NCBI RefSeq assembly: GCF_014696105.1
Contig: NZ_JACJPO010000049.1
Location: forward strand, 1 to 43,465
DNA length: 43,465 bases
From: Microcoleus sp. FACHB-1515
GTDB taxonomy: Bacteria; Cyanobacteriota; Cyanobacteriia; Elainellales; Elainellaceae
Reading direction: 5' to 3'
Below are positions 1 through 43,465 of the stretch, piece by piece. The translations under genes and the position numbers were made by a program. Under the pieces are notes generated by a model. It had not been told where the DNA came from. It searched no databases and saw only the letters and a program-made list of their open reading frames with translations. Each line of letters starts with the position of its first letter. Position 1 is the first letter of the stretch.

Positions 1-60
1 ATAGCGCTGCTCTAACTCGTCCACACTCAAATGCTCGGCGATTTGAATTCGTTTGGGCAT
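1..60 (-). CDS. Start of an IS630-type transposase gene, cut by the window edge
   Basis: Read on the minus strand from an ATG at 60, the sequence is open to the window edge and gives 20 residues beginning MPKRIQIAEH and ending DELEQRY. This resembles the N-terminus of the helix-turn-helix part of IS630-family transposases common in cyanobacteria, which mobilise their element by DDE chemistry at TA targets. Only the first 20 codons are visible, so neither the catalytic domain nor whether the gene is intact can be judged. I could not fix a terminal inverted repeat in the AT-rich DNA just upstream (61-195). The family call comes from memory of the N-terminal pattern and is moderate. Confidence 0.5.
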   Translation of the reverse strand, partial: MPKRIQIAEHLSVDELEQRY

Positions 61-195
61 TGGTCGTATCAAGTGCTACCCCTTTATTATGGGCTTTTAC
101 CCGGATTTAATATTAAGTTTGCTTCGCAGTGTACTAAAGTGTGACACTTTAAAGTTTGCTAATTGAAAAAAGTGAAAAAGCGATCGAATCAAAAA

Positions 196-438
196 CTAGC
201 TCATTGAGCCTTCATCACTGAACGTTGGCATTTTGGGTTTGAGGATAAACAAGCTCAGCAGGCCGATCGCCATCATCAACACCTGAGCAAGCTTAAGCAA
301 GGTCAAGTGTTCTTCCGTTAACACACCAACAGTTCGTTCAATCAGGCCGAACATCCAAACCGCGATCGACATCAGCCAAATGCAAGTTTTGAGACTCGCT
401 GATGCAAGAGAAGCACTCATTAATTGTCGGTTTACCAT
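196..438 (-). CDS. Small hypothetical membrane protein (80 aa)
   Basis: An 80-residue ORF starting at an ATG preceded by AGGAG only a few bases upstream, a close but plausible ribosome binding site. It has two hydrophobic stretches, about residues 16-33 and 47-66, joined by a short polar loop and ending in a polar tail, so a two-helix inner-membrane protein is likely. No family was recognised. It lies between a transposase gene start and a decayed region, with no obvious partner. Later in-frame ATGs exist, so the start is not certain. Confidence 0.5.
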   Translation of the reverse strand: MVNRQLMSASLASASLKTCIWLMSIAVWMFGLIERTVGVLTEEHLTLLKLAQVLMMAIGLLSLFILKPKMPTFSDEGSMS

Positions 439-833
439 ACACTCCTATCAAGGCAACAATTGACAACAAGTTTCAGTCGAAATTTGCAAAAAACAAATTT
501 ATTTTTGAGAAATTAACTGTCTACCACACTAAGAAAACAAGGATTGAATGAATTCGACCCTAGGCGGGAGTTAAGGCTTGATTAACATGCTCTTAGGATT
601 GAAGAAGCAACTGTATGATTCAACACAATCAAGCTCAGTCCAATCGATTTTTTGGGTGCAGGAAAATTGAGATGGCGCTCAAGTTGCTATGTGATTGAAT
701 GAACACTTTAGCTTAAAAATATTCTACTCATTCAGATAGAGCGATCGATTCGACATCACTTCTTCAGTCAGAGTAATCAACAGTTTCACCTTGCGTAGCA
801 TGAAAGCATCAAAACTTCTTTTAATCTTGATTT
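439..833. other. Intergenic stretch with no recognised gene
   Basis: About 395 bases, AT-rich, between the small membrane protein (minus) and the SDR remnant (plus). No ORF with a family signature, no clear terminator hairpin and no RNA gene was seen. It probably holds the divergent promoters of the two flanking genes, but no -10/-35 pair is convincing by eye. Confidence 0.5.
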
Positions 834-1133
834 ATGAGCGCGAGTCAAAGTGTATTGCTGCTGACTACAGGTGCGATCGGCACGCTGTTCAGTTCTATTG
901 TGGTCGATCGCTGGTGGCGCGAACGCATCTATGGCCTGCCCGGAAAAACAATTCTAATCACCGGAGGTTCACGCGGATTAGGACTTGTGCTGTCTCGCCA
1001 ACTGATCAATGCAGGTGCAAAGCTGGCAATTTGTGCGCGGGATGCAGCAGAACTAGAGCAGGCGCGAACAGAATTAGAGCAGCACCGTGAAGTATTAGCC
1101 TTGCCTCATATTCCTTCGTTAATCACTCGTTGA
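834..1133 (+). pseudogene. Truncated short-chain dehydrogenase (SDR), N-terminal part only
   Basis: The ORF begins with a short hydrophobic segment (residues about 7-25), then GKTILITGGSRGLGL near residues 37-51. This is the glycine-rich TGxxxGxG NAD(P)-binding fold of classical SDRs, followed by the second strand (AICARD) and a helix. Homology stops at about residue 85, before the expected acidic strand, the NAG motif and the catalytic Tyr-xxx-Lys. SDRs are usually about 250 residues; this has 99, and the last dozen codons appear to read into unrelated DNA. The truncation point abuts an IS5-type relic on the opposite strand, which suggests the SDR was cut by insertion or deletion. It cannot be a functional oxidoreductase. 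Confidence 0.75.
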
Positions 1134-1236
1134 TCACAAAGTTGCGACACAGTGCGTTAAAGCTTGCCGTTAGATCGGGGAATGCCCTGTCGAAATAGCA
1201 GAAATGACGCTGGGATTTGATTGAGAGATTGAGCAT
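1123..1236 (-). other. 37-codon ORF of unknown origin within the relic region
   Basis: An intact minus-strand reading frame from an ATG at 1236 to a TGA at 1123. It includes FDRAFPDLTASFNALC and ends RNFVINE. It overlaps the tail of the SDR remnant (other strand) and the end of the IS5-type relic. The composition looks protein-like, so it may be the C-terminus of another decayed gene, but I do not recognise the family. Confidence 0.2.
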
Positions 1237-1513
1237 CTATAGCCAGCACTTGGCGTTGCTTGTCGGTTTCATTTCCGTTGCACTTAATCTCGAACGCCGT
1301 TAAGCATCACTCGCCATACTCCGTTGATGCGCCAGGTGTGAAAGTAACGATAAACCGTTTTCTAGGGTGGAAACTTGTGCGGCAGTAGTCGTCAAGCACA
1401 ACCGCTGTGAAGATAAAAAATGGCGTTGATGATCTCACGTACATCTGTCTCGTAGGTTTCGGTTCATGCTTCCAGTCTGGCGAATGCGGATAATGACGCT
1501 ACTTCTCAGTCAT
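1225..1513 (-). pseudogene. IS5-type transposase relic, with stops and frameshifts
   Basis: Translation of the minus strand in changing frames gives REIINAIFYLHSGCA, stop, RLLPHKFPP, stop, KTVYRYFHTWRINGVW, then after further damage ATPSAG and IDAQS. This is the conserved N-terminal block of IS5/IS1031-type transposases (usual pattern: NAIFYLLRTGCxWRxLPxxFPPWxTVYxxF). The two in-frame stops, TGA at 1392-1394 and TAG at 1362-1364, fall exactly where the family has tryptophan, so each is a one-base change from TGG. Frameshifts lie near 1445 and 1240. The C-terminal DDE part is missing. It is a dead copy, wedged between the truncated SDR and the pentapeptide gene. Confidence 0.8.
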
Positions 1514-1517
1514 CCTC

Positions 1518-2192
1518 TTAGTGATAGCGAACAACGCCATCCGGCATAATTGCCAAGTCCAATCTTGCTCCGGTTAAATTTGCGCCATTCAAATTCGCGC
1601 CCGTCAAATCGGCATAGCGCAAATCGGCATTTGAGAGGTCGGCGTTTTTGAGGTTGGCGTCGCGCAAAATCGCTCCATAGAGGCTGGCGTTGCGGAGGAG
1701 GGCATTTTCCAGCTTGACGCCTGTGAGGTTCGCGTCGCGGCATTCGATGCGATCGAGCGTCGCCTCACTCAGATCTGAGTGTGCCAAGCTGGTGTTGAGA
1801 AATTGCGCTTCTGTCAAATCGGCTCCCCGCAAATTGGCATTCTCGACATCGGCTCCATAGAAGTGAGCGGCAACGAGGCTTGCTCGATCGAGTTTCGCCT
1901 GATGCAGAATTGCGTTGATCAGTTTGGTGCGATCGAGCGTTGCCTCGGTTAAAGTGGCGAGCCGCAGATTGATTCGGCTCATATCTTGATTGCTGAAGTT
2001 TGCGCCTGCGAGGTTGCAGCCGATGCAGCGACGGTTGAGCAATACCTGTTCGGGGTCGCTGGGGGCAGTGGCTACTGCTTCCACTGCGGCAGGCGGATTG
2101 TCTTGCGCTTGGGTTTGAGTGGCAAGGTGGAGGGCGATCGGTAGAACAGCCGCTGAAATGGCTGCGATGATTGACAGGATTTGCAGATTCAT
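1518..2192 (-). CDS. Exported pentapeptide-repeat protein
   Basis: A 224-residue protein. Residues 1-30 form a signal-like segment (hydrophobic core ILSIIAAISAAVLPIAL, then AQA), so it is probably periplasmic or lumenal. From about residue 52 it has a Cys-x-x-Cys pair (RRCIGCNLAGANF), then continuous A(D/N)LxX pentapeptide repeats to about residue 215, which form a right-handed quadrilateral beta-helix. The RRCxGCxLxGAxL opening is common in cyanobacterial members, whose functions are largely unknown. It follows pixL by 57 bases on the same strand with no obvious terminator between, so it may be the last gene of the phototaxis operon; a role there is inference. A transposase relic begins immediately after its stop. 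Confidence 0.88.
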   Translation of the reverse strand: MNLQILSIIAAISAAVLPIALHLATQTQAQDNPPAAVEAVATAPSDPEQVLLNRRCIGCNLAGANFSNQDMSRINLRLATLTEATLDRTKLINAILHQAKLDRASLVAAHFYGADVENANLRGADLTEAQFLNTSLAHSDLSEATLDRIECRDANLTGVKLENALLRNASLYGAILRDANLKNADLSNADLRYADLTGANLNGANLTGARLDLAIMPDGVVRYH

Positions 2193-2249
2193 GAGTTTTG
2201 AGGGAGAGGAGGCGAGGCAGAAGGGCGATCCTCCTGCCTCTGGCCTTGA

Positions 2250-5123
2250 CTAAGCCACCAGTTGCTCTAGCGTTTGCAGCAGCGTTTGCTCGTTATATGG
2301 CTTTGAGAAGTAGGCGGTTGCGCCCAAACTCATTGCCAGTTGGCGATGTTTGTCGCCGCTGCGCGAGGTGAGCATGGCGATCGGAATTTGCTCAAAGGCG
2401 GGCATCGATTTGACTTTGGCAAGAAAGCCGTAGCCGTCGAGTCGAGGCATTTCGATGTCGCAGATCACGGCTTGGATGGGCAGTCCGGTCGAAAGTTTTT
2501 CGAGTGCGTCTTCGCCATCTTTGGCCTGGGCGACTTCGTATCCGGCCTTTTCCAGCGTCAGGGCGAGCAGGCGGCGGACGTTGATCGAGTCGTCTACCAC
2601 AAGAATTGTGGGTTTGCGATCGATCGTCGTGGCAGAAGCCAAGGTGAGCAAAACGGGCGCGGTCGGCAGCATCGGCGGAGTGGGGGCAGGTGCAGCAGCC
2701 AGCCAGTGCAGCAGGTCGGGCACGTTGACTAGGGGCACGACGCGACCGTCGCCCAAAATGGTGCAGTTGCTAAATCCGGCGGGCATCGGCAGATTGCCTT
2801 CGACACGCCGGATTGCAACTTCCTGTTCGCCCCAGCAGCGATCGACCTGAAGCGCGACCATCTGCGTTCCCTGATTGACGATTAAGATCGTCGGGACGTT
2901 GATGACGGGCGGCGTTTCGAGTCCTTCCATTTGGCGCGGACAGTGGAACTTGAGCCAATTACCCAATCGCACAAGCTGGACGAGCGAATTTTGCCAGCCG
3001 ATCGCCTCGCTGCCTGCGGTTTGAATGACGCGATCGGCCTCCAGAACCGACATTTCTTCGATTACGTCGGTCGGGAAGGCGATCAGCATTCCGTTACTTT
3101 CGGCCAGCACGACGCGAGCGACCGAAAGTGTGAACGGAACGGAGATCGTGAAGACTGTTCCGACTCCCGCTTCGGTGTTGACCGTGATTTCGCCGCGCAC
3201 CTGTCGGAGGTTGCTGCGAACCACATCCATGCCGACGCCGCGACCGGACAAGGCTGTCACCTGATCTTTGGTGCTGAAGCCGGGTTCAAAAATCAGCGAC
3301 AGCAGTTCTTCGTCGCTGGCCGCTGCCAGCAGCGTTTCGTCGAGTCCCATTTGGCGGGCACGATCGCGCACTCGATCGAGCGGAATGCCGCCCCCGTCGT
3401 CGCGAATTTCGATCTGGGTGCGGTTGCCTTTGTGAAAGGCGCGAATTTCGATCGATCCGGTTTCGGGTTTGCCGCGATCGCGCCTGAGTTGAACGTTCTC
3501 GATGCCGTGATCGAAAGCGTTGCGAATCAGGTGCATCAGCGGATCGCTGAGCGCTTCGAGGATGTTGCGATCGACCAGCGTGTTCGCCCCTTGCAGCTTA
3601 AGCTGGACGGGCTTGTCGTACTGCAACGACAGCTCGCGCAGGGCTTTCGGGAAGCGCTCGACCACATCTGACAGTGGACGCATCCGAATTTGACTGAGAT
3701 TCGTCTGAAGCTGTTTGGCCGTTTTCTTGAGATCGTGGCTGGTCTGGTCGCTGTCTTCCAGGCCAAGCTCAATGTCGCTGGTGACTTCTTGAATCTGGAC
3801 GATCGTTTCCATCACCGACTGCGCCACGAGATGCACTTCGCCGTAGCGATCGAATTCGAGCGCGTCAAAGTTGAAGTCGTTTTCCGGCGGCAACTGGCGC
3901 AACTGCGTTTTGTCGTAGGTCGATCGCCACTGCGAATTGGCTTCGTCCAACACCTGGACGCGCTGAGACAGCATTCGCACCATGCTCCGCAAGCGCTTCA
4001 GGTGCAGATCGAGTCGATTGCGCTCGATCGTCAGTTCGCCAAACAAATCGTTGAGCGTGTTGAGCTGCTTCATCGGGACGCGCACCGAGTTGTCTGGCTC
4101 GTCCTCGATCGGTTCGGGCGCAACGCGATAGGCACTGGCGCGATCGCTCCGGGTCGACGCCGCGACAGGTTGCGGTTCCTCGGCTTCCGGTTCCGGGTAG
4201 AAAATTTCTTCCTCGGCTTGCGGATAGAAGAGTTCTTCCTCCGATTCCGCAATCAAATCGATCGCAGGCAGATCGTCAGCCTGAGCATGGAACGGATGCA
4301 CTTCGACGATCGTGGGTTCATCGCTGCTGCTAAATTCGATCGGCTCGATCGTTTCAGCGGCAATACCGGGAATCGATCGCGGCATCAAATCAAGCTGTCC
4401 GGCCAGCACGAGGGCTTGCGATCGCCGCCATGCTTGTAGGGCTTGCGTCGCGATCGACGTGATGTCGGGCGATTGAGCGAGGTGAAAGGCGATCGATTCG
4501 CAAAGCTGCACGAACGCTTCAATCTGAAGCATTTCACCCAGTCCGCCCAATTCTTGCGCCAAGACTTCGACTTCTTCACGCAGGCAGGGGTCTTGGGCAT
4601 TGAGGACAGATTCGAGCCGCTGGAGGCAGCCCTCGACCTCGGTTTCAAACAGCAGCGGCACGATATCTTGACCGTCTTCGGGAGACAGCATCGACTGGGC
4701 ATCTTCGTCTTGCGGATCGCCCAAGCGATCGTGCAGTTGCGTAAAGATCGATTCGACCTGCGATTCCAGCCAGCCTTCGGGCGGAACGATTTGATTTTTG
4801 CTGGCGGCGATCGACTGCGCGATGCAGTCAATTCCGCCGAGCAACAGCGCTTCAAGTTCTCCGTCCAGGGCGATCGAATTGCGCTGGACTTTCAGAACTT
4901 TGAACGAATCTTCTAGTCGATGGGCGAGGGCGCTCAATTCGTGGTAGCCCATCATGCCTGCGCCGCCTTTGATCGAGTGGGCAGCGCGGAGGGCGGCGTT
5001 GATTTTGCCGCTGTCGATGCCCTGTTGGGCAATGCCGAGGACGGCGGCTTCGAGCGTTCCTAAATAGGCTTGCGCTTCATCGAGGAACTGACGCTGAATT
5101 TCAAGTTCTTTCTCGTGTGACAC
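2250..5123 (-). CDS. pixL: CheA-type hybrid histidine kinase of the Pix phototaxis system
   Basis: A 957-residue hybrid kinase. An N-terminal Hpt domain carries the phosphorylatable histidine H49 in AAHSIKGGAG. An acidic, Pro/Glu-rich linker (about 270-340) leads to the dimerisation and ATPase core, with the N-box in LMHLIRNAFDHGIE, then RDDGGGIP and SGRGVGMDVV. A CheW-like domain follows, then a C-terminal receiver with D889 in VICDIEMP and the conserved Lys in YFSKPY. In Synechocystis the equivalent CheA-like protein autophosphorylates under control of the PixJ receptor and passes phosphate to PixG/PixH-type receivers that steer type IV pili. It starts 5 bases after pixJ, so the two are probably cotranscribed. 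The name rests on operon order and architecture. Confidence 0.93.
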   Translation of the reverse strand: MSHEKELEIQRQFLDEAQAYLGTLEAAVLGIAQQGIDSGKINAALRAAHSIKGGAGMMGYHELSALAHRLEDSFKVLKVQRNSIALDGELEALLLGGIDCIAQSIAASKNQIVPPEGWLESQVESIFTQLHDRLGDPQDEDAQSMLSPEDGQDIVPLLFETEVEGCLQRLESVLNAQDPCLREEVEVLAQELGGLGEMLQIEAFVQLCESIAFHLAQSPDITSIATQALQAWRRSQALVLAGQLDLMPRSIPGIAAETIEPIEFSSSDEPTIVEVHPFHAQADDLPAIDLIAESEEELFYPQAEEEIFYPEPEAEEPQPVAASTRSDRASAYRVAPEPIEDEPDNSVRVPMKQLNTLNDLFGELTIERNRLDLHLKRLRSMVRMLSQRVQVLDEANSQWRSTYDKTQLRQLPPENDFNFDALEFDRYGEVHLVAQSVMETIVQIQEVTSDIELGLEDSDQTSHDLKKTAKQLQTNLSQIRMRPLSDVVERFPKALRELSLQYDKPVQLKLQGANTLVDRNILEALSDPLMHLIRNAFDHGIENVQLRRDRGKPETGSIEIRAFHKGNRTQIEIRDDGGGIPLDRVRDRARQMGLDETLLAAASDEELLSLIFEPGFSTKDQVTALSGRGVGMDVVRSNLRQVRGEITVNTEAGVGTVFTISVPFTLSVARVVLAESNGMLIAFPTDVIEEMSVLEADRVIQTAGSEAIGWQNSLVQLVRLGNWLKFHCPRQMEGLETPPVINVPTILIVNQGTQMVALQVDRCWGEQEVAIRRVEGNLPMPAGFSNCTILGDGRVVPLVNVPDLLHWLAAAPAPTPPMLPTAPVLLTLASATTIDRKPTILVVDDSINVRRLLALTLEKAGYEVAQAKDGEDALEKLSTGLPIQAVICDIEMPRLDGYGFLAKVKSMPAFEQIPIAMLTSRSGDKHRQLAMSLGATAYFSKPYNEQTLLQTLEQLVA

Positions 5124-5128
5124 CGATG

Positions 5129-8100
5129 TTACCCCCTTTCGCCGACTTCAAATTCACCGACCGAGGCTTGCAGTTCTTGAGCGATCGCCACCGTCTGCCG
5201 CAAGGCTCCCGACACCTGCTTGGAAGAAGTCGAAGTGCGCTTGGAGACTTGCGCGATGTCTTTCATCAGGCGGGTCACTACCTCCGAGGTTTCCACCTGC
5301 GAAGCGGTCGCCTGCGAAATCGACTGCACCAACTGATCGATCTGCTGCGACACATTGAGAATCTGACTGAGGCTTTGCTTTGCGCCCTCGACAAGCTGCG
5401 TGCCTTCAACGACTTGAGCGGTACTTTCTTCCATCGCCTGAACGACCATGCTAGTTTCGCGCTGGATGTTGTTGACGATCGCCTCAATCTCTTGCGTGGC
5501 GGCACTCGATCGCGCAGCCAGTTCGCCGACTTCTTCGGCCACGACTGCAAAGCCCTGACCTTCTTCTCCGGCTCTGGCCGCTTCGATGCCCGCATTGATG
5601 GCGAGCAGGTTGGTCTGCATGGCAATCTGGTTAATCAGCGAGACGACCTTGGAGATTTGCTGCGAGGCTTCACCCAATCGCTTTACTTTCTTGGCCGTTT
5701 CGCCAACGGTCTCGCGCAGGCTGAGGATGTTCTGGACGGTGAGATCCATCGCCTGACCACCGGATTCTGCCGTAACCGAGGCGGTGCGGGCGACTGCGGC
5801 GGCTTGCTGAGCGCTTTCGGCAACGGCCTGGATCGATCGCGTCATTTCCTGCATCGAGTCCAATGTCCGCGTTGTTTCTTCTGCCTGAATCAAAGCGGCT
5901 TCGGCCAGTTGGCGAATCGCGCCTTCGTTTTCACCCAGCGAGCTGTTGACCTGCGTTGCTGAGTCTTTTACCTTCGTGACGATTTGGCGGAGGCTTTCCA
6001 CGATCGAGTTGAAGAAGTCTGCCACCGTGCCGATTTCGCCTGCCGTCACGTCCGCGCGGACGGTCAAGTCACCTCTGGTTGCGCCTTCCACATCGCTCAG
6101 CAGGCCAAGAAGCTGCATTTGCAGCGATTCTTTTTGCTGACGGCGTTCTTCGGACAAGGCTTCCGCTTCGAGGCGGGCTTGTTCGCGCTGGGCAAACAGG
6201 TCAGCTTGCTCTAGCGCAAAGCCAAGCTGAATTCCGGCCTGCCGCAAAAAGTTGATGTCGGCTTCTTTCCAGTGGCGCGGCTGTCTGCACTGATGGACGA
6301 TGAGCAGGCCGATCAGTTGCTCTTTGAGCAGAATCGGCGCGACGATGTTCGCCTTCACGTGCATCGGGTCAAGCTGACGTTTGTAGCAATCGCTCAAACC
6401 AGATTCTGCGATGTTGTCCAGCGCATGAACACGACCTTGCCGATAGCGTTCAACGTACTGATTGCCAAAGCACGGATCGTCTAGCTTGATGTCGAGGGCG
6501 GGCGGGAAGCCCGGTTCGATCGATTCCGCGATCACCTTGCCGCCCCAGTCGGCATCGAACTCGTAGACCATGCAGCGATCGGCCTGCATTGCCGCCTGCA
6601 CATCGCGAACGACCGTGCGAAAAATCTGAGTGCGATCGAGCGAGTCGCGCATCCGCGACACCACTTTTGTCAACTGGCGTTCGCGCTCTGCCGTCAACTG
6701 TTGCTCTTCCAAGATTTGAGCTTGCTTGACCGCATAGCCAACCTGAACGCTGAGCTGCTGAATCAAATTGATTTCTCCGGCGTCCCACTGACGCGGGCCA
6801 GAACACTGATGGACGCAGAGCAGGCCGATCAGTTCATCTCCGACCAGAATTGGCGCAACCATGTTTGCCTGCACTTCCAGACGGCGCAAAATTTCGCAGT
6901 GACAGGCGCTCAAATCCGAGCGGTTGAGGTCTTCCACAGTGGAGATTTTGCCGCTCTTGAAGCGATCGATCGCTTCGGGCGTCAGCGGATCGTGAATTGT
7001 TTGGCCGATCGCCCGCATCCAGCCGCGACTGACGGCTTCAGCCGAAATTTCGCCACTCTTGAAACCAGGATGGAAGCGGTAAATGACAACGCGATCGACC
7101 TTCAGCACCTCGCGAATTCCTTCCACCGAAGTCCGCATAATCTCGTCACTCTTGAGCGACTGACGAATCTGGCTGGTCAGTTCGGCCAGCAGTTCGGCGC
7201 GGCGGGTAACTTGTTCTTGCTGCTGATATTGACCTTGCAGCTCAGCTTCCGACTGCGAAACGGTATCGGCCAAGTTGTTGAAGGTCTGCGTGAGCTGGCC
7301 GACTTCATCGCGAGCAAACAGTTCGGCTCTCGCTCGGCGATCGCCTCCTGCGAATGCGATCGCTGTTCGTCGCAAGCGTTCAATTGGGCTGACGATCGCA
7401 TGACCAAGCAGCATTGCGAGCAAAACATCCACGCCGATCGCCAGCGTTGCCAAAGCCAACTGGAGCTTCAAGGTGTTTTGCACCAGTTGATTGAGTCCGG
7501 CTTCGGACGTGCCGCGCACCAAAACTGCGACAGGTTCACCATTGAGTTGAGGAACGGTTTGGGCGGCAACGGTGTAGGTTTGGTCGCCGATTTTCAATCG
7601 CTGGGCGACGGGTTCGCCCGATGCCACTGCCCGCTCTAATAAATTTGAGCTGGGCAAGGCGACGTTTCGCGCGACCTCATCGATCGCTGCCCCGTCGGGT
7701 AGCTTGGCCGACGTTGCCAGGGCAAATTCCCCGTTGGGCTGAAGCTGATACACCGCGCTGTAGCCGTTGTCAAAGGCGTCCACCGTGTCGGTTGCGATCG
7801 GCGCTTTGCCGTTGACGAGATCGCCTGAGAGCAACACGCCAACCAGCCGTTGCGTATCCGGGTTGATCACGGGCGTCGCCACATAGCGAATCAGCGCATC
7901 TTGATTGCTGAAGCCGTTGGGCAGGGGTGGCGCTTCCTGCTGAAGTTCTGCCCAAGACACGATCGCGCTGGCTTTAATCTGACGTGGATTATTTAGAACC
8001 GCCTTCACTAAGCCTTGCGGGTCAAAAGGCTGTCCGCTGCGATCGCGATTGGCGTTGGCAATGATTTGTCCATCGGTTCCAATTAGCGTCGCGTATTCGA

Positions 8101-8548
8101 TGTTGCGCGATTTCAGTTCGTTCGCCAAAATTCGCCGCACATCCTGCCGCAAATCGCTGGAGAGGGTTTGGTTGCTGCTGTGGGCTTGCGCGGCTTCAAC
8201 GATCGCGGCGTTTTCCGACTGACCCCGGAAGCCAAAGCCCATGCCGTTAATTTTGGTGTTGTACTGAATGTCGGTCACGGCCAGTTCTGACTTCGCCTGA
8301 TGAACCAGTTGGGCGCGTCCGGCTCCAATAATCAGCAGCGAGCTGACGCCCACTAGACCGACGATCGAGATCGCCTCAGACGTAAACAAGCCGAGAAGCT
8401 GCTTGCGACGGACGGGCAAATTGTAGAACCATTGCAGTGCAGGATTGGGGCGGAGGGGATTGACCGGGCTGGATGGAGCAGGGACGGGCGATCGCTCAGG
8501 CTGTTCCCAGCCCTCATCGGGCTTTGCAGATCGAATCTCGATCGTCAT
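5129..8548 (-). CDS. pixJ: Chemoreceptor-type photoreceptor with two GAF domains (PixJ)
   Basis: A 1139-residue receptor. TM1 lies near residues 52-77, an extracytoplasmic sensor region spans about 80-355, TM2 is about 360-385, then a HAMP segment (388-440), GAF1 (455-610), GAF2 (630-785), a second HAMP-like stretch (815-865) and the MCP signalling domain with its conserved hairpin near 965-1010 ([19 protein letters not shown]). Both GAFs carry cyanobacteriochrome signatures. GAF1 has C549-H550 at the canonical bilin site, followed by [11 protein letters not shown], but no DXCF. GAF2 has DPCF (C693) and canonical C721, followed by Tyr rather than His. PixJ proteins sense blue/green light for positive phototaxis. 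The spectral type of each GAF here is inference. It sits 69 bases after pixI. Confidence 0.93.
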
Positions 8549-8617
8549 GTGAAGATTTCCTTTGTGAGACAGAGAGTGACAAGAAAAGTGAGGAAAGGTG
8601 CGAAGCGTTCGGGCAGT

Positions 8618-9151
8618 TTAGGCTTCACTCTTGACGCCGAGGAGAATGGGCGACTGGACGATCGCCTCGGCATCCAAAATCAAAATGATTTCTTGCGTTT
8701 GGTCTTGCTGTTGCAGAACGCAGCCGCGCAGAAACGGAATCAAACTGAGGCTGACTTGACCGAGCGGCGACTGAATCGAGTCGGGTGAAATCCAAGACAA
8801 GCCTTCGACCTGCTGCACGGCCAAACCCAAGGGAACCGTACCGACCTGCACCATAACGAGGTTGTACTGCAACTTGTGCTGCGTGGCGTTGACTTGCAGG
8901 CCAAGCAATTGCGCGAGATCCACAACCCAGTTGACGCGACTGCGGCGATTCATCAAGCCGAGCATGGCGGCGGGCATATTGGGCATTGGCGTTAGGCGGC
9001 GCGAGGGCAGCACGATCGCTTCTTGCACATGCCGCATCGAAAAAGCAGCAGCGATATGATTACCCAGATGAAATTTCAGGTACGGATCGCCTGCTTTCGG
9101 AGTCGGCTGGCGACCCTGGGGAATTTGCGGAACGAGGGCAGAAGAATTCAT
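8618..9151 (-). CDS. pixI: CheW-like coupling protein of the Pix system
   Basis: A 177-residue CheW-fold protein: strands around YLKFHLGNHIAAAF, the MRHVQEAI segment, and the NRRSRVNWVVDLAQLLGL region that replaces the usual RG...PVIDL of chemotaxis CheW. It should bridge the MCP domain of PixJ and the P5 domain of PixL in the cytoplasm. It begins 7 bases after pixH and is followed by pixJ, the gene order of the pix (tax1) operon of Synechocystis. Length is normal for the family. The N-terminal 20 residues are Pro/Gln-rich and probably disordered. Confidence 0.9.
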   Translation of the reverse strand: MNSSALVPQIPQGRQPTPKAGDPYLKFHLGNHIAAAFSMRHVQEAIVLPSRRLTPMPNMPAAMLGLMNRRSRVNWVVDLAQLLGLQVNATQHKLQYNLVMVQVGTVPLGLAVQQVEGLSWISPDSIQSPLGQVSLSLIPFLRGCVLQQQDQTQEIILILDAEAIVQSPILLGVKSEA

Positions 9152-9158
9152 GAATGCT

Positions 9159-9536
9159 TTACCCCGCTACTGACCGCACGGCTCGCACCAACTGTTCGCG
9201 CGTAAACGGCTTGGTGACATATGCATCTGCACCTTGCTTCATGCCCCAAAGCCTGTCAATTTCTTGATTCTTTGAGGTGCAAATCACGATCGGCACGTTT
9301 TCAGTCGCCGCATGTTTCTTCAAGCTGCGGCACAGTTCAAATCCGCTCATTCCCGGCATGACGACATCGGTAATAATCACGTCGGGCTTGAAGTCGATCG
9401 CTTTTTGCAGCGCGTCTTTGGCATTAATCACGCCGATGACGCTGTAGCCACTTTCACGCAAATAGTGGCTCATCAATTCCATTTCAGATGGCGTATCTTC
9501 GACGATCAAAATTGTCGTTGTCAGCGTTGCATTCAT
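9159..9536 (-). CDS. pixH: CheY-type response regulator of the Pix system
   Basis: A stand-alone 125-residue receiver. The acidic pair is E13-D14, the phosphoacceptor D57 is in VIITDVVMPG, the switch Thr is in VICTSK and the conserved Lys is K109 in VTKPF. I chose the ATG at 9536 because it gives the standard receiver start and is preceded by GGAGAAG at proper spacing. The longer frame upstream runs back into the end of pixG with no purpose. It lies 44 bases after pixG and 7 before pixI. By analogy with Synechocystis it receives phosphate from PixL and tunes type IV pilus motility. Confidence 0.92.
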   Translation of the reverse strand: MNATLTTTILIVEDTPSEMELMSHYLRESGYSVIGVINAKDALQKAIDFKPDVIITDVVMPGMSGFELCRSLKKHAATENVPIVICTSKNQEIDRLWGMKQGADAYVTKPFTREQLVRAVRSVAG

Positions 9537-9580
9537 GTTGATAACTTCTCCAGGTTGATTTGCACTCTTGATCAAGCGGT

Positions 9581-10663
9581 CTACATCAAATGCAAATGCT
9601 TGAACACCATTTTGATCAAATCTGGCTGAGTGAATGGCTTGGTGAGATAGCCAGATGCGCCAACTAATTTCGCTTTGGCGCGATCGATAAATCCGGTATT
9701 TCCAGTCACCATAATCACCGGAGTTTGCTTGAAGTTTGGATGCCGCCGCAGCAGCGAACAAAGTTCATAGCCATCCAAGTTTGGCATCGTCACATCGAGC
9801 AAAATTAAATCCGGCTTGCTGCGGACAATTTGCATCAAAGCGCTGACCGGATTGTTGATCATCAAGACGGTGAAAATCTTGTCATCAAGATAGCTGTGAA
9901 TGGCTTGTAAGACCGTTGGACTATCGTCAATGCAGGCGATCGTAAACGTGCCTTTGGCTTGCGGTGTCGGCGGAGTTGGCGCATTCGATCGCGTCGAACC
10001 AACAGCGGCAAGCGGCCATTTTTTCGGGGCAGGTTCAACGGTCAAGGCGGGAATTGGCGCACTGGCGCTAGCGATCGAGGTTGAGGCCGGAGCGGGCGAC
10101 GAATCGCGCAGCGGCGTTACAATGCGTCCGGCAGCTTGCTTTTGCCGCAGTTGCATCTGGCTCAGCTCCACCAAGGGACGCAGATCAAGCTGACAGAATT
10201 GTGGGCGATCGTTCCAGCTTTGTTCTTGCAGTTCATAGCTGGCTTCTTGCAGGGCGAGAAACGATTCCAGCACTTCTTTGGCAAGTTCTTCAATCAGCAA
10301 AGCGGCTTGATCGCGACCCAAGTAGTGCTGTTCAACCAGCCAGCAAATTGCGTCATAATCGGCTACTGACTGACCGGGATTTTCCGTTGGTTTTTCAAAC
10401 AACAGACGGGTTTGAACGCGAATTGCGCTGACAAGCGTGGGAACTTGAATGCTGAGGCGGCGCAGGTGACGATCGAGGCGATCGAAGGTTTCGATCGAGC
10501 AGGTTGCAAACAGTAGTTTGCCTTTGCTGAGATACAGCGACCAAGAGGTGAGGCCGCTAGAAACTTGCAGATGACCAGTGGTTTGACGGCTGGCAAGCTG
10601 TGCCAAGACACTGAGCGGATGAAACTTGTGAATCCGATAGCCAGTCATGGGAAGGGTGTTCAT
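9581..10663 (-). CDS. pixG: PatA-type response regulator of the Pix system
   Basis: A 360-residue protein. The N-terminal DUF4388/PatA domain (about 8-180) begins with the typical HPLSVLAQLASRQTTGHLQV. A Pro/Ala/Ser linker (about 188-235) leads to a C-terminal receiver with D246-D247, phosphoacceptor D290 in LILLDVTMP, T320 and K342. PatA-type regulators head pix- and pil-chp-type operons in cyanobacteria; in Synechocystis PixG is thought to act on the pilus assembly machinery. It is the first gene of the six-gene minus-strand run. Its promoter must lie in the 670-base region upstream, which also carries a tandem 14-base repeat. Confidence 0.9.
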   Translation of the reverse strand: MNTLPMTGYRIHKFHPLSVLAQLASRQTTGHLQVSSGLTSWSLYLSKGKLLFATCSIETFDRLDRHLRRLSIQVPTLVSAIRVQTRLLFEKPTENPGQSVADYDAICWLVEQHYLGRDQAALLIEELAKEVLESFLALQEASYELQEQSWNDRPQFCQLDLRPLVELSQMQLRQKQAAGRIVTPLRDSSPAPASTSIASASAPIPALTVEPAPKKWPLAAVGSTRSNAPTPPTPQAKGTFTIACIDDSPTVLQAIHSYLDDKIFTVLMINNPVSALMQIVRSKPDLILLDVTMPNLDGYELCSLLRRHPNFKQTPVIMVTGNTGFIDRAKAKLVGASGYLTKPFTQPDLIKMVFKHLHLM

Positions 10664-10959
10664 GAGTCACACTCTGGTGCAGTTCAGAAAGGGAGCGATT
10701 CAATGTTCAAAAGTGACAAACAGGTGAATGAAGCAGGAAGAGCGCGCACTTTGCTAGAGATACTTAACAGCCTCGCGGCTGACAATCAGTCAACCTTAAG
10801 AAAAATTAAATTTGCCAATGATTTCGATCAGGTTCAAATCTAAATTTGCTGTGCAAACCTAAATTTGAAGCTGATTCCAGCGCGATTTTGACGGGCAGCG
10901 CTGCGGAGTCAGCAGAACTGATTTGAAACGAGCTGTCATAAATACTGGCTCAGGCCGAT

Positions 10960-10989
10960 CGATTGCAGTGCGTGCCGATTGCAGTGCGT
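10960..10989. repeat. Tandem 14-base direct repeat upstream of pixG
   Basis: The block CGATTGCAGTGCGT occurs at 10960-10973 and again at 10976-10989, a 16-base period of about one and a half helical turns. It lies about 300 bases upstream of the pixG start in otherwise unremarkable DNA. Tandem sites of this sort can be regulator binding sites, but a chance local duplication is equally possible. Confidence 0.4.
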
Positions 10990-11265
10990 ATAAAGAAGGC
11001 GAACTTGGCTTGAGTTCGTTAGAAATCACCTAGATTGCTGAGATCAGGCGATCGAAATGGGAAAACTTGGTAGAGCGATGGCAGTGCATCCACTGAAACT
11101 TCGTAGCTCAGGTTCGGACTTCCGGCAGATGCGCTTCCTGCGGTTGTTACATTTTAGTGTAGCGAGTTTTACGGCGAGAACTATAGCTTATCCATGAAGA
11201 GCGTCCGAGAAATTACGAAGAGAACATAAATTCTCGTTTCTGATTGAACGCTCGTTAAACCTCTG

Positions 11266-11313
11266 AAAAATCGTCGGCTGGAGGCAATCAACAAAACCCA
11301 GCCGACGATTTTT
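11266..11313 (-). terminator. Rho-independent terminator after the cellulose synthase gene
   Basis: A perfect 16-base inverted repeat (11266-11281 with 11298-11313) around a 16-base loop. The arms begin and end with five A/T, so the minus-strand transcript ends in a run of U. It lies 22 bases past the bcsA stop and should separate the cellulose operon from pix. Because the arms carry both A and T tracts it could also act on the plus strand. Confidence 0.85.
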
Positions 11314-11335
11314 CGTCGATTCAAATTGGGTCGTG

Positions 11336-13924
11336 CTACCTCAGCAGCCGCTTGATTTTCGCGTGCTGCTGGCGATCGAGATGCGTTGGAAAGCTCAGTT
11401 CCATCACCATTCGCTGCAATCTGCCTTCTGGAGTTGAGCGCGAAAGCACGTCGATCGCTTCAATTTGGGCAAGAACGCTTTGTGCTGGCATGGCCTCATC
11501 GCGGCTGATCAGTAGCGCAATGATCGGATGAAGTTGTTCTAAGTGTTCCCACTGATCGATCGAGGTATCCAGCTCCAGACGTAGATCACGTGTACCCATT
11601 TCGGTGATGATGCCACTGTAGGAATCGCCTTCCCACCCTTCCCAATACAGTTCGGCTGTGGCCTGCATCTGCTTGCGGACTTTCACGCCGATTTCCGGTC
11701 TCAGTTCGCGGAAAGCTCGCTTCAAGCTGGTGGCGATGAAGTGAATCGAGGCCAGCGGATTGTCTGCCTCGGCGCGACTTTGCGAATACCACTGCTGCAC
11801 ATCCGAGTAGAGCACCAGCACCAGGTCGTCAAGCTGGGTGCGGCTGACGTTGACAAAATCGATCGAAAGTAAGGTTTGCAGCTTGTCGGTGGCCGTTGCT
11901 CGCAGAATGTGAGCGTCTAGCAAAGCTCGCGCTCCGTAGTCTCCAATCAGTTCGAGGCGGACGCGATCGGCAATATTCGGCCACACGTCCAGCAACACTA
12001 AAGCGCCAGTTTCGCTGATGTTGACCGTTTGGCCTGCCCAGCTTTCGTTGTCTGTGTGGACGATCGCCGTAATTTCCCTGGGCAAACGGTGAGCGCGGCG
12101 AAGCTGTGGCTGCTCAAAGGCGGCAAGGCAAGCAGCCACCACCAAGACGATGTTGAACGCACACCAAATTGCGTTAATCAGAACCGCCTGCGTATTTTGG
12201 GGACTGAGAATCAGCCAGAACGGAACGGCGAGCAGCGACGCACCTGCCACAACGCCCAAAATCACCAGCAGGCGCATCGACTCAAAATCGAAACTGCGCT
12301 TGGTGACGACTAAGCCTTTGTCTGTGACGTTGAACGAGCCGAGCTTCGGGTTAATCAGCGCGAACATCGTGACGAGTCCGGCCTGAAACGACAAGGCAAA
12401 TTCATAGATTTCGTTCCAGAAGGAAAAGCGGACGTGCTTGTAGGCGATGTGGTTGGTCTGCATTGAGAGGACGATGTGCGGCAAGGCATAGGCCAAGGTT
12501 TCGAGTCCCAAGCCGTTGACCGAGTTGATGCCAAATAAAAGAAACAGCGTCGGAGCGATCGCATACATCAAGCGCGGAAAGCCAAAAAAGAAATGCGACG
12601 TGGCGGAAAAATAGCAAATTCGCTGCGCCAAATTGAGCTTTAGCTTGCGATTCAACAGCGGATTTTCCAGCCGCAAAATTTGCGCCATGCCTCGCGCCCA
12701 GCGGACTTGCTGCCCCACATAGGACGAGAATTTTTCGGGTGCAAGTCCGGCCACCATGATTTTGTCGTAGTACACGGTTTCGTAGCCGAGCGAGTGCAGC
12801 CGCAAAGACGTGTGGCAATCTTCCGTCACGGTTTCTGTGGCAATGCCGCCGACTTTGAGCAGGTGCGATCGCCGCACGACTGCCGCCGATCCGCAGAAAA
12901 ACGCTGCATTCCAAAAGTCGTTGCCTTTTTGCAGCACTTTGTAGAACAGTTCGTTGCCGACGGGAACTTGTCCTCCGGTCTGCAAGTTGCGCTCAAACGG
13001 ATCAGGGTTATAGAACCAGTGCGGCGTTTGCACAAGCGAGACGGAATCTTTGTAGAAGAAGCCGACAGTTTCCTTGAGGAAGCTGCGGGTCGGAATGTGG
13101 TCGCAATCGAGAATCAAGACGAGATCGCCTTGTGTCCGCTGCAAAGCCGTATTGATGTTTCCGGCTTTGGCGTGGTCGTTGTTGTCGCGAGTCAACATCG
13201 TGCAGCCGAGTTCCAGGCACATCTGCCGCAGTTCTTCTCGTCGATCGCGATACTTCTCCGCCCGTCCGTCATCCAAAATGTAAACACGCTTTTTGCTGGC
13301 CGGATAGTCGATCGCTAAAGCACCCAGCGCGGTTTTGCGGACGATCTCGACATCTTCGTTGTAGGTGGGAATGTAGATATCAACGCTGAACCAGTCGGCA
13401 ACGGGACGATCGCTGAAATCGATCGACTTGCGGTGATTGATGCGTAAAGTTTGAAAATAGGCCAGGGCAAGCGTGGCGATCGCATACAGTTCCGCTAAAT
13501 ACAGCAGCAGCGAAAAAATTGTGTTGATGATGCCGTCAAAGTTGAGCGTGTAGTTGGTGCGGTAGTAGAGGTAGCGCATCGTCACCAGCAGGCTCAAAAC
13601 AATCAGCAGCAGGTGCAAATATTCGCTGGTGCGCGTTTCCGGTTGACGTTCTTCCAAATGCAAAAACAGCGAACCCGCCGCAATCAGCACGATCGCGACG
13701 ATGCTCTGCTGCAAAATTCCTGGTCGAATCGTCAACAGCGGCACAAACAGCCAGATCAACGCACCAATGAGCAGCACAAGCTGGCGGCGATCGAGCCACT
13801 GCAAGACGGCATCAAATCCGGCAGGCAGGCGATCGACCAGCCAGCGCGTCAAGTCGGTATTGAATTTTTGCCAGCGGCGAGAAGGTTTGCGAAGGCGCGA
13901 TCGGTGGGAAGTGAGCCAGGTCAT
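11336..13924 (-). CDS. bcsA: Cellulose synthase catalytic subunit with PilZ domain (BcsA-like)
   Basis: An 862-residue membrane glycosyltransferase 2 protein. TM helices lie near 48-92, 103-120 and 132-158. The cytoplasmic GT-A domain has D218-D219, the DxD D273-C-D275, T367-E368-D369 and Q405-x-x-R408-W409, the full set for processive UDP-glucose polymerisation. More TM helices follow (about 448-610), then a PilZ domain with R609-xxx-R613 and N636-x-S638-xx-G640, the c-di-GMP-binding pair. BcsA makes beta-1,4-glucan and threads it through the inner membrane, activated by c-di-GMP. It is the last gene of the operon, 126 bases after bcsB, with a large hairpin in that gap. The PilZ motif strongly supports c-di-GMP control; the exact polymer is inference. 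Confidence 0.93.
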   Translation of the reverse strand: MTWLTSHRSRLRKPSRRWQKFNTDLTRWLVDRLPAGFDAVLQWLDRRQLVLLIGALIWLFVPLLTIRPGILQQSIVAIVLIAAGSLFLHLEERQPETRTSEYLHLLLIVLSLLVTMRYLYYRTNYTLNFDGIINTIFSLLLYLAELYAIATLALAYFQTLRINHRKSIDFSDRPVADWFSVDIYIPTYNEDVEIVRKTALGALAIDYPASKKRVYILDDGRAEKYRDRREELRQMCLELGCTMLTRDNNDHAKAGNINTALQRTQGDLVLILDCDHIPTRSFLKETVGFFYKDSVSLVQTPHWFYNPDPFERNLQTGGQVPVGNELFYKVLQKGNDFWNAAFFCGSAAVVRRSHLLKVGGIATETVTEDCHTSLRLHSLGYETVYYDKIMVAGLAPEKFSSYVGQQVRWARGMAQILRLENPLLNRKLKLNLAQRICYFSATSHFFFGFPRLMYAIAPTLFLLFGINSVNGLGLETLAYALPHIVLSMQTNHIAYKHVRFSFWNEIYEFALSFQAGLVTMFALINPKLGSFNVTDKGLVVTKRSFDFESMRLLVILGVVAGASLLAVPFWLILSPQNTQAVLINAIWCAFNIVLVVAACLAAFEQPQLRRAHRLPREITAIVHTDNESWAGQTVNISETGALVLLDVWPNIADRVRLELIGDYGARALLDAHILRATATDKLQTLLSIDFVNVSRTQLDDLVLVLYSDVQQWYSQSRAEADNPLASIHFIATSLKRAFRELRPEIGVKVRKQMQATAELYWEGWEGDSYSGIITEMGTRDLRLELDTSIDQWEHLEQLHPIIALLISRDEAMPAQSVLAQIEAIDVLSRSTPEGRLQRMVMELSFPTHLDRQQHAKIKRLLR

Positions 13925-13976
13925 TTTGGGGGTGTTGGGTGTCGGGTGTCGGTGTAAAAGCGTGGCTCGACTGTGG

Positions 13977-14047
13977 CAGGCCCTCCGCCCTCATCCCCTA
14001 CCCAACTCCCCCAGGGAGTTGGGTAGGGGATGAGGGCGGAGGGCCTG
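13977..14047. repeat. Perfect 34-bp inverted repeat between bcsB and bcsA
   Basis: The arms 13977-14010 and 14014-14047 are exact reverse complements, separated by three bases, giving a 71-base near-perfect palindrome. The left arm is C-rich (CCCTCATCCCCTACCCAAC), a pattern seen in dispersed palindromic repeats of cyanobacterial genomes. It ends 3 bases before the bcsB stop codon region and lies 53 bases upstream of the bcsA start, in an operon read on the minus strand. It would form a very stable RNA hairpin that could protect or attenuate the message. Confidence 0.9.
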
Positions 14048-14050
14048 AAG

Positions 14051-16375
14051 CTACCCGCGCTCTGCGGTCATGCGCTTGAGGAGAAGCTGACTGACGCCGT
14101 AAAGGACGATCGCGGCAATCACGATCGCGGGAGCCAAAACGTACCAGTTGCTCCGCACGAATCTCAGGAGGTTCCAGCGATCGATTCCCCTCAGTTCGCG
14201 CACAGGCGCTTGCTGGAGAAATTCCAGATTGTAGTCTCCGGGTTCGTAGGGCGAAGCGTCGGGGCGATTGGCGCTAATTAGAACGGTGTCGCCTTGAAGC
14301 TGGCTAAACAGCGGGTCGTCGCTGATCAGTTGGCGCACCTGCTTGAGGCCAGCAGGCGACTGACCGCTGAGAGCAAGCAGGACGCGATCGCGATTCCAAG
14401 GCGAAAGAATTTGTTTGACTAAGCCTTCGGGGTCGGGCAGCGTTTGGATTTGGCTTTGCTGCCACTGCCGCGACGATCGATCGCCCAGCTTGAAGCCTTG
14501 ATCAGAAGAGAACACTTCGGGATAGGGAAAGTTGGCCTGCGTGCCGATCGCAATCAAGTTCCGGTCTTTTCGCAAGTCTTCTGATAGTTTGCTGCTGCGA
14601 GTGACGACAAGCTGAATCGAGTCGGCTTGGCTGAGGCGTCCGAGGCGTTCGCTGACGCCCAGCAGCAAAAGCAGATCATCGGCAGTCGGTTTGTCCGGAA
14701 CAACGATCGCCGTTGTGGACAAGTCTTGCGGGGCAGCAAACGGATAGCCGAACTGCATCAGCTTCAGGTTGGGAAGCTGCGTGACGTTTTCGCGCTTGAG
14801 GTCGAAGTTGGTGTCGGTGTGAATCGTGCCCCAAAGCTGCTGATCGGTGACGCGACTGCACGATCGCCGCTCGCGTGGGTCAAGCCGAAAGTTGATTTGC
14901 ATCCGCGAGCTGGGCTTGACGGCTTCTGGCGGAATGCTGAGCTGGAGTTCTTCATTTTCGCCGCCGTTAATTGAACTGAGGCGATCGCCGCCGATTGCCA
15001 CACCGTCGATCTTCACTTCCACAAGAGACGTCAGCGGATTCACCTGTGGACCGTAGCTGTAGCGCAGGGTCATCGTGCTTCCGGGCAAAAAGCGATCGTC
15101 CGGCAAAGCGCGAAAGTCCACTTCGTAGGCCGGAGCGTGGGAACCCCAAACCGTCACATCTTGCGGCGTGGAGCCGTCTGGGTTCTTCAGGTCGGCCAGG
15201 GTGAAGCGATCGCGATCGGGCAGATATTTCGGCCATTCCCGCGCAGGCGGACTGGCAACCTGCGTCAGTTCGTTGACGACGATCGCTTGTCCTGTGCCGA
15301 TTTGCTGGTCGCGTCCCTGCACGAGAAACTGAACAGCTTTTGCCACGCCTGCCTCGGAATTTCCGGTCGCCACCAAGACGGGAACTTTGTTTTTCTCGGC
15401 GCTGGTCAGCACCAAAAGGCCAGCCGTATCGGGAATTGGTTTTTGCTGAGCGTCGAGGAATTTGCCGTCTTTGAGGGCGATCGGCAGCTTCAGGGCAGCG
15501 ATCGCGCTTTGGCTCTTGGGCGTTCCAATGATGACAAGCTTTTCATTTTCCTCGACCTGATCAAGCGTTGACACCAAGCGCGTTTCCATTGCGCGATAGT
15601 CGGCAATGCGTCCGAGCGAAGCTTGATAGCGAGAGACTGCGGTGAGCCACGCTTCATCGATCGACTGCGGCTGCATCAGAGCCAGGCGATTCGCTTCCAA
15701 ACTCAGCTTGTCGAAAATTGGATAAGGATACTGGCTGAAGTTGAGCGGAATCGCTTGCGGCTCAAACTTGAAGACCAGCTTGGAATCGGGCAGAATCTCT
15801 GTCCACAGTGAGGGGTCGAACGGGTCTTGGGTACAGGTGGGCGAGTTGTTTTGCAGTCCGGCAACGACAATTTCGTTGTAGTCGTGGATGATTTCGGGCG
15901 GCACGGGATAGGAAACGCTGCCGATTTGTCCTTCGGGCATGTTCATCGGCGTGCTGCCAATGCTCGTGCCGTTCACCAAAACCGTCAGATTCGATCGACT
16001 CGCATACAGCGCTGGCGAATGCCGAAACTTCAGCAAAACCTGCATGTTGGCGGGCTTCCAGTTGCGCGGACGGGTAAAGGCCAATCGCGCTTCGTCATAG
16101 ATGCCGTCGAGCCGCAGGCGATTTCCGACAATTGGCGATCGATTAAACTCCAGCACATAGGTTCCCGGTTCGGCAGGAGCAACGGTCGGGGTGGCACTGG
16201 CGGCAGGCAGCGGAATCGTGGGGGCAGGTGTGGCAGCAGGAGAGGGAGCAGTTTGTGCGTTCACCGATCGCCCCATCAAAACAAAGCAGCAGGAGAGCAG
16301 CAGCAATCCGGTGAGCAGCACGGACTTGATCGATCGCCGTGACCAGCGACGAGACGGAGAGAAGCGATTTTTCAT
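14051..16375 (-). CDS. bcsB: Cellulose synthase regulatory/periplasmic subunit (BcsB-like)
   Basis: A 774-residue protein. An N-terminal signal segment (about 15-40) leads to a Pro/Ala/Thr-rich linker (40-70). The BcsB core repeats a carbohydrate-binding-type beta domain and a flavodoxin-like domain twice, with the family hallmark TCTQDPFDPSLWTEI near residues 182-196. A single C-terminal TM helix (about 748-768) is followed by a short basic tail. BcsB caps BcsA on the periplasmic face and guides the growing glucan; its C-terminal anchor is needed for BcsA activity. It sits between the TPR gene (106-base gap) and bcsA, as expected for a bcs-type operon. Confidence 0.9.
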   Translation of the reverse strand: MKNRFSPSRRWSRRSIKSVLLTGLLLLSCCFVLMGRSVNAQTAPSPAATPAPTIPLPAASATPTVAPAEPGTYVLEFNRSPIVGNRLRLDGIYDEARLAFTRPRNWKPANMQVLLKFRHSPALYASRSNLTVLVNGTSIGSTPMNMPEGQIGSVSYPVPPEIIHDYNEIVVAGLQNNSPTCTQDPFDPSLWTEILPDSKLVFKFEPQAIPLNFSQYPYPIFDKLSLEANRLALMQPQSIDEAWLTAVSRYQASLGRIADYRAMETRLVSTLDQVEENEKLVIIGTPKSQSAIAALKLPIALKDGKFLDAQQKPIPDTAGLLVLTSAEKNKVPVLVATGNSEAGVAKAVQFLVQGRDQQIGTGQAIVVNELTQVASPPAREWPKYLPDRDRFTLADLKNPDGSTPQDVTVWGSHAPAYEVDFRALPDDRFLPGSTMTLRYSYGPQVNPLTSLVEVKIDGVAIGGDRLSSINGGENEELQLSIPPEAVKPSSRMQINFRLDPRERRSCSRVTDQQLWGTIHTDTNFDLKRENVTQLPNLKLMQFGYPFAAPQDLSTTAIVVPDKPTADDLLLLLGVSERLGRLSQADSIQLVVTRSSKLSEDLRKDRNLIAIGTQANFPYPEVFSSDQGFKLGDRSSRQWQQSQIQTLPDPEGLVKQILSPWNRDRVLLALSGQSPAGLKQVRQLISDDPLFSQLQGDTVLISANRPDASPYEPGDYNLEFLQQAPVRELRGIDRWNLLRFVRSNWYVLAPAIVIAAIVLYGVSQLLLKRMTAERG

Positions 16376-16481
16376 GGAGTTCCTAGTTCAAGATGCGGGA
16401 ATCGGAAGTTGGGCTTCCGTAAGCGTCAGCCGAACGAAATCGGGAATCGGCGTTTGGGCTGAGACCCAATTCTTGATGTGT

Positions 16482-18689
16482 CTAATACCGCTCCCAACTC
16501 GGTTGGAAGCCGCGCCTTCTCAGTAGATCAACCTGGATGCGGCGTATCCGGGATTCGGTTCCATCAATGTTGCGAAGCTGCTCGATCGCGCTCAAGGGCT
16601 GGTCTTGCACCAAGCTCAAATCGGCCAAAATCTGCCGCACCTGGCGATCGCCCGGACGCAGACTGAGAACTTGCTGATAGAGAGCAGTTGCCTCGGCATA
16701 GTTGCGCTGCTGAAAGCGGACTCCGCCCAGCGCAGCGATCGCATCGGCATTTTCCGGTTGGCGATCGAGCAGCGTCGTGTAGGCTTGGCTGGCAAGGTCG
16801 AGGTCGCCAAGCTGCTGCGCCAGTTCGCCCTGCACAAAATACACGGTCGGGTCTTGCGGATTGCGAGCGATTAGCTCGTTGACTTCAGCGATCGCCCGAT
16901 TGGGGTCTTGCTGAGCGACAACCTGGATGCGGCGGCTGGCAATGCCGATGTTGTTCGGATCGATCGCCAGCAGTCGATCGTAGAGTGTCGATCGCGATGC
17001 GTCTGGAGGCAAGGCGGCGACGAGGCTAAACAGTTCCGGTGGCGTTTCACTCGAAGACTGCCAGCGATCGAGAACGCTTTCGGCTTCGGTTTCGCTGAGG
17101 CGATCGCTTTGGTAGGCCAGCGTTGCGCGACCGAGTTGGGCGGCAGCATCGTCCGGACGGGCGGCGAGAATTTCGTCATAAACGGCGATCGCGCCTGCTG
17201 AATCACCTTGGGCGACGAGAATGCCCGCCAGTCCGCGCCGTGCTGCCAGATTGGTGGAATCGCGGTTGAGAATCGCTTGATAGCGCTGGCGGCTGGCGTC
17301 GAGATTTCCCTCGCGGCGATCGAGGTCGGCCAAGAGCAAATCCGACGCGGCATCTTGCGGATTGCGACCGGCATAAATTTGGATGGCTTGCCTGGCGGCT
17401 GCGTAATCTCCCTGTGCCGTCAGCATTTGAGCGATGCGGAACTGCAAGAACGGCTCGTCAACTTCAGCAGCGATCGATCGATAAATCGTCAGCAGTTGCG
17501 GGTCAGGATTGTCAAGCGGCACAAGAGCGCGAGCGAGCGAGCGGCGTTTTGTCTCACTATCAGCAGCCTGGACAAGATTCGTTAGCTGACTGACAAATTG
17601 CGATCGATCGATTTGTCCAAGCTGCACTTTCAAGACAAGCTGCTTCACCTGCAAACTGAAGTCCTGCGGCTGCACTTGTGCGTAAAGCTGAAGGGCTTCG
17701 GCTCTGGTGGCTGGAAGTTCGCTCATCACGTCGGCGGCTTCCACGAGCAGCGCGAAACCTGTGGCTTGGGGCAGCACTTGGCGATAGAGGTCGATCGCTT
17801 CCGCCGTGAGAGTGGGATTGTTGGTTTCACGAGCGATCGCGCTGAGTGCCCGTGCCAGCGGCAATCGATCTTCGCTTCGACCCCGGAATGGTTCGAGCGT
17901 CGTAAGCGATCGATCGACCTGCTGATTGGCGGCATAGGCAACGGCCAAGGCTGCTCGAATCTCTGGTGTAGGGCTGGTGCGGAGGCGTTCAGAGAGGATG
18001 GCGATCGCTTGTTCCACCTGTCCTGTTTCCTGCAAGGCCAAACCATAAGCGGGAATTGCCGCAGTGGGAATCACGCCGCGATAGCGATCGAACAAGGCCG
18101 CACTCTGCGAATAGTTGCCGCTGTAGGCATAGACCTGAGCCGCACCCAGCAAAATTTCTGGAGTCGGATTGCCAGCCAGAACAATTTCGTAGTCGGCGAT
18201 CGACTCGGCAAATTGACCCTGATAGCCGTAGAGCAAAGCGCGTTGTCCTCTGGCGGCGGTGTCGTTGGGCGATCGCTCCAGCAAGGTCGTTAATGCGCCG
18301 ATGCCGATGCGGTTCCATTCCGGGCGAAAGCTTGCCAGCGTGCCGATCGCCCGCAGCGCCACATCGTTTTGAGCATCGATCGACAAAGCACGATTGTATG
18401 CTTGCCAGGCATTCGCGTCCTGTCCGGCTCGCTGATAGGACTGCGCCAAACCGAGCCACGCTTCGATCGACCGGGGATTTTGCTGTGTCGCTCGCTGAAA
18501 TGTGGGAATGGCGCGATCGATCCAGCCCCGATTGAGGTAGTCGTTGCCTTGGCGAATCAGCGGCGTGGTTTGGGCGGTTGCGGGCAGGGCGATCGCACCT
18601 GCAAGCAAAAGGGCAATTGTCCACTGTCCCACCGTTCGATTCAAGCTGCCGACACTCGATCGCTGCAAATTATGTTCCCAGTTCATCAT
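16482..18689 (-). CDS. Periplasmic TPR protein, BcsC-like without the barrel
   Basis: A 735-residue protein with a signal peptide (cleavage after about residue 40, ATA-Q) and more than a dozen tetratricopeptide repeats to the C-terminus, for example the unit ending QNPRSIEAWLGLAQSYQRAG. BcsC in proteobacteria has such a TPR solenoid fused to a C-terminal outer-membrane barrel; here no barrel follows. Its start overlaps the stop of the upstream barrel gene by four bases (ATGA), and a perfect AGGAGG precedes its start, so the two are translationally linked. Likely role: a periplasmic scaffold between BcsA/B and the outer-membrane pore. Assignment to cellulose export rests on TPR content and operon position. 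Confidence 0.85.
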   Translation of the reverse strand: MMNWEHNLQRSSVGSLNRTVGQWTIALLLAGAIALPATAQTTPLIRQGNDYLNRGWIDRAIPTFQRATQQNPRSIEAWLGLAQSYQRAGQDANAWQAYNRALSIDAQNDVALRAIGTLASFRPEWNRIGIGALTTLLERSPNDTAARGQRALLYGYQGQFAESIADYEIVLAGNPTPEILLGAAQVYAYSGNYSQSAALFDRYRGVIPTAAIPAYGLALQETGQVEQAIAILSERLRTSPTPEIRAALAVAYAANQQVDRSLTTLEPFRGRSEDRLPLARALSAIARETNNPTLTAEAIDLYRQVLPQATGFALLVEAADVMSELPATRAEALQLYAQVQPQDFSLQVKQLVLKVQLGQIDRSQFVSQLTNLVQAADSETKRRSLARALVPLDNPDPQLLTIYRSIAAEVDEPFLQFRIAQMLTAQGDYAAARQAIQIYAGRNPQDAASDLLLADLDRREGNLDASRQRYQAILNRDSTNLAARRGLAGILVAQGDSAGAIAVYDEILAARPDDAAAQLGRATLAYQSDRLSETEAESVLDRWQSSSETPPELFSLVAALPPDASRSTLYDRLLAIDPNNIGIASRRIQVVAQQDPNRAIAEVNELIARNPQDPTVYFVQGELAQQLGDLDLASQAYTTLLDRQPENADAIAALGGVRFQQRNYAEATALYQQVLSLRPGDRQVRQILADLSLVQDQPLSAIEQLRNIDGTESRIRRIQVDLLRRRGFQPSWERY

Positions 18690-20152
18690 CGTCCTCCTAA
18701 TAAGTCAAAGTCCGCGCGGATGCGAAAGCCCAAAACGGTTTCCGAAAAAGCGTCGCGCTGCTGAAAAGAAATGCCCGCCCGCAGATTCGGTGAAATGCGA
18801 GCGTCGTAGAAAAGTTCCAGCACGTCCGGCACAGCGGCATTTTCGGCTTGTCGCAGGTCGCTGTTGGAAAGCTGCCGCCCGTAAGCAAGGCCGAGACGAT
18901 CGTCCGTCATGAACAGATCCAGCAGATTGAAGCCGAAGCTGAACGTGTCGCCGCCGCGATCGAGTTCCAAATTTTCGTAGCGTCCGTAGCGGCCAAACAA
19001 GCCAAGATTCGCGCTTGGAATCCACCATTCAGCGTTGATGCCGTAAGCCTGTTCGCGATCGTCCGACTCCAAGCCAAAGTTGCCATTGCCGCGATCGAAG
19101 CCGAAGATTTCGCGGAAGCCGTCGTTTTGTCCGTCGTCGCGATCGCTGCTGAACGTGCCGCGCACGATTAGATCGCCCAGGCGCACGCCCAACTCGCCCG
19201 CAAAGCCATCAAATGCGAACTCATCGAGATTGCGGCTGGAAGAAAAGGTGGCGGCTTTCACTTCGATCGAGTCGTTCACCTGCCAAATCACCAAGGCAGA
19301 TGGACGCGAACCAATGCCCGTTGCAGCCAAAGCCGGATTCGTTTGAAAGACCGGATTGAAAAAGTGCGTCACGCCATCTTTGGCGAAGCTGTTGCGATCG
19401 AAATACGAAGTTAGATCGACCATGCCTGCAACAAAGCGCAGTCCGGGCAAGCCTTCGGGCGAAGCGGCAACATACAGTTCGTTGATGTTGAAGCCTTCCG
19501 ATTCCGAATCGACGAATGCGTTGCCTGTGGTCAAATCGATCGTCGTTCCAATCAGCAAATTGGGATTGATGGCGTATTCGGCGGTCAGTCGCGCTCGTGC
19601 TGAAGTGTCATCACCTTGCACCACGATCGCGCCCTGTGCCCGCACCAGTGGTTCACCCACCAGATCGCTTGCTTGTTGCGAAGCTGGCTCTGGCTGGGGT
19701 TCGCTCGATCGCTGTGCCACCCGATCCGGCTCCATTGCAGTTGGGGCGATCGATGTGGCTGGAATGGCAGTCGGGACTGATTCTGCTATTTCTGGTTGAG
19801 TCACAGTCGGGGCGATCGATGCGGCCGGAATGACATCAGGCGCGATCGCATCTGCTGCCAAACTGTCCGCAGATGTGGGTACGACGGAATCGGCAATTTC
19901 TTTTGACTCGATCGCGGCCAAATCCGCTGCTTTGGGAAGGGAAGCGATCGCTTCGCCTTCGGGCGAGTCAGTGGCGGAAAGTGCTTCAAGAGCTTCGTTG
20001 GAGGCGATCGGCTGGTCATCCGGCAGAATGGAGTCGAGCGCGATCGGATTCGATTCAGCTTGAGCAGGAACAGACAGAATGCAAATGAGCAGGCTTGTAG
20101 ATGCTGTGCCCAGGAGGGGGCGCAGCCAAGGAACAGACGATTTTCGATTCAT
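18686..20152 (-). CDS. Outer-membrane beta-barrel protein, probable export pore
   Basis: A 488-residue protein with a signal peptide (about 1-32, VPAQA-E). A long Ala/Pro/Ser/Thr-rich linker spans about 33-165, then a C-terminal region of alternating amphipathic strands (about 172-488) typical of a 14-18 stranded barrel. Segments such as LRFVAGMVDLTSYFDRN and WWIPSANLGLFGRYGRYE recall carbohydrate-selective OprB-like porins, but there is no SLH domain as in the usual cyanobacterial porins. It is the first gene of the operon and overlaps the TPR gene by four bases. Together they look like a split form of BcsC. It could instead be a general porin; position favours a polysaccharide pore. Confidence 0.8.
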   Translation of the reverse strand: MNRKSSVPWLRPLLGTASTSLLICILSVPAQAESNPIALDSILPDDQPIASNEALEALSATDSPEGEAIASLPKAADLAAIESKEIADSVVPTSADSLAADAIAPDVIPAASIAPTVTQPEIAESVPTAIPATSIAPTAMEPDRVAQRSSEPQPEPASQQASDLVGEPLVRAQGAIVVQGDDTSARARLTAEYAINPNLLIGTTIDLTTGNAFVDSESEGFNINELYVAASPEGLPGLRFVAGMVDLTSYFDRNSFAKDGVTHFFNPVFQTNPALAATGIGSRPSALVIWQVNDSIEVKAATFSSSRNLDEFAFDGFAGELGVRLGDLIVRGTFSSDRDDGQNDGFREIFGFDRGNGNFGLESDDREQAYGINAEWWIPSANLGLFGRYGRYENLELDRGGDTFSFGFNLLDLFMTDDRLGLAYGRQLSNSDLRQAENAAVPDVLELFYDARISPNLRAGISFQQRDAFSETVLGFRIRADFDLLGGR

Positions 20153-20786
20153 GAGTGACTTGGGAGATTGAGCAGGCGAAACAAAAGCTCAAGCAGCGAT
20201 CGTCAGGCTGGCGGCACTGCCACAGCGCGATCGCACTCGATCGGCTTGAGTGCAAGCAGGAACGCGAATTTAAACAAAAGTTCAACAGCCATTCACCCTG
20301 AAGCCTAAGCAGTCTTTCTCAGCACAAAACGCTCAGCCCCAAGGCGATCGAACCTAAACGGTAAAACAGTAAACTTCCTGATTCAAATCGAAATTGAGTG
20401 TTACAAAGAAAACTCAATTTCAAGGCAATATGCTTCAAAACAGTTACGATCCCGTATCGGGAGCGCTGCGCGATACGGTTCCCGGAGCGCTGCGCGATCA
20501 GCCAATCTGCTTACATTCTTAGCGAATCTTCTTTAAGAAAAAATAAAGCTGATCCGCAATTTCTTTAAAGAAGCTAAAAAGCCTGCACTCAACCAGCAAA
20601 TTCAGCAAAAATACGGAAGCTGCTTAAAGTTTTACGCACCTTTGCTATCAAATATTATGTTTTCAAGAAGTCGCTCGTAAACGTTCGGATTTGGATTGCG
20701 ATCGTGGAATACACGGGTGTTCAGGGCTAGGAGTTCGGGAACAGCCGACACCCAATCTCTAACTGCTCGATCGCTCATTCTTCACT
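20153..20786. other. Divergent intergenic region upstream of the cellulose operon
   Basis: About 630 bases between the barrel gene (minus) and a lipoprotein gene (plus). It must hold the promoter of the cellulose operon. Visible structure: a six-base hairpin, GCACTC at 20233-20238 with GAGTGC at 20248-20253, about 80 bases upstream of the barrel start, and the repeat block at 20452-20498. I see no gene and no recognised riboswitch; the long leader leaves room for one, but I cannot support it. Confidence 0.5.
20452..20498. repeat. Compound repeat: inverted CCGTATCG/CGATACGG plus direct GGAGCGCTGCGCGAT
   Basis: The arms CCGTATCG (20452-20459) and CGATACGG (20471-20478) form a hairpin with an 11-base loop. 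The loop begins the 15-base block GGAGCGCTGCGCGAT (20460-20474), which recurs at 20484-20498. This GC-rich block stands in AT-rich intergenic DNA and looks like a small dispersed cyanobacterial repeat element. Confidence 0.6.
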
Positions 20787-21515
20787 ATGCGTAAACCCGG
20801 TTTTCTGCTGCTGCGCAGCATTTTCGTCTTCACCCTTTTGCTTTCGAGTTGCGATCGACTGCGCTTTGTGCAGCAGCAGGCCGAAGCACGATTCACAATT
20901 CGCGTTTCTGGCAGCACACCCGGAATTTATGCGGTTGACGGAACGGCCAATCTACCAGACGGTACCAAAATCAACGTCATTGCCCTGCGCTATCTCAAGC
21001 CAGGAAATGCCGCTTCCGCCAAACTCAATCCCAACCCGACCTATTCAATTTTGGCCTACCAATCTGTCGAAGTGAAGCAGGGCGAATGGCAATCGGACTT
21101 GAACCTGTGGCGAATTGCTCGCGACGGACGCCTGCAAGAAAACTGGCAGCAAGAACAAGAACGGCTGGGCATCACCTTCGCACCCGACGAACAAGTTTTG
21201 TTTCTCGCTACGCTTGACCCGATCGAAAACCTCAGCCAGCTTGAGCAAGACCTCAAAGCACAAAACCTCCAGCTTGCCAAAGGCGCGATTCGCACGGGTC
21301 GAGACGGACTGCGCTTTGCCCAAGTGGACTATCTGATGGCGATCGTGCCTCCCACTGGCAGAACTGCTCCCCCACCCATCGACCCCAACACCGAAAACGG
21401 CGGCTGGGGCAGACGCTACCTCATCCCTCAAGAACCGCAAAACCCTACGCCGATCGAAAATCCTACCGAACGACAGACAAACGCTCCTTCGCGGCCTGAA
21501 GAGTTTTTGCAGTGA
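20787..21515 (+). CDS. Hypothetical lipoprotein (242 aa)
   Basis: The N-terminus has a basic start, a hydrophobic core and the lipobox LLSSC with Cys22, so it should be lipid-anchored after cleavage. The rest (about 34-195) alternates beta-strand-like segments such as ARFTIRVSGSTPGIYAVDGTANLPDGTKINV, possibly an Ig-like or beta-sandwich domain. It ends in a Pro/Asn-rich tail. No family was recognised with confidence; it resembles conserved cyanobacterial hypotheticals. It is divergent from the cellulose operon and convergent with the carotenoid protein gene. Confidence 0.8.
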   Translation: MRKPGFLLLRSIFVFTLLLSSCDRLRFVQQQAEARFTIRVSGSTPGIYAVDGTANLPDGTKINVIALRYLKPGNAASAKLNPNPTYSILAYQSVEVKQGEWQSDLNLWRIARDGRLQENWQQEQERLGITFAPDEQVLFLATLDPIENLSQLEQDLKAQNLQLAKGAIRTGRDGLRFAQVDYLMAIVPPTGRTAPPPIDPNTENGGWGRRYLIPQEPQNPTPIENPTERQTNAPSRPEEFLQ

Positions 21516-21539
21516 GGGAAAGACAAGAGGGCAGGAGGC

Positions 21540-21599
21540 GGAAGGCAAAAGGTTCTGACCCTTGTTCCGTCCCTAACTCCTCGCCCCCTTCTGCCTTCC
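21540..21599. terminator. Possible bidirectional terminator hairpin
   Basis: The arms GGAAGGCAAAAGG (21540-21552) and CCTTCTGCCTTCC (21587-21599) pair at 12 of 13 positions around a 34-base loop. The hairpin lies between two convergent genes, 25 bases after the lipoprotein stop and 5 before the carotenoid protein stop. No clear U-tract follows, so it may be only a barrier or a decayed repeat. Confidence 0.4.
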
Positions 21600-21603
21600 C
21601 TAC

Positions 21604-22104
21604 CTACAGACCCGTCGATTCATCATGCTCAGTCGTCGTCGGATCAACGCCCATCGGCGCGACGATGTTGCGGAACAGCGTGATTTGTTCACCAAAATCG
21701 ATCGCTTTGATCTTCTCTAGCACCTGCTGCGACTGCTCCGACAGTTCATATCCGGGCGGCATCGGAATAATTTCACCGCTGTCCATGCCTTGCGCGAGGC
21801 GATACCAAAACAGCAGCTTGGTCGTGTCGCTGAGCGCACCGTATTCACGCCCGATCAATGTGTTCTTGTGTTCGATCAAATCGCGCTGAATTTGAAGCTG
21901 TTCTTCCTGCGATTTCTCTTTCACCTGATTGTAAAGACCTTCCGCAATCTCAGGGGAAACTGTGCTGGCACCCGGAGCCGCAGGCGTAATCGAATCGCCC
22001 ATTTCGGTGTAAACAAACCAGAATAAAGCGAGCTGTTCATCCGTGCCCAAGCTTTGAAAAGCACTGACAAGTTCTTCAGAAGAATTAGAAGTCGTATATG
22101 TCAT
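21604..22104 (-). CDS. Helical carotenoid protein (OCP N-terminal domain homologue)
   Basis: A 166-residue protein covering only the all-helical carotenoid-binding domain of orange carotenoid protein (Carot_N). Matching blocks include EQLALFWFVYTEMGDSITPAAPGA, LFWYRLAQGMDSG and ITLFRNIVAPMG. Y32, W100 and R145 line up with the OCP residues Y44, W110 and R155, which hold the carotenoid or contact the C-terminal domain and the phycobilisome. There is no NTF2-like C-terminal domain. Such HCPs bind carotenoids and quench singlet oxygen; some clades also quench phycobilisomes. I chose the ATG at 22104; the longer form needs a TTG start. No C-terminal-domain homologue lies nearby. Confidence 0.92.
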   Translation of the reverse strand: MTYTTSNSSEELVSAFQSLGTDEQLALFWFVYTEMGDSITPAAPGASTVSPEIAEGLYNQVKEKSQEEQLQIQRDLIEHKNTLIGREYGALSDTTKLLFWYRLAQGMDSGEIIPMPPGYELSEQSQQVLEKIKAIDFGEQITLFRNIVAPMGVDPTTTEHDESTGL

Positions 22105-22250
22105 AAAGCTGTTACCATTCGTCTTTCGCAATTTATCAAGCTCGACTGATTCGTCACACTCGCTACAGACAGAACTGCGTAACCTGACTTTCGGCAGAGG
22201 AAATTCCGATTGCTTTTGCCAAAGTGAAATTGTCGAATTGCGATCGCATC

Positions 22251-23033
22251 ATGCAGCTTTCAGGAAAAGTCGCACTCATTACCGGAGCCGGATCAGGAAT
22301 AGCCAAAGCTACTGCCTTGCTGATGGCCGAAGCAGGCGCAAAAATTGGCGCGCTCGATCGCAGCGAAGACGACCTGAAAGAAACCGTTCAGCAGTGCGAA
22401 GCCAAAGGCTCGGAAGCTATTGCGATCGCCGCCGACATTTCGCAGCCCGATCAAGTTGAACAAGCCGTGAAAAAGCTGGTCGATCGCTTTGGTCGCATCG
22501 ATATTGTGTTTGCCAATGCCGGAATTAACGGCGTTTGGGCACCGATCGAAGAGCTGACGCCGGACGAATGGGACAAAACGCTCGACATCAATTTGAAAGG
22601 CACATTTTTGACCGTGAAATATGCCGCGCCGTATTTAAAGCAGAACGGCGGCTCGATTATTGTCACATCCTCCGTCAACGGCACACGAATTTTTAGCAAC
22701 TCTGGCGCAACCGCTTACTCCTGCTCAAAAGCCGCCCAGGTTGCCTTCACCAAAATGATTGCCGTTGAACTGGCTCCGCACAAAATTCGAGCCAATGTGA
22801 TTTGTCCAGGCGCGATCGACACCAACATCAGCCAATCCACTGAACAGCGCGACCTGGAAGAAATCAAAATTCCCGTCGAATTTCCCGAAGGCAAAATTCC
22901 TCTAACCAAAGGCGATCCGGGCAAATCCGAACAGGTCGCCCAGCTTGTGCTATTTTTGGCTTCAGACGCCGCCAGCCACATCACCGGAACCGAAGTGTGG
23001 ATTGACGGTGCCGAATCGCTGCTGAAGGGTTAA
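22251..23033 (+). CDS. Short-chain dehydrogenase/reductase (SDR)
   Basis: A full 260-residue classical SDR. The cofactor motif is TGAGSGI (11-17), with D36 after strand two suggesting NAD(H) preference, NAG at 89-91, N114, S140/S141 and the catalytic Y156-xxx-K160 in AYSCSKAA. The ITGTEVWIDGAESL end is typical of FabG-like members. It oxidises or reduces a hydroxyl/keto group on an unknown substrate. I prefer the ATG at 22251, as in family alignments, over an upstream GTG at 22224. It is followed 25 bases later by a sulfotransferase gene, so the two may act on one metabolite. Confidence 0.9.
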   Translation: MQLSGKVALITGAGSGIAKATALLMAEAGAKIGALDRSEDDLKETVQQCEAKGSEAIAIAADISQPDQVEQAVKKLVDRFGRIDIVFANAGINGVWAPIEELTPDEWDKTLDINLKGTFLTVKYAAPYLKQNGGSIIVTSSVNGTRIFSNSGATAYSCSKAAQVAFTKMIAVELAPHKIRANVICPGAIDTNISQSTEQRDLEEIKIPVEFPEGKIPLTKGDPGKSEQVAQLVLFLASDAASHITGTEVWIDGAESLLKG

Positions 23034-23058
23034 AGGCTGTTCAAGGATTAAAGAAAGC

Positions 23059-23790
23059 ATGTGGGTGTTTTGCTGCGGCATGTTTCGATCGGCCTCGACA
23101 CTGCAATTTCAAATTACTTCGCAGCTTGTGCAAGAATCCGGGAGGGGCATTCAGGTCGGCTGGATTGACGCCAAGCGATTTGCCGAAGTGCGATCGCATT
23201 ACACTGACGACGGCTACAAAGTAATCAAAGTTCACCTCTGCCCCGAAGCAATTCAGGCCGAATTTGCAGCAGGCAACGCACTCGGCATCTACATCCATCG
23301 TGACATTCGCGACGTGTACGCCTCGATGATGAAGCAGCGGCAAAAATCCTTTGATTTCTTGTGGAACGAAGGCTTCCTTGACACCTGCCTGGAAAGCTAT
23401 CAAACCTGGACGCAACTACCCAACGTCCTTATCTCCGAATACGCGCAGGTGATGGCCGACTTGCCTCGCGAAGTCGATCGCATCGCCCAGCACCTCAAAA
23501 TCGACATCACGCCCGATCGCACCTGCTCGATCGCTGCCGCCCACTCGATCGCTGCCCAAAAAGAGCGCATCACCCAATTTCGCCAGCAGCTTCTTCAAAC
23601 CCCACTCAACCCCAGCGACCATCGCGAAATTGTCGATTACCACGACGAAGCCACACTGCTGCACATGAACCACATCGACTCGGCCAAGATCGATCGCTGG
23701 AAAGACGATTTAACCGCAGAGCAGGTCGATCGAATTGAGGCGAAGGTCAGAGAATGGGGAATTGGGTATCGAGCATCGACACTGAACTAA
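23059..23790 (+). CDS. Sulfotransferase-like protein
   Basis: A 243-residue protein with a P-loop-like start, WVFCCGMFRSASTLQ (residues 2-16), the 5'-phosphosulfate-binding loop of PAPS sulfotransferases, and YIHRDIRDVYASM (about 74-86), the 3'-phosphate-binding segment. A helical C-terminal half follows. The family transfers sulfate from PAPS to hydroxyls or amines of small molecules or sugars; the acceptor here is unknown. It is close behind an SDR gene and its stop overlaps the stop of the convergent monooxygenase-like gene by three bases. Confidence 0.8.
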   Translation: MWVFCCGMFRSASTLQFQITSQLVQESGRGIQVGWIDAKRFAEVRSHYTDDGYKVIKVHLCPEAIQAEFAAGNALGIYIHRDIRDVYASMMKQRQKSFDFLWNEGFLDTCLESYQTWTQLPNVLISEYAQVMADLPREVDRIAQHLKIDITPDRTCSIAAAHSIAAQKERITQFRQQLLQTPLNPSDHREIVDYHDEATLLHMNHIDSAKIDRWKDDLTAEQVDRIEAKVREWGIGYRASTLN

Positions 23791-24092
23791 CCCGGAAACC
23801 GCCGCACCTGATAGCCGCCTGCATCCACAATTTCGTGCGTCTCCCCCATCACCGCATTAAACTCCGCATCCAACCGCGCCAACGCATCCGAAGGAATTGA
23901 CTTCCAAGCGGCAAAACTCTCCCAGCGAATCACCAAAACCACCTCATCCAATCGATCGGGACTAATCCAAACCTCTTTGTTCAAAAACCCCGGATATTGA
24001 GAAAGCCCCGCCGTCCAAATTTCATGATCCTTTTGCACATACAGTTCGCGCAGTTCCGGCTCAACCCGCACCCGCAGCCACTCGATCACCAT
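23787..24092 (-). CDS. TIGR03792-type small protein, antibiotic monooxygenase-like fold
   Basis: A 101-residue protein starting MVIEWLRVRVEPELRELY, with GFLNKEVWISPDRLDEVVLVIRWESFAAWKSIP in the middle. This is the pattern of the cyanobacterial TIGR03792 family, related to ABM/dimeric alpha-beta barrel proteins. Members are small dimers of unknown function. It is convergent with the sulfotransferase gene, and the ends overlap by a few bases. Confidence 0.8.
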   Translation of the reverse strand: MVIEWLRVRVEPELRELYVQKDHEIWTAGLSQYPGFLNKEVWISPDRLDEVVLVIRWESFAAWKSIPSDALARLDAEFNAVMGETHEIVDAGGYQVRRFPG

Positions 24093-24174
24093 ACTTCACA
24101 CCACCACCGCGCAAATTTGCCAGAATTAAATCAGAGATAATATCGATCGACATTCAAGCATATTCTCCTGACAT

Positions 24175-24495
24175 ATGGATAGTAATAATCTGCTCAAACA
24201 GCTTTTGACGATTGGCATCAGCACCACGACCTTGGTGGCCGACAAAGTGCGCGAAGTCAGCGACCAGTGGGTGCGCGAAGGCAAAATTGACCCTGAACAA
24301 GCCAGCAGCTTTGTCAACGACCTGATGCAGCAGCTCAAAAGCGAACAGGGCAACCTTGAAGAGCAGATGCAGCGCCAACTGCAAAAAACCCTCCAAGACC
24401 TCGGTGTGCCGCGCCAAAGCGAAATGGATGAACTGCGCGGACGACTCGATCGCCTCGAACGCCAACTGCGCGACTTGGAAAACAAACGCTGGTAG
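24175..24495 (+). CDS. Phasin-like coiled-coil protein
   Basis: A 106-residue helical protein. A hydrophobic amphipathic N-terminus ([23 protein letters not shown]) is followed by [21 protein letters not shown] and a coiled coil to the C-terminus ([16 protein letters not shown]). This matches the phasin/polyhydroxyalkanoate granule-associated-like family found in cyanobacteria. The function may be granule coating or membrane association; no PHA synthesis gene is nearby, so the role is open. It lies 50 bases before the FKBP gene on the same strand. Confidence 0.75.
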
Positions 24496-24545
24496 TTCCG
24501 TCGAAATGCGAAAATTTGGGTGGATTCATCAAGGAGCAAGCAACC

Positions 24546-25079
24546 GTGCGAGAGATTTTAATTAGCGTCGGCGTCATGCTGGTGTGCGTCGTCTTTTTGA
24601 TCGTGGCACAGTTCAACCAGCCTAAAGAAGCGATTGCCACACCGCTTCAACCCACCATCGAACAAGCCCAACTGCCTACCCCTATGTCAGACGACGCAAC
24701 CGAACCCGCTTCCACTTCAGAAACAGCTACTCCAGAAGCCGCCGTCACCACCACTGATTCTGGCCTGCAATACGTTGACCTGGTGGAAGGAACCGGAGCT
24801 ACGCCGCGCCCCGGACAAACCGTCTACGTTCACTACACCGGAACGCTGCAAGACGGCACAAAGTTCGATAGCTCTCGCGATCGCAACCGTCCATTCTCGT
24901 TTCGTTTGGGCGCAGGACAAGTGATTCGCGGCTGGGACGAAGGCATCTCAACCATGCGCGTCGGTGGCCGCCGCCAACTCGTGATTCCGCCCGAACTCGG
25001 CTATGGCTCACGTGGTGTTGGTCCAATTCCGCCGAACTCCACGCTAGTCTTTGACGTTGAGCTATTGCGAATTGGTTAA
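24546..25079 (+). CDS. Membrane-anchored FKBP-type peptidyl-prolyl isomerase
   Basis: 177 residues from a GTG start at 24546, chosen because AAGGAG sits nine bases upstream (24531-24536). The longer frame would need a TTG with no such site. An N-terminal TM helix (about 4-22) and a Pro/Thr-rich linker (30-68) lead to a complete FKBP domain. Active-site residues are present: Tyr in VHYTG, Asp in KFDSS, Phe in PFSFRLG, Val-Ile-x-x-Trp in QVIRGWDEG, and Tyr in LGYGSRG. It should speed proline isomerisation in the periplasm or thylakoid lumen. A strong terminator follows. Confidence 0.92.
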
Positions 25080-25091
25080 GTCAGTTACAAC

Positions 25092-25121
25092 AAAAAACCG
25101 CTTCGATCGAGGCGGTTTTTT
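25092..25121 (+). terminator. Rho-independent terminator after the FKBP gene
   Basis: AAAAAACCGC (25092-25101) pairs perfectly with GCGGTTTTTT (25112-25121) around a ten-base loop. The GC stem with a T-tract on the plus strand begins 13 bases after the FKBP stop, the textbook form. Confidence 0.92.
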
Positions 25122-25271
25122 GTTGGGATTTGCATTCAAATCAGATCAAAAAATTATGCAAATTTTCTTAAAACCCCGCAAATTTTCGCTACCTGCTGCT
25201 CTCGTAAATCCTGGGTTGACCCGCGCTTTCGCAACTCGGCTTACTGGATAGGAACCTTGCCAAACATTCCT

Positions 25272-26060
25272 ATGCAGCCGAGCCATTTCAATTCAGCACA
25301 AGCCATTGATTTGAAGTCGGAAAGCTTCCGCATGACCAAACCAATTCGCACATCCGATCGCGGCGATCGCTATCACCTGAGCGTATCGAGCCGTCGCGGA
25401 TTGAACCTGCAACTGCAAAGCATTCGATCGAGCGTGCAGGCCACGATCGGATTCGATCGCAATCGCAACGGTCGGCTGGAGCAGCGAGAAACGCTCGCTC
25501 GCACCGTGTCAGACCAATCGATCGCCACGCTGACGCGATCGAATTTGCGATCGGGCACATTCCTGATTCGCGTTGCGCCGATCCAGCAGGGCGACGCTCG
25601 CGATCGCCTGATGCTGAAGCCGCACAAGTTGCAGGCTGGAGCCACCCGCAACGTCAGCAATTTTGTTCGTCGCGTTTGGCAGTTGACGAATGCGTTTCGT
25701 CAGCAGAACGACCTGAAACCGTTGCGCTGGAACGATCGCCTCGCTGCCGCCGCCCAGCAGCACAGCCAAAATATGGCAACTCAAGATTTCTTTGGGCATC
25801 AAGGACTGGACGGCACATCAGCGCAAGCTCGCGGCAGCGCCAGTGGCTATTTGGGCGGCATCGGTGAAAACATCGCGGCAGGCCAAACCACGCCCAGAGC
25901 CGTTGTGCAAGCGTGGATCGACAGTCCGCCTCATCGCGCCAATCTGCTCAATTCGCGCTATCGCGATCTGGGGGTCGGCTTTTTTGACAATCCAGCCGAT
26001 CGCGGACTGGTGAACTATCGCTATTATTGGACGCAGAATTTTGGCATTCCGATGCAGTAG
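25272..26060 (+). CDS. CAP/SCP-domain protein
   Basis: A 262-residue protein from the ATG at 25272; a TTG at 25257 would add five residues and neither start has a clear ribosome binding site. Residues about 25-125 form a beta-rich region resembling a pre-peptidase or calcium-type domain, including FDRNRNGRLEQRE, an EF-hand-like loop. The C-terminal CAP domain (about 135-262) has LRWNDRLAAAAQQHSQNMA, FFGHQG, GENIAAG and AWIDSPPHRANLL, the conserved His/Glu set of the SCP/PR-1 fold. No classic signal peptide is seen, yet CAP proteins are usually secreted. Function unknown. Confidence 0.82.
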   Translation: MQPSHFNSAQAIDLKSESFRMTKPIRTSDRGDRYHLSVSSRRGLNLQLQSIRSSVQATIGFDRNRNGRLEQRETLARTVSDQSIATLTRSNLRSGTFLIRVAPIQQGDARDRLMLKPHKLQAGATRNVSNFVRRVWQLTNAFRQQNDLKPLRWNDRLAAAAQQHSQNMATQDFFGHQGLDGTSAQARGSASGYLGGIGENIAAGQTTPRAVVQAWIDSPPHRANLLNSRYRDLGVGFFDNPADRGLVNYRYYWTQNFGIPMQ

Positions 26061-26104
26061 TGGCGGCGATCGTCTCCAGCCCGCAGCCAGATAGGATTGA
26101 AATC

Positions 26105-28867
26105 ATGCCACCGAATTCAGAAGCGACATTTCAGCGGCGCTTGCTTGGCGCGATCGCCTTGCCGATCGTGCTGCTGGTGTTGCTGACCGGATTGTCGATT
26201 TGGCAGACGATCGGGCTGCTGTCTGAAATGCAGTGGGTGGACCACACCGATCAGGTGATTTCGCAGGCCAATCGAGTCCAAAAGCTGCTGCTCGATCAGG
26301 AAACGGGGATTCGCGGCTATTTAATTGCGGGCGAGGCGGAATTTCTGGAGCCTTATGAGCAGGGGCGATCGCAAATCGAGGCGGCGATCGATCAGCTTGC
26401 CGATCTGGTTTCAGACAATCCGCCGCAGGTCGAGCAGGTGAACCAGTTGGAATTGCAGCAGGCGGCTTGGCACGAAGATGCCGTGCGATCGATTCAGCGC
26501 AAACAGCAAGGCGGAACGGAACCGATCGCAGAGTTGCGCGATCGCAAGCGGCAAATGGACGTGCTGCGGAGTCGAATTGCTCGCTTTATCAATATTGAGG
26601 AGCAGTTGCCCGATCGACGAGTGCAAACCGTTCAGCAAACGGCGCGACGAGTGATCGCCACGCGCATCGGCTTGGGCGCGATTGTGGGCGCGATGTTGGC
26701 CTACTTTAGCGGGCGGCAGTTGCAAAAAGTGGCGCAGACCTTTCAGCAGATTTTGCGATCGCTTCAGCAAAGTTTGGCCGAGCGCGATGTGGCGGAGGCA
26801 GCACTGCGGGCGAGTGAAGAGCGCTTTCGGCGGGCGATTTTGGCAGCACCGCTGCCGATCATGCTGCACACTGAAACTGGGGAAGTCGTTCAGATCAATC
26901 GCCAGTGGACGCAAATCACAGGCTATACGATCGCCGAAATTCCCACGATCGCCGACTGGACAGACCGCGCCTATGGCGATCGCAAACATCAAGCGCGAGC
27001 AGACATCGCTCGTCTTTATGACCTGGATGAGGCGATCGCGGAAGGTGAAGCTGTCGTGACCACGCGATCGGGCGATCGGCGCACCTGGGAATTTTTCTCG
27101 GCTCCAGTCGGTCAACTGTCGAGCGGAGACCGACTGGTGATCAGTACGGCGATCGACATCACCGATCGGCTGGGCATCGAGCAGCAAATCCGCGAAAGCT
27201 ACAACCTGCTGCAAACGTTTATTGAAAGCACAACCGACGCGATTTTTATCAAAGATCGATCGGGTCGCTGTTTGCTGCTGAACGAACGCACCGCACAGAT
27301 TTTGGGCGGCACAAAATCTGAAATTTTAGGCAAAGACGAATACGAACTGCTGCCGCCCGACATTGCCCAAGCCGTGCAGGAAGCCGATCGCCAAATTATG
27401 AACAGCGGTCGCGGCCAAACCTTTGAAGAACAAATTCCCGAACATGGCGAACTTCGCACGTTTCTTTCCACCAAAGACCCCTACCGAAATGCCCAAGGCC
27501 AAATTGCAGGCGTGATCGGCATCTCGCGAGACATTACCGATCGCAAACGGGCTGAAGAAAAGCTGATGCGATCGACGCAGCGCTTGAGGGCGTTGCAGGA
27601 CATCGATCACGCAATTTTGCGGGTCGATTCGCCCGCAGAAATTGCACAGGCAGCACTCGATCGCCTTCAGCAGATCATTCAGTGCGATCAAGCTGCCGTT
27701 GTGCTGTTTGATTTTGAAGCGGAAACGCTGGAAGTATTGGCAGGCGCGATCGAAAACAATTTGGCAGGCAGCGTTCTTGCCATTGCGGACAGCATTGATT
27801 CCGAAAGGCTGCGGCAGCGACCCAATCTGCTGTATATCGAAGATTTGGCCGCTTGGAACGATCGAGCTGCCTTGGGCGATCGCCTCTTGAGCGCGGGCTA
27901 CCGTAGCTTTTTGGCGATGGCGCTGCTGCTTGAAAATCGTTTGATGGGAGACTTGCTGCTGATTGCCCGATCGCCTCACGCTTTTTCAGCCGAAGACCAA
28001 GAGATCGTGCAGGAGGTGACCAATCAGCTTGCGATCGCGATCGCACAATCGAAGCTGCGTCATCAGCTTCAGCAGTATGCCGCCGAACTGGAGCAGCGCG
28101 TGGCCGATCGCACTGCTGCCTTGGCCGAAATGAATCAGGAGCTAGAAGCGTTTACCTACTCCGTCTCGCACGATCTCCGCGCTCCTCTGCGGACGATGCA
28201 AGGGTTCGCGCAGGCGTTGCTGGAGGACTATGGTGGCGAACTCGATGAATTTGGCAAAAGCTACATTGAATCGATCGTGGAAGATGCGACCCAAATGGAA
28301 TCGCTAATCGCCGATTTGCTTTCCTACAGCCGCCTGACTCGCGCCCAAATTTCCCCTCACTCCGTCAATCTTGATGAAGTCGTGACCGCTGCCCTCAATC
28401 AAATTCGCACTCAGATCGAGGAAAAACAAGCCAAAGTGTCGATCGCTTCTCCGCTCGGTCAAGTTTTTGCCCATCGACCGACGCTCGTGCAGGGACTTGT
28501 CAACTTAATCAGCAACGCAATCAAGTTTGTCGAATCAGGAGTAGAACCGCAGATCGCAATTCGATCGAAAAGTGAACAGAAAGAGTGTGATTGGATACGA
28601 TTGGAAATCGTAGACAACGGCCTCGGCATTGCCCCGGAACACCAAGAGCGAATCTTTCGTGTCTTCGAGCGGCTACACGGCGTTGAAACCTATCCGGGTA
28701 CAGGCATTGGCTTAGCGATCGTCCGCAAGGGCATCGATCGGATGGGCGGGCGCGTCGGCGTGGAATCTGGACTCGGCCAGGGAAGCTGCTTTTGGATGGC
28801 GCTGCCAAAGGCCGTTCAAACCTCGACAGTAAAAACGCATGATGCCCCTTCGGATTCTAGTCATTGA
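26105..28867 (+). CDS. CHASE3-PAS-PAS-GAF sensor histidine kinase
   Basis: 920 residues from an ATG preceded by AGGA. Domains in order: TM1 (about 13-37), a periplasmic CHASE3 domain (about 45-175, with QETGIRGYLIAGEAEFLEPY), TM2 (about 190-208), PAS1 (about 245-360), PAS2 (about 370-485), GAF (about 515-655), a coiled coil, HisKA with the phosphorylated His in SVSHDLRAPLR, and HATPase_c with NLISNAIKF, DNGLGIAPEH and GTGIGLAIV. The GAF lacks the CH bilin motif seen in PixJ. The signal is unknown. Its end overlaps the start of the response regulator gene by 29 bases, so the two form a cognate pair. Confidence 0.9.
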   Translation: MPPNSEATFQRRLLGAIALPIVLLVLLTGLSIWQTIGLLSEMQWVDHTDQVISQANRVQKLLLDQETGIRGYLIAGEAEFLEPYEQGRSQIEAAIDQLADLVSDNPPQVEQVNQLELQQAAWHEDAVRSIQRKQQGGTEPIAELRDRKRQMDVLRSRIARFINIEEQLPDRRVQTVQQTARRVIATRIGLGAIVGAMLAYFSGRQLQKVAQTFQQILRSLQQSLAERDVAEAALRASEERFRRAILAAPLPIMLHTETGEVVQINRQWTQITGYTIAEIPTIADWTDRAYGDRKHQARADIARLYDLDEAIAEGEAVVTTRSGDRRTWEFFSAPVGQLSSGDRLVISTAIDITDRLGIEQQIRESYNLLQTFIESTTDAIFIKDRSGRCLLLNERTAQILGGTKSEILGKDEYELLPPDIAQAVQEADRQIMNSGRGQTFEEQIPEHGELRTFLSTKDPYRNAQGQIAGVIGISRDITDRKRAEEKLMRSTQRLRALQDIDHAILRVDSPAEIAQAALDRLQQIIQCDQAAVVLFDFEAETLEVLAGAIENNLAGSVLAIADSIDSERLRQRPNLLYIEDLAAWNDRAALGDRLLSAGYRSFLAMALLLENRLMGDLLLIARSPHAFSAEDQEIVQEVTNQLAIAIAQSKLRHQLQQYAAELEQRVADRTAALAEMNQELEAFTYSVSHDLRAPLRTMQGFAQALLEDYGGELDEFGKSYIESIVEDATQMESLIADLLSYSRLTRAQISPHSVNLDEVVTAALNQIRTQIEEKQAKVSIASPLGQVFAHRPTLVQGLVNLISNAIKFVESGVEPQIAIRSKSEQKECDWIRLEIVDNGLGIAPEHQERIFRVFERLHGVETYPGTGIGLAIVRKGIDRMGGRVGVESGLGQGSCFWMALPKAVQTSTVKTHDAPSDSSH

Positions 28868-29540
28868 CGACAATCCTAGCGATCGCGTCCTCGTGATTCG
28901 CGAACTTCAGCGCTATTTTGATCAGCCCCAAATTCGTGAAATCTACAGCAGCGGCGATCTAACGCGAGCGATCGCCCAAGGTGAATTTGATGCCGTCGTG
29001 ACGGATTTTCAACTGCGCTGGACAACCGGAATCGACATTTTGCAGCTTGTCAAAAGTCGCTATCCACGCTGCCCCATCGTCATGTTCACCAACACGGGAA
29101 CTGAAGAAATTGCGGTTGAAGCGATGAAAATTGGCCTGGATGATTACATTCTCAAAATTCCCAGCCGCTATGCGCGTGTGCCGATCGCCCTTGAAACCGC
29201 GATCGATCGCACCAAAGCTCAACTCCAAGCGGAACTGCAAGAAATTCGCTTCCGCAATCTGCTCGATCGCCTCAAAATCGGCGTTTTCCGCATCGACCTC
29301 GACGGCAAACTGCTCGAAGCCAATGCCGCCCTGCTCAGACTGCTTGGCGCCAACTCGATTGAACAGGCCGAAAGCTTCCTGCCAGGCGCCACCTTGATCA
29401 ATCCAGGCGAAGTTCAACAGGAAATCACGCTCCAAACCGCCGACGGTTCATCGATCGCCGTTTCGATCTCCACCGTCATCAGCCAGATTGAAAACATCTT
29501 GGCGATCGATGGTTTGGTCGAGTTGGTCGATCGAGTTTGA
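28839..29540 (+). CDS. Response regulator with receiver and PAS domains
   Basis: A 233-residue protein. The receiver (1-125) has acidic D10-D11, phosphoacceptor D56 in VVTDFQL, the Thr of VMFTNTG and the Lys of DYILKIPSR. A short helix leads to a PAS-like domain (about 140-230, FRNLLDRLKIGVFRIDLDGKLLEAN). There is no DNA-binding or enzymatic output, so it likely signals by protein contact. It is translationally coupled to the preceding kinase by a 29-base overlap in another frame. Two adjacent ATGs (28839 and 28842) could start it. Confidence 0.88.
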   Translation: MMPLRILVIDDNPSDRVLVIRELQRYFDQPQIREIYSSGDLTRAIAQGEFDAVVTDFQLRWTTGIDILQLVKSRYPRCPIVMFTNTGTEEIAVEAMKIGLDDYILKIPSRYARVPIALETAIDRTKAQLQAELQEIRFRNLLDRLKIGVFRIDLDGKLLEANAALLRLLGANSIEQAESFLPGATLINPGEVQQEITLQTADGSSIAVSISTVISQIENILAIDGLVELVDRV

Positions 29541-29576
29541 GATGAATGGACGGCGAGCGGTGCTTTAGTTCAGCCA

Positions 29577-30482
29577 TTATTGGACGATCGCCGCCTTCAC
29601 CGTCGATTGCTTCAGCACATCCAAAAAGGCAAAAACCGATCGCGGCAGCAGCACATCCGCAACGGTAATCACACCGATAGTTCGCTCTAGCGGCACGGGC
29701 AAACGGCGAATTTGGATGCGATCGGGAATCGGCTCAGCCGACAGTCGCGGCATAATCGTTGCGCCCAACCCTTGCTGCACCATGCCCAAAATCGTCGAAT
29801 CTTCGCGCACGTTGTAATCCAAGCTCAGATGATAGCCAAACTTTGCCAGATGCTCATGCACCATTTTGTTATGCAGCAAATTGCGCTGATTCATCACCAT
29901 CGGAAAATTCACGAGCTGCGGCCAAGTCAACGCTTGATCGTCAGCCAAACTATTCGGCGGCAGCAAGGCAACAAACTCATCACGAAACAATTCTCGCGCT
30001 TCAAATTCCGGCAGCGTTGGCAAAGCGGTAAATCCCACTTCTGCTCGCCCTTCGCGTAACGCCTGCTCCACCTCCAAAAAGCGATCGCACTCGGCAATCA
30101 TCACGCTTAAGCGCGGATATTTTTGCCGAAATCGAGCGATCGCGATCGGCAAAACATGCGTGGCAATGCTGCGAACAGCGGCCAGCCGCACCTGTCCATC
30201 CTGCAAATCTCGCAGATTCTGCGCCTTTTGCTGCATCCCGTCTAGCAGTTGCAAAATCTGCTTCGCATCCGGCAAAATCTGCTCTCCTTCTGGCGTCAAC
30301 GTTGCCCCATGCCGACCCCGCGCCAGCAAAACCACGCCGATCGCATCTTCCAAAGTCGCGATCGAGTGGCTAATCGTGGATTGCGAAAGCTCAAGCTCTA
30401 GAGCAGCCTCACTAAAGCTGCCCAAGTCGGCGATCGCTACTAGCGCTTGCAGTTGAGAAATTTTTACTTTGCTTTCGCCCAT
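29577..30482 (-). CDS. LysR-type transcriptional regulator
   Basis: A 301-residue LTTR. The winged HTH is at about 6-65 (LQALVAIADLGSFSEAALELELSQSTISHSIATLE), then a linker helix, then a two-lobed effector-binding domain (about 95-295). It is divergent from nhaC with about 100 bases between, a layout in which LTTRs usually control both their own gene and the neighbour. A T-N11-A palindrome lies in the gap. The effector may be a metabolite of the ureA/ureB/racemase cluster or an ion/pH signal; that is inference. Confidence 0.92.
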   Translation of the reverse strand: MGESKVKISQLQALVAIADLGSFSEAALELELSQSTISHSIATLEDAIGVVLLARGRHGATLTPEGEQILPDAKQILQLLDGMQQKAQNLRDLQDGQVRLAAVRSIATHVLPIAIARFRQKYPRLSVMIAECDRFLEVEQALREGRAEVGFTALPTLPEFEARELFRDEFVALLPPNSLADDQALTWPQLVNFPMVMNQRNLLHNKMVHEHLAKFGYHLSLDYNVREDSTILGMVQQGLGATIMPRLSAEPIPDRIQIRRLPVPLERTIGVITVADVLLPRSVFAFLDVLKQSTVKAAIVQ

Positions 30483-30528
30483 GTCTTGTCGATCGATTTT
30501 GAATTTAGCTTAAAAAGCGATTGAACGA

Positions 30529-30551
30529 TTATCTATCGATTTTTTAGATAA
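30529..30551. promoter_or_regulatory. Operator-like palindrome between the LysR gene and nhaC
   Basis: TTATCTA (30529-30535) and TAGATAA (30545-30551) are perfect inverted arms around nine bases, and contain T-N11-A (T30534, A30546), the LysR-type binding core. It is the only such palindrome I saw in the divergent gap, 47 bases from the regulator's start and about 35 from the nhaC start. Confidence 0.65.
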
Positions 30552-30586
30552 AAGCAATGAACTGAATCTTTTGATTGATTTTTCCG

Positions 30587-32002
30587 ATGCCTCTATCGTT
30601 TGAGAAGTTAAGAATTCACACGAAAATGGATTTGCTGATCGCGATCGCTTCTTCCTTTGCTCTCCTCGTCCTCAGCACTCGCAAAGGCATTTTTATCGCC
30701 TATCCGCTGCTAGCAGCAATGATCATATTTATTGTGCTGCTCATGCAGCGGGGATTTTCTTTCAAAAGCTTATTAGAAATGGCATTTCGAGGCAGCAAAA
30801 AGTCAACTTCTGTCTTCAGCGTTCTGCTGATGATTGGTGTTGTTACAGCGGTTTGGATGGCAGCGGGAACCGTGCCTGCGATCGTCTACTACGGCATTCA
30901 ATTCATCAATCCAAAATTCTTCATTCTCGCTGCATTTCTGCTCACCAGCTTTGTCTCGCTCTTAATTGGCACATCGTTTGGAACCGTCAGCACGATCGGC
31001 ATCGCTCTGATGATTATGGCAAGCAGCAGCGGCATGAATTTACATCTTGTTGCAGGCGCAATTATTGCCGGAGCGTATGTGGGCGATCGCTGCTCCCCCA
31101 TGTCTTCGAGCGCCAATTTAATCGCTAGCGTGACAAAAACAAATCTGTACAGCAACGTCAAAAGAATGTGGCGAACTTCGCGGCTGGCCTTGAGTTTATC
31201 GATCGCCCTCTACACAATCTTCTCACTTCTCAGTCCAGCCGCCCAGATCGATCAAAAATTTGCGACAGAAATCGATCGCCTCTTTCAAATTGGCTGGATT
31301 GAGCTATTACCCGCAGCGGTCATTTTAATTTTAGCTTTTTTGCAAATCGAAGTGAAGCGATCGATGCTTGTCAGCATTGCTGTCGCCTCAGTCATTGCCC
31401 TAACTAAACAGCATTATTCACTTTTTGAATTAGCGAAATTTGCCGCGATTGGATTCCGATTAGAAGAAGCTTCATTTCTTCAGGAAATCTTGACAGGCGG
31501 CGGATTGTTGTCAATGTTACGAGTTACGATCGTCGTGATCATTTCAACCGCTTTTGTTGGCATCTTTGCAGAAACTCAGGTGTTAGGACGGGTCGAAAGC
31601 TGGCTCGATCGCATCCGCACCAAAGGCGATCGATTTTTGGGCGTTTGTGCGATCGGAACGGGCGCAGCGGCCTTTGGCTGTACGCAGACGATCGCGATTT
31701 TGCTAACGCAGCAGTTGGTGCGATCGAAATATAAAGAAAACGAAACAGATAAATCGAATTTGGCGATCGACCTGGAAAATACAGTAGTGGTAATTTCACC
31801 ACTGGTTCCCTGGAATATTGCTGGACTCGTTCCCGCGACGATTCTTAGCACAGATGCAAACTTTATCCCGTTCGCTTTTTACCTTTATCTGCTTCCCCTG
31901 TTAAACTTAATTGCGCTAAAGTTCACGCCTCAACTTCGCAAATTATGCAGCTTACGCCCCAAGAAAAAGACAAGCTCCTCATCTTCACTGCCGCCCTTTT
32001 AG
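30587..32002 (+). CDS. NhaC-family Na+/H+ antiporter-like membrane protein
   Basis: 471 residues from the ATG at 30587; a TTG 12 bases upstream or an ATG at 30626 are alternatives. There are about eleven hydrophobic segments. [18 protein letters not shown] and [24 protein letters not shown] are hallmarks of the NhaC family, which exchanges protons for Na+ or for charged solutes such as malate/lactate. The last 19 codons overlap the ureA start in another frame and encode a Lys/Ser-rich tail. It is first in a tight plus-strand cluster behind a divergent LysR gene. Whether it moves Na+ or an organic substrate of the cluster is open. Confidence 0.87.
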
Positions 32003-32247
32003 CTGAACGCCGCAAAGCCAAAGGCCTCAAGCTCAACTACCCCGAATCGATCGCCTACATCTCCGCTGCCATCCTCGAAGGCGCACGTGAAGGCCGCACA
32101 GTTGCCGATTTGATGACCTACGGTACAACCCTTCTAACCCGCGACGATGTCATGGAAGGAATTCCCGAAATGGTGCACGAAGTTCAGGTTGAAGCCACCT
32201 TTCCCGATGGCACAAAATTGGTTACGGTTCACGATCCAATTCGCTAG
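31945..32247 (+). CDS. ureA: Urease gamma subunit
   Basis: A 100-residue protein from the conserved start [23 protein letters not shown] through ARDGRTV-like [11 protein letters not shown] and [28 protein letters not shown]. This is full length for UreA. It packs with UreB and the catalytic UreC to make the nickel enzyme that hydrolyses urea to ammonia and carbamate. Its start overlaps the end of nhaC by 58 bases, unusual but supported by the family N-terminus. ureB follows after 21 bases. Confidence 0.95.
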
Positions 32248-32268
32248 TTTATAAGCTGGAGCTTGAGT

Positions 32269-32640
32269 ATGATTCCTGGTGAAATGTTTATTGAAGATGG
32301 AGAGATCGAGCTTAATGCAGGTCGATCGATTGTCACGCTAAAAGTGGCTAACACAGGCGATCGACCAATTCAAGTTGGCTCACACTTTCACTTCTTTGAA
32401 GTCAACAGAGCCTTGAGTTTCGATCGCGAACAAGCCAAAGGAATGCGACTTGATATTCCGGCTGGAACGGCGGTTCGATTTGAACCCGGAGACGAACGTG
32501 AAGTAACCCTAGTTGCCTTAGTTGGTAGTCGGGAAGTTTATGGGTTCAATAATTTGGTGGATGGAGCGATCGATCGCATTCAAGACAATTCCGAAGAAAA
32601 GAAAGGCGACAAGAAAAAAGGCAAAAAGAAGAAAAAATAA
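32269..32640 (+). CDS. ureB: Urease beta subunit with lysine-rich tail
   Basis: 123 residues from the ATG at 32269, chosen over a TTG six bases upstream because MIPGE is the family start and GGAG sits seven bases before it. It has the UreB pattern [46 protein letters not shown] and [14 protein letters not shown]. The core ends near residue 106, then comes a Glu/Lys tail rich in KKKGKKKK. Its stop shares one base with the start of the GST gene. Normally ureC follows; here it does not, and no ureC, ureD, ureE, ureF or ureG is in the window. Confidence 0.95.
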
Positions 32641-33245
32641 TGTATCGACTTTACGACTATTACGATTCTGGCAATGGCTACAAAGTGCGACTGCTGCTCA
32701 CTCAGCTTGGTATTCCATTTGAGTATATTGAAAAGGATATTTTGAAGGGCGAGACGCGATCGCCTGACTTCCTCGCTATCAACCCAAACGGGCGCATTCC
32801 CGTCCTTGAAGTGGAACCAGATTTGTATTTAGCTGAATCAAATGCCATTTTGATTTATTTGAGCGAAGGAACTAAATTTTTGCCGGAAGATAAGCTCGAT
32901 CGCGCTCGCGTCATGCAGTGGCTTTTCTTTGAGCAATACAGTCATGAACCGTTCATTGCCACTTCAAGATTTTGGCTCAGACATGGTTTTGCAGAACAGA
33001 AGCAGCAGGCGCTTCAAGAAAAGCAAGCACTCGGATATGCGGCTTTAGAAGTATTAGAAAAGCAATTGAAAGATCATTCATTTTTAGTTGGCGATCGCTA
33101 CACGATCGCCGACATTGCCCTTTACGCCTATACTCATGTCGCGCCTCAAGGTGGATTCAGCTTAAATCAATTTCCGGCAGTTCAAGCTTGGTGCGATCGC
33201 GTCTCAAAGCAGCCAAATTACATTACGATTGAAGCAAAGCTGTAG
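32640..33245 (+). CDS. Glutathione S-transferase family protein
   Basis: A 201-residue GST. The N-terminal thioredoxin-like domain (1-77) has YDYYDSGNGYKVRLLLTQLGIPFEY, NPNGRIPVLE with the cis-Pro, and the glutathione-binding AESNAILIYL (E-S pair). The C-terminal all-helical domain has VGDRYTIADIALYAYTHVA, the N-capping box of the family. The likely catalytic residue is Ser11 or a nearby Tyr. Its start overlaps the ureB stop by one base, so the two are translationally coupled, although a GST has no known part in urease function. Confidence 0.92.
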   Translation: MYRLYDYYDSGNGYKVRLLLTQLGIPFEYIEKDILKGETRSPDFLAINPNGRIPVLEVEPDLYLAESNAILIYLSEGTKFLPEDKLDRARVMQWLFFEQYSHEPFIATSRFWLRHGFAEQKQQALQEKQALGYAALEVLEKQLKDHSFLVGDRYTIADIALYAYTHVAPQGGFSLNQFPAVQAWCDRVSKQPNYITIEAKL

Positions 33246-33277
33246 ATAAAAAATCGCCTTCAACTGGAGCATTCATC

Positions 33278-33631
33278 ATGACAGAAACAAGGAACGTCTT
33301 AGGAGAACCGCTCGAAGTTTGCTCGATCGATCCAATGACTGGATTCTACCGCAATGGCTGCTGTGAAACGGGCGAGCAAGACACAGGAACGCATGTGGTT
33401 TGTGCTCAGGTGACGCAGGAGTTTTTGGAGTTTACCAAGTCGCGCGGCAATGATTTATCAACGCCGCGATTCAATTTTCCTGGATTGAAAGCAGGCGATC
33501 GCTGGTGCTTATGTGTCTCCCGCTGGAAAGAAGCATTTGATGCTGGCGTAGCACCGCCCGTCGTCCTTGCCGCCACGCACGAAAAAACGCTGAGCGTCGT
33601 TTCAATCGAGCAGCTTCAAAATGCCCTCTAG
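33278..33631 (+). CDS. DUF2237 family protein
   Basis: A 117-residue protein, NVLGEPLEVCSIDPMTGFYRNGCCETGEQDTGTHVVCAQVTQEFLEFTKSRGNDLSTP in outline, the pattern of DUF2237 (conserved Cys pairs and the GDRWCLC motif). The function of this family is unknown; the cysteines and His may bind a metal. It sits between GST and racemase genes, and its stop codon directly abuts the racemase start, so translation is probably coupled. Confidence 0.88.
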   Translation: MTETRNVLGEPLEVCSIDPMTGFYRNGCCETGEQDTGTHVVCAQVTQEFLEFTKSRGNDLSTPRFNFPGLKAGDRWCLCVSRWKEAFDAGVAPPVVLAATHEKTLSVVSIEQLQNAL

Positions 33632-34357
33632 ATGATTCGTATCAAAGTCATCAATCCGAACACCAGTCCCGACATGACCGCTTCGATCGATCGCATCGCC
33701 AAAGCGCACGCGCCGATCGGTGTGGAAGTCGTGACGACCTGTCCGAGTGCGGGACCAGTTTCGATCGAAAGCTATTACGACGAATATCTCGCGGTCCCGA
33801 ATGTGCTGGCTGAAGTGCAGCGCGATCCGCATTTTGACGGGTTTGTGCTGGCCTGCTGGGGTGATCCCGGTGTTGATGCCGTGCGTGAAACCACGATCAA
33901 GCCTGTCGTGAGCATTGCGGAAGCGTCGATGTATGCGGCCAACGCGATCGCCCCGCGCTGGTCAGTGGTGACCACGCTCGCTCGCAGTCATCACATGGTC
34001 GAAGCGATCGTCCAAAAAACCGGGCTGACTGCCCGATGCGCTTCAATCCGCTGCCTCGATCTGCCTGTTTTAGCTTGCGAAACGGATCCAGAAGCGATCG
34101 TTACAGGGCTGGAAATGCTCAGTCGGCAAGCTTTGCAGGAAGACAAAGCAGAAGCGATCGTCTTGGGCTGTGCGGGCATGGGCGGACTCGATCGAAGATT
34201 GAGCGATCGCTTGGGCGTGCCTGTCGTTGATCCGGTCGCGGCAGGCGTGCGATTCGCCACTGTGCTGGTCGAGATGAAGCTGCAAACAAGCAAATGGCTT
34301 ACCTATCGCTATCCTGAAATGAAAGCGGGTGGATGGAATGAGTCGCTGAAATCGTGA
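33632..34357 (+). CDS. Asp/Glu/hydantoin racemase family protein
   Basis: A 241-residue protein of the cofactor-independent racemase fold. The opening IKVINPNTSPDMTASI is typical of hydantoin racemases, and the two catalytic cysteines are C75 in ACWGDPG and C180 in LGCAGMGG. These enzymes swap a proton at an alpha-carbon, as in 5-substituted hydantoins or allantoin. With urease subunits nearby, a role in ureide or hydantoin nitrogen use is plausible, but no hydantoinase or allantoinase is in the window. It starts immediately at the DUF2237 stop and ends the cluster. Confidence 0.87.
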   Translation: MIRIKVINPNTSPDMTASIDRIAKAHAPIGVEVVTTCPSAGPVSIESYYDEYLAVPNVLAEVQRDPHFDGFVLACWGDPGVDAVRETTIKPVVSIAEASMYAANAIAPRWSVVTTLARSHHMVEAIVQKTGLTARCASIRCLDLPVLACETDPEAIVTGLEMLSRQALQEDKAEAIVLGCAGMGGLDRRLSDRLGVPVVDPVAAGVRFATVLVEMKLQTSKWLTYRYPEMKAGGWNESLKS

Positions 34358-34988
34358 GCAATTGAACTGACTAAAGCTGAAATATCTGAAAAAATTCTGT
34401 ATTTTTACAGACGATTTCTGTAACCCGCCCTAACAGTTTAGGAAGCAGAAATCACAGCTTTGTTCGGCAATCTAACAATTCTGTACTTACCTTAATTCAC
34501 TCAGTACAAGCCACAAAAAACTTAGCAAATACTCAATTTTCGTGATTTATCTATAGGTTAGAAATTAGTACAGGCCTGACGTGGATGCACCAGGAAATGC
34601 ATTTCCTGGCTGCTGCCGCTGGTCTATTAATAGTTCAAGACGCTTTATTGCAATTCGATCGAAAGGTTGTTCCAGCCTTCAAATTTCGATCGCAGCCTAG
34701 GAGAACACAGACAAAACAGCGGCAGCCCCAGCGATTGCAGCAACCATTAATCAAAGCTGAATTGCTTAAGTGTCTTAATTGGTCTTGAAATTCTTAAAGT
34801 CATGAATTTTACTTGGCAGTAGTAATTGATAGCTTGTAATTCGATTTCATGCCAGCACAGCGATCGCGGCGACAAGCTGACCGATAGCTTCTAGCTGGTT
34901 GATTGCTGAATTCGATTGTGATTCGCTTCTTGAACGCGGCTAGAGAACCCTTGAAAACAAACCACAGAAACGAAAGACGGAGAAAACA
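34358..34988. other. Intergenic region with a 20-bp palindrome and short repeats
   Basis: About 630 bases, AT-rich. TTCTGTA occurs three times (34395, 34416, 34479), the first inside a small hairpin (CTGTA 34397-34401 with TACAG 34406-34410). A perfect palindrome lies at 34590-34609. A 67-codon frame at 34585-34788 begins inside that palindrome and has no family signature, so I do not call it a gene. The promoter of the following wall-protein gene must lie here. No RNA gene was recognised. Confidence 0.5.
34590..34609. repeat. Perfect 20-bp palindrome
   Basis: CCAGGAAATG is followed directly by its reverse complement CATTTCCTGG. It stands alone about 380 bases upstream of the next gene. It could be a regulator site or the end of a lost mobile element. 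Confidence 0.8.
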
Positions 34989-35825
34989 ATGGAATCACTT
35001 GCCTACATTCATGCAGCAGTGGAGTATGAAGATCCCAATCCTGCGCCGGAAGTGCGATCGATCGACGAAATGACTTCGGCCATCCCCAGTTCTGCCTTGA
35101 TGGGCGTGGCCGGAGCAGCGGTTGCCGTTGGCGTTCTCACCCATGCACCCGACGCGGATGCCGCTTTGCGGCGTGGCAATGTGTGCAGCGCAGTTTCGAC
35201 GCTGCAATCGACGCTGCAACGCAACGGCTACAGCGTCGGCGGCGTGGATGGCGCATTTGGCAACAACACCGAGTTTGCTGTCAAGCAGTTTCAGTCGAAG
35301 AATGGCTTGTCTCGCGATGGCATCGTTGGCCCTTCTACCGCCAGCAGAATGGGCTTGAATCCCAATATTTCCTGCGGCAGTAGCGGCGGCGGTGGCGTTG
35401 GTGGTGGCGGTGGCGGCGGCTCGGTTCGCGTCACGGCAAGCAGCGGCCTGAATGTTCGCAGTAGACCGACTACCAGCAGTTCGATTATCGGTTCGCTGGC
35501 AAACGGCGCAGTAGTTTCCACAACCGGATATGGTGAAAACGGCTTTATCCAACTCAGCAGCGGTGGCTTCATTGCCTCTCGGTTCACCGCTCCTGCTGGT
35601 GGCGGCGGCAGTGGCGGCGTTGGCGGCGGCAGTCAATCCGCTGTTGTGGCGGCTGGAAATGGCTTGAGAATTCGCTCTGGCCCCGGCACAGACTACCGCC
35701 AAATCGGTGGGCTAGGCTATGGACAACAAGTCCGGCTCACTGGAGAGCGCGTGTCGCGCACAGGCTACACATGGGCGAAGCTCAGTGGTCAATCGGGCTG
35801 GGTCGCAACCTCTGGCCTGAAGTGA
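34989..35825 (+). CDS. Peptidoglycan-binding and SH3-domain protein
   Basis: A 278-residue protein with a good GGAG site before the ATG. The N-terminus, MESLAYIHAAVEYE, is typical of a cyanobacterial family of such proteins, and a hydrophobic helix lies at about 36-50. A PG_binding_1 domain (about 64-118, LQSTLQRNGYSVGGVDGAFGNNTEFAVKQFQ) is followed by a Gly-rich linker and two bacterial SH3 domains (about 144-200 and 216-278), also separated by glycines. It likely binds the cell wall from the periplasmic side; there is no catalytic domain. A second SH3 protein follows. Confidence 0.88.
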   Translation: MESLAYIHAAVEYEDPNPAPEVRSIDEMTSAIPSSALMGVAGAAVAVGVLTHAPDADAALRRGNVCSAVSTLQSTLQRNGYSVGGVDGAFGNNTEFAVKQFQSKNGLSRDGIVGPSTASRMGLNPNISCGSSGGGGVGGGGGGGSVRVTASSGLNVRSRPTTSSSIIGSLANGAVVSTTGYGENGFIQLSSGGFIASRFTAPAGGGGSGGVGGGSQSAVVAAGNGLRIRSGPGTDYRQIGGLGYGQQVRLTGERVSRTGYTWAKLSGQSGWVATSGLK

Positions 35826-35982
35826 GTTAGCAGCGCGATTCAGGCGATCGCAAAGCAGGATGGCGTCTTTGTGTCTGTGCGATCGCCCTTCAATGCACCT
35901 TCGGCAGTAGGGAATGCTTGCATCGGTCTTCAAAGCTGGCCGATGCAGGTTCTTTATACAGTCTTGAACAAAAACAACAAAT

Positions 35983-36738
35983 ATGAAAACTCAAAATTGG
36001 GCAATCTCGTTCCGGGAGCGCTTCGCACTCGCGCTGCTTTCTACAACTGCTGCGATCGTCATGTCGGTTTCCAGTGCGATCGCGCAGACTGCGGAAGTGA
36101 ATACTCAGGTGAATGTGCGAGCCAATCCCAGTCCGACGGCTGCGATTCGAGCCACGCTGCCCGTAGGCACTCGCGGCACGATTATCGATCGGCGCGGCAA
36201 TTGGGTTTACCTCGTGGTAGGGCGCGTTGAGGGCTGGGTTTATGCCCCTTACATTACAGAAGCAAGCAGCGGCGGCAGTTCCGGCGATCGGCAAAGCGCC
36301 ACGATTAACGCTTCTGATGTGAATGTGCGATCGAATCCCAATTCCAACGCTGCGATTCGGGCAACGCTGCCGCAGGGAACAGGCGTGACGATTATCGATC
36401 GCAGCGGCAACTGGTCTTATGTGGTAGCTGGACGAGTCGAAGGCTGGGTTTTCTCTCAATATCTCACGGTGAACAGCGGCGGCAGTTCAGGCGGACAGAT
36501 TGCAATCACCAATGTGGCAGATGTGAATGTGCGATCGCAGCCAGATCCGTATGCGGCCATTCGTGCCACGCTGCCGCAGGGAACGGGCGTGACGATCACC
36601 GATCGCAGCGGCAACTGGTCTTATGTGGTGGTGGCAGGTGGACGAGGCGAGGGCTGGGTCTTCTCGCGATATCTAACGGTGGGCGTTGGTGGAGATGGCA
36701 CAGGCGGCGGATTGATTACTCCCGGATCAGTTCCCTAA
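35983..36738 (+). CDS. Secreted protein with three SH3 domains
   Basis: A 251-residue protein. The signal peptide (about 1-35, SSAIAQ) is followed by three bacterial SH3 repeats at about 38-92, 107-163 and 176-233, each with VNVRxxPxxxAAIRATLPxGTxxTIxDRxGNWxYVV and EGWVxxxY. Repeats two and three are nearly identical, including at DNA level, so they arose by recent duplication; the third has a two-residue insertion before its Gly pair. Such domains bind peptidoglycan or other ligands. No catalytic domain is present. A strong hairpin follows. Confidence 0.88.
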   Translation: MKTQNWAISFRERFALALLSTTAAIVMSVSSAIAQTAEVNTQVNVRANPSPTAAIRATLPVGTRGTIIDRRGNWVYLVVGRVEGWVYAPYITEASSGGSSGDRQSATINASDVNVRSNPNSNAAIRATLPQGTGVTIIDRSGNWSYVVAGRVEGWVFSQYLTVNSGGSSGGQIAITNVADVNVRSQPDPYAAIRATLPQGTGVTITDRSGNWSYVVVAGGRGEGWVFSRYLTVGVGGDGTGGGLITPGSVP

Positions 36739-36786
36739 GCATCGCGATCGAATGTCGCTTTGCCCGATGCGGCATCAAGAAATCGT

Positions 36787-36839
36787 GACGAGGAACTTGT
36801 TCAATTCAGTCAGCATTGACTGCAAGTTCCTCGTCTTTT
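36787..36839 (+). terminator. Terminator after the triple-SH3 gene
   Basis: GACGAGGAACTTG (36787-36799) pairs perfectly with CAAGTTCCTCGTC (36823-36835), followed by TTTT. Inside the loop a second hairpin forms, CAGTCA (36807-36812) with TGACTG (36817-36822). It lies about 50 bases past the stop. Confidence 0.88.
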
Positions 36840-36903
36840 CACCTGTTGGGTGAAACGAATCAAAATTCCGTTAAAAGCAGCTTGAATAGACATTCACAAT
36901 GTC

Positions 36904-37569
36904 ATGAAAATTCGCGCTAATTCGGCTCGACGATCGCTCAATTTCAGCGCAATCTATGCCGCGATCGCTGGAAGTTTAGTTTGGCTTTCTTTAGGTTTAC
37001 AGTTCTATTTGCTAACGGCCAAAACGATCGAAAATGGCTCCGGCTTGTGGGTCGGCATCGCTCGATACTTTGGCTACTTCACGATCTTAACGAATATTTT
37101 AGTTGCGCTTGTGTGGACTGTGCCGCTGCTGATCGGCAGAAGTCGCTGGAGAAAATATTTGACGCGATCGAGCGTCAGAACGGCGGCTGCGGCTTATATT
37201 GCCATAGTTGGGTTGGGCTACTCGCTGCTGCTGCGACATCTGTGGAATCCAGAGGGTTGGCAGCTTGTGGCCGATCGAATGCTGCATGACTTCACGCCGA
37301 TCGCATATGTTTTGTTTTGGTTTCTCTTTGTGCCAAAGGGCGACTTGCGCTGGCGCGATCTACGATCTTGGCTGGTTTATCCGCTGGTTTATTTGACGAT
37401 CGCGCTTTTGCGTGGCGCAATTTTTGGCTGGTATCCCTATCCGTTTCTGGAAGCGAACAATCTGGGGTATGTTCAGGTGTTTTTGAACAGCGGAATGCTC
37501 TTGATTGGATTTCTTGTGGTTAGCTCACTTCTCATTGGCATTGGCCGACTGACTGGCCGAACTGACTGA
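36904..37569 (+). CDS. Pr6Pr-family membrane protein
   Basis: A 221-residue protein with six TM helices (about 16-38, 52-77, 92-110, 128-143, 154-170 and 190-213). The segments YFGYFTILTNILVALVW, LLRHLWNPEGWQLVADRMLHDFTPIAYVLFW and YPYPFLE are characteristic of the Pr6Pr family, distantly related to FAR-17a/AIG1 proteins. The conserved Asn and His are placed as in that fold, whose eukaryotic members are threonine hydrolases; activity in bacteria is not established. It is monocistronic and convergent with the WD40 gene, 24 bases away. Confidence 0.85.
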   Translation: MKIRANSARRSLNFSAIYAAIAGSLVWLSLGLQFYLLTAKTIENGSGLWVGIARYFGYFTILTNILVALVWTVPLLIGRSRWRKYLTRSSVRTAAAAYIAIVGLGYSLLLRHLWNPEGWQLVADRMLHDFTPIAYVLFWFLFVPKGDLRWRDLRSWLVYPLVYLTIALLRGAIFGWYPYPFLEANNLGYVQVFLNSGMLLIGFLVVSSLLIGIGRLTGRTD

Positions 37570-37593
37570 CCGAATTGATGTAAAGAAAACAAA

Positions 37594-40500
37594 TTAGCGA
37601 CACAGGTTGCGATCGCCTTGAATGTCGCGATTGGTTCGCAAAAAGTCGCGGACGCGATCGCAACCATAATTGAGCAAATCGACTTCCAAAATTTTTGGCA
37701 AATCCCAGACAATCAGCGTGTTGTCTTCGCTGACGGAAGCAACAAAAGTTTTATCCGGGCTGAAGGCGACGCCGCGCAGAGCAGCGCTGTGTCCGCGCAG
37801 GCTGACAAGTTCCGTGCCGTCTAGATTCCACAGCTTCAGCGTCGTATCAACGCTGCCAGAAATCAAGCGTTGACTGTCTGGGCTGAAGGCGACGCCCCAA
37901 ACGGCGGCAGTGTGACCTGTAAACGTTTTGAGCAGTGTGCCGTCGATCGACCACAGTTTCACGGTTGAATCACCACTGCCAGAGGCAAGCATTTTTCCAT
38001 CCGGGCTGAAAGCGACGCGCCACACCGAAGCTTGATGACCCGTCAAGGTTTTGAGCAACGTACCGTCGATCGACCACAGTTTCACGGTACCGTCGGCACT
38101 GGCTGAGGCGATCGTCTCACCATCTGGGCTAAAGGCAACTTGCCAAACGGTGGTGCGATGTCCGGTCAAGGTTTTGAGCAGTGTGCCATCCGGTCGCCAC
38201 AGCTTGACGGTGCTGTCATCCCCGCCGGATGCGATCATATTCCCGTTTGGACTATACGCCACGCCCCAAATCGCCGCCGTGTGTCCACGAAAGGTTTTCA
38301 CCAGCGTTCCGTCCCGCTGCCAAAGTCCGACGAGGTTGCCGCCGCCTGCCGAGACCAGAAATTGATTGTCAGGACTGAAGGCAACCGAGGCCGTACCCAC
38401 TTCGTCACCCGTCAGCGCTCGAAGCAGTTTGCCTTGCGAATTCCAAAGTTTTGGCCGACCACCGACCGTTCCCGTTGCGATCGTTTTGCTATCCGAACTG
38501 ATATCAACCGCAAAAATGCCGCCTGCATGAGCAGTAACGATCGTGCGGAAAGGATTGTCACTTTGCCAAAGACTGACCAGATTTTCTGTGCCAGCGGAGG
38601 CGAGGAAGCTGCCGTCCCGACTCCAGGCCACGTCCCAAATGGCTGCTGCATGACCTCTGAGCGTGTTGAGCAACGTTCCGTCTCGGCTCCACAGCTTTAC
38701 CGTCTTGTCCAAACTAGCCGAGGCGATCGTCTGTCCGTCAGGACTCCAGGTCACTTGATTAATGGTGGCTGTGTGCCCCTCAAGCGTGTTGAGCAGTGTT
38801 CCGTCTCGACTCCACAGCTTCACCGTTTTGTCACCGCCGCATGAGGCGATCGTTTGCCCATCTGGACTAAAGGCAAGCCCAATCACTAGCGAAGCTTGGT
38901 TTTGCAGCGTTTTGTCAAGCGTTCCATCGCGCTTCCACAGTTTGATTGTGCGGTCATAGCCGCCGCTGGCGATCGTTTGTCCATCCGGACTCCAAGCGAG
39001 TGCCCAGGTTCCTGCCCCGCCCTGTTGCAGAATTTGGATGGGTGAAGTTCGATCCGGTCGCCAAAGTTTCACCGTTCCGTCCATGCTGGTAGACGCCAGC
39101 AGTTTGCCATCCGGACTCCAAGCCACGCCCCAAACGGGAGCGTTGTGTCCCTGAAGCGTCCGCAGCAGCTTACCGTTCCGCTGCCAGATTTTCAGCGTGC
39201 GATCGTCACTGGCTGAAGCAATGAACTGACCATCCGGGCTAAACTGGACAGCGCGGACAGTTGCCTGATGGCCGCTCAAGGTTGCCACTTCAGTTCCGTC
39301 CCGTCGCCACAGTCTGATGGTGCGATCGACCCCACCGGAAGCAATTAAAGTGCTGTCAGAACTGATATCAACCGCAAGAACAGCCGCTTGATGACCGCTC
39401 AAGCGATTGATTTCATCCACTTCATAAACAGACTGCTGCAATACGCTGTTGACTTGTCGTTCAATCTCTTGATCTGTGTTCTTCAACGCTTGCAGTTTAC
39501 GCTTTGCTCTAATCGCTTCAATGAGCGCATCGAGCCGCCGATCCGATAGAAAAAGGCCGTTTGAAGACGAAACTAGCGCTTGAATTTCACTCAGTCGCGC
39601 TCGCTGTTCGCTCTCGATCGCTTGACGATACTGCCCGAAACTTCCAACTCCCAAACTAATCGAAACCACCAGGCCAATACAAACCGCAGCCAGCAGGAAG
39701 CGTTGCAGGCTAGCAATTTTCTTTTCAATTTTGAGACGAGTTTCAACCGCCTTGAGGCGATCGGCTTCCCAGCGCTGCTGTGCTTCCCGCCGCTCTAGTT
39801 CCTGACTGGCTGCCAAAAATTTATAGTCCAGGTCGCTGAGGCTTTTGTGCTGCGTCCAGTCCCGCGTTTCTTGCAGCGCTTTTCCTCGCAATAATCGCGA
39901 TTCATCCTGAAAATCCGAGGCCACCCAAGCATTCAGCGCTTGCGAATAGGGACGTAAGTTATCAAGCTGTTTGGCAACCCATTTCTCGTTAAAAATCGAT
40001 CGATAAATCAAATTCTTAACGTGCAAAAATCCTTGATGTTTCTCCAGCAGTCCCGTCAGCAAAAGTTGCGTCTGCTCAAGAGAATCATCGGCCTCGATCG
40101 CGTCCTCTGCCTGCAAAATCTGCTGATAAATGCCAAGCAATCGGCCTGCTCGCTGCTGATCAAACAACAAGCGATCGCGAATTGTTCTGAGATGTTCTGG
40201 CTCGTCTTGCGATTCCCAATTTTGCAAAATGCACGATCGCACAAGCTGTTCAATCCAAAATGCTTCGGTTCCAGGTGGCAAATTCAGCTTACCGTCAGCC
40301 GCTTCCCAAGCTGATTGCAGCGCAAGCTGACAGAGTTTTTGAGTTAGAAACGGCTGACCGTTCGTCCACCGCAATATTTCTCGCAAAACCGCTTTTGGCT
40401 GACTAATATGAGACTCTAAACCCGTCAGCAGCGGTGTGGCTTCATAGAGTTGAAATCCGTGCAGTTCGATCGCTGTGCCGATGTTAAACGGAGTCCGCCG

Positions 40501-41070
40501 CTTATCTGCGATCAGATCAGAAGGAGTCGCCACGCCAAATAAGGCAAATCCCAGACGATCAAATTCCGGACTGCGGACGCGCTGTTCATAGCAGTGACGG
40601 ATCCAGGCAAAAAAATCATTAACCGGAAAACTTAAGCTCAGCAAGCTATCAATTTCATCAACAAAAATGAAGATGCGGCGATCGACATTCGGCAGCAACA
40701 CTTCCTCAACAAACTGATGAAGTTGCTGAATTGAAGATAGATCAGCTTGCTCTTGCCACCACTGCTTTAAGTCAATTCGATCGGACAAGTTCAAGTCGTG
40801 AAACAGAACGGTGATGATGCCGCGATACCACTGTTTTGGCGTAATCGTTTCGCTACCCAACTGTGTAATATCCAGATAGGCACAGGCACAACCTTCCGCT
40901 TGCAATCGCGCACTCGTGCGCTGAAGCAGCGAGGACTTTCCCATCTGCCGCGAATTCAATACATAGCAAAATTCGCCGTCTCTTAAGGCATGATAGAGGC
41001 GATCGTCTGCCTGACGAATCACATAGGTTGGATCGTCGCTACGAAGACTGCCACCTGCCTGATATCTCAT
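37594..41070 (-). CDS. AAA-like ATPase with membrane segment and 14 WD40 repeats
   Basis: A 1158-residue protein. An AAA-like domain (AAA_35, about 10-345) has Walker A NSRQMGKSSL with K45 and Walker B IFIFVDEID with D138-E139. A helical region leads to a coiled coil (about 420-455), one TM helix (about 457-477) and another coiled coil. Fourteen WD40 repeats follow (about 555-1135), enough for two seven-bladed propellers, most ending KLWxxDGTLLKTL. Repeats 11-13 are closest to each other. The ATPase and WD40 parts lie on opposite sides of the helix unless it is not membrane-inserted. This is a STAND-like signalling layout. It starts 18 bases after the upstream AAA-like gene, so they form an operon. 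Confidence 0.88.
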   Translation of the reverse strand: MRYQAGGSLRSDDPTYVIRQADDRLYHALRDGEFCYVLNSRQMGKSSLLQRTSARLQAEGCACAYLDITQLGSETITPKQWYRGIITVLFHDLNLSDRIDLKQWWQEQADLSSIQQLHQFVEEVLLPNVDRRIFIFVDEIDSLLSLSFPVNDFFAWIRHCYEQRVRSPEFDRLGFALFGVATPSDLIADKRRTPFNIGTAIELHGFQLYEATPLLTGLESHISQPKAVLREILRWTNGQPFLTQKLCQLALQSAWEAADGKLNLPPGTEAFWIEQLVRSCILQNWESQDEPEHLRTIRDRLLFDQQRAGRLLGIYQQILQAEDAIEADDSLEQTQLLLTGLLEKHQGFLHVKNLIYRSIFNEKWVAKQLDNLRPYSQALNAWVASDFQDESRLLRGKALQETRDWTQHKSLSDLDYKFLAASQELERREAQQRWEADRLKAVETRLKIEKKIASLQRFLLAAVCIGLVVSISLGVGSFGQYRQAIESEQRARLSEIQALVSSSNGLFLSDRRLDALIEAIRAKRKLQALKNTDQEIERQVNSVLQQSVYEVDEINRLSGHQAAVLAVDISSDSTLIASGGVDRTIRLWRRDGTEVATLSGHQATVRAVQFSPDGQFIASASDDRTLKIWQRNGKLLRTLQGHNAPVWGVAWSPDGKLLASTSMDGTVKLWRPDRTSPIQILQQGGAGTWALAWSPDGQTIASGGYDRTIKLWKRDGTLDKTLQNQASLVIGLAFSPDGQTIASCGGDKTVKLWSRDGTLLNTLEGHTATINQVTWSPDGQTIASASLDKTVKLWSRDGTLLNTLRGHAAAIWDVAWSRDGSFLASAGTENLVSLWQSDNPFRTIVTAHAGGIFAVDISSDSKTIATGTVGGRPKLWNSQGKLLRALTGDEVGTASVAFSPDNQFLVSAGGGNLVGLWQRDGTLVKTFRGHTAAIWGVAYSPNGNMIASGGDDSTVKLWRPDGTLLKTLTGHRTTVWQVAFSPDGETIASASADGTVKLWSIDGTLLKTLTGHQASVWRVAFSPDGKMLASGSGDSTVKLWSIDGTLLKTFTGHTAAVWGVAFSPDSQRLISGSVDTTLKLWNLDGTELVSLRGHSAALRGVAFSPDKTFVASVSEDNTLIVWDLPKILEVDLLNYGCDRVRDFLRTNRDIQGDRNLCR

Positions 41071-41088
41071 ACAAGTTTGCTGTAGAAA

Positions 41089-42462
41089 CTAGTGTTGAAA
41101 TGCCAATAGCTGCTGCTTGAAGTAGATACGGTAAAGCTCACATCGGGCTACAGTGTGTTCTCCTTCACGTCGAATTAATCCTTGACTTTCAAGCTTATAG
41201 GTTTGAATCGGATTGATTGCAACGTCGGGTCGATCGCCCAGCATCACCGCTAAAGCTTCAACCAAACTCGGATTTTTTTGCAGATTTACCCATTGATGCC
41301 ACAGATGATTTTGAAAAATTCCACCGTTTTCGATCGCGCCTTGCAGCACTTGTTCCAAAGAAATCTGTTGCGTGCAAACATGATAGAGCGCAATCCGAAT
41401 TAAAGCAGGATGTCCGCCAACTAGTGCGATGAGCTGCTCGACTTCTTTCACACCCCAATTTAAGCCGTGTCGCTCAACGAGATCTTGAACCTGCTGCGGC
41501 GTAAATTCAGGCAGTCGCAGCGGCAGACCCACGTTAAAGGGCGATTGATTAATATTGAGCGACACATACTCTTCGGTGGAGTAAATCACAACGAGCCTGA
41601 GCTTTTGTAAGTTGACGTTGCGTCGAGCGTCTTCATACCACGATCGCAAGAGCGGAAAAAATTCTTGGGCGAATTCAGGGTGTTCAAAGAAGCGATCGAT
41701 CTCATTAAATAGCAGGACAATTGGACTATCAATTTGCTTTAACAAATAGTTTTTGAGGTAGAAAGTGCAACTGAGCTTGCTGCCAATTTCATCGTCCCAG
41801 TGCTCATCAAGACGCGGTTCAACGTCTAGCTCTCTGGCAACTCGCAGACAAAAACTCCGCAAAAAACGCTGCAAATCCGTCAAACAACTCGCATCGATTT
41901 GATTGCAGTCGATCGTCACGATGCGATAGCCCTGCGCTTCTGCAAAGTCTACTAGCCGCAGCATCAACGAGCTTTTTCCCATCTCTTTCGGGGCGCGAAT
42001 CCGAATTACACAACCGGGCTGCGTCACTTCCTGATAGGCCAGCGTTTCAATTGGCGGACGCCCAATATAAAACGGCGAATCGAGCGGCTCAGGCCCATTG
42101 GGATAAGGCATCGGCTCAGATTCAGCGTGCCGCGATCGCATCCGCACTGGCTCAGGCTCATCTAGCTCGCTTAGCAGCGCATAGTCTTCTTTGTGCAGTT
42201 CCAGATTGAAAGCGCTAAAGCAAAGCCGTAGTGTTCTTTGGTCAACACCTGAATTGAGCGACCACAGCCGCGTCAGTGTTTTTGTTGAAAGATTGATACG
42301 ATTGCCCAACTCTTCTAAGGTGAAGCGATCGCCTTGGTTTTGCTCGATTTCGACTAGGGCGATCGCCGCTTGCAATCGCTGAAGCCCGCTCGGAGTCAAG
42401 ACCACACCGCGCTGCCGCCGTTTTGGTTGACTGGTTGCCTCTGTCCATCTGCTTCCGTTCAC
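41089..42462 (-). CDS. AAA-like ATPase with N-terminal HTH (vMAP-type)
   Basis: A 457-residue protein. A basic N-terminus and winged HTH-like region (about 20-98, FTLEELGNRINLSTKTLTRLW) resemble the HTH of cyanobacterial vWA-MoxR-associated proteins. The AAA-like domain (about 125-430) has Walker A RAPKEMGKSSL with K163 and a Walker B reading VLLFNEID, where the first acidic residue is Asn253 rather than Asp. A C-terminal winged-helix segment ends the protein. There is no TM segment or WD40. It precedes the AAA-WD40 gene with an 18-base gap. Whether it binds DNA or only protein is unknown. Confidence 0.87.
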   Translation of the reverse strand: MNGSRWTEATSQPKRRQRGVVLTPSGLQRLQAAIALVEIEQNQGDRFTLEELGNRINLSTKTLTRLWSLNSGVDQRTLRLCFSAFNLELHKEDYALLSELDEPEPVRMRSRHAESEPMPYPNGPEPLDSPFYIGRPPIETLAYQEVTQPGCVIRIRAPKEMGKSSLMLRLVDFAEAQGYRIVTIDCNQIDASCLTDLQRFLRSFCLRVARELDVEPRLDEHWDDEIGSKLSCTFYLKNYLLKQIDSPIVLLFNEIDRFFEHPEFAQEFFPLLRSWYEDARRNVNLQKLRLVVIYSTEEYVSLNINQSPFNVGLPLRLPEFTPQQVQDLVERHGLNWGVKEVEQLIALVGGHPALIRIALYHVCTQQISLEQVLQGAIENGGIFQNHLWHQWVNLQKNPSLVEALAVMLGDRPDVAINPIQTYKLESQGLIRREGEHTVARCELYRIYFKQQLLAFQH

Positions 42463-42610
42463 ACCCGACTATCCTCTACGAATTGATACAGAGGAGCTAC
42501 CATAGACTGTTTAGCCTATACTGCTCTAATGATATCTATCGAAGGATAGATTTACGAGTGCAATGGAATGGAATTGCAGAGCGCGATTCTATGCTACCGA
42601 CGCCTGAGAA

Positions 42611-43027
42611 CTAGGGGATGAGCCAAGGGAGCGGTGCACCATAGGGGTTTTCCCGTAGATCCAGAACTTCCCAGGTCGCAGGAGTGACCACTCCTGTAAC
42701 AGGAAGATCATAGCGCTGTTGTAAGTCGCGAATTGCGCTTTCGGTTACCGCTCCAAAGATGCCATCAACGGTGTTCAATCTAGGATTGCCAAGCCGCACA
42801 CTTGCCGCCCCCAAATAGCCGTTGCTCTGCAAAATTCCTTGGAGTTTGCGAACCGCTTCACCTCGACTGCCTCGTGCCAGTGTGGGCAAAGTTTGCTCGG
42901 TGTAGGCTGTTGCAATCAGAAGCGGAGCTTCCGGAGGCGCGGTTGCCGTTGCAGACTGAGAAACGAAAATCGGTATTCCGAAAGAACTTACGGTCAGCAA
43001 CAGTGAGAACAAAGGTTTCAACAACAT
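42611..43027 (-). CDS. Secreted peptidoglycan-binding protein
   Basis: 138 residues from the ATG at 43027, chosen because it begins a clear signal peptide (LLKPLFSLLLTVSSFGIPIFV, cleavage near ATA); the longer frame adds 48 residues without signal character. A PG_binding_1 domain (about 50-118) has GSRGEAVRKLQGILQSNGYLG, VDGIFGAVTESAIRDLQQRY and GVVTPATW. It ends in a short Pro-rich tail. It should bind peptidoglycan in the periplasm; no enzyme domain is present. Confidence 0.85.
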   Translation of the reverse strand: MLLKPLFSLLLTVSSFGIPIFVSQSATATAPPEAPLLIATAYTEQTLPTLARGSRGEAVRKLQGILQSNGYLGAASVRLGNPRLNTVDGIFGAVTESAIRDLQQRYDLPVTGVVTPATWEVLDLRENPYGAPLPWLIP

Positions 43028-43352
43028 TGAATCTAACTCAAAGAATTTAACTCGAACTACAAGCTTTGTGAATGGTGTCGATCTTTTCAAGGTAGGCAGC
43101 TTGGGCAGTAATTCAATGTTGCAGTAGGTGTTTGCAGTCCATCGAACCACTGCCCATTCACTCCTCAACAATCTCGATATCGATCGCCCTAAGGCGTGGT
43201 TTAAGATCGCTTAATCCTCCCCAACCCTCCTTGAAAAGAAGGGAGACGAACCACCCCTCAAAATTTCCCTCTAGAAGGGGGATTGAGGGGGATCGATGCC
43301 TGCAAAGAGTCGCGATCGCACACCACTCTTTTTGGAGCTTTGAAAACATGCG
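43028..43352. other. Intergenic region with C-rich palindromic repeats
   Basis: About 325 bases between two minus-strand genes. The first 170 bases carry no recognised feature beyond the promoter space of the peptidoglycan-binding gene. 43215-43290 holds two C-rich/G-rich hairpin-like blocks of the dispersed cyanobacterial type. Confidence 0.5.
43254..43290. repeat. C-rich dispersed palindrome downstream of the aquaporin gene
   Basis: The outer arms CCCCTCAA (43254-43261) and TTGAGGGG (43283-43290) pair perfectly, with an imperfect inner stem around CTAG. A related block (CCCTCC...GGGAG) lies just before at about 43224-43245. The style matches the palindrome at 13977-14047. It is about 60 bases past the aquaporin stop and could end that transcript. 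Confidence 0.6.
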
Positions 43353-43465
43353 CTAGGGCTTCATGCTCTCGCGCACGATTTCCTCGCGCTCCAGGACGCG
43401 GCGTGTATCATCGGCAAACACCGCTTGGTAGACAAAGCCCGCTAGCACCGCTCCCACAATCGGCG
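43353..43465 (-). CDS. C-terminus of an aquaporin (MIP family), cut by the window edge
   Basis: The minus strand reads open from the window edge to a TAG at 43353-43355, giving 36 residues: PIVGAVLAGFVYQAVF, then a charged tail ending RESMKP. The APIVGAxLAGxxY pattern is the last transmembrane helix of bacterial AqpZ-type aquaporins. Only this helix and the cytoplasmic tail are visible; the NPA motifs lie outside the window, so water versus glycerol selectivity cannot be judged. The tail is longer than in E. coli AqpZ. Confidence 0.75.
   Translation of the reverse strand, partial: PIVGAVLAGFVYQAVFADDTRRVLEREEIVRESMKP

Follow-up and report, generated by a model that had tools for sequence, protein, structure and literature searches.

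A PixJ-type receptor with two probable bilin-binding GAF domains in a predicted phototaxis operon of Microcoleus sp. FACHB-1515

The window, by which we mean the whole 43,465-nucleotide stretch of DNA analyzed, carries on its minus strand a gene set whose predicted domains mark it as a pix/tax1 phototaxis operon. The ORF at 5129-8548 is translated from its ATG into a protein of 1139 amino acids. The genes of the operon and the domains of the receptor are the following:

2250..5123, minus strand: CheA-like kinase with Hpt, HATPase_c, CheW and receiver domains (pixL position; Pfam)
5129..8548, minus strand: pixJ-type gene, 1139 amino acids, with HAMP, GAF1, GAF2 and MCP signaling domains (ORF translation; Pfam)
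7259..7411, minus strand: HAMP domain, residues 380-430 (Pfam PF00672, E 1.4e-12)
6701..7201, minus strand: GAF1, residues 450-616, DP-L type cyanobacteriochrome-like GAF (PDB phmmer, tree, model)
6185..6685, minus strand: GAF2, residues 622-788, DXCF cyanobacteriochrome (PDB phmmer, tree, model)
5246..5794, minus strand: MCP signaling domain (MCPsignal), residues 919-1101 (Pfam PF00015, E 2.5e-40)
8618..9151, minus strand: CheW-like gene (pixI position; Pfam CheW)
9159..9761, minus strand: CheY-like receiver ORF (pixH position; Pfam Response_reg), with an uncertain start that makes it overlap the next ORF
9581..10663, minus strand: DUF4388 and receiver gene (pixG position; Pfam)

Pfam recognizes the ORF as a HAMP-GAF-MCP gene, which shares its operon with genes for CheW, CheA and receivers; on this basis, the product is a putative PixJ-type receptor with a presumed role in phototaxis. 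Pfam GAF matches two stretches of the receptor, the best of which spans residues 638-779. A similar order of neighboring genes, with ORFs judged by eye, is found in locus L147 of a Synechocystis relative, in L149, and in two relatives, L150 and L151; L149 comes from the genome in which TePixJ is encoded, with 147 of 147 residues identical. In L151, the CheA gene is followed by an ORF that by eye resembles CheW (13282-13908). A pentapeptide-repeat protein (1518-2250) directly follows CheA in the window, from which the CheW-like gene therefore seems to be missing. The receptor is similar to Synechocystis PixJ1 (Sll0041) of the tax1 locus, described in an excerpt of PMC5812497 as a membrane MCP with two GAF domains, bilin in GAF2, and a pixG-H-I-J-L gene set.

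GAF2 is by sequence an ordinary DXCF domain, with both the second cysteine of the D-x-C-F motif and the canonical cysteine. A motif script located D691-P692-C693-F694 and C721-Y722:

6467..6478, minus strand: DPCF motif D691-F694 with second cysteine C693 (motif script)
6383..6388, minus strand: canonical C721 followed by Y722 (motif script)

The best PDB match of GAF2 by sequence is TePixJ 3vv4 (phmmer, E 4.4e-38). The TePixJ GAF (3vv4, 4glq) shares the DPCF second cysteine and the canonical cysteine with GAF2, and is 40-42% identical to it in the Foldseek match; however, GAF2 has Tyr instead of His after the canonical cysteine, and the same profile detected a single GAF in TePixJ (L076). The AlphaFold model of GAF2, calculated from a four-row alignment of the window and L031, has a pLDDT of 87.7, with Foldseek TM scores of 0.89 to 6ob8 (query-normalized) and 0.92 to 4glq (target-normalized) among the 50 matches listed. 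GAF2 belongs to a tree group of 61 rows, 58 DXCF and three other, with a support of 94/91. The DXCF class comprises 173 domains, reduced to 155 after the removal of identical ones. Among its 151 unique domains with the canonical cysteine, 29 have Tyr as the following residue, and the idea that Tyr722 makes GAF2 unusual was rejected. The Lys at the position after Tyr722 is rarer than Tyr722 itself (2/151).

In GAF1, the motif script located D520-P521-L522-T523 and C549-H550-C551, and three residues of the putative chromophore site were mapped to the DNA:

6989..6991, minus strand: Asp520, aligned with Asp56 of miRFP670nano (residue mapping)
6902..6904, minus strand: Cys549, canonical bilin cysteine position (alignment, mapping)
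6896..6898, minus strand: Cys551, two residues after Cys549 (C-H-C), lineage-specific (conservation census)

The earlier note had described C549-H550, Leu-Thr at the DXCF site, DPCF with C693, and C721-Tyr, all of which we find, but it had overlooked C551. It had also proposed an alignment to characterized cyanobacteriochromes, and C549 indeed falls on the canonical bilin cysteine of the solved structures. The DXCF site of GAF1 reads DP-L, with no D-x-C-F second cysteine, and is one residue shorter; therefore, the DXCF cysteine is deleted rather than replaced. The F-x-S-G turn is one residue longer in the alignment. With a GAF fold and a canonical Cys-His pair, as judged by alignment and Foldseek, GAF1 resembles a cyanobacteriochrome domain that would hold a bilin. 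Asp56 of miRFP670nano forms hydrogen bonds with the pyrrole nitrogens of the chromophore (PMC6336887, excerpt). GAF1 His580 aligns with the engineered His117 of miRFP670nano, which contacts ring D. A further cysteine typical of GAF1, C578 (6815-6817), is positioned two residues before His580 and occurs in 55 of the 58 DP-L domains with C549, compared with 5 of the 173 in the DXCF class. We rejected C578 as a marker of chromophore loss, since all five DP-L members that lack C549 keep it.

The closest solved structure to GAF1 by sequence is the GAF of PPHK from Leptolyngbya sp. JSC-1 (6oap; phmmer, E 1.3e-33), and PPHK is also the closest by Foldseek among the matches listed. The AlphaFold model of GAF1, from the four-row alignment of the window and L031 and with no bilin in the model, has a pLDDT of 83.8 and a query-normalized TM score of 0.87 to PPHK 6ob8 among the 50 matches listed. 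PPHK lacks the DXCF cysteine, as GAF1 does, and binds PCB; however, it has neither the DP-L deletion nor the F-x-S-G insertion nor C551, and it groups with the NpR3784-derived reference. The 50 Foldseek rows listed for each of GAF1 and GAF2 are phytochrome-superfamily structures or engineered derivatives. VIA Z-scores of GAF1 are 21.9-23.3 among the 50 entries listed, many of them bacteriophytochromes placed beside cyanobacteriochromes, and so the fold alone singles out no subfamily.

A tree was calculated without the motif columns from 113 GAFs of cyanobacterial loci, to which five solved references were added. Loci L052, L053, L057, L058, L062, and L064 had been left out beforehand, and a 72% score filter then kept 113 of the 252 domains. 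GAF1 is located in a DP-L clade of 31 rows (support 100/93), sister to the DP-F-REG type, with which it forms a group of 40 rows (98/83). The references for XRG and NpR3784/PPHK group in a clade of their own, without GAF1 (100/89), in which the NpR3784 lineage comprises two references, one of them engineered: miRFP670nano, evolved from NpR3784 (PMC6336887, excerpt), stands for NpR3784. GAF1 differs from the XRG lineage in having a gap at the Trp column of W-x-D-x-x-L, and from the DXCIP lineage in having C549 and no DXCI. According to an excerpt of PMC6628166, every cyanobacteriochrome GAF has the canonical cysteine except for the DXCIP lineage. In the class profiles, L093_g1, L096_g1, and L126_g3 were reassigned by hand to the group of their tree neighbors. 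No description of a DP-L GAF with a C-H-C site was found in the open-licence PubMed Central literature searched.

Conservation was surveyed in a census of domains of at least 120 amino acids from loci chosen by their similarity to the window, and DP-L members are therefore enriched in it. C549 is kept in 58 of the 63 DP-L domains found, and in 55 of the 60 PixJ-type GAF1s, a count that includes the window and leaves out three domains of L134, where no MCP domain was seen. Fifty-four of the 60 lie in ORFs with a recognized MCP motif; none was seen in the ORFs of the GAF1s from L039, L052, L057, L062, L064, and L112. In the 54 ORFs that combine an MCP domain with a DP-L GAF, DP-L followed by DXCF is the commonest arrangement (39), and the variants include DP-L-DXCF-DXCF (nine) and DXCI-DP-L-DXCF-DXCF (two). 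The pairing of DP-L with DXCF, on whose spread the earlier note was silent, is widespread among PixJ-type receptors. A query made of the two GAFs has strong matches (E up to 1e-85), not every one of which is of DP-L type, in 26/36, 28/63, and 14/42 genomes of three families. A scan of the genome contigs provided one locus, L031.

Five DP-L members (L055, L109, L110, L119, and L124) have R, E, or S in place of C549. They represent about four losses in the dereplicated 31-row tree, with L109 and L110 counted as one by inference, as L110 was removed by the score filter. Asp520 is changed in three of the four loss events and kept in all 27 rows with C549 (hypergeometric 0.0009); over all 63 domains, the co-loss of Asp520 and C549 has a Fisher value of 8e-6, which ignores relatedness. 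L119, one of the four losses, keeps D520 and C551. Forty-two positions are conserved in at least 93% of the domains with C549, and 33 of these are unchanged in all five members without it, which therefore look like cases of site loss and not of domain decay. Besides C549, C551, and D520, the changes affect H550, R529, and V564 in two of the five members each, and three positions in one of the five. A loss centered on the chromophore site is expected if the intact members, that of the window included, hold bilin. Five additional DP-L PixJ GAF1s (L165, L166, L168, L174, and L182) each have C549, C551, and D520, and contain no further loss of C549. As the four natural losses show, some species can dispense with the GAF1 cysteine. 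In L109, L110, L119, L124, and L055, a DXCF GAF remains in the same protein. These PixJ relatives are perhaps natural versions with one chromophore fewer, and the cysteine-less DP-L members are ready-made controls.

The losses of C549 inside the DP-L clade are also what might be seen if GAF1 were a degenerate structural or dimerization domain, with C549 a relic and GAF2 the sole photoreceptor, as in Synechocystis PixJ1. There, PCB is bound to the second GAF only (PMC5812497, excerpt), in agreement with what had been claimed beforehand. The comparison can be made through genome G230, a Synechocystis relative whose Slr1393 GAF3 closely matches 5dfx. The PixJ GAF1 of G230 and of G265, from the same genus, reads ISSSHRQW with no cysteine at the site, whereas GAF1 of the window has C549, H550, C551, and D520. 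In the tree, the G230 domain (L096) is located outside the DP-L clade, near DXCI-type domains, and the canonical cysteine is present in 0/14 domains of the DXCI class. Two other genomes of this Synechocystis-like genus, G097 and G241, have two DXCF GAFs in place of the Cys-less GAF1. Since GAF1 stands apart from the Cys-less GAF1 of the relative, the Synechocystis precedent is no argument against bilin here, and we rejected the dismissal of GAF1 on that basis. Judged through G230 and G265, the GAF1 behind the negative result from Synechocystis is most likely of a different kind. Moreover, if C549 were a relic, one would not expect C549 and C551 to persist in 55 of 60 relatives from three families, or D520 to be missing only in members without C549. 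We consider a degenerate GAF1 unlikely. How a receptor for blue and green light controls movement in many colors is unclear in Synechocystis (PMC5812497, excerpt), and relatives whose second bilin site is of another type offer a direct test of this multi-color question.

The conserved C551 could point to a different chemistry for GAF1. It is present in 55/55 PixJ-type GAF1s with C549. Among the 151 unique DXCF-class domains with the canonical cysteine, not one has Cys at +2; this position is occupied by Leu (113), Ile (26), Met (4), Val (4), Lys (2), or Arg (2). Furthermore, C551 is gone in three of the four C549-loss events. GAF1 may be a tandem-cysteine photosensor, with C551 as the site of a second, reversible bond to the bilin, or with a disulfide between C549 and C551 that controls the loading of bilin; such a domain might be redox-gated or possess a short-wavelength state. 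However, the second-cysteine positions named in the literature passages are DXCF, insert, alpha3-helix, and CXDXXL, and +2 is not among them. C551 is also retained in L119, which lacks C549, and a search for phytochromes (PHY) provided 30 loci (L195-L224), in none of which the longest ORF contains C-x-C. GAFs 3-5 of L134, where no MCP was seen, are of DP-L type and keep C549, with C-H-R in place of C-H-C, another point against a tandem-cysteine function; these domains are useful for studying the role of C551. We consider the tandem-cysteine function very unlikely. It is quite unlikely that the DP-L, C-H-C domains, paired with DXCF in PixJ of three families, are an uncharacterized lineage in which C551 takes part in chromophore chemistry as a new second-cysteine position.

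We favor the reading in which the PixJ-type receptor carries two bilin chromophores, one in each GAF, and consider it quite probable from the residues and their conservation. Both pigment-pocket domains look intact, so the receptor probably holds two light-sensing pigments, and not just one as in the standard model strain. The case for bilin binding by GAF1 is good but indirect, and comes from the conservation of C549 and C551 and the co-loss of Asp520. The genome contains one bilin reductase gene (PF05996). In GAF2, the bilin would be attached to C721 and form a second, reversible bond to C693, which would give a blue-absorbing dark state and a photoproduct at a longer wavelength, probably green. 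In GAF1, C549 would be the site of covalent attachment, Asp520 would contact the pyrrole nitrogens, and His550 would be located beside the bilin. As GAF1 lacks the DXCF cysteine, its dark state would lie at a longer wavelength than that of GAF2. The two domains, joined in series, would signal to a single MCP domain and to the neighboring CheW/CheA/CheY set, and therefore the receptor could weigh two light bands.

The earlier note had proposed two chromophores of different color class in one protein. Two bilin sites have good indirect support from conservation, the Asp/Cys co-loss, the predicted fold, and the tree placement; regarding color, two dark-state classes are likely, because GAF2 has a DXCF cysteine and GAF1 has none. 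At the columns that we take to be blue-shift Phe positions, chosen in part from a literature passage, GAF2 has M, V, and M. With its DPCF motif and no blue-shift Phe, GAF2 fits the blue/green rather than the blue/teal type. GAF1 has V488, I501, and L557 at these presumed positions, and Phe occurs there in 0/31 DP-L rows. The color of GAF1 is not derivable from its sequence, and C551 could change it. That GAF1 is a red/green cyanobacteriochrome of XRG or NpR3784 type is the least probable reading: it shares the canonical Cys-His and the absence of a DXCF cysteine with AnPixJ (red/green GAF2, 3w2z), its Arg529 matches an Arg of AnPixJg2, and PPHK and AnPixJg2-like domains are among its nearest solved sequences, but the W-x-D-x-x-L loop of AnPixJ is absent, with a gap at the Trp column in all 31 DP-L rows, and GAF1 falls outside the XRG and NpR3784/PPHK clade. 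On motif we rejected the red/green label, which is unsupported because GAF1 has neither the WXDXXL Trp nor any Phe of the kind associated with a blue-shifted photoproduct. For PPHK, a PCB-binding protein, the absorption of the Pg form is at 562 nm (PMC11480761, excerpt).

MCP receptors for several colors are already known. PtxD (NpF2164) of Nostoc punctiforme, an MCP receptor for phototaxis, has several bilin GAFs that differ in color (PMC5812497, excerpt); we liken it to the present receptor by description only, and its GAFs number seven, compared with two here. The part for which we found no description in the literature searched is the DP-L, C-H-C GAF lineage. PixJ of Phormidium lacuna contains four GAFs and an MCP domain (PMC8794177, excerpt) and mediates a yellow-light effect (PMC13383048, excerpt).

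A cellulose-type synthesis cluster adjoins the pix operon (11336-20152, minus strand):

11336-13924, minus strand: glycosyltransferase 2 with PilZ domain
14051-16375, minus strand: BcsB
16482-18689, minus strand: TPR protein
18686-20152, minus strand: OprB-like protein

Exopolysaccharide genes are thus positioned beside motility genes, and the exopolysaccharide is probably under c-di-GMP control. Farther along the window, at 37594-42462 on the minus strand, are two neighboring AAA_35 proteins, one of which has 12 significant WD40 stretches.
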